Below are positions 1 through 64,000 of a stretch of DNA of 64,000 nucleotides, one piece after another. A program made the translations under genes and the position numbers. Every line of letters starts with the position of its first letter. Within the stretch, counting starts at the first letter, position 1. This DNA comes from Spinacia oleracea (lineage: Eukaryota > Streptophyta > Magnoliopsida > Caryophyllales > Amaranthaceae), in NCBI RefSeq assembly GCF_020520425.1, contig NC_079491.1:22869449-22933448 (forward strand), in the 5' to 3' direction. The notes beneath the pieces were generated by a model. That model did no database searches. It was given only the letters and a program-made list of their open reading frames with translations, and was not told the DNA's origin.

Positions 1-67
1 TAAAAGAGTAAAGGAAAAGAATGAAGCAATAGCCCAATATACAGTCCATCGAGGTTGGATAAAGTAC

Positions 68-640
68 CTTAGTTACAAAAGGTGCAAGGCGAACCAAGGC
101 GCAAAAGTCCCTGGAGCCTAGGCACAAGGCACGCGCCTTTCGTAGGTAAGGCGCACAATTTTTAAAAAAAATTGTAGTATTTTTTTCTGTAAATATCAAA
201 ATAATATTATTTGTCACAAACGGGTAAAATAGTAATTATAGTAAAATTAAAAGCCTTTTTGAAAAGGAAACAAAAAGCAAAAGGGGACTAATTAAGGGGA
301 CTAAGAAGGTACAAATAACTTTTTAGTCATTAACTCTATATTTAGATTCTCAAGAAGTGTGCCACACCTGACATAAAACAATTACATTAAAATAAATAAA
401 AGGCATGGGTTTACATGACATGACGGTTGTCTGACCCAAAGATATACTTAAAAAAAAAAGGGGGAAATTTTGGGGTTTTTTCTCTCTTCCTTTCATTATA
501 GTAAATGGCTCCCCTAAAAAAAACTATAACTTGTCAGAAATTGGGGACTTATACCTGCGTCTTGAACCTGTGAAAAGGCGCATAAGGAGTTGATCCTTGA
601 GCCTTCGATAAGGCGCATAAGGCACACCACATTAGAACGT
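68..640. mobile_element. hAT-like non-autonomous repeat, copy 1
   Basis: Begins CTTAGTTACAAAAGG and goes on with GGCGC/AAGGCAC-rich sequence, then an AT-rich core. The core matches, block by block, the repeat at 18015-18609: the same AAGGCGCAAAAGTCCCTGG segment, the same GGGTAAAATAGTAATTA segment and the same ACATAAAACA segment in the same order. The right end is poorly defined here because no clear terminal inverted repeat is visible. The hAT assignment rests on the 8-bp target duplications of the other two copies and is an inference. Confidence 0.5.
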
Positions 641-2260
641 TTTTTCTGTTACACCGTTCTTTTGTACAAATTGGCCCAAAATAGTTTAGTACTTAGTTAT
701 GTAGTTTATGAAACATGATATTTTGAATTGAGGATTGTTTGTGCTGCTTTTTTTTTGTTAGATAAGATATGCAATCTAAGTGAAGGTGGACCAAGTCTAA
801 CGTGAGCTGCTATAGGTTAAGGATCTTGGGAAAATCATGTTCATTGGTTGTTTTCAGCTTGTTTTGTGCTGTCCTTATTTCCTGTTAGTCCAAATTTTGC
901 TGCATGTGGTTGGCATTTCAGTCCACTTTAATTTACTTCTCTTGCTATGCAGTTTCGTTCAAGTTTGTAATTTTTTTAAATAGTGTTGATTAACAAATTA
1001 ATATTTCCCTCCTGAAAAAAAAAAAACATTCTCTGAATATATTTCTGGTAATGAGTATTGGCGCTCCGAGCAACTTGTGATTATGTTGCAGTCAGCACAA
1101 AATCCGTTAGCTGCCACTTTCTACCAAGAAGACATATTATGTTTTAATCTGTATATAAGATTGGGTAGTCTTTTAACCTTTCTCTTCAACACATTATGTA
1201 ATACTTAGTGTTTTCTTGTTTATATAAATCTAAAGGTGGAAATCCAATTTTATCATACAAAAATTTGTTGTGATTTAATAAGTTCATTAATAGTTCATAC
1301 AGTGATGACCTCAATTAATAAATTTGGCCCTTGACAAATCCAAATTGTAATTTTGATAGAATTTCAAATCTTTCTGGCAGCAGATATAACTTGGCTTGAT
1401 AATGAACTAATGATGACTGGTGGTATGGTCACTACTTGCCACAACTATGGATGTGGCTAGTTGGCAATTCTACCTACCGGAGTTCCTTCCTTGCCACGAC
1501 ACGGGGGTTCCCGTGGAAAAGTTATCAATTTCCGCCAAGACCTCATTTTTCCTGTGCTGAGTACATAGCCACGATTACTTGTGCCACAGGCCCACAGGAG
1601 TCTCTGGGTTGCCCATTGCTAAATAGTGTACCAACTGAAATTTTACACATGTGCCATGCTTAGAGAAACGTGGCACAAGTGACTATTTGTAGTAGTCGAC
1701 CAATTAAGTAATGCTCCATGCCTCCGACCAATCACTTGAAACACAAGATATGAGCCTAATAAACCCATCAAACATGGTCTATTTAATATAGGGTCTTACT
1801 CTCTAACAATATAGGGTCATACTCTCCCATAGGCTACCTTAGAGAGCAGAACCAGATTAATACCACACTGTCCACTAGATTGCCACTCTAGTCCTCAAGG
1901 CCATTTGTGACTGATGATTCTGAACTCTTCTTCACCAAACACACAGCCAAAGGATCAAGATTATAATTATTCTTCCATAAACTCATGATTTATGAACCTC
2001 AAGTGCTTAATTCCCTCCTGATTTCATTCCATGAGGCATTCGTTCAGAAACTTTACTACCCCTCACATCAGAAAACAACTCCAATCCTGAGCAGCATACT
2101 CATGACTCATCTACCATAACCCCAGATTGTCTATGCAAAAACCTTATAAGGTTACCAGGTTCACTTTCCAGCTAAATTCCGGGTCTCACTATGTTCAACT
2201 ACGTTGAGATATGAAAACTTAGTGAAGTGAACGTCGTGTCAAACCCGTGGAATAAGCAGT
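641..2260. other. Intergenic, nothing coding recognised
   Basis: AT-rich sequence with no supported gene. A short inverted repeat (ACTTGTGCCAC near 1575 and its complement near 1670) brackets a slightly GC-richer 100 bp. The small open frame at 1436-1663 has no recognisable domain. If the pectin acetylesterase at 3096-3470 is a real gene, this stretch could be part of its second intron. Confidence 0.4.
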
Positions 2261-2267
2261 ACTGAAC

Positions 2268-2830
2268 GGGTGATTCCAAATCAATAATTATTATTGATGA
2301 ATAGTAAACAAATAGATGTTCAAGATATACATTTAAACTCAAATTTTATCATTTAAGCTCAAATTTTATTCATTTAATTCATTTTTTTTGTTTTTTTTTT
2401 ATTTCCACCTTTATTTAATTTTTCTTACCGATTTAATTACGAAAAATGTCATGTTACTTGCACTATTTACAAATCACAGTTATTGATAAATGCATTTCTG
2501 TACTGAAGAGCTATAAACAAAACCTGGGAATCCATCTCTAAAAAAGGGGTGATTTCAAATCAATAACGGTATTGAAGAACAGTACACATCACATGGCATA
2601 ATCGTAAATAAATAGACTTCATTCACTTCAAATTTTGTTCTTTTAATCTCACATTTTATTCATTTAACTTCAAATTATATTCATTAAACCTCAAACTTTA
2701 TTCATTTAATTCACTTTTTTCGTTTCTTTTTATTCCAGCTTCTTTCTAGTTTTCCTACCGATTTAGTTATGAAAATGCCATGTTATTTGCACTATTCACA
2801 AATCACAGTTATTAATATATACTTTTCCCT
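2268..2830. repeat. Tandem duplication of about 280 bp
   Basis: Two diverged copies lie head to tail, one starting at 2268 (GGGTGATTCCAAATCAATAA) and one at 2547 (GGGTGATTTCAAATCAATAA). Both run through several CAAATTTTATTCATTTAA blocks, a T-rich stretch, ACCGATTTA and CACAAATCACAGTTATT. They differ by many substitutions and small indels, so the duplication is not recent. Within each copy the CTCAAATTTTATTCATTTAA motif is itself repeated two to four times. No coding role is evident. Confidence 0.7.
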
Positions 2831-3095
2831 TACAAAGTCCTCTTTCACCTCTGTTCATGGTGAGCATTGATAGAATCTATCTATGTCTAGGAAACAATTA
2901 CAAAACCTATTTCCCTAGATATCGATCGAAAATTCAAAACAATCACAATTCCACATTCACAGGGAAAATCAACCAAATTGAATCCTCAAAATCATTCAGT
3001 AGAAATTACAAATCACAACCCCATCAATTAATCAACCAACACTTAACAGTGCTACATGATAAATAACCCAAAAGATAAGACAAAATTAATCCCAC

Positions 3096-3470
3096 CTCAA
3101 TGTGAAGAACCCATTTGCTGGATCCGGATCCAAATCCCTTCTGAAAATGGTACCCGGGCAAACTCCCATCCAAGCAAACTGCAATTATAATCAAAGAGAA
3201 CAAAAACATTAGATTAAATTGGAGAATAGATCAAGATTAAGGGAAGATTAAGGGGAGATGAAACTAACATGCTCCTGTTTGTTTGGCATTGCGAAGGAGA
3301 GTTAATGGGACATAATCAGAGTTAAGAGTAAAGACATCAGCTTTTTTAGAGGAATTGAAAAGGAAAGAGAAAGAGAAGAGGATGAGTGCTAAGCCAATAG
3401 CTGCAGTGATTAGGTCCTTTTTGCTTAATTTTCTCCACCAACTAAGTGTTGATTGTCTTGAGATTGCCAT
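3096..3470 (-). CDS. Pectin acetylesterase, first two exons (partial)
   Basis: Exon 1 (3269-3470) starts [12 protein letters not shown] and carries one hydrophobic membrane anchor (about residues 20-40), then ...[14 protein letters not shown]. Exon 2 (3096-3178) gives [19 protein letters not shown]...WVLHIE. This matches the N-terminus of plant pectin acetylesterases (CAZy CE13, Notum-like hydrolases), which remove acetyl groups from cell-wall homogalacturonan. The donor after GCA-T and the acceptor TTGCAG join in frame. A GT donor follows HIE, where the family normally continues with GGGWC. That third exon and the catalytic Ser-Asp-His parts are not seen in the 3.1 kb to the left edge. Either intron 2 is very long and the gene runs off the window, or this is a 5' fragment. 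The family is clear; completeness is not. Confidence 0.7.
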
Positions 3471-3544
3471 TAATGGAGATTTTAGAAGCTCCAGTCGAGA
3501 ATGGCAAGCATGTAACGATGCAATTACTAAAGAAAAAATGAACT

Positions 3545-4300
3545 GTATCAATCCCAACTATTTTCGGTCAACTTCTATTTGGGCTGTGGAGTATTTGGAA
3601 AATACGTAATGCTCACATTTTCATACAGTCTCTTGTCTCATCGATAGGAATAGAGCTTTTAGGATATTTACATAATAGAATATGTGTACACATCTGATTC
3701 ATTGGATGTTAACATTAATAATAATGCTCCTTCGAAGTCTCCGTGTACCACAAAAGTTGTTTGGACGCCTTCGACCCATGGTATTATAAAAATTATAACT
3801 TTGATGGGTCAGTCCGCAACAACGCAACTCTGGAACAGCTGGTGTAGTAAATAGGGACCACCTAGGAAACAATATTGTTAGTCAAACCTATAATCTAGGA
3901 ACCTCCTCTCCACTTCTTGCCGAAGCAATGGCGGTTCGTAATGATCTTCTATTAGCCATCGAAAAGAATATACGACATGTTTTTATTGAAAGTGATAATT
4001 TATTGATCATAAATATTTTACAGGGACAAAGTAATTGCCCATAAAAGATACAAGTGTTAATGAAAGATGTCAAACAACTTTTGAATAATTTTGATAGTAT
4101 TTTTTCTCGCCACATATATAGGGATATCTATCGTGCAATAGATTATATTACCGCCTTAGGTCATCGCATACATACCCAACAAGAAATAGATCCTTAGGTA
4201 GATGGTAAATTTTCTTATTTTAAATATTTAGATAAGTTAGGATATAGTTTTGAGAGAAAACTATCCTAACTTTTATTATACCTTTCTTTAAAAAAAAATT
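3545..4300 (+). mobile_element. 5'-truncated LINE, RNase H end and poly(A)
   Basis: Translates in pieces to the 3' end of a plant LINE ORF2. First comes FGQLLFGLWSIWKIRNAHIF, the linker after the zf-RVT domain. Then FDGSVRNN and, after a frameshift near 3830, SGTAGVVNRDHLGNN and SPLLAEAMAVRNDLL...IESDN...LQG. The acidic residues of an RNase H fold (D of FDGS, E of AEAM, D of ESDN) are kept. At least one internal stop follows SNCP. A run of A near 4291 marks the poly(A) tail, about 90 bp past the stop. The 5' part (endonuclease, reverse transcriptase) is absent, as is usual for dead-on-arrival LINE copies. It lies close to and divergent from the pectin acetylesterase exon. Confidence 0.75.
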
Positions 4301-4673
4301 AAATTTATTTTTGGACATACACATATGCGATGTAAATAAGATGATTATTTATAAGATGAGTGTTACCCGTTCACAAATTTCCGGTGCGGACAAATGATGA
4401 CCCAAATACATAATACTTCAATCACACTCTCTCTCCCCAAAAAAAAGAACCACCCCCTTGTTCCCTCCTAAGTCCCAACTCCTAAGCAATAAGCTAAACA
4501 GTTTTACAAATGTCAAGATCATAAATTCACACGTCTTAGTAATATTTAGTTTATTACCCCCTACAATGAGAACCACCCATGTCCAACCTCTATCAGAAAA
4601 TATGGTGTACGTATTCGAGAGCCATGTTCACCATGTTTTTAAATAAACATATTGTTCAAATTCAAAGAACGTA

Positions 4674-4932
4674 CTCCCTCTGTCTCAGAATACTCGCACC
4701 GGTTCGAGTCGACACAATTAACGATGCACAACTTTGACCACCAATATCTTTAACTACATATTATAAAAACTTATGAAATATTAATATTTTAAAAATATAT
4801 GTTAAGATGAAGCCAACAATATATTATATGCTAACTTTTGTTTTCGTATACTATAAATAAAATAGGGTCAATGTGAATTATGTGAATAGTGCAAAAAGTC
4901 AAACCGGTGCGAGTATTCCGGGACGGAGGGAG
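4674..4932. mobile_element. Stowaway-type MITE (Tc1/mariner)
   Basis: A 259-bp element flanked by TA on both sides (4672-4673, 4933-4934). The termini CTCCCTCTGTCTCAGAATAC and GAGTATTCCGGGACGGAGGGAG are inverted repeats of about 30 bp that include ACTCGCACCGGTT. There is no coding capacity. It belongs to the CTCCCTCCGT class found many times in this window. Confidence 0.85.
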
Positions 4933-5007
4933 TATGATTAAAAAAACAGTCAACTTGTACTTGTATATTGAAAATTTTCTCCATGTTGATCAAGTACTCA
5001 ATGAGTG

Positions 5008-6840
5008 TGTAACGCCCCGACCTCTAATTCAATTATTTAATCATAATTAGCAGCGGAATTAACCTAATTCGGTCGGGACATTACCCGCCGTAACTCCCTC
5101 TTGGGAATTACCAGGCAACCATCAATCATAAGCTATTAAACTCCAAAATTAACATAATAATCCTTTTTAATTCTTCATTAAAAAAAATACGCAACTTAAT
5201 CAAAAATCTTTACTTAAACTTGTTACAACTTAACATTAACTTAGGTGAACTTTGCAATAGTGAAATCCTCGCCACTACTCGTTTCCGTGGTCCCCAGCAG
5301 TACCTAAAACGGAAAACAAAACGGTGAGCCGAAGACTCAGTAACGAGTTACCCTAGCATCGTAACATCATTTCAATTCATTTTATTTAATAAACATGGAG
5401 AATAGAATAAAGTAAAACATTTGATAAATCATCATTTCAGAATCATCATCATTTCAGAAACATAATTTTAGAAACGTCATTTCAGAAACATCATTTCAGG
5501 AATATCATTTCATTAATCTGTTTCCTTTTAACAGTATTATTCTGGTCGTCAGGACTTTACAGGAAAACATGGTAGGACGTCTCCTACGAACAGGGGAAGC
5601 CAGTTCTTCATAACAGGGGGAGTCAATGCTCCATAGCAGGGGAAGCCAGTGCTTCGTTTCAGGGGAAACCTTGGTTCCATATCAGGGGAAGCCAGTGCTT
5701 CTTATCAGGGGGAACCTTGGTTCCATATCAGGGGAAGCCAGTGCTTCTTATCAGGGGGAGCATGGGCTCCATATCAGGGGAACTTGACCAGTTCTTACAC
5801 TTTTATTTATCATGTTTACATTTCTTTTAATCGAACATTAATCAGGAAAATCTCATTCATTCAGGGTGGTTCAACAAAACCATTAAATTTCGTTATTTCA
5901 TAAAATCATTCTTTCAGGAATAATAATTCGTTAAATCAATAATTTGCATAAAGCTGCATTACCATAAAATAATTCAATCAAATCATGCTTGTAATCCCGC
6001 AAATCATAAAACATCATTATAAAACATCAATCATTCATAACATCATTCATAAATACATTTCGAAGGGATTGCGGGTACTAGCAATAACCGTTACCTCAAT
6101 TCCGCGATTTGCTAAGCCTTTTTGTTGGTTCGTTCTTCCTGAGCCCCGAGTCCAATTTCTTTCAAAATATTAAGTTATTGAATTAATATTAAAACGATAA
6201 ATACTTTAAAATCAATATTCTCGAACTAATAATTTCATAAATATTATAAACTCAATTTAAGTAAAGTTCAATAATTAAATACATTTTCTTTTTGAAACAA
6301 ATAATCATTAGTGGTCGTAAAATATAAACATTGTTATCAAAATAATAAGTATTTGAAATAGAAGGATAGGTGCACAACTTACAAGATCCAAATAAAAGGA
6401 TATTGGGCCAGCTTTTGATAATGGGTTGACTTAAGGAAATAAAACCAAAACTTTAAAGAATTTGGGTTCCTGGAATTGTGAAACAGGGAAGGAAGCAAGG
6501 CAGTGAGCAGGAACAACCACGACGGGAGGAAGGAGAAAATGGAGAAGGCTGGTGGAAGTCTGCGACCGGCGACGCGGCGCAGCAGCGCTGAAGAAGAAGA
6601 GCGCCAGTACTGCAGCGCCGGTGGCTGAGCGCGGAGGAGGAGCTGGGCGCGGGTGAGGGAGGAAAGCAGGGGAATGCGAGTGAGGAGGAGAAAGGCGAGG
6701 GGTGTGGGGGTGGCGAAGGAAGTGTGTGGTGGTACTGGGTGGATGTGGTGGCGTCGGGTGGTGATCGAGGTGCGGTAGTCACGGTGGTGGTGGTGGCGGT
6801 TGTCGGTGGTGGTTGTGGTGGTTCTTGAATTAATTAAAGA
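5008..6840. mobile_element. LTR-retrotransposon-type repeat (uncertain class)
   Basis: Starts TGTAACGCCCCGACCTC, a form common at the start of plant LTRs, with an early inverted match (CGACC / GGTCGGG near 5018 and 5070). It runs through non-coding AT-rich sequence, a hairpin array (5591-5795) and a purine-rich block ending in GGTGGT repeats (6560-6830). I could not find a second LTR, primer-binding site or polyprotein, so this may be a solo or partial copy. The right boundary is a guess. Confidence 0.35.
5591..5795 (+). repeat. Array of nine ~23-bp hairpin units
   Basis: Each unit begins CAGGGG or CAGGGGG followed by a small inverted repeat: GAAGC-cagt-GCTTC, GAACC-tt-GGTTC, GAGC-atgg-GCTC, GAGTC-aat-GCTC, GAAGCCAGTTCTTC and so on. 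Units are joined by ATATCAGG or TTATCAGG. The stem sequence varies between units, but in most units both arms change together. A related palindrome, GTAGGACGTCTCCTAC, lies just upstream (5571-5586). The array is not CRISPR-like, because there are no long unique spacers. Confidence 0.75.
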
Positions 6841-7269
6841 GGTAAATTAGAAATCAAAAATCAAAAATCAAAATTCAAAATTGATATTGAAATTAAAATG
6901 TTTATTGTTTGTTGGTGGTTTGAGGTTGAAATTTTAGTCTAATTGGACAGCTATTTATAGCAATGGATTTGTTCATCTACGTAAGTGATGATCTCAATTG
7001 CAAAAGTTGAAGATGACAAATGTATAATTGAAATTGCAGTATCCTCTAGAACAATAACAGAGCATGTGGTATAGGAATTGAAGCATGAAAGTAGAGGGGT
7101 ACGAAAGGCTGCCTAAATTCCCTGGGTAATACGCACATTTTCCAACAAATAAAATAATAAAACTGGTAAGAAATATGAGACTACGTTAATCTGCAGAAAT
7201 TGCATAATTAAAAGGTTGATAAGTAAAAGTGTTACGTAATTACGTTGGGTAGTTGGAACTTGGAAGTAG

Positions 7270-7277
7270 TATAAATA
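7270..7277 (+). promoter_or_regulatory. Candidate TATA box of the TIC32-like gene
   Basis: TATAAATA lies about 209 bp upstream of the ATG at 7479, in an AT-rich promoter-like stretch. It is followed by pyrimidine-rich sequence (CTTTCCTTTAAACTGCTTCTC) typical of plant 5' leaders. No transcription start can be read from sequence alone. Confidence 0.4.
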
Positions 7278-7478
7278 TTAAATAAGCACTACCTAGTACC
7301 TACATTATTCCACCTCATTGATAATTGATTACCTTTTTTTGTGTGTCATACTTTCCTTTAAACTGCTTCTCCTCTGTCATTCAACTGTCCATATTTCTAA
7401 GCTTATAATTAAGCTCCATCAATCTTCACTTTCTTTGCGATCGACTCAGTGATTTACCCACACAATTAAGTAGCAAAC

Positions 7479-10400
7479 ATGGTTAACTTTTTCACATTGC
7501 TGACCGGATACCCGGGTGCAAGCGGGTTCGGTTCTGGTACAACTGCTGAACAGGTTACTCAAGGGATTGATGCCTCTAACCTCACTGCTATTGTCACTGG
7601 TTTGTCTCTAACCCGCCCATCTTCTCTTTCTTCAGGAATATATTCGTCATCGCTTTCTCATTCATATATCAACTTACCAATTATTCTGAATTTCATGAAT
7701 CGTATAGCCAACTGTTATTCCCGTTGATTTTTTTTTTTTTTTGACACAAGCTTAAATAAATAAATTAAGGAAAATTAGAAAAGGATAAAGAAGCCAAAGC
7801 CACTTTTGTAGCTAAACCAACTTTGGCACTTCCTTTTTTATTTTCTTGAGTGTAAAACCAACTTTGTTTCTAATTCCTTGCCCCCAGCTCACCATCGTTT
7901 AGCAAATATTTGAAAATGATGAATAGGAGTACTTTTTTTAGGTGGTTAGTTTTCAAAATCAATCAACATAATTATTCATGAATCCTCAAAATCACATAAT
8001 TTTCAAATTTATTAAACCGAAAACTGAGTTTTATTAGTTTTCAAATGTAAGTAACACACGTCCATCGGTGTTATTAATAAGTTAACCCCCAGCTCCTGTA
8101 TTTTTTCTAACGTGTGCCCATGGGCACACATTAAGAAACAAATTCCCTACTAAATATTTGATTTAGAGGAATATTTACTAGTTTAAAAAGGTAGGTTAAA
8201 TATTTGATATGTGAAGTAATGAAATCTTTCTCAATTTTAACTCTTACCCATTTTATATTTTTTTTTCCTATTTTTCATGTTGATTTATTTTTGCCAACTT
8301 CTCAACATCAATCTAACAAAAATTTCATTTGAAAAATAGTACTTAGTACGGTACTTCATGTTCGTAAATTCAACCTCAATTCCCCTAATTAGCTATAGCT
8401 CACTTTGCTAATTGAAATTCACGCTACTGCATACTCCATGGCGCCAAGATATGGAATTAGTTTTACCAAATTTGTTTAATTAATGTGCCATATGTAAAAA
8501 GTAAATAATTCCCATCTCAATTAAAATTGCTTAGGGTAGAGATCAATACCTTAATTATTCCCTCCTTTGTATGATTATAATTTCTTAGTATAATTATTTT
8601 GGGTGATGTTTTTTTTGTGCGAATAAAATCACAAGGGCAATATAACTTGCAAATGAGGGCGGAGAGATTCGAACCTGAGATCTATCGTACACGGACCCTC
8701 AATTTTTACTATTAATTAAGCCAAGACATATTGGTATTTTGGGTGATATGCTTTAGCGTAAGTAATTTTATACTCCGTATGATTATAATTGCTTGATATG
8801 CACTACGAGTATTTACTTCATCTTCTCTTTGTTTTACTTCATATTTTAGAAAAAGAAGATAATGTACCAATTTTACGGCTAACTAGTTATATACGATTCA
8901 CCTTTTTTTCTCCACTCCAATAAAGTAACGAATTCTTTTATTGCCATGTCAAAAAAAAATTACAAATTTATTGGTACAATTGAAGCTAGCTGGAGCAAAG
9001 CACTTCATAGTTATAGCTTGACGATAGTATATCAAATTGATTTTTTTTTTACTCCGTGGATTAATTGATATTGAAAAGTTGGCCAAAATAAATGAACATT
9101 AAATTAGGAAAAAGATATAAAATTGGTAAGAGTTAAAATTAAGGAAGCTTTTATTATTACACATACAAAATATTCAACCTACCTTTTTAAAACTAATTAA
9201 GATCCCTCAAAATCAAATAATTATTAGGGAATTTGTTTTCTTAATGTGTGCCCATGGGCACACATTAGAAAAACCGTTTGTTGTAATGCGTGTAAACCTT
9301 AAATAGATGAAACAAGTTACAAGCTACTCCCTCCGTTTCTTTTTTTAATTTACGTTTGGTATTTTTCACGCGTTTTAACGATTAATTAATTTGCATCAAA
9401 ATTCCTCAATTTTTTTATTTAAACAAGATAAATTACGTTTATTTATAATGTTTTCACTTTTATCAAAATTCTGATATTGGAAAAATGAGAAAAAATTTAA
9501 TGTGCCAATGGAAAAGTGTGAGATATTAAATGACCCAATGAATTTAATTGGTTAAAATAATAATTGGACACAAATTTTGATAGAATACTGAGTCATTTAT
9601 GTGATAATATAAAAGGAAATATAAAGAACATTTTGAAATACCCAAAAAGAATAAAAAGAGACGGAGGAAGTACAGGCTAAAATTTAATAGTTTTCGGTTC
9701 AAGATTATACTGATGTTAGGGGTGTAAATGAGTCGAGACTTTCAAAGTTTCAATAAAATACTCGGATTCGAACTCGGTTAAAGCTTGTTCATGTTCGTTT
9801 ATTTAATAAATGAGCCGAGTTTGAACAAATTTTAAAGCTCCTTTAATAAACGAGCTTGAACATGAACATGCGTATGCTCATTGTTTATGCTCACGAACAA
9901 ACTCGCCAATTTGTGTTTATAATCAAATTTTCCCAACATATTTGTTTTATTATAGAAAAAAGTCATATTTTAACTTTAATTTTAAAATCCAAAAAAATAT
10001 ATCCCAGAATAAAAATATTTTGACTTTAAATGGCTAAACTAGTGCACATTGAATGGCTAAATTGGTGTACATTCAAACTTAAGTTTTCAAATGGTTAAAC
10101 TCTAAAGCGCAACACTCGTTTAAGAAAAAGCTCGTTTATAAACTAGGCTCGAATAATAAACGAAACGTTCATTAACGGTTCGTGAACACAAAATCTCTCA
10201 AATGAACCGAGGTTGAACAAATTTTAATTTGAACTCAATTGAAAGCTCGGACTCGGACTCGAGCTCGTCTAAATTAAATGAACATGAACAGTATAATATT
10301 CGACTCGGCTCGGCAGGTTAGACTTTATATGAGTTGACTTTTTATTTTGATTTATTCGTAGCGGTGGAGGCCCCACCAACCCCTCTCCTATGAGAGTATG

Positions 10401-12535
10401 AGTGGCCCTCAAACGTGAAACATGAAATAGTACTACTCCCCCGATTAACCGATTTCATAGTATAAGGAAGGGACAAAGACAATAGGTGAATTGAAATACC
10501 ATTAATAAGATATTAAGAGAGGGTTGGGAGTTAAAACTACTTTTCACGTCGCTATTCAATTTAATTCATCAGACGGCGGAGCCGTCTTCATCAGTCATCA
10601 TGACAATATGACATGACAGACTCACACTTAACATTCTTATTTACCACTTTTTAAATCCAGGATATTGTATACTTTCTCTGTTCTTATTTACATAACACAA
10701 TGGAGTTTTAGACACTATTTAAACAAACACTTTTGAGTTCCTTTTGTGGTTTATACATAAGAAAAAACATAGTCGTGTAGGGTCTTATTAGATTCGTATC
10801 GGTACACAGTTAGAGATATTAATATTTGAAATCATGCATTGACAAACGTGCCTAAATAATTGTGTCATTTAAAAAAGAATGGAGGAAGTATAATTTAGGT
10901 TTTAATTTTTTAAAATACACTCAATTCTTACATGTTTGGCTCGTTTTCTAACATTTACATTTTTCAAGTGTGTGCAAGTATACATTTACATATGATTTTA
11001 CTAATTGTGAAAAGTATTTATATGCAAATGTGAAGGAGGGTCAAGTGGGATTGGACTAGAGACGGCAAGAGTGTTGGCACTTAGGAATGCACATGTCTTC
11101 ATAGCTGCCAGAAACATGAGCGCGGCTAATGAAGCCAAACAGCTTATCCTTGCTCAAAACAAATCTGCTAGGATCGACATTCTCAACCTTGATCTCTGCT
11201 CTATCAAATCCGTCACAGAATGTGCTCATCATTTCCTTTCTCTAAACTTGCCTCTTAACATTTTAATGTAACGTAACTCCCATCTTTTCAAAAACTCCTT
11301 CCATTATTATTAAGGAACTTAATTCTTGCTTATGCTAATGTCACAAAAATGTGGCTGCAGAAACAATGCTGGTATTATGTTCTGTCCCTTTCAGCTATCT
11401 GAAGATGGGGTTGAGCTCCAATTCGCCACAAATCATCTAGGTAACTCCATATCTGAAGTTGGGCTTGATCGTTTCAAGTGTTACTTGACTTGTGTTGATC
11501 TGTATGGAATTTGATCTGTTTTATTGTTCTATAACCAGGTCATTTTCTGTTTACAAATCTGCTGCTTAACAAAATGAAGCAAACAGCTAAAGTCACTGGA
11601 ATCCAAGGAAGAATAGTGATTTTATCATCAATAGCACATGTTCATACTTATCCTGGAGGAATTATATTTGATAAAATCAATGATGAAAACAGGTATATTA
11701 ATATTAATATTCCCTTAATTAGTTGAAAGTTACTCTAATCATCCCTAGCATATATAATACGCGTAAATGAATAACTTAATTTAACACGAGGTTTTGCACC
11801 TGGAAAATGATTCTGGTTTTGCAGTTACTCAGACAAAAGAGCTTATGGACAATCTAAGTTAGCAAACGTACTACATGCAAATGAGTTGTCTCGCCGTCTA
11901 AAGGTTCTTATTCTCCTTTAAAGCTTCATAATTAGAATCTTACTTCCTCTGTTCATAAATACTCGCAACGTTTGGTATTTTTACACTATTCACATACTCC
12001 ACTTTGTCTATTGTTGCTGATTTATATGTCAAATAAAACAGTCATGTGGGATCTTGTTAGATTCGTCATAATACGTATTTTTAAAATATCAACCTTTTAT
12101 AATTTTTTCTTGAAAAGTATTTAAGATATTAGCGATCTAAATTGTACATTGGCATGCGTGAAAGTGACAAACGTTGCGAGTATTTTTACATTTGTGTCAA
12201 AAAAGATCCTTAACTGATCTTAAGTACTGTATATGTTTCAGGCAGAGGGCGCAAATGTTACTGTCAACTCTATACACCCAGGATTAATCATGACAAATCT
12301 AATGAAGCATTCATACTTCTTAATAAGTATGATTTCTCGTTCTCCCTCAAATTTATAACATGGCATTCAATATCATAACATGATTAATAAGGACTGAAAG
12401 TGGCACCTTCAATTCAATTCTTTGCAGGATTTATAAATCTTCTGACAAGGCTCTTATGGAAAAGCGTGCCACAGGTTGATAAACAATAATAGTTTCTTCC
12501 TTGCATATACATTAAATTATCTGTAACCAACTTAA

Positions 12536-12572
<37 letters not shown>

Positions 12573-12811
12573 TAATCATAGTGATTTACACTCATTAGTT
12601 TGTGTTACATTGTGGTTCAATTCAGGGAGCAGCAACAACTTGCTATGCAGCTCTCCATCCGAGTTTAAAAGGTGAAACAGGCAAGTATTTTGTAGACTGC
12701 AATGAATTGGAGCCTATTGCACTTGCTAAAGATGAGGCGTTGGCCAAGAAACTTTGGGACTTTAGCGAGGATTTAGTGAAGTCAGCTTCGAAGCTTAAAC
12801 AGATTAATTAG
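7479..12811 (+). CDS. TIC32-like short-chain dehydrogenase, 8 exons
   Basis: Exons: 7479-7599, 11036-11267, 11361-11440, 11539-11692, 11825-11903, 12242-12326, 12428-12474, 12626-12811, giving 327 residues, close to the roughly 320 of TIC32. The N-terminus ([20 protein letters not shown]) is the family signature. The Rossmann motif TGGSSGIG spans the exon 1/2 junction. NNAG is in exon 3, the catalytic Ser region ILSSIAH in exon 4 and the catalytic YGQSK (Y-x3-K) in exon 5. TIC32 is an NADPH-dependent dehydrogenase linked to chloroplast protein import; many paralogues are only annotated retinol dehydrogenase-like, so the exact substrate is unknown. All introns are GT-AG and every junction keeps frame. 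The exon 2 acceptor (GTGAAG) has a weak pyrimidine tract; I chose it because the next AG, 3 bp later, would shorten the glycine motif. Intron 1 (3.4 kb) is full of transposons. Confidence 0.9.
8099..9274. mobile_element. Long-TIR DNA transposon (Mutator-like, non-autonomous)
   Basis: The two ends, about 8099-8310 and 9065-9274, are inverted copies of each other over about 200 bp. Both carry TTCTAAYGTGTGCCC at the tip, then AAGAAA(A)CAAATTCCCT, TTTAAAAAGGTAGGTT and TTTTAACTCTTACC in the same order. Terminal repeats this long are typical of Mutator-like elements, but I could not find a clean 9-bp target duplication, so the superfamily is an inference. No transposase is encoded. It sits in intron 1 of the TIC32-like gene and is itself interrupted by a SINE. 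Confidence 0.7.
8608..8734 (-). mobile_element. tRNA-derived SINE with 13-bp target duplication
   Basis: Read on the minus strand it has a Box A-like TGGCTTAATTAATAG, a Box B GGTTCGAATCTC and an A8 tail. It is flanked by perfect direct repeats TATTTTGGGTGAT at 8595-8607 and 8735-8747. These pol III boxes, the A-tail and the target duplications define a SINE. It is 127 bp long and inserted inside the long-TIR element, so it is the younger of the two. Confidence 0.8.
9327..9670. mobile_element. Stowaway-type MITE, 344 bp
   Basis: Flanked by TA (9325-9326, 9671-9672) with ends CTCCCTCCGTTTCTTTTT and AAAAAGAGACGGAGGAAG. The interior (ACGTTTGGTATTTTTCACGC, GTTTTAACGATTAATTAA) matches the copies at 23711-24073 (inverted) and 57436-57789, so these are one family. 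It lies in intron 1 of the TIC32-like gene. Confidence 0.8.
9716..10320. mobile_element. GAGCTCG-rich interspersed repeat
   Basis: Begins TAGGGGTGTAAATGAGTCGAG and ends CGACTCGGCTCGGCAGGTTA, an imperfect inverted pair. The inside is packed with GAGCCGAG, CGAGCTTGAACATGAACA and similar words. This resembles a widespread plant non-autonomous DNA transposon type with TAGGGGTG ends, possibly hAT. I saw no target duplication. It lies in intron 1 of the TIC32-like gene. Confidence 0.5.
10672..10888. mobile_element. Stowaway-type MITE, 217 bp
   Basis: TA-flanked (10670-10671, 10889-10890). Ends CTTTCTCTGTTCTTATTTAC and GAATGGAGGAAG form a degenerate terminal inverted repeat. Intron 1 of the TIC32-like gene, shortly before exon 2. 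Confidence 0.65.
11943..12190. mobile_element. Decayed Stowaway-like MITE in intron 5
   Basis: The left end CTTCCTCTGTTCATAAATAC-TCGCAACGTTTGG pairs with AAACGTTGCGAGTATTT near 12170-12186. The last bases of the right end are eroded, so the boundary is approximate. The ACTCGCAACG core recalls the ACTCGCACCGG core of the MITE at 4674-4932. Confidence 0.6.
12541..12570. repeat. (TA)n microsatellite
   Basis: About 15 TA units in intron 7 of the TIC32-like gene, upstream of the last exon. Confidence 0.95.
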
Positions 12812-13612
12812 TTCATTTACGTGCTTCTCTAATTATAATGAAACAGAACATTGTCCAATGGTACGGAGATTAGAATGATACAAATTGTTGTTGCTTTGTT
12901 GTGTATTAATACTAAGACCGAGCAAGTAGTGCTCTAACAAGTGTATGTCTTGTATTCTATGCTATGTGTTGTCTATTTAAAGGGTTCCTAATTTATAAAA
13001 AAAGGCAGCATTTTATGCTATCGGTCAATCAGAAAGTTTCTGTTTAAATGTGCAGTTGGGGACGTGTTCAATTGTGCAAATAAATTCATTGGTGTTTGAG
13101 GGAACCAAAGCGAACCCTTGATGTTCATCCTACACGTGGGTGTAAACCTATACTCGCGTTCTTTTCTCTAAATCTCTAATACTCCCACTGTGCTTTTTTT
13201 TTTCACCTTAAATTTATAATCTTTACTATCACACATTGAGTAAATACAATGACAATTACATTTTACACCACAAAATACTACGTGTAACTGTGTAAGGGGA
13301 ATGATGTACACGAGATACGATCCCTACTCCTTAATATCACCCCTAAAGACTACCCAATTAAACATGGCTTCCACATGGATGATAAAAAAAAGTCATGCCC
13401 CAGTGGCGTAGACAGGGTGTCAAGGGTGGGTCGCCGACCACCCAATTTTTTGTAAAAAAATAAATAAAAAACCTTTATATCGTATTTAATAGAAAAAGTA
13501 AATTAATACTGACTAATTACTAACATGTCAACACCCCGATTAAAAAATCCTAGCTCCGGCAGCCCCTCAGGCCTCAGTTAGCAATTGTGTCCTCAAAGCT
13601 CAAACAGAAGTC
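12812..13612. other. 3' flank and intergenic spacer
   Basis: Holds the presumed 3' UTR of the TIC32-like gene (an AATGAAACA-like signal near 12837) and then AT-rich spacer. Around 13401 the words CAGTGGCGTAGACAGG...GGTGGG recall the end of a common plant DNA-transposon repeat, but no full element could be bounded. No gene seen. Confidence 0.4.
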
Positions 13613-13613
13613 A

Positions 13614-13895
13614 TCAAAGACCCAAACTTCTGACAACACAAGCAGAGCTAGCAACCACAAGAGCAGCAAATATAGGAGGCACAAAAAGATCAATCTTAGA
13701 ACGTTGGAAAAACTTTGCAGGCAAACACACTACATCAGATGGAAGGTCCACCGGTACCCTAAAGCTGCTTTCTGATTTACACGCAGTTGAAAACGAAGAA
13801 GAAGGAGTTATCGCCCATAAAAAGCTAGTCTCCGGTGTTAAGGCTGCTACCGCCACTGTTACTGTCAGCAGAGCTGTCCATATACCTGCATACAT
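13614..13895 (-). CDS. Small conserved plant membrane protein, intronless
   Basis: From the ATG at 13893-13895 it encodes 93 residues, starting MYAGIWTALLTVTVAVAAL and ending ACVVRSLGL. There are two hydrophobic segments (about residues 6-20 and 74-88). Between them lies a hydrophilic part with SPSSSFSTAC, VPVDLPSDVVCLP and FFQRSKIDLFVPP. The pattern agrees with my memory of an uncharacterised plant protein family of this size (PSSSFS, LP-x-VLCLP and FVPP blocks); its function is unknown. The frame is open upstream, allowing longer starts up to 13964. The opposite-strand frame over the same DNA (13585-13995) has no recognisable features. Whether it is expressed cannot be told. Confidence 0.5.
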   Translation of the reverse strand: MYAGIWTALLTVTVAVAALTPETSFLWAITPSSSFSTACKSESSFRVPVDLPSDVVCLPAKFFQRSKIDLFVPPIFAALVVASSACVVRSLGL

Positions 13896-14845
13896 TATCA
13901 GCGGACGCCGCCATGAGTTCAAGCATTGTGAAAATATGGAGGTGATCATGATAGAAAGAGTCATTATTTTTTGGAGAAGGAAGAATTATTGTTGAAGAAT
14001 TGAGGATCAAGGTGCATAAATATATGGTTTTATGGTGTTAACTATGTTGATAATCTTAGTTTAGTTGCTTAACTAACTCATCACAGAATCAATGTTTATG
14101 GTGTTTTTGAGGATATAAATAGTAAGTATTGTTGTCTAAATATTGGTTGAAATGGAAGATGACGTTACGTTATGGAATTGAATATTAGTGGGTCGTGTTT
14201 GTTCATCTAAGAGATCACAGGGGGAATGTTAGATCAACTGCTCTGTGTATTTTTCTGTCTAATTCCAGACAGACTTATGCGGTATGGCCTTTATAGATCG
14301 GATTGACTAATACTCGGCTTGTTGACATCCCAAAAACATATTAAAATGGAATGTGGATTCATCATTAAAAAAATATAGATAGAGTTTAATAAAATGGAAA
14401 ACCAAGATCCGTTCTATTCTTGTCTTTGCCACATCACCTAAAAACATCGATCATATGTAAGCACTATACTTTGTATGATCGAACAAATAGTCACATAAAC
14501 GATGTGTTCAAGGCCCTATAGAAATTATTGTGCTTTCTCCATTTCATTGTCCTTGAAATAGCTATGGAAAACCCAAAAGAAGAACAGGTAGAAATCTTGG
14601 TATAATCTACTTCGTATTTGAGTTCACCTACCAGGAATATTATTACAAGAAACTCCAGCTCTTGTGTGATGAGGTGACGCAAATTTATGCGAATTTAGTA
14701 CAGCATTTCGTATGGTACACTTATACACACACACAAAAATAATTGACTTTTTATGGAAAAAAGAACTATATATTTAACAAATTAAATACAAATGGGAAAT
14801 GTATTATACAAGAGACTTAAATTTACAATTGCAACAGTAAATTGT
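13896..14845. other. Intergenic, no gene recognised
   Basis: AT-rich spacer between two minus-strand genes. The right part (about 14700-14845) is probably the 3' UTR of the UNC93-like gene. The small open frame at 14491-14682 has no supporting feature. Confidence 0.4.
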
Positions 14846-17800
14846 TCAGGCTGCTGAAAGATTAGAAGAGGACCCATTTATAACTTTGAGGGTGAGGATG
14901 AAAAATGCAGCCAAAGAAATGCAGAGTGCGGTAAGCATAATCGCAGCCATCATATGCAGCGATATATAAGGCGTCAGGAAGAAGATAACTGCGATGGAAA
15001 GGCTCTGCCAAACCTTCAACTGTGCAAATGCCCCCTCCTGCAATCAATTGAATTAGATTTAACGAATAAATAAACTACAAAATGATATAGCATTTCTACA
15101 AACTCCATGGGGCTTGGAGTAGAATACAAGACAAGATCAATGGCGAAAGAAGTCCATCCACAAAAAGAGAAGTAACAAATCCCCATTCTTCCCTCCCCCC
15201 TCTCCTTCCTTCAATTCGCTAGGTCATTACTTAATTAACACTGGACGACTGGAAGCAGACTGTCAATCACAAAAAACTCACTTATGGCTCAAACTCCCTC
15301 CCTCCCTCGTATCATTTTTTTAAAGGAAAAAAAACCCTTCATCTCCATGATTTAATATCTACAGGTGCTACAAGCACTATTTTCAACATTTGCACATTAG
15401 TGCTGCCGAAATGTCTTGATGTAGTAATAAGCATTATTAATTTGTAGACAATTTTTGGGTCTTCATTTCATCTATTATATTACATCAATAATGCTACCAC
15501 CCTTTCCCACATATCTAAGCACCAGTACTATTTATCCAGTAGTTCTACTACAATCCTCCTTCAAATATTTTTGTTAACAAGGGGTCTTTCAGAAGTAGCC
15601 TCTATTAACTTCCAAAAAAAATAAATAAATAGAAGAAGAAATAGCCTCCATAAACCAGAAAGGATAAATTTGCCAGAAATCCGGCCTCTATAGAAAGTGA
15701 AAAGATCTATCCTGATTCCTGGATATCGTCATAGACTAGTTGCATTCTATTTTGAAACTTCGATGTTGAACGGACGGAATAGTATCATTCATTCTGCCCG
15801 AAAGAAAACTTATGTGGATTCTTATCTTATTAAAAGAACAAAGCACCATCAGCAAAAAAACTCAAACTCATATAGTCCTGATCCATGAACTGTACAAGCT
15901 CCTTGTGAAGAAAATATATACTCATGTTATCACTGAATCCCCAGGGTATGAGCTTGGGTTTGATAATTCTAACTGATATAAAGGTCATTTCTGATATGAA
16001 TAGTCTAACAACCTATCGCGACATAATTTTGTCTACTTAGACAATTCTTTTCTTACATGGAACTCACATTATTGGCCTAGAGCCTCAAGACTCAACAACA
16101 GATTCACCTTAACCCATCAAGAGCAAGAGATTTAATTATCTTCGCTATTCATGCTCAAATACTCAAAGAGCAAGACAATAGTTTCGGAGTTTATAAGTAA
16201 CATTAAACAGTTACAAGACACACGCAGGGTTATCTAATGCGGTCCCTCCCCGTTCGAATTCCGATTTAGACCGATCGGAGTACGATCTCGAGCAATTCGT
16301 TCCAGTAAGCGATCTGAGTCGATTTCGAATCTATTCTCGAGCTAATTCGTATACAAGTATATATTCAATGATTTATTTTAAATTTATGTGTACTATATAA
16401 ATATCATTTAGTAATTTGTAATTTTTGATACGTAGATAAAGTACAAGCTTTCAAGTAACGTTTAGCTACCTCAACACAACATTAAAGACTCAAATTAAGC
16501 TAAAGGGATGAAGCTTGGTTGGGAGGTAAATTTTGGCCAAGCTAACAGAGTGGATCCTAGTCCGCAAGTTCTCATGAATCATTATCACCCCTAGTTACAT
16601 GAAATTAATGATCCTCTTGTTTCCAAATAGAAGAAGTAATGTTTGAGCCACAACAGCAGGTCTACAGATGAAACCCCGGAAGAAAAAAGTAATCTACAGA
16701 TCAATATTACTCCCTCCATTCCAGATTATTGTTGGGAATATGTGACACCCGATGAAGTTAAAAATTCTTTTATTGGCTTATTAAATAAACTTCCCATCTA
16801 TTGCCACAACATTATGCACTGAGCAGTAGATAACGATGCCAGATATGATGACCTATAGTCCACTGAAATAGCCAATACCCCAGACAAAACATATAGTAGA
16901 ATGAACTGGCAATAAAAACAGAGATCTGAGAGACTAATTGCTAGGGGCCATTTGCACTAAAAATGCCGTCCATCAGAATAGAAAATTTACCAGGTCGTGT
17001 TTGAAGAGCATCCCCAATAAAGCATTTATTTGCGTCATCAACACTCCATCACCAATGCCCAGTGCTGCAGCCATTAAGAGTGGGTACACCATCCCAAGAA
17101 CTCCACTAGTTGTGCTATTGTAGTATACATGAAGTACCGGAAATCAGAATGGATCTTCCACGGAACACAAATTTCACGCAAGTAGGACATACCTGTATTT
17201 AAGCAGAATCCAAAGCAGTACAATAGCATGAGCTGAAGATCCGCCCACAATTATCCAAGTAACTGACGAAACACTGGAGGTAAATCGACCCGCAACCAGA
17301 GAACACTGAATAGAAGTTCAACAAAAAGCTTAGTGGCTCAGTGATTCTCCATGATATGAACAAATTAAAAGTAACAAAAACGTTTCATAAAGATTAATGA
17401 AAACCCGTTTTAGAATATGGAAAGAGCAACTATGTATAATGAAAATAAAATATATAATTACAGCAACAGTATAAGAAAACATTGCTAATGATAATAAAAG
17501 TAATAAATAACAATGACCATGCAACAACATTGTAACGCTAAATATGCTAACATGCATAGTTACATATTAGAGCATCAGCAACAACACAATAAAATGATTA
17601 ATGCAAAAACAAATAAGATTAAAAAATGAGAGAAACAATAAGAAAGGCGATGATAAGAACGCCATACAAAAGATTGTTACCAAGTGCAAGTGTTGAAACT
17701 AGAAACTTTAAACCTCTAAAAGATGGATTTAAATGATGACCGGTTTGTTACATAAAGGCAATTAACAGATTGTCAATTTGATGTAGTGCAAAAAGTAGTT

Positions 17801-20800
17801 TCATAACATATGTTTAAAATCAAATTGCGACGATTGTATTAATGGTTATGCCATCGAATAAGCTACTATAATTCCTTGTTAAGGTCAATATCCGTAGAAC
17901 TAGAAACCTAATGAATACACATATACGAGAACTTTACAAATTTATAGTGTTACTAATGGTTAAGATGCTTCTATTTACATGTCAAGTAGCTATTTAGGGT
18001 AATATAACCTATATTTTAGTTTTAAAAGGTGTGAGGTGCACCAAGGCGCAAAAGTCCCTGGGTCCCAGGCACAAGGCACACATTTTTATTTTTTTTTGGT
18101 ATTTATTTTATGTAAGAAATCAAAATAGTATTACTAGCTGTCACAAAAGGGTAAAATAGTAATTACGGTATAATTAAAAGCCAAGGTTCAAGTATAGTCA
18201 CTAACTCTTTATTTAGATTCTCGTTAGAAGTGGGGTACACCTTACATAAAACAGTTACATTGAAAAATTAAAAAATAAAAGGGGGGGGGGGGGGGGGGGG
18301 GGGGTTGTCGTTGTCAGATTGAAAGAGACAAATAGAAAGGGAGAGAGAAGGTACTTTATAATTTGAGGTTTTTTCTCATCTCTTGTCATCATAGTAAATT
18401 CTGGCTGTTGGGGAGCCATTAAAGTTACGTGGATTTGGCTTTTTTCTTAAAAAAAGTATCATGACATGTCAGCAATCGGAGCCTTATACAATAAGGCACT
18501 GTGCCTTGAGCCTAGGAAAAGGAGCATAAGGCGAGCGCCTTTTGTAGGTGCCTGAGACTGGCACGGCTAAGGCGGCAGACTCGTGCCTTGCGCGCTTTTT
18601 AAAATTAAGGCCTATTTCTTCAAATGTTACCTTAATTTAATCGACACGCAAATTCAAAACCATAAATATTGTGACAACATGATATATTCAGTATAAAATA
18701 TTGGAATAGTTTAGAAATGGGGTGCAATTTCTAAAGTTTGGATTACATAGTACTAAAGTATGTTTTTTCATCATTTTTCTAAAAAGAACAGCCTTAACTC
18801 CTCAACGCACAAGGAATTACAGACAGAGGAAGAGGAAGAAAACAGTTCCATCTCCCTATAAACAGAGAAATAAAGAACAGCAAACACATCTTCAAACAAA
18901 AACAGAAAATCCCAAGAAAGTCCTAAATAAATTAACCTAAAGTGAAGCAAATAAACAACTGTCCCATGAAGAAACCTGGTGATAAACTGTAATCCCAAAA
19001 GATCTATTGTCAAAAAGTTAACAAATGAAAAAAAAAATCCTAATATTACTCTCTGGGAGCATTCTACATCGTAGGCATTGTAAGTGTTCCAAAATAAAAA
19101 GAGACATGCCCGGTCCACCTCCAATACCTAAGAAGAGATGATTTAGCAACATAGTAGCTGTATCAAAACGTATGAGTAAATGACATACGTGTTTACCATT
19201 TCCAACACACATAACTTATGTAAGAAGAGAGGCCATTATTTGCCGTCAATATCTTCCAAACTGGGTTTATTCAACACTATTTTGTCCAAAATTCAAAGAA
19301 AAGACTTCGCCCTTCCAAGTACCTTGACTACCTTCAATTACAAGAGAATGAATTCGGTAAGGAAAGAAGTACGAATTAGGAGCATTTTGCAAAACTTCAC
19401 AACTGCGAAGACGTGAGAAAAGACACAAGATAGATTTTCTGTCAAAATCTGTTATGTTACTAATGGAGAATAAAACAAGGCTGACAGATACGGAGTTGGT
19501 TCATGTTCTACTCAATAATATCAATCCCAAAAGGCAATGCCATTTCCAACCATGAACATCAAAATGCTGGTGTCATGTCATGAATAGAAGCAAGGGAGAC
19601 ATGTTAAGTAACTTAAAAAGAAAAGTTCAATTCCAAACCACAAAGGGGCTTCCATAAAACTATATGTAAGGTGCTTAGTTTTAAAAAGCGCGCTTAAAGG
19701 GATGGAAGTGAAGAAGCGCACAGCAGAAAGTTTCTGCCAGCCGAAGCAATGCGACATACAGGAAGCGCACGCTTCCTAGCGCTTTTGCGCTTCCTGTAGT
19801 CTGGGCGCAGCAGACCCTTCTTTTTTATAAAAAAATAAAGACACGTGACTCTGATCTTCTTTTTTAAAGTATCAAGTGATTTCTTTTTTTAAAAGAAAGC
19901 GAATATTGGGGGGGGGGTTTGAAAACCCTAGTGCAATTTTCTCCCGTCGCCGGATTTCTCTAGCCTTCTCGCCGGATTTCTCCAGTCGGATTATGAATTT
20001 TTCTTTCATCTTTCCGATTTCTCTTTTTTTCTCATCTTTTCTTTTCTTTCCACATTTTCTCCATCTTTTCTGAACTTTTGAAATTTTATTATTTCTTTCC
20101 GGGTGCGCTTCGCCTACGAAAAGCGTGCACTTTGCGCCTAGGCTCTAGGGCCCTTGTGCCCTTCGGTGCGCTTCGCGCTTTTTAAAACTAAGGTGAGGTG
20201 AAGATCAAGCATCACGTTTACAATATACGGAGTATATATATGCCTAATATTAGCATCAAAATAACAAAATAACAAAAAAACAAATGTAAATTGATAGGAC
20301 ATACAATAGCGTCTGCAGCCCCATAGACTGCCATCGAACCACCAATACCAGACTCTCCAAGTGCAGGCTTTACAATTTTCTTGGTGAACTCAGCCCTGAG
20401 AAATTCAACATGAAAGTAATTTATTATCAAAATGCCCCAAGTTTGAAAACAAATTATAGTGTCATTGTACTTACCAGACAAATGCTTGCTGTAAACCAGA
20501 ATATGCAAAAAGGGGGATTATCAACAGAATGCGAATATCAAACAACGGTTTAATAACTGATTTTGCAACAGAGAGCACAAAACCAGAGCAGCTGATAGAA
20601 GACTCTTTAGGTTGCTCTTCAAGTGTGCCATCTCTTTTATGCAAAAAGCACATTAATATGCAACCAAAGGTCAAAATGCAAAGGAACACAAAGAACAACA
20701 TAGTAGCACCACTGGTATCTCCCTTCTGCAATAGATAAACAATATATTTATTTTCTTTCAAACATTTCATCGTCTCTATGACTATAAGCAGAAAGATACA

Positions 20801-22057
20801 AGATTACCAAAATTTTTGAACCAACCATGATTATGTCAAACATCAAGATTACACGACTATATATATTGGGGCATCAGGAGTAACAGAAAAGAATTTAAGT
20901 TATTAAAAATTAGGTTATCAGGGATAAGCCTAAAGCATAATTTTACTTCATTAGGATAGTGGTCATGCCATCTTCGCTGACATTTTATAAAAGTTCAAAT
21001 GGATATTTTTTAGGTAACAAAATTTGCACTAATGAAATGAAATAATTAGTACAAAAGTAGAGGAATAAGCGTCTCTCATAAAAATTGACAAAATAAGTGG
21101 TGCAACTCATAAATTCCCTAGTGCTATTCTCGACAAGCATTAACAAAATAGTTCTTTATGTCTTTTTCTGATGACAAAATGAATCAATTCTTTAAGATAC
21201 TCTCCTGCCTACGAGAGTCGTATAGATACAAATTAAATGTTTGACAACCATTCTCCGTTCAACTACATTACGTTCAGCAACACGTTCAGTACAAGTCTCT
21301 TTTTCGCTCCAATTTCATACGATACATCTTGACTTGCACCCTCTCGCTCATGAAAACGGTAAAGGAAAACAAGTCAACTTAAGAAAGTAATTGGAAAAAA
21401 TAGTGTGCAGCTCCAGCTTTAGATCAGTAAACCAACATCTCCACAAAAGCAACATTAGGGTAGTTCTAAAGGGTCGTGATGTATATTACTCTTTCACACA
21501 AATCCTATTGATTCATAACGCTTATCCTTTAAGATTCCATCAGTTTTTTCAAACCACAAAATCCAAAGAACAGACAATTAAGCAGAAATCTAACTCAGTT
21601 TCCTCTCATTATTCCTCCTAACAGTCCTAAACCTTGCATAGAACAAGTGTAAATGGTTTCACGAGAGCGAAGGCGAGCGAAACCATTTTTTAACAATAAT
21701 TCTGATATTGCATGAAAAGACAAATCCTTATCTTCCACCCCAAAAGGCAACAGCACACACCAAGAGAAGTGCCTGAAGTATGTGGCCATGTCTACAAATT
21801 AGCATTTGACCATTAGTGCTTAAGCCCTACCAAATAAGCAATTCAAACAAAGGCTTTAACCACTTGTAAATACATAAAATTTCGAAATTTTGCGTTGTCT
21901 GGTGAGTTGTATGAATAAACCTTGCTTTAGAAGTAAGTAAATATACCAAATTAATCCCAATGTTTGAAACCTAATAAAATATCATCATTTCCAACAAATT
22001 AAAAGTCTATTACACATTTGAGAATGCAAACCAGCAAGCAGACACATAAACACACAG

Positions 22058-22088
<31 letters not shown>

Positions 22089-25000
22089 CAGCAAAATTCA
22101 AAGATCACTAACAAAGGCCATTCTAATTCAATGCAACATATGCTTCTGTAAGTACAATGAAAATGAAGTTTATTTCTTCTATTTACCAAGTCCACGCATT
22201 TGGTAATTTGAGAGTCCAAAGAAAGGAGCAGTTGCACTAAAAATATGGTCAAAATGCGAAGATTACTGACAAAGGTCCTTCTATTCAATGCGAATTCTGC
22301 TTATCAAATTTCCGTTAAACGACAATTTTCCCCCATATTTGACATGTCCTGCGTACACATCATCCCTTAAACTTGAGCCCACTTCTGGTGGGAAATAGGT
22401 AATTTCAGCCGCAACATCTCTAATTACTCCCTCGAAGATAAGTAGATAAGAGTGAAAAAACTTTCCAGATTAATCTTCATGAATGTTCTCTTATTCCAAC
22501 ACCCTCGTGTACTAGCTGTACTAACACTAAACATCCTTTGCTCTTAAGTACATCATTCATCTACTACGTGTGTGGTCACACTACACGACGCATACTGCCC
22601 TAGACCCTAGTTTTATTTTCAGATGGACCTGGTTTAACCACTCAACCATTCACCTTAATCTCATCGTTACTAGTTACAAACTTATAATAACGGAACCAAA
22701 AAATTCCTAGTGCCCCCTCCCCCCTCAAATTGATGCCAGCATCCTAAAAGCATAGTTCTAGTTAGATGTTTGCTGGCGAAAGTGTAGATCCTAGTGCAAA
22801 GACTACCTTTAATTTTATGTCAAATAATAATATCTAATTTATATGTGAAGTCTGAAATTAGAACTAGCATCGCGTGCCATTTTGAATCAAACACCCACAA
22901 ATATGCATATACTGAAGCAGTGATACAAATTGTTATTTATATGCTCACAGAAAAGAACTTTAAAAGACATTATTTTTAGTAAGAGACCTTGATCTAGGAA
23001 TGGAGGCTTTGCTTTCCCTTTAATAATAAAAATAGTAAAATACAGGAAACTGTTTAAAGTGGCACATGAAGTTATGAACACAAGACCAAAAAGAGAACTA
23101 GGGCGTAACACTTACGTTGCCATCTTTCAAGAGAAAGAGTGCCAAAAGATTTCCGATGACCTGGAAAAACAGTGCAAACATAATATTAAAAACAATATCT
23201 GTTTATGCGAAATAATAAAACATAACATGTTGATGGTTACATGAAAAAAAATTGAAAGAGAAAAATCACCTGATGTGTAGCATATATTCCCCAAAACTCT
23301 CCATTGAAGTTACCAATTACAGTTCCCTCATGTAAATTGCAATCTCTGGCATGACTGCGTGCAGTGGAAGTTAAATATGTTCCCTGGCAGCCCAAGAATA
23401 ATATCAGAGAACAATCTGAAAGATTTACAGTCGTCAATCAGTCAACAAAGTAATGTAAAATAATAAACAATGCAAATAATTAAATAAATACTCCCTCTGT
23501 CCCAATTTTACTTTCCACCAGGCTTCGGCAAGCAAATTAAGAATGCTAGTAGGGGTGGGCTAAAAAAGTAGTTGAAAGTTAATAAAAATGTTGAAAGTGG
23601 AATGAGAGAAAAAAAAGGTTGATGCAATGGAGTGAGAAAAAGTAGTAAGAGAAGTGGGGCCTAAGCCGCCTAACTTCACAAGGAAATGAGGGACTTAATT
23701 TTACATAATACTCCTCAGTCCCTTTTTATTCATTACATATTCCGTTTTGGGTGTCCCATTTTAATCTTTATGTTGGGAATATTTCCTTTTATATTATAAC
23801 ATAAATACCCCTAATATTCTGTCAAAAATTGTGCCTAAGTGATGATTATTTTAGTCAATTAAATTCATTGGGGCATTTAATCTCTCACACTTTCCCATTG
23901 GAATATTAAATCTCTCACACTTTCCCAATGTCAGATTTTGGATATAAAAATAAATAAATGAACGTAATTTGCATTGTTTAAATAAAAAAAAGTAGGAATC
24001 TCAATCCACATTAATTAATCGTTAAATTGCGTACATGATACCAAACGTAAAGAATAAAAGGGGACGAAGGGAGTAGGAAGATTATTAGGATTGGGACATG
24101 GGGGTAACAGATCGAGAAACAATAGTTAGCATGACATGCATGAGTACCTGCCCAACCCATATTATCGAAGCACAAAATCCCATATATACAGAGGCAGGGA
24201 CCATTGTATACCTGCATATGTCGTGGAATTCAAAATTTTAGATAAGATATGAATAAAAATCACATTATCCAAGTATGATATATGTAGATGTTACTTCATT
24301 TTTCTAAAATGCAAACATTCGATGAAATGGTTGCATGATCAGAACCTGACACCACCCCCCCCCCCCCCCCACACACACACACACCCCCCAAACAAATATT
24401 TCATTTAATAAGCAGTCCAAAAAAATATTGCGGGATGTAGGAGTGTAGGACATAAGCTGATCCTAAATTTATGATTAACTGGTTTAAGTGCACTTTAGGA
24501 CTTACCTTAAATAATTCATTGAATAAGTAGTCAAAAGTTCTATTTCGGGATCTAGGAAATATGCTGATCCAAAACTTATAATTAACTGTTTAAGTCTACT
24601 TTAGGACTTACCTTAAACATCACTTCTCTATGAACATATGCCAATATGTTCATAATTATTTTTTTTGGTTAAGTGAGTATAGTACTATAGTTGTTATATT
24701 CAAAACCAGTTTTTAGGATTTTTTCATATTTACCACCTACAAAGTTTCACTTTTTTGTATTTACCACCTTTAAAGTTAGTTGAGTGGGACCCACGTGGAT
24801 GGTAAATAGGATGGATTCCGTTAAGTGGTGGTGATTATAAAACGTTTGATAAAATTTAGGTGGTAAATGTAAAATTCTAACTTATAAGGTGGTAAACACA
24901 AAAAAGTGAAACTTTGTAGGTGGTAAATATGAAAATTCCCAGTTTTTACAACCTAAGTTCAATACTGTGATTCAATACCTTCTAGGAAGGGCCAGAAGTC

Positions 25001-27059
25001 AATAGCAAGAACAAAAAGACTACCCAGGCAACATGCCTGTGCAAACAAAAAGATATCTACAATATAAAGACTCAAACCAGTTTCTATTTGAGTCATCACT
25101 CATCAGCCTATGAATTCTAATCTTTACATCAATTTTAATGTGCTTTACAAGCATGTCTCTTCTGTCCAACTTGTGATTCCATAATGCAAGTTGAAAGGTA
25201 TTAGAAATGGAACAATCGAGTCAAGAATTGGATGCAGAAACCATAAAAAAATGAGTACTGAATACTGATCCACTGGTGAATTAGATAAAATTATCACATG
25301 CAAAATCACATCTAGCTGGCAGAACATAGGAGCACCTCATGAGATTTGTGCAACAAAAGGATCCCGCTTCAAGCCAAAAGGAGAAGCCACCAAGTTCCAT
25401 CAAGGCCTATAATGCTTTTCCAGCCCAGATACATTTAAAAGATTGTGCAGGTGCGTAAACTCCTTGTGGATGCTTACGGATAATTTATTTGGATAAGCCA
25501 GTTCACAAAAAAAAATTATAAAAAATTTATCAAAAAAAAAAAAAAACTGCAATTTTCCACAAGTGGCATTAATTGCATATACCTAGGAGTTGGACCCTTG
25601 ATCAGGGGGGGACTAAATAAGCAATATCTCATGTGAAACTAAACTTCCTAATGATCCCAATACTTTTATGAACATTTTCTAATTTCCAAAATGTTTCTTC
25701 CTCTGCACTTCTATGTTAGCCATGCAGCCATTCAAATCAGTTTTTTCAGTAGATGGCACAATTAAACTACGAAAAATACACTTGGTGTGGGCAGGTGTGA
25801 TTTATATATTCAAGATAAAGCAAAGACTTAGGAGGGAAAAGTGAGTCAATCTAAAAGCATTGGATTTCTTATTAAGGAGGCACAAGAAAATAATAAGTAG
25901 TGTCTAAAAATATGAAAAGGCCATCAAAGAAGAGCCTGGAAAGGGGCATGACAATTCATATGTTGGTATACTAAATCTCTCCAAAGTCATAGTAGTAAGA
26001 GGACTTCCAGGCAAATAATTTTAATGATTCAAGGCCGACCCCAAATCATTTTGGGACTAAGGCTTTGTTGTTGTTGTTGTACTAGTGTGTGACACTGAGA
26101 ATGGAAAATCAGCCTTGAAATGGAGGTTAAGAAAAGATATACTACCTAGTACCTACGTGCTGCCTTCCTCTTGTAGGGTTTTTTTTTCTTTCGTAAGGAA
26201 CAACCAAATCGCATGGCATTCGATCATATTTTATTGGACCTTAATCATTCTTTTGATAGACAACCTTGAGTCCAGCCATACATTCTCAAACATGGATAAC
26301 AATCTGATAATACCAAAGCCCTAAACAGCATCTTACGCGCTAACCGATAAAATTAACGGGTATGATATTGTATCTAATCGTCCTTCTGATAGACAACCTG
26401 TATTTCATATTCACAAACATGGATGACCAATGCCTTAAAGAGAATATAGTAAATCAGCTTTAAAACAAAACAACTATGCTCCATATCACAATAGAGAGTA
26501 CAGTAAATCAGAAATCCTGAATCTATGAGTAGGTATTACCAATTGGGCTTCAAATTAGCAGCTGTAAACAACCAATACCCAGTAGTTCCAAGGAGCAGGG
26601 CATTTTTTGACCCCAATTTCCGAACAGTCAACGAGGCAAAAAACGAAAATATCATGAATGATACATACAAAATCCCCAAAGATATAGTCCCCAGATCACC
26701 TTCCTGAAATCAAACAAGAAATCCAGCTCAAAAAATCAAAAACTGTGCACAATACAAATGATCTATTACTCAAATGATAATTACAAATGTGCACAATATA
26801 TAAAAGCGATCAGTCACTCAAAAATGTGCACAAATCAAACGATTGAATACTGAAATTTAAAAAATTGCACCCAAATGAAATCACAACTCACATCGTTGAC
26901 CGTACTTTCTAAATTCTGAACAGCCCCATACGCCGAAAACACGAGCAAGAAAGCTAAGCTGAGTACATGAACATCTTTTGAGTGAGATTTTGGGTGATTA
27001 ATGGAAGCAATTTGATCAACCAAAGGTAAGCTTTCGTCAGGAGAAGTTATAGACCCCAT
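14846..27059 (-). CDS. UNC93-like membrane transporter, 10 exons
   Basis: Exons in transcript order: 26892-27059, 26540-26703, 24148-24211, 23270-23383, 23116-23160, 20475-20725, 20305-20395, 17193-17305, 16991-17114, 14846-15037. All junctions are GT-AG and in frame, giving 441 residues; the Arabidopsis UNC93-like protein I recall is about the same length. Landmarks are VHVLSLAFLLVFSAYGAVQN, DLGTISLGILYVSFM, SIIWVGQGTYLTSTARSHA, FNGEFW, FDIRILLIIPLFAYSGLQQ, FVWAEFTKKIV, GIGDGV and LKVWQS. These are the signatures of the plant UNC93 branch of the major facilitator superfamily, with about 12 hydrophobic helices. A plant relative has been linked to potassium balance and drought response; the substrate is not established. 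A 1.3-kb coding sequence is spread over 12.2 kb because introns 2, 6, 7 and 9 are long and repeat-filled. Confidence 0.92.
18015..18609. mobile_element. hAT-like non-autonomous repeat, copy 2
   Basis: The ends TTTAGTTTTAAAAGG and GCGCGCTTTTTAAAATTAAG are inverted repeats. The flanking octamers ACCTATAT and GCCTATTT match at 6 of 8 positions, consistent with an aged 8-bp hAT target duplication. The interior is homologous to copy 1 (68-640) and holds a 24-base G run. It lies in intron 7 of the UNC93-like gene. Confidence 0.6.
18281..18304 (+). repeat. Poly(G) run of 24
   Basis: Uninterrupted G tract inside the hAT-like repeat. Copy 1 of the family has only GGCATGGG at this place, so the run grew in this copy. 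Runs like this are also prone to sequencing error in length. Confidence 0.9.
19674..20192. mobile_element. hAT-like non-autonomous repeat, copy 3
   Basis: Terminal inverted repeat CTTAGTTTTAAAAAGCGCG is perfect at both ends (19674-19692 and the complement at 20174-20192). The flanking octamers GTAAGGTG (19666-19673) and GTGAGGTG (20193-20200) match 7 of 8, fitting an 8-bp target duplication. The subterminal parts are rich in AGCGCTTTTGCGCTT words. The interior is unlike copies 1 and 2, so it is a related but separate subfamily. It lies in intron 7 of the UNC93-like gene, just downstream of exon 7 in transcript order. Confidence 0.65.
22059..22084. repeat. (CA)n microsatellite
   Basis: About 13 CA units in intron 6 of the UNC93-like gene. 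Confidence 0.95.
23491..23707. mobile_element. Stowaway-like MITE fragment
   Basis: Preceded by TA, it starts CTCCCTCTGTCCCAATTTTA. The right end lacks the expected inverted copy and runs directly into the next MITE, so it is a one-ended fragment. Intron 3 of the UNC93-like gene. Confidence 0.5.
23711..24073. mobile_element. Stowaway-type MITE (family of 9327-9670)
   Basis: TA-flanked (23709-23710, 24074-24075), ends CTCCTCAGTCCCTTTTTATT and GGGGACGAAGGGAG. Read on the minus strand it shares TTTACGTTTGGTAT, TTAACGATTAATTAATGTGG and AAATTACGTTCATTTAT with the MITEs at 9327-9670 and 57436-57789. Intron 3 of the UNC93-like gene, close to exon 3. Confidence 0.75.
24354..24388. repeat. Poly(C) run with (AC)n
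   Basis: A run of about 17 C followed by about seven AC units and another short C run, in intron 2 of the UNC93-like gene. Confidence 0.9.
24401..24616. repeat. Tandem duplication, period about 115 bp
   Basis: Two copies begin CATTTAATAAGCAGTCCAAA (24401) and CATTGAATAAGTAGTCAAAA (24517). Each contains GCTGATCC, TATGATTAACTG or TATAATTAACTG, and ACTTTAGGACTTACCTTAAA. Non-coding, intron 2 of the UNC93-like gene. Confidence 0.75.
24716..24939. mobile_element. Mutator-type MITE with 9-bp target duplication
   Basis: The 224-bp element has about 60-bp terminal inverted repeats (TTTTCATATTTACCACCTAC...AAAGTTTCACTTTTTTGT). It is flanked by perfect 9-bp direct repeats CAGTTTTTA at 24707-24715 and 24940-24948. 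Nine-base duplications are the hallmark of Mutator-like transposition. No coding capacity. The whole element could fold as one long hairpin if transcribed within intron 2 of the UNC93-like gene. Confidence 0.8.
26030..26076 (+). mobile_element. SINE 3' tail, 5'-truncated
   Basis: Ends in GGGACTAAGGCTTTG followed by (TTG)n, preceded by GGCCGACCCCAAATCATTTT. This is the 3' end seen in several plant SINE families that end in TTG repeats. I found no Box A/B upstream, so only the tail remains. Intron 2 of the UNC93-like gene. Confidence 0.4.
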
Positions 27060-27898
27060 AATTTGGTTTAGAAATTGCAAATTCCAGTGAACCCTAGATT
27101 TTGGGCAAATCGAGTAATCGGGAAATTGGAAAGGTTAGCATTTAGCTAGAACTTACATGGATATTTCAAATCATACTTGTAACTTGTTCAACGCTAGAGG
27201 TCAAAGCTGGCTCATAGCGGACAATAGATTACAACACTACAACTTCCTCGGCGCATTTTTCCCTCCATTCCATTCCTTTGGGAGCCATGTCCATCAATAA
27301 ATTAAGGAAGATGTTTTAATTCCCAAAATAAGCCATATTATAATTTATTTTCTACTCTATCGTCTACGTCAGTAACTCATAGAAAAAAGTAATTTTTTTC
27401 GGTTCAAATGGCGATTTGATTTGAGGCCAAACTGTCATTTACAGCTTCTTTTGGCGGTTCCCTTTGCCTAGCCATTCACAGCTTCCTGTTTTCAGTTTGC
27501 AGCCACAAAATGCCTGAAATTCTCCCGCCAAATAACAATAAACCTGCAAACAACTCCAACAAACTCTACAAATCAACTCCAAGAACGTCTAAAAATCAAA
27601 CCAACCAACCAACCAACCAAACCATGACGCTTGGGCAACAAAATAGAAACTTGCAAACAAAAAATTGACGCAAAATTTCACCTTCAACCTTCTAGCATTA
27701 AAACAGTAGCGTCAAGCGTGAAACAAAATCACAAAGTTCCAATAGTTACACTACGAGCAAAAAGAACAAAACATTACAGTTGAGTTTCTAATTTAGCCAA
27801 AATCTAAGTTTTACGGTGTTTCTTCCCATACTCGGATGATGAAAATAATGACTCATCCACCTCGGCAATTGTCTCGGGACGCTCACTAGAAGGACAAT
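27060..27898. other. 5' flank of the UNC93-like gene
   Basis: Upstream region of a minus-strand gene, presumably with its promoter and leader. Nothing beyond a short (CCAA)n run near 27602 stands out, and no clear TATA box could be picked. Confidence 0.4.
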
Positions 27899-28390
27899 TT
27901 ATTTGTCGCTTGTAAGTGATAAGGGGCACGGTAGGAGATGATATAACTTGTGATGCGCCGCCATGAGAAAGAGGTGATGCAGTACGCGCGGGAGGAGGAG
28001 GACTATGTAGAGGTGGTGAGACAACGCGAGGAGAGGAGGAGGAGGTGGTGGAGGGCGGTAAGGAGGTGGTGGAAGAGGGGGAGGTGGTGGAGGGTGATAA
28101 GGAGGTGGGGGAGGGCGTGCACGTGGTGGTCGAAAATCACGCCCCCGAGAAACATGATGAGTAGGAGGACGCATCGATTGAGGGATCGGTATACTATGTG
28201 AGGTGGAGGTGGATGGTGTAGACTGAGACGAGGCTAAATCATTTTGTTGAAGGATATGGTCTTGCCCCACTCTCTTACTGGTGACGGGTGAAGACTGAGA
28301 CAAGGCCAAATCTAAGGCAGTTAAGCTAGTTGAAGTGCTATGGTCGAATGAGAATTCCGAAGAGGCAACTTGGGAAGCTGAGGATGACAT
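27899..28390 (-). CDS. Ser/Pro-rich open frame, doubtful gene
   Basis: 163 codons. The first half is Ser/Thr/Gln-rich and contains two related blocks (LALSQSSPVTSK, LASSQSTPSTSTS). The middle is nearly pure proline (PPPPPYHPPPPPP) and the end is hydrophobic without pattern. No known domain. On the plus strand the DNA is a GGAGGTGG-rich repeat, so the frame may be open only because of composition. It lies beside a Ty3/gypsy-type LTR remnant and may belong to transposon-derived sequence. Confidence 0.25.
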   Translation of the reverse strand: MSSSASQVASSEFSFDHSTSTSLTALDLALSQSSPVTSKRVGQDHILQQNDLASSQSTPSTSTSHSIPIPQSMRPPTHHVSRGRDFRPPRARPPPPPYHPPPPPPLPPPPYRPPPPPPPLLALSHHLYIVLLLPRVLHHLFLMAAHHKLYHLLPCPLSLTSDK

Positions 28391-28439
28391 GAAAAAGCGT
28401 TGGAACTATTTAAGCAGGTGTGCGAAGTTTCAAGGACGA

Positions 28440-29343
28440 AACTCTTTTTAGGGAGGGTGAAATAGGATACTAACATACTAGTTTCGTTCCTTTAGCACAT
28501 TCTCGTGAGAGTTAACCTTAAGTTCGAGGACGAACTTTGTTTTTAGGGGGAATAGATGTAATACCCCGAATTTTCGGGTATTTTCTAATAAACTATTTTG
28601 GTAATTTAAGATAATTTTACAATTAAAATAAAGGTTTTAATGAGTTTTAACTAAAAGAAACTACAAATATATTTTCAGATTTATTTTATAAATTTTCTGA
28701 AATTAAGTCTCCCAATAAACCCTAATACCCTAATATATAAACCCTCAAACCCTTTAAAAAAAAAAACTTCCCAACATGACTCTCAAGGAGGAAAAACCAA
28801 AGAAAAACTCCATCTCACGCAAAATCCCTGCTGCCGTCATTCCCTTCTCACCATCTTCAATTTAAGCGTTTCTCTTTTAAGTCATACAATCCTCTCATCC
28901 TCTCCCTTATTTCATATCAACGTAATTAATGAGTTGTTTCTCTGGAGTATGGGTTTTATGATGATGAAGTATGATCCCTTAGTTTCTTTTTTCAATCAAT
29001 CATGATGTTTCTCTAGAAATTATAGACGATTAATGGCTAATTTGCAGGGAGTAATTTGATTGGTTTTATAATCTAAGTAACTAGTTTCTTATTTCATCAA
29101 AATTTGACTTTACGATTTAATATCTTCAACCAAGAGAAATCTGGTTTGGTGAGTTTAATCACTAAAGTTTTCCGTCGCCGTTAGCTTGAGGTCATTACGT
29201 ACTAAACCTTGTATACCTAGACTAATTATGTGACTATCGTATACTAACTTAGGTTTATTTGTTTTGCATAATTGTAGACAGAGGCTACTTAGGAAACACA
29301 CAAGGAGACTACTAATTCGAATTACGCGCTTGTTCAAGGTAAT
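28440..29343 (+). mobile_element. Ty3/gypsy-type remnant with LTR start
   Basis: TTCGAGGACGAACTTTG followed by TTTTTAGGGGG and TGTAATACCCCGAATTTTCG (LTR start at 28557) is the arrangement seen at the 3' end of many plant Ty3/gypsy elements: last polyprotein codons, polypurine tract, then LTR. Only this end is present; a partner LTR and internal domains were not found. The right end is approximate. An old, broken copy. Confidence 0.5.
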
Positions 29344-29643
29344 TTTCAATGTCCAGTCTCGTTAGAAAAAGTATTGTGGACATGTCTATGTGTTATTATG
29401 TGCTAGAGAGATTAATTGTTGTGTATATGAGTTGTGTGATTTCAAATTATAAGCATATATTTCTTTGATGCAAAAAAATAAAATTATAAGCATATATAGC
29501 TATTACAGGTACGTATTATTACAAGTGCAATGATATTATTAAAGCATGTTTTCTATTATTACAAGCCTTGATTTTATGATTAGTAACGTAGTAATACTAC
29601 AAATATTTTGTGAAAAAAACTTATCTGAACGATTTGACAAACA

Positions 29644-30352
29644 TTAAGGAAAGAAAGCAAAAGAAATAGAAGTCGATGCTGCAGATGTTGCAATGTCGTG
29701 TGTACCTTGAACTTGATCTCGACATACTTTTTGGATGTTGCACCAGTCAAACATTCTTCCCAGACGTTGAATCTCAGTCATGGTCCAAGGCAGGTTTATG
29801 TCAATCGTGCTCTGTTGGAGAAGCACTTCAACCAACATATGAGAGTCTGTTAGAACAGTGACATGTCGAACTGTAGCTGCAATTCTCCATCCAAGTGCAA
29901 ACAAACACGTGAGGACCTCCGCTTGAAGAGCTGACTTCGTTGTCCCTCCAGAAGCTCCACCTAAGATCCTATCCGACATTATCAGAGGGTTACTAAGCAC
30001 CCAACCCATTCCAGCTATTTGAGTATTCTTCTTCCAAGAGCCATCAACCTGAATGAAAGACATTATTCCTTGCATCCCTGAGTCAACAAGTATCGCTCTA
30101 AAAAATCCCGACGGATAAAGCGGATCACTTTTTGGAGGATGTAGGAAACGTAATGTAGGTAGAGGATGATTGCCAAAGATCTCTTGCTGCTTCAAGGCAT
30201 CCCTGATAATAATATCCACCGCGGGAACCCCACCGCGTTCAGTCCTGAAAACTCGGTTATTACGTGCTAACCAAAGACCCCAAAGAGTTGCAATGAAACA
30301 AATAACCCTCACACTCTTATTCCCATCCTGGCATTGAAAAATTCGGATATAT
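29644..30352 (-). mobile_element. LINE ORF2, 3' part with RNase H domain
   Basis: The open frame 29644-30312 (222 codons) starts inside the linker after zf-RVT (ATLWGLWLARNNRVFRTE). It continues into an RNase H domain (RVT_3 type): FIQVDGSWKKN (first Asp), SALQAEVLTC (Glu), VTVLTDSHMLVEVL (Asp). The frame reads back without a stop to 30352, where a CACTA transposon is inserted. Its 5' continuation is at 36113-36305. It differs in sequence from the LINE at 3545-4300, so at least two LINE families are present. A domesticated RNase H-like host gene is the alternative, but the zf-RVT piece across the insertion argues for a LINE. Confidence 0.8.
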
Positions 30353-30464
30353 CACTACAAAAAAACGCGGCACATTGTGACGCTTTTTGGGTCAAATTGC
30401 GACGGAAAATAGTGTCGCTATTTCACATAGCGACGCTCTGGTAAAGGGTCGCAATTTTCATTGC

Positions 30465-30652
30465 CGCTATTTACCGACGCTTTAGAGCGTCACAATTTGC
30501 AAAAATATCGATGTATTTCGCAGCCACTATTTTGGATATAAGGACTCTATAGGTAGTCGCTATTTACCGACGCTTTAGAGCGTCACAATTTGCAAAAATA
30601 TCGATGTATTTCGCAGCCACTATTTAGGATATAGGAACTCTATAGGTAGTCG
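30465..30652. repeat. Subterminal tandem repeat, period 94 bp
   Basis: Two copies starting at 30465 and 30559 share CGCTATTTACCGACGCTTTA, GAGCGTCACAATTTGC, AAAAATATCGATGTATTTCG and ACTCTATAGGTAGTCGC. They are part of the left subterminal region of the CACTA element. Confidence 0.85.
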
Positions 30653-33140
30653 CAATATTTAGACTAAAAAAAGCGTAACTATTTGCACGCTTATAGACGC
30701 ATTTCTCCGCCACTATCCACCATATAGCGATGCTTTTCGCACCCGAAATATATAGACTCTTATTAGAGTCCCTATCTTTACTTTCGTACGAGTTCTCCCC
30801 ATTCCCTCCAAAATAAGTTAGACCCTTTGGAGCGTCACAATTTCCATCATATTATTTTTTTCATGTATATATATATCAATTAATCTAAAATCAGGAATTA
30901 TCTATAAAAATTCATATTGACCATAGATAATCATAATCAAATACAAGTATTAACTTACTACGTACATTATCATAAAACAACATATATATATAACCACGTC
31001 ATACTATACTTTGATTCATATATACTTAGCGATAACATAGTTAATTTAGAAAAAATGATAACAATTTATACATTAAATTAATTCGCAGAGTTTTAAAACA
31101 AAAATAACTTTCTAACTAGCATCATTTTTTCTACAAGATAGTCCAAAACTAAATAAAAACAACTTCCTGACTACGAACAAACTAATTATAGTAAACCTAT
31201 CTTTATGCTAGCTTAGCTTCAAGATAACTTGTTCATCTCTTGATCTACATTTACTATTACCACTTAATCGTCAATAATCTGCAAAGAAAATTTAATATGT
31301 CAAATATATATAAAAAGCTTTATGAACATATTTTAAAATCAAGGGAAAATTAACAACAATAATCCAAACTACTAGTGGTATTCTCAAAATAATCATAACT
31401 GATAATTATTCAAAATATATAATACCAATTATTAATTGCCCCTTCCCAAAATAGTCCCCCTTTACCTATAACCTTTCAATGCGGTAACTTTAAAATAAAA
31501 TTTAAGTCAACAAATTAAAGTATCCTTTTAGATGGGTATTCAAGATGAACAGAAAAAAAAACCCAGACAAAATCCAAACCTAGGCAGAACTGATCAGAAC
31601 TGATCTGATCAGAAATAATAAGAATTGATCTGATCAGAACTTTCTTGTAAGAAAAGACAATGTTTTGCACTATGGAAGGTGTGAATGATGGTTTAGATTT
31701 GGTTACTTAGGGGTTTTAGGGGTTTTTCTATGTCAGGTTCCAAATTGTTTGGTTTTACTACAATGTTAGAACTAATGGATTGGAATTATGCAATATTTTT
31801 TTGTAGATCTTATTGATCTTATTCTAAAATGAAATTATCATTAGTTGTGTTAAAATAATTTATACGACAATTCACTTTCACAGGGGGATTAGTTGCTTTG
31901 GTTTCTTACTTTCTAAAAGTCAGTGCAAAGCTTATACTACTATTTCTATTCAATTTTGTTAAGTTACTTCATAGAAGCCTACACCAGTAACACAGACAAC
32001 TATATCCCACCTAATTACAGATTTTCTAGAATGGAATTAAAATGGGTTATAAGCAGATTAGCACCCTTCACACAGGCCCACAGCTATAAAGATTGTCAAC
32101 AACAGAAGTATATCCTGCCTGCTGGTTAGTGAATCCCTGGTTTCATTAACTAGATGAAGATGTTAAATAGAAATGGGTAGATGTTGTCATCTTGACACTA
32201 AATGATGAACCTTTGGAACTGGGGGGAAGAGAAGCTGGATCATTAACTAGGTGAACTCAAGGAAAAATTATCCACGAGAATGGAAATATGACTAGTTATT
32301 AGTAGCATTACCTGGGGTTACTAGCTCAACAGAACCGGCAAGTTATTTTTTGATAAATGACTTCTGCAAGTTGAGAAAATGTGACTTAATTCAAAACTGC
32401 AAGTTCATTCATTACATTCAATTAATGGGAATGTAATCAGTCATTCTCAGGCGAGATTCTAATAATCTAAAGAAGTAAAGAGTGTGCAAGCAGATAATGA
32501 CTAGCAAGTTTACAGCGAAAAATATAGCATCAAGTTAGAAACATAAGGCCAGGAGCACGATACTGAACTGCTGGATTTATATAAGCTTGAACTAACATTT
32601 TTTTTTTTTAATCTTTGTCTTCCTGGTTTTATTTCTGTCATTTTGAATCTCTAGATATTATGACCAGAAACATCTGATTATTATCAATTTTTTCTTCTGG
32701 AATTGTATGTCATTTGATGTGTATTTTGTGTCAACTTTTTTGAAGCTTACAGAGAAAGAAATCAGCAAAGCAGTAATGTCACCAGCTGGCTCATACTTCT
32801 GTATAGTGACTTGTGTCTGAGAGGAAAATTCAGACTATTTGCAACCTAATAGCTGCTTCTTTGATTTTGGTGTTATGGTTGGTATTTGTGTGTAAATATG
32901 CATATTTTTAGAAAATTCAGATTGTTTACAAGTTGAAATTCTATTTTATTGTGACTGGAATACTGGTTAGTACTTAGTAGTTTGTGTATTTGAAGTATAA
33001 CTTTTTTCATTCTGGAATTTTGTTTAAATTGAATATCACTATGTGTGCATTTGGTGTTTTGGTAGTATTGAAAGCTGCTGATTTTATTTAATTTGTGGAT
33101 TAAAGAAAACCAGCAGCTCATTTTTTTTAGAATATCCAAA

Positions 33141-33570
33141 GTCATTTGCGTCGCAGATTAGCTAAAACTGCGACGGAAATGACTTTTTTTTAAACATGTT
33201 GAAATATCATTTGCGTCGCAGATTAGCTAAAACTGCGACGCAAATGACTTTTTTTTAACATGCTGAAAAGTCATTTGTGTCGCACTTTAGCTAATCTGCG
33301 ACGCAAATGACTTTTCAGCATGTTTTAAAAAAAGTCATTTGCGTCGCAGTTTTAGCTAATTTGCGACGCAAATGACTTTTCAGCATGTTAAAAAAAGGTC
33401 ATTTGCGTCGCAGGTTAGCTAATCTGCGACGTAAATGACTCTTATTTACATCGCCCAAAAGTGCGACGCAAATGACTTTTTTCATTTGCGTCGCAGCCAG
33501 TTGCGTCGCACATTGGTGCGACGTAAATGGGCTTAAATGACCGACGCAAATGACTGTTTTTCCACTAGTG
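33141..33570. mobile_element. Terminal fragment of a second CACTA family
   Basis: The stretch ends TTTTTCCACTAGTG; read on the minus strand it begins CACTAGTGGAAAAACAGTCA, a typical CACTA terminus. It consists of about six palindromic units in which GTCATTTGCGTCGCAG and its complement CTGCGACGCAAATGAC face each other across TTAGCTAA-like loops. This is the subterminal-repeat architecture of CACTA elements. The opposite terminus was not found inside the surrounding element, so only one end is present or the other has eroded. It is nested within the 30353-36112 transposon and has a different terminal motif from its host. Confidence 0.65.
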
Positions 33571-33949
33571 GACACAATTGGAGGGAGTTCGAAGATCATT
33601 TTATCTCAACAAGATAGCATTAACTAAACGAGGCTTTAATGAGGCATAGTTTAACATTGCTCTGGACTTACAAATAAGGATCAAGCTAAAACTTTTATGA
33701 TATGAAAAGCGAGTGAATGTATCCATCATAAGACTAGAAAACACCTATAATGTCCCTGCAGTGGCAAATCCCCTTTCTTTCATAATTTTTTAGTGAAATA
33801 AAGAATCCCTTTCAAAGAGGTTTATCTTGTTTTCGGGCCTTTGGATAAGAGGATATTACCTAACCAAGAGCTCATTCTTCCAGCAACACAAGAAAAGACA
33901 AGCAGTACGAGCGGGCAGCGAATTCGCACAGATACATATCTGGACCAAC

Positions 33950-34003
33950 CTCTAAAGATGCTCTGACAAGAGGCCCCCGTCCAGCTCCAACGACCATCAA
34001 GAC
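33950..34003 (-). pseudogene. Captured PRMT5 exon inside CACTA element
   Basis: A 54-bp stretch encodes VLMVVGAGRGPLVRASLE, which matches the S-adenosylmethionine-binding motif I (GAGRGP) of protein arginine methyltransferase 5, one of the most conserved parts of that enzyme. It is bounded by ATGCAG before and GTTGG after, so an intact-looking exon with both splice sites was taken. No neighbouring PRMT5 exon could be recognised on either side. The piece is far too short to work as an enzyme. Gene-fragment capture by CACTA elements is well known in plants; the identity call here is from memory of the motif. Confidence 0.6.
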
Positions 34004-34039
34004 CTGCATCCAATAGAACCATGCACCATCAGCATCAGA

Positions 34040-34155
34040 AGTTAGCAGTTAGCACTTAGCAGCACCAGAAGTTAGCAGTTAGCGGCAATTAATGCAGTAG
34101 CATTAGCATCAACAGAAGTTAGCAGTTAGCACTTAGCAGCACCAGCAGTTAATGT
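34040..34155. repeat. TTAGCAGTTAGC tandem repeat
   Basis: Several copies of GAAGTTAGCAGTTAGC(ACTTAGCAGCACCA) follow one another inside the CACTA element, with a further diverged patch near 34370-34400. Non-coding. Confidence 0.8.
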
Positions 34156-36112
34156 AGTAGCAGTAAGCAATTTAGACACGAGGCAACAACAATTTAAGGG
34201 GAAACAAAAACAATTACAACTAAAGACTCTCGGAGTAATTTGTTTTAGGTCAAGCAGAATTTAGAGCTTACACTTAGACAGATATGTGCAAGACGAGGAT
34301 GAGAAAAGTTCTTAAACCCCAAAAGATAATCATATAAAAGGCCACTGCACATCACATGAACATGTAACTTATTAGCAGCAGTTAGCAGTTAGCAGAAACA
34401 ATAGTTAGCTAGCAGAATGGGTTCGACCTTTCAACCAAAACTGAAGATCACCCTAATAAGCAGAATGGGTTAGACCTAATTCAAAATGATCAGAACTTAT
34501 TGAATTTTTATATAAACTACTAGACAATAGACTTGGATATACTAGGATTCAGAATAGACTACTATAAAAGTGTTATAGAATATTAATTTATTCAAATAAG
34601 TGGGTCTGTTGATTTCATACTTGCTCAACCACATGGGGGAAGGGAAAATCATGTTACCTTAAAACAAATCATCTATTAGGATAAGAACAGATTTGATGTC
34701 ACCAAATTATTAGCTACTAACACTCTCTTGCCTCAAGAAACAAAGCTCTAAGGGCATGTTTAGGCAAGTCGACACAGTGTCATGACTCACGATCATAATA
34801 CTAAAGCTAAGATCATAGAACAAGTACGAGATCATCATCATAGAAAACTTCACTGAAGCCTGAAGGTGTTTTCCCCTTTAGACTTTTCATATTATATTCT
34901 TGAGCGTTTTAGACTTTTCAGAGGATGTGGAATTTTCTGGCTATATTGATTGAGCACTAATGTTGGTTTTCAGTGTAGACTAATACTATGAAAAAATCAT
35001 AATCAAATATCCATCAACAAAATTCAGCTAATCTCAATAAAATCAAATGAAAAACAAGCATTAAGGTCAAACTTATATCATCAAAAACAACAAAAAAACG
35101 ATAAACTAGGAAAAAAATAAAAAACAAAACATTATACTAGCAAAGAGACTACCTATTACCTAACAAACCATACAAATACCACACATAGTCCCTTTCCATT
35201 CAAGGATCAACAAAGAGCAATTGGAGCACACAAATAAGATGCGATAAATAATTGAATTTACTATGTTTTTCATCATTAGCAGCCGAAGAAGAGGAGACCA
35301 AAGATGAAAGAACAAATATCAATTAATGCGTGTAAACCAATAAAAAGTTGCAGAAAATTGAAATTGAAATTGCAGAAAACCGCCATTAACATCTCAAAAT
35401 TGCAGAAAATTGAAATTGAAATCGGAGAAAGTAGATGATAGTATGATACCAGTAAGCAGAAATCGGTCTCCTCTCGAACAAATCTCAGCAGAAATCGTTC
35501 TTCTCTCAAACAAATCTCAGCAAAAGTCGGGTTTTTTTCGAACAAATCCCCCAAGGCTACGAACTAAGCATAAACAAGTTGAGAAATTCAATCATTTTCG
35601 ACTAAATTAGGATAATCTATGAAGAAATTTGGGAGAGAATCAAGAGCAACGAAATATCTAAGCATCTATTGATTTATTTTTTAGGGAGAACGAATTTGGG
35701 ATTTTAGGGAAAACGAAGAACACTGGCTCCTGGAAAACGCATTTGGGGATTTAGGGGTTTATGTTTTGAAGTTTCAGTGAACACCGAGCAGTTGATTTTT
35801 GGGAGTGTTAGGTTGAGTCGGTTGTGTAAGGAATCTGACAATCGTGGGAGCAGGGATAAGAGAATTAGGCGGGATATTTAGGGCGAAATATTTGGCCAAA
35901 TATTTGGGCGAAATTTCCTTTTGCGGTTACAAACACGTGGGTTCCAAAAAAAAATTATTTGTAAATAGTGACGCTTTAGTACGTCGTAATGTATTGCGAC
36001 TCTGTACAGCGTCGCAATTTGCAAAGTTATATTCGCGCCTCAAAATATCTTGCGTCTCTTTGTTACACCGTCGCAAATACTCTATCTAAATATGTACCCT
36101 TTTTTTGTAGTG

Positions 36113-36305
36113 TATAGTAGAGAAACCACTCGGTAAAGGAAAGGTTCTTATTGATTTCTGAATGGATCGCAAGTGATCCACACCTCCAAACGCGTTTCGC
36201 ACAGTCAGAAAACCTAAATATGTGCTGAAATCCTCGTTCTCTTTTGCAAAAAAATCGCAAGTAAGAGACAACCGAACTCCTTTCTTGCCAACATTCACTT
36301 TCGAA
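36113..36305 (-). mobile_element. LINE ORF2, zf-RVT part (other half of split LINE)
   Basis: The minus strand encodes VGKKGVRLSLTCDFFAKENED and, after a one-base frame change, HIFRFSDCAKRVWRCGSLAI, ending SFTEWFLYY. This is the zinc-binding zf-RVT segment that precedes the RNase H linker. It runs up to the CACTA target site and continues in frame at 30352. The 5' boundary near 36305 is where similarity fades, so the LINE is 5'-truncated. Confidence 0.7.
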
Positions 36306-36778
36306 GCAATTCCATGTTAGGTTCCTTATATAGGTTGACCCTTGCTTGCTATATACCTTAAGTTGCTCGTAGCTTGCATGATAGACGCTTTAGGATCATG
36401 TCTTTCTTGTTTATTGCCTTGTTCCAAACCCCAAGGAAAAGAGCGATTCATGTGATATAGTTGTTCTCCTAGATAGGCATTAAGCACGAAGCCGTTGACA
36501 CCACAACACTCCCTATTGACACGGGAAAGCGCACATTCTTCGTGTCGACCCTAGGAGCGTGATTATGATGTGTGTTGATCCTCATTTATATTTACCTATT
36601 TGTCACCGTGACCATCAGGAACCTAGGTAGAAAATTGGAAACACAACGCTAGACTCTTGAACCACACCTTGACCATCGGGTCGGAATGGTTTATAGTAGT
36701 GTATAATGCTCCCTAGACTAAATTGTAATTCGCCAAATTACCATGCTTTAGTAGAGTAGAGAGACCTATACTTGCCAT
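36306..36778. other. Older repeat-like DNA left of the copia element
   Basis: Non-coding sequence that continues, after the 5-bp target duplication, at 47258 on the other side of the copia insertion. Its style (TTGACACGGGAAAGCGCACA, GACCCTAGGAGCGTGATTA) suggests an untranslated part of an older retrotransposon, but I could not classify it. Confidence 0.35.
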
Positions 36779-38190
36779 TGTTAGGTTATGATACATATGA
36801 TATTACATAAATCATGCGGAAACAACCATTAACCCAGGATTACATATTATTTACACATAATCATATAGCATAATTTAGATGCATACACTTTGTTGCGTGC
36901 CCTCCCTAGCTGCGCCCGAACCGAACAAGAACAAGTCTTTAGGACTCCAAGTGTCGTCCCTCCGTAGATAGTCCACAGCACGTCCGGATCCGCCTTAAGA
37001 TTGACCAACTAGAATCGCCCTTAAGGTACTAGAAAATTTCGGCACTTTTATGAGCAAGATGTGTGTTTTAATTTTCTCTCAAAAAACTCACTTTTGAATA
37101 CTTTGAAACTTCTTATAAATTGTGAGCCCTAGCCTCATATTTATAGGGGTATGGAAAAGGAATCGAAATCCTATTCAGATACAAATTAATTAAACCTAGA
37201 ATCCTACAAGAACTCTAATTTAATTAATTTATCAAATAGAATTAGGAATTTAATCATTAACCGAACTCTGCATGTTTTAGGAAACGTGCACGAACACAAA
37301 CACTTGCACACACACGCACGGCTGCCACGATGGGCCCCATGCGTGCGCGCGAGCAGCAGCCCAAGCAGCGCCCGCGCGCGCTGTGCGCTGCGCGTGCTGT
37401 GCGCGCTGTGCGCGCTGTGCAGCCTGCTGGGCCTGGCCTTGCGCTGGGCCTGGCGTGGCTGTTTGTGCGGCGCGCTTGGCTTGCTGGGCGATGGCCTGGC
37501 TTCGTGCTGGGCCTCGTCCGGCAGGCCTCGTCCGATGCTTATTCGTACGATGCGCTTCCGATTAAATTTTCCGATTCCGGAATTCATTTCCGATACGAAC
37601 AATATTTAATATTTCCGATTCCGGAATTAATTTCCGTTTCGAACAAATATTTAATATTTCCGTTTCCGGAATTATTTTCCGATTCCGGTAATATTTCCGA
37701 TTCTGACAATATTTCCGTTTCCGGCAATATTTCCGATTCTGGCAATATTTCCATTTCCGATAATATTTTCCGATACGTACCATGTTTCCGTTTCCGGCAA
37801 CATCTACGACTTGGATAATATTTATATTTCCGATACGATCCATATTTCCGTTTCCGGCAATATCATCGTTTCCGGAGTATTCATTTCTTGCCTGTGACGA
37901 TCTTAGCTCCCACTGAAACCAAGATCCGTCGGTTCCGAATATTCATAGATGGAGTATTTAATGCCATTAAATACTTGATCCGTTTACGTACTATTTGTGT
38001 GACCCTACGGGTTCAGTCAAGAGTAAGCTGTGGATTAATATCATTAATTCCACTTGAACTGAAGCGGCCTCTAGCTAGGCATTCAGCTCACTTGATCTCA
38101 CTGAATTATTAACTTGTTAATTAATACTGAACCGCATTTATTAGACTTAACATAGAATGCATACTTGGACCAAGGGCATTATTTCCTTCA
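36779..38190 (-). repeat. 3' LTR of the copia element
   Basis: 1412 bp, same length as its partner. It contains a GC-rich block (37310-37530, words GCGCGCTGTGC) and a run of short TTTCCGATTCCGG-like repeats (37555-37880). The repeat run recurs in the other LTR. Confidence 0.95.
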
Positions 38191-39054
38191 GTCTCCCACT
38201 TGTCCTTAGGGACAAGTGTGCATTTCCTAATTCCTTTGTCGCTCGATGCTTGCTCTTGAACATAAGGTAAGAGTTGTCATCCTTATTATGTCCAGAGGTG
38301 TTTCTCGGTTTCAGAGTTCAACTGATCAAATAAACAGATAATCATAGCCTATGATTCATCCGAGCACGGCCATGCATTTCACAGTTTCTAGCTCTCCGAG
38401 TGGCCTTGTACAACTTTTAAGCATCTCATCCCGATTTATGGGAGGACAATCCCAATCTTGCGATCTTGAGATTAGACTTCGTTTGATAGGTGATTACCCG
38501 AGCGTTGCCTTTATAGCCTCCTTTTACGGTGCGACGGTTGGTCAACGTCAAAGCAACCAGTTCTCAAACAAGTAATCTCAAATCACTCAGGTATTGAGGA
38601 TTTAGTGTCTAATAATTTAATGAAATTTACTCATGACAGATTTTCATCTCTTACAGTAAAGTTTCATAGGTCTTGTCCGATACTAGTCTTCCCAAAGTAA
38701 GTATCTATGCAAATGATTATGACATTGCCATGTCCACATAGTTCAAGAAACAGAACTACTAGTCATCTTGCATTCTAATCGTCTAACGTTTTCTATGCGT
38801 CCAATTTTATAGAAAACTCTGATTAGGGACCATTTTCAACCTTTGACATTCAAGTTCACTTGATAGACATTTCTTAGTCACAGGACTGGTCCTGACAGTC
38901 TATCTTGAATATATCGTCAAATTGAAGGGACTCATCATTTAATAAACCACAAATTAAATGGAAAAATGAATTCATTTCATTTATTGTGAATGATTAACCA
39001 ATAATGTTTTACAAAGATTTAAACTCTAAAACTTTAAAACATTAAATAGAGACA

Positions 39055-42000
39055 TCAAAGCCATTCTCCAATATGCTTGATTCCCATAGCTGCAGTGTGC
39101 GAGTTGTGCTTCGCCTGCGGCAGAGGTTTAGTTAATGGATCTGATATGTTGTCATCAGTTCCAATTTTGCTTATCTCGACTTCTTTTCTTTCAACGAACT
39201 CTCGTAGAAGGTGAAATCTACGAAGTACATGCTTGACTCTCTGGTGGTGTCTAGGCTCTTTTGCCTGTGCAATAGCTCCGTTATTGTCACAATACAGGGC
39301 TATTGGTCCTTTAATGGAGGGGACTACACCAAGTTCTCCTATGAACTTCCTTAGCCATATAGCTTCCTTTGCTGCTTCATGTGCAGCAATGTACTCCGCT
39401 TCAGTTGTAGAATCCGCAATGGTGCTTTGCTTAGCACTTTTCCAGCTTACTGCTCCTCCGTTGAGGCAGAAGACAAACCCAGACTGTGATCTAAAATCAT
39501 CTTTGTCGGTTTGGAAACTTGCGTCCGTATAGCCTTTAACAATTAATTCATCATCTCCACCATAGACCAGGAAGTCATCTTTGTGCCTTTTCAGGTACTT
39601 CAGAATATTCTTGGCAGCAGTCCAATGCGCCTCTCCTGGGTCTGACTGGTATCTGCTCGTAGCACTGAGTGCGTACGCAACATCCGGGCGTGTACATATC
39701 ATAGAATACATTATTGAACCAATCAATGATGCATATGGAATCCCATTCATTCGTCTACGCTCATCAAGTGTTTTTGGGCACTGAGTCTTGCTTAGAGTCA
39801 TTCCATGAGATATGGGTAGGTAGCCTCGCTTGGAGTCCGCCATCTTGAACCTATCAAGCACCTTATTGATATAAGTGCTTTGACTAAGTCCAATCATCTT
39901 TTTAGATCTATCTCTGTAAATCTTGATGCCCAATATGTATTGTGCTTCTCCTAGATCCTTCATCGAAAAACATTTCCCAAGCCAAATCTTGACAGAGTTC
40001 AACATAGGAATGTCATTTCCGATAAGCAATATGTCGTCGACATATAATACTAGGAAAGCAATTTTGCTCCCACTGACCTTCTTGTATACACAAGATTCGT
40101 CTGCGTTCTTGATGAAACCAAAGTCATTGACTGCTTCATCAAAACGTATATTCCAGCTTCTGGATGCCTGCTTCAATCCGTAGATTGACTTCTTTAGCTT
40201 GCATACCTTTTTAGCATTCTTTGGATCCTCAAAACCTTCAGGCTGTGTCATAAACACAGTTTCTGTTAAAACGCCATTTAAGAAAGCAGTTTTGACATCC
40301 ATCTGCCATATTTCGTAATCGTAATATGCAGCGATTGCTAACATTATTCGAATAGACTTTAGCATTGCAACTGGTGAAAAGGTTTCATCGTAATCCACAC
40401 CGTGGACTTGCCTGTAACCTTTTGCGACCAATCTAGCTTTGAAAACTTCAAGTTTCCCATCCTTGTCCTTTTTCAGTTTGAAAACCCATTTGCTTCCAAT
40501 GGCTTGGTAGCCATCTGGCAAATCGACCAAATCCCATACTTGGTTTTCAGACATGGAGTCTAATTCAGATTGCATGGCTTCTTGCCATTGCTTGGAGCTA
40601 GGGCTCGTCATAGCTTGCTTGTAAGTCGCAGGTTCATCACTTTCAAGTAATAGAACGTCATAGCTCTCGTTCGTCAAAATACCTAAGTACCTTTCCGGTT
40701 GAGATCTATATCTTTGCGATCTACGCGGGGTAACATTTCTAGATTGACCATGATTCTCACCAGATTCTTCTAAAGATCTCTGAGTTTCATCCTGAATGTC
40801 ATCTTGAGCATTCTCTAGAGTTTGTTGTTCGACTCGAATTTCTTCGAGGTCTACTTTTCTCCCACTTGTCATTTTGGAAATGTGATCCTTCTCCAAAAAG
40901 ACACCATCTCGAGCAACAAACACTTTGTTCTCAGATGTATTGTAGAAGTAATACCCCTTTGTTTCCTTTGGATAGCCCACAAGGATACATTTGTCAGATT
41001 TTGGATGAAGTTTGTCTGAAATTAATCGTTTGACGTATACTTCACATCCCCAAATCTTAAGAAAAGACACATTTGGAGGCTTTCCAAACCATAATTCGTA
41101 TGGAGTCTTTTCGACAGCTTTAGACGGAGCTCTATTTATAGTGAGTGCAGCTGTATTTAGTGCATGTCCCCAAAATTCTAATGGAAGTTCGGCCTGACCC
41201 ATCATTGACCTGACCATGTCTAGCAAGGTTCTGTTCCTCCGTTCTGACACACCGTTCCATTGTGGTGTTCCAGGAGGAGTCAATTCTGATAGAATTCCAC
41301 ATTCTTTCAGATGGTCATCAAATTCATAGCTCAGATATTCACCGCCTCTATCAGACCGCAGTGCCTTAATCTTCTTGCCTAATTGATTCTCTACTTCACT
41401 CTGAAATTCCTTGAATTTGTCAAAGGATTCAGACTTATGCTTCATTAGGTAGACATAACCATACCTACTGAAGTCATCAGTGAAAGTGATAAAGTAGCTG
41501 AAACCACCTCTAGCATTTGTACTCATTGGTCCACATACATCTGTATGGATTAAACCCAATAGTTCATTTGCTCTTTCTCCAACTTTAGAGAAAGGTTGCT
41601 TTGTCATTTTGCCAAGTAAACATGATTCGCATTTACCATAATCCTCTAAGTCAAATGGTTCTAGAATTCCTTCTCTTTGAAGTCTTTCTAAGCGTTTCAA
41701 GTTTATATGGCCTAATCGACAATGCCACAGATAGGTGAGATCTGAATCATCCTTTTTGGCCTTTTTGGTATTTATGTTATATACTTGTTTGTCGTGATCT
41801 AATAAATAAAGTCCATTGACTAATCTAGCAGATCCATAAAACATCTCTTTAAAATAAAACGAACAACTATTGTCTTTTATTATAAAGGAAAATCCCTTAG
41901 CATCTAAGCAAGAAACTAAAATGATGTTTTTAGTAAGACTTGGAACATGGAAACATTCTTCCAGTTCCAAAACTAGCCCGGAGGGCAACGACAAATAGTA

Positions 42001-43020
42001 AGTTCCTACAGCTAATGCAGCAATCCGTGCTCCATTTCCCACTCGTAGGTCGACTTCACCCTTGCTTAACTTTCTACTTCTTCTTAGTCCCTGTGGATTG
42101 GAACATAAGTGTGAGCCACAACCTGTATCTAATACCCAAGAAGTTGAATTAGCAAGTATACAGTCTATAACGAAAATACCTGAAGATGGAACGACTGTTC
42201 CGTTCTTCTGATCTTCCTTTAGCTTCAAGCAATCTCTCTTCCAATGCCCCTTCTTCTTGCAGTAGAAGCATTCGGATTCAGAAGTGGGTTGACTGACCTT
42301 CCTCTTTGCAGATTTGGCGCCAGTTTGCTTAGTTGGGCTGGCCTTGTTGCCACCTTTCTTAGCATTCCTCTTCTTTCCAGATTTCTTGAACTTGCCCCCA
42401 CGCACCATAAGCACATCCTGCTTATCACTTTTGAGCGTCTTTTCAGCGGTCTTCAGCATACCGTGAAGCTCAGTGAGCGTTTTGTCCAGACTATTCATAC
42501 TGTAGTTCAGTTTGAACTGATCATACCCGCTATGAAGAGAATGTAGGATGGTGTCTATAGCCATTTCCTGAGAAAATTGCTGATCCAGCCGACTCATATT
42601 CTCAATGAGTCCAATCATTTTGAGAACATGTGGACTTACGGGCTCGCCTTTCTTAAGCTTGGTCTCAAGAATTTGCCTATGAGTCTCGAATCTTTCGACT
42701 CGAGCCAGATCTTGGAACATGTTCTTCAACTCACTGATGATTGTGAAAGCATCTGAGTTGATGAACGTTTTCTGCAGATCCGCACTCATGGTGGCGAGCA
42801 TTAGACATTTCACATCCTTGTTGGCATCAATCCAACGATTGAGGGCTGCCTGAGTGACCCCGTCGCCTGCAGCTTCGGGCATCGCCTCATCCAGGACATA
42901 CTCCTTTTCTTCCTGCATAAGAACTATTTGCAAGTTCCTTTGCCAGTCAAGGAAGTTTTTCCCGTTCAACTTCTCCTTTTCGAGAATTGATCGAATGTTG
43001 AATGAATTGTTGTTTGCCAT
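39055..43020 (-). CDS. Copia gag-pol polyprotein
   Basis: The frame is open further upstream, but MANNNSFNIRSILEKEKLNG at 43018-43020 is the family-type start, giving 1321 residues. Order (approximate residues): gag of the UBN2 type 20-220; zinc knuckle CFYCKKKGHWKRDC near 250; protease DTGCGSH near 298; integrase zinc-binding region HCRLGHINLKR near 433; integrase core HTDVCGPM onward, 487-640, with the TPQWNGVSERRNR segment; reverse transcriptase about 830-1075 with YVDDILL near 995; RNase H starting YTDASFQTD near 1165. This is the Ty1/copia order, with integrase before reverse transcriptase. It is one continuous frame, consistent with a young insertion. Confidence 0.95.
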   Translation of the reverse strand: MANNNSFNIRSILEKEKLNGKNFLDWQRNLQIVLMQEEKEYVLDEAMPEAAGDGVTQAALNRWIDANKDVKCLMLATMSADLQKTFINSDAFTIISELKNMFQDLARVERFETHRQILETKLKKGEPVSPHVLKMIGLIENMSRLDQQFSQEMAIDTILHSLHSGYDQFKLNYSMNSLDKTLTELHGMLKTAEKTLKSDKQDVLMVRGGKFKKSGKKRNAKKGGNKASPTKQTGAKSAKRKVSQPTSESECFYCKKKGHWKRDCLKLKEDQKNGTVVPSSGIFVIDCILANSTSWVLDTGCGSHLCSNPQGLRRSRKLSKGEVDLRVGNGARIAALAVGTYYLSLPSGLVLELEECFHVPSLTKNIILVSCLDAKGFSFIIKDNSCSFYFKEMFYGSARLVNGLYLLDHDKQVYNINTKKAKKDDSDLTYLWHCRLGHINLKRLERLQREGILEPFDLEDYGKCESCLLGKMTKQPFSKVGERANELLGLIHTDVCGPMSTNARGGFSYFITFTDDFSRYGYVYLMKHKSESFDKFKEFQSEVENQLGKKIKALRSDRGGEYLSYEFDDHLKECGILSELTPPGTPQWNGVSERRNRTLLDMVRSMMGQAELPLEFWGHALNTAALTINRAPSKAVEKTPYELWFGKPPNVSFLKIWGCEVYVKRLISDKLHPKSDKCILVGYPKETKGYYFYNTSENKVFVARDGVFLEKDHISKMTSGRKVDLEEIRVEQQTLENAQDDIQDETQRSLEESGENHGQSRNVTPRRSQRYRSQPERYLGILTNESYDVLLLESDEPATYKQAMTSPSSKQWQEAMQSELDSMSENQVWDLVDLPDGYQAIGSKWVFKLKKDKDGKLEVFKARLVAKGYRQVHGVDYDETFSPVAMLKSIRIMLAIAAYYDYEIWQMDVKTAFLNGVLTETVFMTQPEGFEDPKNAKKVCKLKKSIYGLKQASRSWNIRFDEAVNDFGFIKNADESCVYKKVSGSKIAFLVLYVDDILLIGNDIPMLNSVKIWLGKCFSMKDLGEAQYILGIKIYRDRSKKMIGLSQSTYINKVLDRFKMADSKRGYLPISHGMTLSKTQCPKTLDERRRMNGIPYASLIGSIMYSMICTRPDVAYALSATSRYQSDPGEAHWTAAKNILKYLKRHKDDFLVYGGDDELIVKGYTDASFQTDKDDFRSQSGFVFCLNGGAVSWKSAKQSTIADSTTEAEYIAAHEAAKEAIWLRKFIGELGVVPSIKGPIALYCDNNGAIAQAKEPRHHQRVKHVLRRFHLLREFVERKEVEISKIGTDDNISDPLTKPLPQAKHNSHTAAMGIKHIGEWL

Positions 43021-45845
43021 ATTAAAAACTACAATTGAAAAGAATAAACAAATAAATAACCATTCACAGTTTCTCTTAATAAACTTAAATTCTAGCATAC
43101 ATGCATAATTCAATGTTTATTAAGCATTTTATTCAAATTATGTGTTCCGGCAGGTGTGAATAAAATGATTCCAAGATCCTAAAATCATTGAAGAACTAAG
43201 CACAGTTTGTCGACTTAATCCTAGAACATCTTAGGTAAGCAAAAGCCTTTTGCTAATAGTCTAGAAACTATTCTTGGTTGATAGGTACGTCTAAGAACTT
43301 ATTAGGTAAACCTATCGAATTTGCCACGACATAAAAGGACTCCTTACTTATATCGTTGAGTTTCACCAAAACTAACTTGTACTCACAATTATTTGTGTAC
43401 CTTGCCCCTTTAGGACCAATAAGTAACACCTCGCTGAGCGAAAACTATTACTAGATTGATGTAAAGGATATCCAAGCAAGTGTATATTTTGGCATGGCAC
43501 CTTTTAACTCAATTTTTAAGTTTGGAACTTAAGGCTCTTACTATGTTGGTTAGATTTTAAGTGAACTAAAATCCTTAATCATGCAACATAATCAAGCTTT
43601 TGATCTCATGCATTTTAAGACATATTTAAAACAATAAATAACTTAAAGCATGCATAAGATAAATGTGATCTAGTATGGCCCGACTTCATCTTGAAGCTTT
43701 GACTTCAAAGTCCGTCTTGAAAATCTCCGTGGGAGGCACCATTTTCTTCAAATAGGATAAGTTATAACTAATTACAACTATTTGATGGTACGCAGACCAT
43801 ATTTGAAAAAATAACTTTGGTACTTTAGACCAATTACATTCAAATTAATGGTACGCAGACCATATTTTCTATCCTATTTGGGCCATACTAGTCACTTCAT
43901 AACCTGCAAAACAGTACATATACAATATATACCATTCACCCATTCATTATCATGAATGGCCCACATAGCTGGTTAGTAAAACACATTATGCATCACGTAA
44001 ACATTTGCAGCAATTAATCAAGGGCACCAATAATCTACCAATTATTCAGTCCTTATTAATTCTAATCAAGTTGTTTTAACCTTAAGGATTTGTAGACCTA
44101 ATCAAGAGTTTATGACTAAAAAGCGCTCCCACTTAAACCAATAAATTTATATGCTTTACTAATTTTAAACATAAAAATGTATTTCTAGTCCAACCGGAAA
44201 CATACAAATTTAATTAAAATTTAAAGCTCATATCAATTTATAATTGAATCCAAAAAGTTTAATTTAATTTCAGTCGTATTTAAATTAATTCATGATTTTA
44301 ATTTTAGTAAAATAATTAGAATAAATAAAATTTATTATAATTACAATATTCAAAATTAAAATCCAAGAAAATAATTTAAATTATTAATTTTAAAATTAAT
44401 TAAAATTACGTGAACTGAAATTTTCAAGTTAAACATTCAAAACGATCTTTAATCGTAACGCAAACACCCTACGCGTTGCACGCCCATGGGCCGCACGCAC
44501 ACAGCCATTGCTGGCCATGTGCGCGCAGCCCATGCGCTCGTCGCATAGCTGCTGCATCCCCATCGCAAGCCTCCGCACGCATTGGTGCTTGCTGCGCGCG
44601 CCAGCGCTCATCGCACGCGAGCTATCGCTCGCAGTGCGCGCGCGACATCGCTCGCTGGGCGCGCGACATCGCTCGCTGGGCGCGCGAGCCATCGCTCGCT
44701 GGGCGTGCGACATCGCTCGCTGTGCGCGCGAGCAATGCTGGCTGTGCGCGCGAGTCCTCGCTCGATGTGCGCGCGAGCAATGCTGGGCGCAGCGCTCGTG
44801 GCACGCGAGCTTGCGCTCGCTGCGCGCGAGGCTGCGCGCTCTTGTGCGAGGCAGCGCGCGTTGTGGCGCAGCTCGCTTGCTGCCCACACGCGACTGCCTT
44901 GGCTCGCCCTTCGCCCATGCCCATTCGTCCATTGCTCGTGGCACACGACACAAGGCAGGGCTGCTGCCTTGTGCTCGTGCACTACGCCCTTGCTCATTGC
45001 ATTCGTGCCGCACGGGCGACGAGCTCCCTTGCTCGTCGTCGCATGCCCGCATTATACAACACCCCTTAAGGGTTACACGAAGCGTCCATTGCTTCGTGCG
45101 TGCAAGTTTTATGAACGAATCGCATAAAAATTTAAAATTTATATTTAAAATTAATGACAAATTAATAAATAATATTAATTTCATAATTGTAGGGCGATAA
45201 ATCGAAAATTTATTATCCAATTGATTTCCGATTGTTATGGATTCAAGTCTAGGTCATAAAAATTTAAAATTTATCATAAATTTACAATTTTTATGGTGGT
45301 TTTTAATCATAGGTTTCTAATTAAATTACAATTAATTATGAAAATCAAATTAATTCTAAATTATTCTAATTTTCAACAAATTAATCATAATTACAAATTA
45401 GATTGCATAATTAACAAGACTAGGCATTCAAACTTGTTAAACATATGCAGTAGGTCAATCAAAAATTCAAGATTTATCAACAAGAATCGCAAATATTTAA
45501 TTTAACATCTTAAATTTACGAAATTTTGCATTCGAAAAACTAAAACCTTCGAAAAGTCATAGTTAGGCTTCGAATTTGAGAATTCTGGGTTCGGCAGAAA
45601 AAGATTATTTTTGTCAAAATTTTAGAATGCCTTTTACATGCGGAATTGACACAAAAATCACTCAATTCGGATGAGTAACGAAGAAACTGCCGAAAAACTG
45701 CGTACGTATAATTAAATAAACGCAATTTGCAATTAATTAACAATTACGAAAATTAATCACCCCTTTTAATTCTTGCAAATTTGTAATATTTAACCATGTT
45801 CATGCAATTTAGATTATGAAAATAATAAGGGGCTCGTGATACCAC
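43021..45845 (-). other. Copia 5' leader, non-coding
   Basis: A 2.8-kb leader lies between the 5' LTR with its primer-binding site and the gag start. It is AT-rich apart from a strikingly GC-rich repeat block at 44464-45060. No domain-bearing frame was seen. Confidence 0.8.
44464..45060. repeat. GC-rich degenerate tandem repeats in the leader
   Basis: Repeats of about 27-30 bp built from CGCGCGAGC, ATCGCTCGCTGGGCG and GCGCGAGCAATGCTGG, in a region whose flanks are AT-rich. The repetition leaves many frames open by chance on both strands. Confidence 0.8.
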
Positions 45846-47257
45846 TGTTAGGTTATGATACATATGATATTACATAAATCATGCGGAAACAACCATTAAC
45901 CCAGGATTACATATTATTTACACATAATCATATAGCATAATTTAGATGCATACACTTTGTTGCGTGCCCTCCCTAGCTGCGCCCGAACCGAACAAGAACA
46001 AGTCTTTAGGACTCCAAGTGTCGTCCCTCCGTAGATAGTCCACAGCACGTCCGGATCCGCCTTAAGATTGACCAACTAGAATCGCCCTTAAGGTACTAGA
46101 AAATTTCGGCACTTTTATGAGCAAGATGTGTGTTTTAATTTTCTCTCAAAAAACTCACTTTTGAATACTTTGAAACTTCTTATAAATTGTGAGCCCTAGC
46201 CTCATATTTATAGGGGTATGGAAAAGGAATCGAAATCCTATTCAGATACAAATTAATTAAACCTAGAATCCTACAAGAACTCTAATTTAATTAATTTATC
46301 AAATAGAATTAGGAATTTAATCATTAACCGAACTCTGCATGTTTTAGGAAACGTGCACGAACACAAACACTTGCACACACACGCACGGCTGCCACGATGG
46401 GCCCCATGCGTGCGCGCGAGCAGCAGCCCAAGCAGCGCCCGCGCGCGCTGTGCGCTGCGCGTGCTGTGCGCGCTGTGCGCGCTGTGCAGCCTGCTGGGCC
46501 TGGCCTTGCGCTGGGCCTGGCGTGGCTGTTTGTGCGGCGCGCTTGGCTTGCTGGGCGATGGCCTGGCTTCGTGCTAGGCCTCGTCCGGCAGGCCTCGTCC
46601 GATGCTTATTCGTACGATGCGCTTCCGATTAAATTTTCCGATTCCGGAATTCATTTCCGATACGAACAATATTTAATATTTCCGATTCCGGAATTAATTT
46701 CCGTTTCGAACAAATATTTAATATTTCCGTTTCCGGAATTATTTTCCGATTCCGGTAATATTTCCGATTCTGACAATATTTCCGTTTCCGGCAATATTTC
46801 CGATTCTGGCAATATTTCCATTTCCGATAATATTTTCCGATACGTACCATGTTTCCGTTTCCGGCAACATCTACGACTTGGATAATATTTATATTTCCGA
46901 TACGATCCATATTTCCGTTTCCGGCAATATCATCGTTTCCGGAGTATTCATTTCTTGCCTGTGACGATCTTAGCTCCCACTGAAACCAAGATCCGTCGGT
47001 TCCGAATATTCATAGATGGAGTATTTAATGCCATTAAATACTTGATCCGTTTACGTACTATTTGTGTGACCCTACGGGTTCAGTCAAGAGTAAGCTGTGG
47101 ATTAATATCATTAATTCCACTTGAACTGAAGCGGCCTCTAGCTAGGCATTCAGCTCACTTGATCTCACTGAATTATTAACTTGTTAATTAATACTGAACC
47201 GCATTTATTAGACTTAACATAGAATGCATACTTGGACCAAGGGCATTATTTCCTTCA
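45846..47257 (-). repeat. 5' LTR of the copia element
   Basis: 1412 bp, near-identical to 36779-38190. It is upstream in the element's own direction. Confidence 0.95.
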
Positions 47258-48218
47258 GCCATAACAATACTAGGAGGAATCCGTCTTTCCTATTCCTATC
47301 CCCTTATTATTGTTTACACCCTTGTTTGTACAGTTGGTGACAAGTTGTACAAACAACTCAACATTTATTGTTGTGTCTAAGCAAAGTGTCTAGTGAGTGG
47401 ATGTCCCTTGCTAGTGTAGAAAACGCTTGATCCCCCAGAGTTCGACCCCTTACTTACCCCTTGTCTACTATACATTGTGTAGTGCCATAGGATTTAGTCA
47501 AGTGGAGAAAAATGTATCTCTTGTGTGTCGCTCCCATGATTAACGACTAGTGGGAGTGCATCAAAGGGTACACGTGACGAAGTTTCAGTTGAAAATAATG
47601 CCTCCAACTAAAAGCTTGGAACGAGAGATGGCCAAAACCGAATTCTCCTTCCACAACAACTCTTACAACCGTCTTCCTCCATCATAGGACCCAAAATACC
47701 ACATTCGAGGGTAGGATAAACACTAGGACCAAAATCATATCCAAAGTTGGTTGACTTACACGAGTCAGGGTTTCACCTAAACCCAAAACCACAACCTCTG
47801 CATTCCTCCCCATTGAACAAACCCACCATGCACATCCAACCAATAACCAACTTTTGAAAAACCACAAGGAACTATATGACTCATCTATCCCAAATTGCAA
47901 ACAACAAACCACAAAGTAAAAAATAATTCTCAAAACAACAATTAAGAACCTTGGAATTAAATGAACCAAAGCTAAAGACGAAACAAAGAGGAGAAAAAGC
48001 AAGAAATCAAACTACTAAGTCTTCATATATATGGTCAAAATTGTACTCATTCTTGAAAGTATCGAATCATCGTTGGTAGGTCAGTTTGTTTGTGAGTTTA
48101 TGCTCACAAGGTTGTTTCAACCAAGTCGTGATTTTACCGTCCTTCTCTCTCTCTTTCTCCGTAATTTAAGTTCCACATGTTTAAAGGGGTTCTTGTTAGG
48201 GTTGTTCATTGCCCAAGC
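47258..48218. other. Older repeat-like DNA right of the copia element
   Basis: Continuation of 36306-36778. It carries non-coding, retrotransposon-style sequence. The open frame at 47682-48002 (-) is hydrophobic but matches nothing I know. Confidence 0.35.
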
Positions 48219-48795
48219 CGAAGGAAATATGTCCTTCACCCAAGGTGCATTAAGTCTAATACCAAGGTTCAGATTAATTGCGAACAATTAATTCAGTGAG
48301 ATCAAGTGATCGGAACAGCTAGCTGGAGCAATGCTTCTGATCAGTGAGTTCTAATGGATATTGAACTCACAACTTACTCTTGACTGAACCTACAAGGTCA
48401 CACCAATGACACGTAACAGATCACCGGATTAAATGAATCGGAAATTCATTTAATAGCTTTTCGGGAATTAGTTGGAAACGTATTATACGATACGACCTTT
48501 GTCGGAATCGTATATCGTATCGCGAATATTCGTAAGCTGGGCGACACGAATAAATCGTATCGTACGACGGTGATTCATCGTATACGAAACGATAAATAAT
48601 ATATCGGAAATATATTAAATCGCGAATATGAAGGGCATCGGAGTTGCCGGCCCGTCGAGCCAAGCACGTAAGCGTGCAAGGCCCAACGAGCCAGCAAGCT
48701 CGCGAGCAAGCAAGGCAAGCCCATTGGGCACGAGCACGCAGAAGCAAGCAATAGCGCAACAGCAGCGATGAGCGAGCAAGACCCACGGCCCATAA
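48219..48795 (+). mobile_element. Diverged copia LTR fragment, opposite orientation
   Basis: GAAGGAAATATGTCCTTCAC, TGCATTAAGTCTAATA and AATTCAGTGAGATCAAGTGA match the start of the intact element's LTR read in the other direction. Like that LTR it has a GC-rich block (48650-48790). It is clearly older and lacks a partner; the right end is approximate. Confidence 0.65.
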
Positions 48796-50560
48796 TTATT
48801 AGAGTGTTTGATTTTGGATTGACTTTTTATTTTAGATTCATTTTTTTTAATTATTAGCGTGTTTGATTTTGGATGGAATTGTATATTAATTAAACATCTA
48901 CGTGTCACCTGATTATTTATCTATGTGACACACATATTTTTTTTAAGTATAAAATAAATTAGAAATCTTATTTTTCATTGGTAGAAATCATTAGATTTTC
49001 TACGTGGCGCTCTAATAGAGCAACACATTTGTCCGCTTTAATTATATAGATTAGATTAGATTAGATTTTCAAATCAATCTATTTTGATAGTTCTTCTACT
49101 TAATATGATTATTAAAAATAAATTCATACAAATCATACCCGAAAAATTCAATTAAAAAAATGCAGATTATGACTACCTTCAAAATCAAAACAAACTGCTT
49201 AGGAGTAATCTAATGATGATAAATAAAATTATAAAAACTATAATAAACGGAAAAGAATAAAATAACTTGACTAAAATTAAAAATGAAATACATGAAATGA
49301 TGAAGTATGCGCAGTAACAAGAGCCATGGGACGAGAGTATCAAGTTTATTTGTATATTTTTTTAAGAAGAAAATTGAGTTTATATAAATTGATAAATCAA
49401 TATTTTATTTTTTCTTAAAACTCGATCTATTTTTTTTATCTTAAAATATTATGAAGTGAATTTTATATTTTTACCATATTTATCTATTTTTTATAAATAA
49501 TTAATATTCAATTATATAACTGAACTTTCCTTTGCTCCCAAAGCTCTTGAAAAAACTAATATACTCCCTCCGTTTCTTTTTGTTTGTTACGTTTGGACTT
49601 TTGTACGTTTATTAACGTATAATAAAGATTTTTTATTAAAAAATAAACCCAAGTAAAACCTCAATCCACTAATCAATACAACAACTAATAAGATTGTTTT
49701 ATTTATCAAAATGAACCAATAAAGAAAAAACACAAAAATTGCTAACTTAACATACTTGAGAAATTGCAAAGATATTTAATGAGTTGAAAAAATTGGACCA
49801 ATTAAAATTAAAAGATAGCACAAAAAATGATAGTGTAATAAGTTTATAAAAGGAAAGGTTCTCCCACGTAACAAACATTGTGAAACACCCTGAAAGGAAT
49901 ACGTAAAGAACAAAAAGAAACGGAGGGAGTACTTCATAAGTACACTAGATTAGATCCCGTGCACGAACGGATTTTGATATTTTTTTCACAAAATATTTAA
50001 CTGAATATCTCCCAAAGTACTGCATAGTTATAACATTTTTAACATACTCGTTTAAATTTATTCATCTAATATGCATATTTAAAATGGATATAACAATTTG
50101 ACCAAAATATTGAGTGATATATTTTCCATTATTAATATAGCATTTGAATAAAATATTACAAATTTAGAATAATTATTATTACGTCGTATCTATTATTTCC
50201 ATAATTTATAAACTAAAATTTGTTTCCATACATACATAGTTATAAAAAAGGTGGAGAATAAAAATTAAATAAAATAAAATAGATACTCTTTTTTGGGAAA
50301 GTGGTTTTTAGCGGGAAAAAATCGCACCAGGAATTGACACGTGTCATTCTTGGTGTCTCTTTTAGTATATAGTAAAGTAATAGATAGATTAGTTTAAGGT
50401 ATATTCATGAAAAGCGAGGGCCAGTACGCCGTGTCATCACAGATTCACAAACCGGCTAGAATAGAACGGTTAACAACTCGACCATATCCGGCCTTCGTGA
50501 ACCAAAGACTCATCAAGTCATGAACGAAGAACATTCATAAACAGCTTCATTCCCACTCAC
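48796..50560. other. Repeat-rich spacer before the ARF-GAP gene
   Basis: AT-rich. It contains a MITE (49564-49929) and, at about 49946-50390, an unclassified repeat opening TAGATTAGATCCCGTGCACG and ending with TAGTATATAGTAAAG-like sequence. No gene seen. Confidence 0.45.
49564..49929. mobile_element. Stowaway-type MITE, 366 bp
   Basis: TA-flanked, ends CTCCCTCCGTTTCTTTTTGT and CAAAAAGAAACGGAGGGAG. The terminal repeats are well kept, while the interior differs from the 9327-9670 family. Confidence 0.8.
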
Positions 50561-50815
50561 AAACAAACACCTAATAAAGCACAATAAAACTCCCATCACA
50601 AACACCCACCCTTCTTTCTCTCTCCTCCATTTTGGATCGACGGTGTCGGTGATCCCCAATCTCTCTCCTCCCCTCCCTTTTCTTCTTTCGCGCGATTCAC
50701 CCAAATTTCCCAAAGATCTCTCCTTCTCTTCCTCCTCCCCCCACCACAAAATTCCCAATTCCCAAAATCCAGGAACGAGGAGGAGGAAGAAGAAAATACC
50801 TTGAAACGATCATCA

Positions 50816-53800
50816 ATGGCGGGCGCATCAAGACGATTGAGGGACTTGCAATCGCAATCAGGCAATAAGACTTGTGTCGATTGTTCCCAGAAAAACCCAC
50901 AATGGGCATCCGTCTCTTACGGCATATTCATGTGTTTAGAGTGTTCAGGGAAGCATCGAGGTCTCGGCGTTCACATCAGCTTTGTCAGATCTGTTACCAT
51001 GGATTCATGGTCCGAGATCCAGCTCAAGAAGATGGAGGCTGGCGGCAACGATAAGCTAAACATGTTCTTGGCTCAGTATGGTATTCCTAAGGAAACCGAT
51101 ATTATCCCCAAGTACAACTCGAATGCCGCTACAGTGTATCGGGAGAAGGTATCGGCTCTCGCTGAAGGCCGGTCGTGGCGGGACCCACCTGTTGTGAAGG
51201 AATCGGTTGGTGGGGGGAGCAGGAAGCCGCCTCTGGGCGGTGGTGGGGGGAGTGGTGGGAGAAGTAGTGGTAACGGTAATAGTGGGGGTTGGGATAGTTG
51301 GGACAATGATGATTCGTTTCGATCATCGTCGAATGGTGGTGGGAATGATATGAGGAGGAATCAGTCTACTGGAAATTTCAGGAATAACAATGGAATTGGG
51401 AATGGAAACGGGAATCATGGTCCTCATAAGTCGAGATCATCATCAGATTTTACGCGGTCGCAATTGGAGGAGTCCGCGGCCAATAAGGATAGTTTTTTTG
51501 CCAGAAAGTTGGCAGAGAACGAGACTAGACCGGATGGTGTCCCTCCTTCTCAGGGAGGAAAGTATGTTGGGTTTGGGTCTAACCCTAACCCTAACCCGAC
51601 GCCCAGGAATAATAATTCCCAGGGTGATGTTTTCTCTGTTGTTTCTCAGGTGTGTTTTTGGTTTCAGTTATTGGGGATTATGTGTTTTTATTGGTTTTTT
51701 GGAATGATTGTTTTTAGTCCTGTTCTTTTGGGTAAATGATTGATCAGGGAATTGGGAAGTTGTCTTTGGTTGCTCAATCAGCTGCTAGTGTTGTCCAAGC
51801 AAGCACAAAGGATATTACTTCGAAGGTAAGATTATATTTACAGATTTTTTTGTGCTGTTGCTTTGGCTATAAGTGTAATTCCTAGTAAAACATGGAATTT
51901 CTTTGAATGGGATCTCCTTGACAGCTGTTTTAATTTTTGTTGTACTGGCAGAATGTGCTTGGTGATGATGATGGTAATAATGATAGTTGATGCTAATCAT
52001 TTTGTTGTTGCTGTTGTAGTTGTCATTATTTGATGTTTTGATGTCAGACTGTCAGTTATGATGAATTGCACAGAGAACATGTTCAGAGCTGAGCATTGTT
52101 TTTCTTATAATATCTCTAATTGCTGTTAAGATTGCTTTGGTTTTGACTTCCTTTTCTGCTTACAATGGTTCCTCAGATATTATTGAGTATACTTATTTCC
52201 ACGTCTCTTGTACTATTGCTGTTGATTTATATGAATGTCCATTGTACAATGCTGCACTCTCTTTTTGCTGAGATTTATTGCCGTGGTTGCGACTATCTAG
52301 TTGTCTTAACATTTCCCCTTCTGAATTTGTTGTATGGTATTTTCTTTAGCTGTTTGTTTATCTCTATTGGTTACCTTGTAGCTGCATTATGTTGGTCAAC
52401 AGAATCGGAAGGAAGTTAAAAATGGCCACTTCTTTGACAATTAGATAGCTTTGCACTCGGTATACTGTGTTTGGATACTATACTTTCATACATAGCTTAC
52501 GATAGGGTGTCTTTGTTATCTAAGTCTCTATAAGTTAACCTATTGATTGGAACCAAGAATTACTCAAGGTTTATGTTAATATATATCTTATAATTCTGAA
52601 GCTGAAGTTTAAGCCAGTGCTTATGGAGTTTATTAGTCTTGCTTGTCGTGAGTTCGTGACTTCTCACTTCTATATATTTTGATTAGTTTTTCTTTAGTAG
52701 TTAGTAATTTAGATTGTTACTTGTAGTTTTCGAACCACTCATTCAATATACATGTTAAACTTTGAGATTTTGGAAGTTAATTATTCTTATTGTGTGATCC
52801 ACCCTTTCTTACCCTTAATTACATGTTAGTATTTGAAAAATAGAATATATGTATTGTATTTTATATGGTAAGCGACATGTAAGACTTATCAGAGATAGAA
52901 AATCGAGCTCCAGATGCTGATGTGCCATTGGACCTTGATGTATCACGGATCTTTAGTAGTGTGATCACAGATGTTTGGTAGATGTTGTGGATTTTACTTC
53001 TTAGGTTGTTATCTATTACATCCCTATGAACTTCTCAATTTTGACCCCAAGATATTAGACATAATGTTTGTCATGTATCGTATTACTTCAGTCTTAATCC
53101 TAATATAGAAGTTTAAGCATTACTCAATACTCCCTCCATCCCTAAAAGTTTGCCCCATCTTCCTTTTTGGGCCATCCCTAAGAACTTGCTCCATTTCCTC
53201 TTTTGATAACATGGACTGCGCCATCCCACACGCTTAATGATAAATCTACCAAATTTCTCAATAGAACTTTTAACAAAGTAAAAATTGGGGATGGGGGAGG
53301 GAGTAGCACTCTAGCTACTTTATCTTAGCTTGAAATTCTTTTACATTAAGTAGTAATATCTTCTTTTAGTTTATATTTGAGGCCTCTCCTATGGTCATCT
53401 ACAAGATCTTATCCGTTGCCAATAATGCAGAATGACATTCCTTCATTCTGTTAGTAACCTCATATGTAACTCTTAAAGTATGGTGAACAGAAGGAACCCA
53501 AAGCTGAGCATTGGTGTAATATGATATTATTAGTGAAAGTGATAGGTATCTTGCCAATCTTTCTCTTGCTAACCTGGTTTCTATTACCTCAATACTAAAA
53601 GGAACGGGTTGTAAGCCTCTCAATAGTTTCTGTGGGTTTTGATGATTGCTGTTGTCATTTGGTAAAAAGCATGTCTAAACTGTTTATGCCTAGATTTTAC
53701 TGCTTAAACTTTTCTTGATTGTCTATGAAGTATGAAGAGTCCACCGAAATCAATGTAACTCGGTATGTTTAAAATTTTGTTAGCAATTTGGATGTTTTTT

Positions 53801-56737
53801 GTTTTGTTTTTGGTTCTATTGGTAGGTATGTATTTTTGCGGTGTCTTGAAGGGCATGCGATTAATATTGAGAAAAGAGTAACCATGAATGTTTAAGTGCT
53901 CATGTGATGTAGTTTGTTGGTTTTAGATAAAATCTAAATAAAAAAATACTGTTTGATAGGTACTCAAATTGCATCAATACAAACCAAATTCCACAACCGT
54001 CAACAGTTTAGTGTGGTTGGTTTTGCATTTTAGCCAGATTTTACTTCTTAATAGGTTATGGATGCATGTACTCTAATTTCTAAATGGAAATTTGGCCAGC
54101 CTTCTAGTATTCTGACATTAGAGATGGCCTAAAATTTGCATTATCTGACAACTATTCCCCAAAAAAAATATTTTATCGTTGCTCCTCAACAGGGTCAAAG
54201 TGTATTGAAACACAACTCTAACATCCCAATTGTGAACCTACTACTTTGGACCTGCTAAGCGTCTAGATTTAGTCCCATAATCTGTCAGTTGAGTGTTTGG
54301 GTGACTGGCTCTCATATCCCATAGCGTTTCCATTAGACTGGTTTCCTTTTCTACAGTCTTGATAGATGAGATGTCTAAATATTGAATGTTCTAAATTTTC
54401 AACTTATCTGCAAAATTTTGTTGTAATATGTTTGAGAGGGGTAGGACTGTAGGGTACATGTTTTCTTTTTTGTTTGTTTGTTTGTTTATCATAGTCATAA
54501 TATCACGGGTCTTGTGCTGTAGTTAATATGTGGTGGAAGTCCTTTTTCTTGGCCGTTGTTGACTACTTTGTTGGACCTAGTTATCTTCTCTTGATATCCT
54601 TAATATGGCGCTTTTATGTAATGGGGTTAAATTAAGTTGTTTTTTTACTCAAAGGTTGTTTGTTAAAGGAATATCAAGTTGTTGTTCCTTGCATGCCATT
54701 TTATAACAGAAGTCCCTCTTGAAGTTAAAGAGTAATATAATAATGAAGTTAAATAAATATATAATAATGCTGAAGTAAAAATTCCTCATTGTGTTTATTC
54801 ATGCTTTTGAAAGCATGTTCGGCATATTACTTTTTTGTGCAGGCAGGATTATTTTATATGATTACACCTCCCTCTTCTCCACATGTCCTTGTATCATGAA
54901 AAAAACCTATTTTCTCTTCCTCTATTTCCCATATTCATGGAGAAGGCAAGCTTCCCGGACAAAGTTGCTATGATAAAAAAATAAGAAGTTCTCCAACATT
55001 TTGAATAGATTTTGCTGAATGAGGGGTTGGGTAATTCAGTTCCAAGAATTATGCGTGTAAGTGTGTGTGTGTGTGTGTGTGTGTGTGATAAAGAGGTTGG
55101 AATATGATTGGGATGTAACAGTTTTTTCTGATAGCATATTTTGGCATAGGATACTGATGTTCTGAGTTGTTTATTGAAGATAACTTTTGGTGTAATGCCA
55201 TGGAAAGGGCACTCTAGTAGTGGATATTGTACAGTATTTCTTAGGATTCTTGATTTTAGATCCAAAGTTTCTTGTGGTCACACGTCTTACTTTGATGGAT
55301 CTGGATATGGAAACTAGCCTTAGTGACTTCAATTTCCAATTTGCGAGGGTCTGTTGATATGTAAACGTCTTGTCATTTACCAATTCGAAGATGATATAGT
55401 ATTTGCATGTGTAAATACCCTTTAGGTGTTAATTTTTATCTTTCTTAAAAACATTTATGTTCTAGCATACTTTTTTTTGGCAAGTTCTAGATACCAGAAA
55501 ATTTCTAGAGTATTTGTTGATTAACGTCAAGGATCATCATGTTCAGAGGCTGGTTATCGTTATCTTTTCTGTTTTCAGCATTGTACTTTTCTTAATGATA
55601 GTAGAACTATGTAAGCAACAAGCCATCTTTGGGTTTATGTTACTCAAGACAGAGATACGAGTGTTGAGTATGGCCAGTGCATTTATAAATACCAGACACC
55701 AAGGCTCAACATTTCTGACACAAGGAATGTCCTATATATGAATAACATTCATGAAACAGATTCTCAACTCTGAAGGACTTTGGGCTTTGGCATTGTAGAC
55801 TGACTTGAGCATATTCACATAATTCTCTTGTTTTCTCTTCCTTTATTTTTATAGATTTCTTTTACAGAATATGTGGATAGAGGGGTTAGCTGAAAATTAG
55901 AGCTGGGCAATAGTATGATGAGTCCTTAACTATTACAGTTGAAGTAGGGTGTGTTTAGGTGTTTATCTGCGGGCTAGACGAGTTGCAGAATTGTAGTTGC
56001 AACAACTAGTTCAAAACAGGCTAGATTTATCCTTAATTTTTGAGAACTTTGGTGTTTCTCCTATTCATTCTTTTTCTCTGGTTATTGGTCATCCGGCCAT
56101 GTACTTGTTAACAGTACAAACTAGTGATTTTCTTACTGAATTATCATTTTTTGTGTTGTTTTTCTAAGGTGATTGAAATATAAAGTGGTAAATTATGGTT
56201 ATATTACAGGTTCGTGAAGGTAGCTATGATTACAAGGTGAATGAAACTGTAAATGTTGTGACAGCTAAGACTTCAGAGATAGGTCAGAAGACATGGGGCA
56301 TAATGAGAGGTGTTATGGCAATAGCTTCTCAGAAGGTTGAGGAGATAACGCGGGAGACAGGAGTGAACTGGAAGACTGAAAACCCACATCAGACTGAAAA
56401 TGAAAGGAATGGATATTATCAAGACTTTAAGCAAGAATCCCAGGGATGGAACAGCAGTGGTGGTGGGGGCCAATCTTCATCTGGCAGGCAAAATAATAAT
56501 TCAGTGAGCTCTGCATCTTGGGATGATTGGGACCAAAAGGACGACTGGAAGGAAGGTTCTAAAAAGGGAGGATCTTATGCTTCCCATGGTAATGGTAATG
56601 GTAATGATGACTGGGCTGGTTGGGATGACCCCAAAGAAGAAGACGGCTTTGACAATTTCCATCAGAACTCAACTAAAACAAGTTCTGGTCACATTGGGAA
56701 ATCAGATGCTAAATGGGGGGAAGGCGGCTTCCTCTGA
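50816..56737 (+). CDS. AGD6/7: ARF GTPase-activating protein, AGD6/AGD7 type, 3 exons
   Basis: Exons 50816-51649, 51748-51825 and 56210-56737 give 479 residues, slightly longer than the roughly 455-460 of Arabidopsis AGD6 and AGD7. The ARF-GAP zinc finger CVDC-x16-CLEC, with the following [14 protein letters not shown] containing the arginine finger, occupies about residues 20-60. The middle is Gly/Ser/Asn-rich. Exon 2 and early exon 3 carry [17 protein letters not shown] and [12 protein letters not shown]...[19 protein letters not shown], the amphipathic segments typical of the ArfGAP1-like group. The C-terminus is acidic with several WDDW motifs. The protein should stimulate GTP hydrolysis by ARF1 in Golgi-ER vesicle transport. 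I chose MAGASRR as the start; an in-frame ATG lies five codons upstream. Intron 2 is 4.4 kb. Confidence 0.93.
53130..53303. mobile_element. Stowaway-type MITE, 174 bp
   Basis: TA-flanked, ends CTCCCTCCATCCCTAAAAGT and ATTGGGGATGGGGGAGGGAG. It lies in intron 2 of the ARF-GAP gene. Confidence 0.75.
55061..55088. repeat. (GT)n microsatellite
   Basis: About 14 GT units in intron 2 of the ARF-GAP gene. Confidence 0.95.
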
Positions 56738-57369
56738 GGATTATCGTGTTATTTGTCAGATACAAAGGTAGTCTATTCTATATGTGTACAATTGCCACAG
56801 CAGGAATTGGGATTGTCCTGTCCCTTGGAAAGAGAATCTTATTTGTGACGTTGAGCCGGATTCACTATTGCTATTGTTCAACTGCTTTTTCTTTTTCTTT
56901 TTCTTTTTTCTAGCGACTCTTGTCAATGATAAATTTTCTTGTTTTCTACTACTTTGTTACTTATATAACCTGTATCATAGATTCATAGGACATCCCTTGT
57001 TTAATTTGTCACTGGAATCATAATTGTCATTATCTTTCTCCTTTGGATTTGGATGAGTTTCTTTGTTAATACTTCTGAATGCACCTAGAAGGAGTCTTGT
57101 GCCTTGAAAGTATCTTTCTTTCTTGAGTGCAGCTGTTAAGTGCTCAAGTATTTGTTAGAATACCTATCCACCATATGAAGGGTGAATCTCAACACGGAGC
57201 GATATGAACACAGCATAGAAGAAGAGCGGATGAAAGCACGTACACTAAACTACACATATCATGGATTGCTAGAGCTTTGAACCAAGGTAACTCATAAGCT
57301 TGTTGCATGTATCTATTATTTACTTTTTTCGTTGAGCTCCGTTAGATGGTAGGATGCCTATCTCCATTA
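56738..57369. other. 3' flank of the ARF-GAP gene
   Basis: Presumed 3' UTR with T-rich and TTTTTC-rich tracts, then spacer. No further gene recognised. Confidence 0.4.
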
Positions 57370-57433
57370 CTCCCTCCGTCCCATAACTATAGTTCTGTTT
57401 GACCAAAAACACGTGTTTTAAGAAAAATGGAAG
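57370..57433. mobile_element. Stowaway MITE end, truncated
   Basis: TA then CTCCCTCCGTCCCATAACTA, lost after 64 bp where it meets the next MITE. Confidence 0.5.
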
Positions 57434-57435
57434 TA

Positions 57436-57789
57436 CTCCCTCCGTCTCTTTTTGTTCTTTACGTTTGATATTTTTCACGCGTTTTAACGATTAATTAATG
57501 TGTGTTAGAGATTTTTTATTTTTTTATTTAAACAAGACAAATTACGTTTATTTATAATGTTTTCACTTTTATCAAAATTCTGATATTGGGAATATGAGAA
57601 ATATTTAATGTCCCAATGTAAAAGTGTAAGAGATTAAATGACTCAATGAATTTAATTGGTTAAAATAATTGTTGGACAAGATTTTGATAGAATATTATGG
57701 CATTTATGTGATAATATAAAAGGAAATGTAAAGAATATTTTGAAATATCCAAAAAGGAAAACGTAAAAAACAAAAAGAGACAGAGGGAG
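57436..57789. mobile_element. Stowaway-type MITE (family of 9327-9670)
   Basis: TA-flanked (57434-57435, 57790-57791), ends CTCCCTCCGTCTCTTTTTGT and ACAAAAAGAGACAGAGGGAG. The interior follows the 9327-9670 copy closely (ATTTTTCACGCGTTTTAACG, ATTTATAATGTTTTCACTTT). Confidence 0.85.
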
Positions 57790-58457
57790 TACATGAAAAA
57801 GTGGAATAAAGTACAAATGATAATTGATTTGTATGGAAAAGTGGAATAAAGTAAATGTGAAAGAGAATATAGTACATAGGAAAATGGAATATAGTACATG
57901 AGTGGGATTTTCAATATATTTTTAATTAATATAGTACATGAGAAAGTGGGGACCCTATAATGTATCAGTAGGTAGGGTTGCCCAGCATCCTTGCAGAAGA
58001 CAAGAATCTGATGTGTTGGCCGTGAAATGTAAAATACCAGACAGAACGGAAGAGCTGAATATTTTTGTTTTATTTTTCAAAGTACTCCTAAGAGGTTTAC
58101 TAGATGGTTGTTTGTGATCTAAATTTGAATATTTAAGGGATTGCACAACGAAGAATGAGAAAATTTCAACATTTAATACTTACATTTCAGAAAGAAAAAC
58201 ACTTGGGTAACATACATTGCAATTTTAAAAAGTAGAATATTCACAGTATTCGTATTTTGTCTGTACAAGAATACTCAATGATAGTATCCTCAATATCTGA
58301 TCAATTAAGTTGCTTATCATCCTTTATAAGTAAGGGTATTAATGAGCCGGGACAACTGAATCCAAATCTCAAGTATGTGACGAGCAAGTTTGGCTCGTTA
58401 ACAACACCCCCATTTCACTATTAACAATTACCCTTGCCGGGGATTTTATTATTAAAG
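57790..58457. other. Spacer with GGAATAAAGTACA repeats
   Basis: From 57790 to about 57960 short words such as GAAAAGTGGAATAAAGTA and AATATAGTACATG recur. The rest is plain spacer and the likely 3' UTR of the CHX20-type gene. Confidence 0.5.
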
Positions 58458-59986
58458 TTAAACTTGATTGGTAGCATCATTGTGGTTGTCTTCACCATCA
58501 ACCACTCTAGAAACAGGCATCTCCTCTACATGTACCATAGTATGCTGTTGAACAACCAGCACAGACGACACTATGCCGTTGTTACTCGATGATAATATGT
58601 CTCCAATAGGCCCTAGCTCAGCATGCTCAGCTTGCCGGTCTGCTAGCTCCGCTACCATTGTAGATGGGAAACGACCTTTGCCTACTACTATCAGGTCGTA
58701 CTCACCATTTCTACCTAGTGTTAATACTGCCTCCTCAATGTTGTTTGCCTGCTTTTGTATGAACTCCATCGTTCCTTCCCATTTGTTCCTGAATTCTTCC
58801 ACCATTACCTCATCTTCTGCCTGCATTGCCAAACAAAGTATCAAAATTTATCCTAAGAGGGTCTATTCAAAAATCACTTCAGATAAGTCCAGTTCAACAA
58901 ACATTTACGCTCTGAACTTATATTATCTGAACTTATTTTGTCTGAAATAAGTCGAACAGAACAGATTCTTAGACCCACAAAATAAGTTGATAAAAGAAAC
59001 AGCTAGTTTACCTTCTCTTCAGTGGTGTTCATGGCAGTAACTGAGAACGTATAATTACTGTCACTACACTTTTCCGGCGACGGCATGAGCTTAACACTGT
59101 TAGCATCCATTCCCTGGGTTTCTATGAACCTTATAACCGTAACCCGAATTTCAGGATGGTCCATCATCCGGGCTCCAAGCTCCAAAGCCTCTCGATCATC
59201 TGGCCCACCGAAGAACACAACACATACACCAAGCTGCCTTTGTGATGTCGATTCATTTTGGGTGACACGACCGCCACCGAAACCCCGGTCCAAGAAAACC
59301 GCAATCGAGCTAGGAGAATTCTTCAACATCCTTTGATTCACCCCTCTCCATCCATGCCCTAAATTCTCAACCATCTTCATCTCCCCACTCTCTTCATCCT
59401 TTCTCCACATCTTGTGGAACGGTAGTATAATCATCATCACCCTCTTTCCTTCTGCCACGTGGCGTACGTCATCATGCATCGTTGAAAGGGCAGAAATAGT
59501 CGTGACAGGACGGACCATAACATGTCCTAGTTGAGCGTACGTCTCGAAAGCGGAGGCGACGCGGTCGTGGACCTCAACCCGGCTACGTCGTCGGGTAGGG
59601 TCAATGAATGGGAGTCCATTTCGACGGAGGCGGTGGACCATCATGATGGAGGAGGAACGCTCAGTGAGTTCAACAAGGTGCATAATGTAGAGCTTAAGGT
59701 TGCTCTTTACGGCACTGCTTCGGGTTGATTCGATGAGGTTGATGAGCCCGGATACGTTACCCGGCCCATGAGCGCAGGCTAAGATTCTGAACTGTTGTTT
59801 GGATTTGGAGGTTGAGCTAGTGTCGTCTTTATGTATGGAAGTATCTGGTTGAAGCTTCCTCTTCTGGGTTTCGATATCGCTGCCGTGTTTTGCAGGGTTG
59901 AAGATGGCCATCACTAGTGGGGTGGTTATGAAGGTGGTGAAGAGAGCCATTAACACTAGAATTGCAAACATCTCATCATTAAGAAC
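58458..59986 (-). CDS. CHX20: CHX20-type cation/H+ antiporter, last two exons
   Basis: Exons 59012-59986 (starting VLNDEMFAILVLMALFTTF) and 58458-58820 (starting AEDEVMVEEFR) give 445 residues of the C-terminal part of a plant CPA2 cation/H+ exchanger. The first about 30 residues are the last membrane helix (ALFTTFITTPLVMAIF). Then follows the long cytosolic tail with MHLVELTERSSSIMMVH, VILPFH-like IIILPFHK..., VVFFGGPDDREALELG and YDLIVVGKGRFPS. The end, AEHAELGPIGDILSSS...SSVLVVQQH, is closest to CHX20, which in Arabidopsis acts in guard-cell ion balance. Exon junctions are GT-AG and in frame. The upstream exon(s) encoding about eleven more helices are not found up to 64000. They lie beyond the window after a long intron, or the gene is truncated. 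Confidence 0.85.
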
Positions 59987-60687
59987 CTGAACCCCCAACC
60001 ATGCAAAAATATGGAATCAATTAGCAACGGTTATTAACTAAAAATCATGTAAATATTCAGCAATGTCATATGAAATTTATAAAATAATACTCAAATTTAA
60101 TTTTAGGTGGGAGGAACTAAACAATACACTACGGAATTTTCCATTCGGGGTTGGACCCACCCCGACCATAAAGAATATATATGCCACTGACTCCATCTGG
60201 TTTTGAATATATAAATGTATCATTTGAAATTTTACACTTTTCTATATACCGAGTACTTACTTTGATTTCATATTTTACTGGATTGTCACAGTGTGTATTT
60301 TCATAATACCAACATTTCATAACTTTTAATAGTAGACCAATTATAGATATTACTGGTCAAAATTGTGTGCAATTATGACAATCGAACTGTTACATTTATT
60401 CGGAAGTAGGAGGAGTATGCAACTATTTCCAAACACATCAACATTTTGTAATTTAACTAGTTTTTGGGTCCGAGTTATGCCTCGGGTTATTACGTACATG
60501 TATTATGGTTATGACTTTATATGAAATTTATGACAGAGTAATTCTTTGATTATATTTTCTTATGCATATATTTTCTTTTGAAAAGATAACTTGTAATTTT
60601 AGTACGTATTGCCCAATAGTTAAAGTCTTTATTGTTTAAACTTGAGGTCATGAGTTCGATTCCTGCACTAACCATGTTATGTGTAAG

Positions 60688-60725
<38 letters not shown>

Positions 60726-61258
60726 ACATATAATGAAACACTTGAACATAGTGCCACATGGCGAATAAACGGTAATATAAACGCCTTTTAATATATAAAT
60801 ATACATTTATCAAATATTTCCACAAAACCTTAATTCTTAAATCGTCGGTAGAAATTAGAGGATGAAAATGGGTTATCCAGTTTTGGGCACAGACCGCATA
60901 TAGGTTTGTAATTCCGGTTGAGTGATTGTTATATGTTGTTAAGTCAATTCTGTAAGATGTACTAGTAGAACATAGTGTCAAGACTCAAGAAAAGCCTAAA
61001 GCCTACATCGTGACTCGGTAAGTGATGACATAGACAAAAAGAAAATAAATTGGTGATGGTATTTTTAATCGTGACTCAAATTTGTTATTCTTAATATATT
61101 TATAGGTAATCGTTAATCAAATCATTTAGTTAAAAAGAGTAGATTTCAAATGAATACATAATCCAACTTGTTGTAATAAAAGTAAATTAAGGTTATTATT
61201 ATTAAAAAAAAGAAGTAAATTAAGGTTATTAACGTACGTCTGTTATTGAACTCAATTG
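59987..61258. other. Upstream intron or flank of the CHX20-type gene
   Basis: AT-rich with an (AT)n run near 60690-60715. A region with ATTGCCCAATAGTTAAAGTC...TGAGTTCGATTCCTGC (60608-60665) carries a Box B-like GAGTTCGATTCC and may be another SINE relic. No antiporter helices are encoded on the minus strand. Confidence 0.4.
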
Positions 61259-61270
61259 GTTAATTTGGTT

Positions 61271-61443
61271 TTTTTTTTTTTGGTGTTCAACCCACGGTTC
61301 ACCCTTAGGGTGAATCCGGATTCGGGACGAGTTTTAAGTTGATAGGTTCCAGTCCCCTCCAAATTGTTGTTGCGGGGGATCAAACACGGGTCCTCCTTAC
61401 CAAGTTCAGCCTCAATCACCACTGAACCAACAGACAATTGGTT
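61271..61443 (-). mobile_element. SINE with 12-bp target duplication
   Basis: Minus-strand reading: a Box A-like TGGTTCAGTGGTGATTGAGG, a Box B-like GTGTTTGATCCCC, about 170 bp in all, and a run of A at the 3' end. Flanked by perfect repeats GTTAATTTGGTT at 61259-61270 and 61444-61455. The GGTTCAGTGGTGA start and GGGGGATCAAAC complement recall the widespread Au-type SINEs of plants. Confidence 0.8.
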
Positions 61444-61455
61444 GTTAATTTGGTT

Positions 61456-62636
61456 ATTTTAAATACTAACTTCCAATTTTACACAAGACCAAGTTGCTAA
61501 TTGTCCGGCCTCCCCGACATGCATGTTTACAATATTTCTAGGAATAAATAATTGTTAATTTTATTACTTCTATTATTGGGAGAAGGATATAATAAAATCA
61601 CAACCAGTCAACCGCTATGGATGAATCAGGGAAGATTTGTTGACGTTGTGAACTCCACTTCTAGGCCAGACGACAAAGTAGTTGTGTTTACGTGCGAGTT
61701 AATATGGTTTAGTGTAATAGTATCACTAATATATCCTATACTCTCCCTAAACTCAGAATTTGTCACAATATATTATATTTTGTGTTTGACAATTTTATAT
61801 TCATAATCAATTGTAATTTGTAAAATGCACATAAGGTATAATGAAAACTATTTTTGTTTGCTCATTTTACTTACGTGGAAGCTTGAAATCAGCAAATTAA
61901 CTTTCGTTCTATATTACAAGGTATGACCAGTTAAGCGATGAATATTCATCACTTCATCCTACGTTTAATTACAAAATTAAAAGTGTAAGATAATTATATT
62001 ATCCATCTAAATCAATTATATGCAAATATTCATACTTAAAGTTTTGCTTATTACTTAGAAATGAGGGAATATATTTAAAAATGATTAAACTATTCAAGTT
62101 GCTTAAAATTATTAAGATTCTTGACTTATTATTGCAATTTGCAAAATATACTGTAATTGTTAAAATTATTTGCATCAATAATTGAATGTGTAAGAAGTCA
62201 ATGACCGCGCAATATACGACTAAGATACCAAATTCCAAGATTATTCTTACTATAAGTATAATTAAAAAATAGGCGTACTCCATTAATGAACATCAAGCCT
62301 AGCTTAGAAGACTATGTTAATGTTAAAGCAAAGAATGTGAATAGTCACGTGTCAAATACTAACTCGTGGATATATGGCACCCAATAATTTGCTAGCTAGC
62401 TTGTCATTATGCGTTTACTAAGTAGGAGTAGCTATAGCAAGATGAATATTAAGTAAACAAACACCTTACATATGTACTAATAATGTTTTACTTTTTCCTA
62501 TCTCGGGCAACTATACAGGTTAATATTTGAGTCACTTTCAAGCATAACGCAGTTGAGAGAGGTCGACCTTTTAAGTATAAGGTGAGTTCCCGATCAACTA
62601 CATCTAACTTGTGTTAAGGTTTTTGAGTGGCCACAA
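61456..62636. other. Spacer or intron, nothing recognised
   Basis: AT-rich sequence. The open frames at 61552-61806 (+) and 61999-62283 (-) are AT-driven and hydrophobic without any recognisable motif. Confidence 0.35.
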
Positions 62637-63481
62637 TAAAACGGTAGCCACTACAATATATTAGATCAGAGCCCTTCATTATTATTGACTTATCTGAACC
62701 ATTGGTTACGTAGACTTTTTATATTATTAAAAAAAAATGTGTCAAATAAAAAAAAATTAAAAATCCTCCATCATATTCTTCTCTCTCTTCAACCTTTTTC
62801 TTGTTCCTGTTTGAAAAAAATCGCCTCATCCATTTTCAAAACATCAATGAATACTCCATCTTTTTCTTGGTATGGATGATGAACATATTTTTCTCAAAGT
62901 CTTTCCTGTAAATTATAAAAGTTTCTATATAATTATCTTATCATTTAGGAACTTCTCAAACTTCTTATTTTGACTTGGCAATTTCGTAACTTTTCATAAA
63001 TTTGGAAATTTAAATATCCGATTACTTCTTACTGAGTAGGATATATGCTTGATGATGATGATGATGATGGTTATGACAATAATTTCCTATAAAACGAATT
63101 GATAAAATATATGAACTCAGTGTTGGTGACATAATTTGTTTTTTTTTTTTTTCCAATTTAACCAATTGATGAAAACATGATATATATGAATTCAATGTTG
63201 GGACTTATTTTTCCAACTTAATTCTGGCAAGACCACCATGAATGAAATCGAAGCTTTTCAGAAATTTGTTTATTTTTTACAGACGAAACTGCTCTAGATC
63301 ATGGATGAAAGTGGGTATTTTTAATGCATTTATTTTTATTAACTTATTTTAATTAAATTATAAATTGCAGTAAATTAAAAGTCACAAAAATCAATGATTT
63401 AGATTAGTCAACTTTTATTTAATGGTTGAGATTTGTTGTATTATAATGGCTACCATTTTATTGTGGCTATTGTAAAATCAT
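62637..63481. mobile_element. Inverted-repeat DNA element, about 845 bp
   Basis: The left end GTGGCCACAATAAAACGGTA-GCCACTACAATA and the right end (complement ATAGCCACAATAAAATGGTA-GCCATTATAATA) are inverted copies over about 75 bp, continuing into TTGACTWATCT on both sides. No transposase frame is present. The superfamily is unknown because no target duplication could be read with confidence. Confidence 0.6.
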
Positions 63482-64000
63482 CATTATTCATGAGAGTTCA
63501 ACAAATATTCTCTAGTAGAATACGCAGTATATTTTAAATATCCTATTTACACAATATCTACGAATTATTTGTGCGTTAAATGTATGATCATACGTTCGAT
63601 AGAAAATATGTAGTTAATACTTTGTCTGTCCAAATTATCATTTTTCTGATAAATTTACAACTTTAGGGAAGTGGTGTGGCCGTGTGGCAACATTTTTAGA
63701 AAGAATTATCAAGGCAACCAAGCTAGATTTGACTTCTAATATTTTTATTTATAACATCTCTTTTCCAATTAACAAGGTTGAAAGAAAGACACAACCAGAT
63801 TCCGGGTCTTAGATAACTAGAATAAATAAGGTTCAAAACATAAGAAGTTATGTGTCTTTGGACATAATTCCGTACATCATATTCTCCTTAAAATATACTT
63901 CTAATCTTGGATGTATATTTTCCCCGTTGAATATTATCTTCATATTTAGACTTTTACTATTTCTTGCACTGTTTATCCCCTTTATCATCGATTTATATTT
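63482..64000. other. Right edge, nothing recognised
   Basis: AT-rich non-coding sequence up to the window end. Confidence 0.35.

Follow-up and report, generated by a model that had tools for sequence, protein, structure and literature searches.

A CACTA transposon in the spinach genome carries an 87-bp piece of the host's own PRMT5 gene: one complete exon with intron sequence on either side. The element lies in the window (the whole stretch of DNA analysed, 64,000 nucleotides, C5:22869449-22933448). In our reading, to which we give a probability of roughly 0.88, it is an apparently non-autonomous Pack-CACTA, the PRMT5 piece having probably entered as filler DNA, the element presumably moving by transposase supplied in trans and the exon being a likely neutral passenger. 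The genome searched comprised 894,210,420 bases in 242 contigs, and the match counts given below are lower bounds.

On the minus strand, window positions 33950-34003 read as 18 codons, VLMVVGAGRGPLVRASLE, in phase 0 at both ends, with TGCAG before and GTTGGT after; the codons and the AG and GT framing them are as the original prediction described. We take this exon to code for the cofactor loop of PRMT5, an enzyme with important roles in splicing and methylation. Beyond the 54-bp exon, which stood, the captured stretch proved larger than predicted: it covers 87 bp (33921-34007, minus strand), in which the 54-nt exon is preceded by 4 nt of upstream intron (GCAG, with the splice-site AG) and followed by 29 nt of downstream intron (with the GT). 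When aligned to the host's own PRMT5, introns included, positions 33922-34007 are 95.3% identical over 86 bp to the gene on C1 (E 4e-33), and positions 33921-34007 are 97.7% identical over 87 bp to a PRMT5 copy on C4 (E 2e-36). Element and C1 gene agree at 53 of the 54 exon bases. The one difference, at exon base 39, is synonymous, and unbroken identity within the exon extends over at most 38 nt. The exon borders (AG/GTC...GAG/GT, slashes marking the borders) and the phase are also the same in both.

The proposed similarity of the flanks to PRMT5 introns was found as well, for 29 nt downstream and only 4 nt upstream, with a sharp stop on both sides. These sharp edges belong to the element and not to the gene, because the C1 and C4 PRMT5 loci are alike well past both of them (87% over 1.2 kb). 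Intron sequence on both sides of the exon means that the piece came from genomic DNA, and an origin from processed mRNA is thereby ruled out. The 87-bp piece is host PRMT5 genomic DNA with identical exon borders.

Searched against the whole genome, a query of 301 bases around the exon (from 33800) gave 33 matches: six are full length (95-100%), nine cover the first 119-124 bases only and so are without the exon, two fall inside the exon piece (bases 122-208) and 16 are confined to the minisatellite beyond. The two places matching the exon piece only are C1:118012664-118012749 and C4:1347462-1347548. The Pfam profile for PRMT5 (PF05185) has three matches at C1:118.010-118.015 Mb, on the minus strand and in the expected order, and the exon lies there on the same strand between profile parts 10-42 and 103-140. 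One further PF05185 match is at C4:129.40 Mb. A 133-aa test peptide was made from five exons of the C1 locus joined by eye, with the captured exon in place. Against PDB it matched 4g56 (named Hsl7; E 1.7e-54) and the PRMT5 chain 4gqb (E 2.1e-53), and its alignments to solved PRMT5 chains show no gap at the borders of the captured exon. Among the PDB matches PRMT5 was far ahead of PRMT4/CARM1 and PRMT8.

At the C4 locus PRMT5 is duplicated in part: 1.7 kb of similarity (87%) holds the captured exon and the preceding one, and the C4 version of the captured exon has GAGWGP where C1 has GAGRGP. This partial duplicate spans 4104-5843 within C4:1342500-1352400, and the DNA on either side of it, judged by eye, resembles retrotransposons. 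The window element differs from C4 at 2 of 87 positions and from C1 at 4 of 86. At exon base 39 and at intron bases it agrees with C4, and its R codon is intact as in C1; one C4-favouring intron site varies among the element copies, that at C6:136.39 Mb having the C1 base and matching C1 at 97%. The predicted origin from genomic PRMT5, exon and intron flanks together, is therefore upheld by the identical borders and the 29 and 4 nt of intron, and is revised in that the nearest relative is the C4 duplicate and not the C1 gene. The copied sequence thus appears nearer to the C4 partial duplicate, in a comparison that is unpolarised because it includes no PRMT5 outgroup from another plant. Two sequences could have been the immediate donor, either the C4 duplicate as it was before R became W or an older allele of PRMT5. 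A third PRMT5-derived stretch of about 1.8 kb (89-94%; 4206-5996 within C4:129400000-129409900) sits between two inverted repeat copies of about 1 kb or more (1-1012 and 8410-9901 of the same interval), and is possibly another transposon-borne capture.

The element is of the CACTA (En/Spm) type and 5,760 bp long (30353-36112; it and its parts are given without strand, apart from the PRMT5 piece). It starts with CACTACAAAAAAA and ends with TTTTTTTGTAGTG, the CACTA...TAGTG inverted-repeat termini, and has a 3-bp target site duplication (TSD), TAT, at 30350-30352 and 36113-36115. The empty site was sought with a 300-base query consisting of both element flanks joined, one TAT removed. Its bases 1-300 were matched at 11 other genome places (89%) among 40 matches listed, and these places appear to be paralogs of a LINE-like repeat with the target site empty. 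The joined-flank matches at 11 other places confirm independently that the ends, CACTA termini with a TAT duplication as originally predicted, are correct, and the insertion was into a copy of the LINE-like repeat. An open frame in the left flank encodes a reverse-transcriptase-like domain (PF13456, E 8.7e-14), as plant LINEs do. A repeat search of the window found subterminal direct and inverted repeats at both element ends: on the left GACGCTTTAGAGCGTCACAAT and variants (30476-30841), with right-side counterparts at 35970-36018. The longest ORF in the element starting with ATG, GTG or TTG is 92 aa, and 12 ORFs reach at least 50 aa; the element is apparently non-autonomous. Its identified genic part is 87 of the 5,760 bp.

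The interior is a patchwork. Positions 31920-32787 are colinear in pieces with C3:159.144-159.146 Mb, where no convincing coding sequence was seen. An inverted-repeat-rich stretch, 33121-33570, has dense TCATTTGCGTCGCAG-type inverted repeats and CACTAGTG at its end; its left end was not found, and it was not seen at the same point in the eight relatives compared. It is apparently part of a nested CACTA-like repeat. There follow a segment common to CACTA family members without the PRMT5 piece (33569-33923), the piece itself, and a segment opening with a TTAGCAG-type minisatellite (34030-35757). We also considered whether 33569-33923 might derive from another host gene; a 31-aa border peptide, taken from a relative, had no PDB match at E up to 10, and the segment was left as family sequence.

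Elsewhere in the window there is a Ty1/copia retrotransposon (37261-46885), whose minus strand is open for 1,353 aa (39055-43116). Two ORFs of 185 aa each (37261-37818 and 46328-46885), which have the same reading, flank this frame and are probably parts of the LTRs. Apparent host genes for an ArfGAP protein (PF01412; 50588-51739, plus strand) and a CHX-type cation/H+ antiporter (PF23256; 59003-60016, minus strand) are also present.

The window element has company. Four other copies of about 5.75 kb are 98.9-99.4% identical to it, and full ends with TSDs are found in four of these five: the window copy (TAT) and those on C2 (AAA), C6 (CAT) and at C5:34.03 Mb (TCT). The copy at C4:179.58 Mb is missing its last bases at the right end. 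A sixth place, C3:112.06 Mb, is more diverged (95.8% over 33569-35824) and has the same PRMT5 piece and junctions. With PRMT5 exon-intron DNA as the query, all eight matches were accounted for by these six element copies, the C1 gene and the C4 duplicate. All six copies retain the AG and GT flanking the exon, and two of the five other copies change one exon residue relative to the window copy, V to I at C5:34.03 Mb and R to K at C3:112.06 Mb (alignment by eye).

Four elements with complete ends, each with its own 3-bp TSD, show that the piece was mobilised as part of the element. The same two junctions at all six places found imply one capture followed by spread, and rule out several independent captures. 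Capture by a CACTA element, as originally predicted, is thus confirmed with the host's own gene in hand; what has changed is that the capture was one event common to six or more places and that the element is a mosaic.

The PRMT5 piece lies at a seam within that mosaic. On its left, 33569-33923 also occurs at nine places without the piece (query matches from 33800 to 33918 or 33923); at eight of these nine the right end of the element is matched too, within the roughly 10 kb fetched. On the right of the piece, what follows from 34089 onward recurs at 93% in a sister element at C5:87.81 Mb. This sister gave no exon match in the genome searches with the 301-base and PRMT5 exon-intron queries, and 33570-33923 was found neither in the 2,001 bases fetched from it nor in the part of it that was matched. 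In the diverged copy at C3:112.06 Mb two stretches correspond to the sister, 12609-12867 to its positions 1408-1666 and 14951-15251 to its positions 1664-1960. In the sister these adjoin, and the insert of about 2.1 kb that lies between them in the C3 copy (12868-14950) is missing. The insert consists, in order, of about 100 bp that are mostly unassigned, a 1.8-kb segment (12966-14773) that is 90% identical to another CACTA family member, the PRMT5 piece (14776-14862) and extra minisatellite.

Filler DNA arises when the repair of a break copies from several templates. The 2.1-kb insert looks like a single composite insertion of this kind, judged from its make-up in a comparison with one sister copy. 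Repair of a double-strand break in a related CACTA element, or abortive gap repair of it, would have copied the PRMT5 piece as filler, and the same repair would have added the piece of about 1.8 kb from another family member. The element would since have moved by transposase supplied in trans, with the exon as a neutral passenger. The difference between the C3:112.06 Mb copy and the sister could instead stem from a later deletion in the sister, across the 3 shared bases. Against a simple deletion, though not decisively, speaks a relative at C5:49.50 Mb, in which the sister-like stretch comes after and not before the 1.8-kb segment; for this reason we argue that the segment has moved.

The same relative (8,934 bp, with a matching TSD, ATT) carries a piece of another gene, an AAA ATPase domain (PF00004, E 1.5e-24) at its positions 1410-1859 (C5:49497609-49498058). 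At 94-100% identity this 450-base stretch has 22 genome matches, of which 21 are close to full length and 16 are at 97%. This CACTA group therefore probably carries at least one gene piece besides that of PRMT5.

We take the exon to be most likely a passive passenger, with no effect on PRMT5, and three more active roles were weighed against this reading. The first, very unlikely in our judgement, is that it serves as a cassette exon, spliced into transcripts that cross an element copy, by analogy with the soybean element Tgm-Express1. The retention of AG and GT in all six copies, the length of 54 nt with phase 0 at both ends and four YTNAY branch-point-like motifs starting 29-49 nt upstream would all suit this role, and there is a published 5.7-kb CACTA element whose five gene fragments are spliced as exons (PMC1947982, in the part available). 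However, the capture took in no more than 4 nt of the PRMT5 3' splice-site region, the rest being mostly element sequence; pyrimidines make up 0.53 of positions -20 to -4 as against 0.59 in PRMT5, a small difference; and the window copy sits in a LINE-like repeat.

It is highly improbable, secondly, that the exon gives rise to small RNAs or antisense RNA that silence or tune the host PRMT5. The 38-nt run identical to the PRMT5 exon would be enough for perfect matches of 21-24 nt, and at least six copies of the piece exist, but the longest inverted-repeat arms (33121-33396) exclude the exon, and according to a review selection may remove silencing of essential donor genes. For the originally suggested action on PRMT5 transcripts, through antisense RNA or splicing, the observations in favour amount to the 38-nt run of identity and the retained AG and GT. 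The third role is about as improbable: a complete PRMT5 exon would be kept as camouflage or as a PRMT5 tuner, its small RNAs also hitting PRMT5. If this were so, any silencing of the element would damage the host's PRMT5 as well.

Finally, the short length of an 18-codon match, taken by itself, might have allowed for chance or for an origin in another methyltransferase; both are ruled out, with next to no probability left to them, by a nucleotide match of 86-87 bp that includes intron sequence (E 4e-33 and 2e-36) and by the far better PDB match of the gene to PRMT5 than to PRMT4/CARM1 or PRMT8.

The element has close counterparts among known systems. Gene capture by plant transposons is already well known, CACTA captures of comparable size are in print, and the original statement that CACTA elements pick up host gene pieces agrees with the Chenopodium and soybean examples below (cited here from the portions of the articles available). 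By its CACTA termini, 3-bp TSD, subterminal repeats, host gene piece and several copies the window element fits Pack-CACTA. Pack-CACTA and other Pack-TYPE elements are described as non-autonomous, with CACTACAA ends, host coding pieces and mostly low copy number; one has a captured insertion of 58 nt that is 98% similar to LOC103626209, and others are mentioned that combine pieces of several loci (PMC8903248, in part). The window element is like these in having a host coding piece between CACTACAA ends, and unlike the examples given there in its host gene, its very small genic part and its mosaic structure with a nested repeat.

Of the same plant family are CACTA elements of Chenopodium, with a putative 80-bp AP2 fragment in three species, Neprosin fragments and a 3-bp TSD, for which the available text points to the mechanism described by Rubin and Levy (PMC8978399). 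Both cases are Amaranthaceae CACTA elements with small host pieces and 3-bp TSDs; as far as that text goes, the Chenopodium elements have transposase domains and their pieces lie upstream of the coding region, whereas the window element has no long ORF and its donor is PRMT5. Tgm-Express1 (5,722 bp) is nearly equal in size and likewise holds host exons with splice sites. In the part of its description available, it carries five gene fragments and lies in an intron of F3H, with splicing demonstrated by RT-PCR (PMC1947982), while the window element, known from DNA alone, has one identified exon and lies in a LINE-like repeat. In the literature searched (full text, and a wider search among the matches listed) a pairing of PRMT5 with CACTA was not found in print, and for CACTA elements in spinach the phrase 'spinach genome' was not found among the literature matches listed.

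The element is a clean example of a CACTA transposon acquiring a very short genomic piece of a gene. Because candidate donors, an exon-less sister, a diverged copy and the empty site are all present in one genome, the repair-filler route is testable here. The capture would be of greater importance if the piece affected PRMT5.
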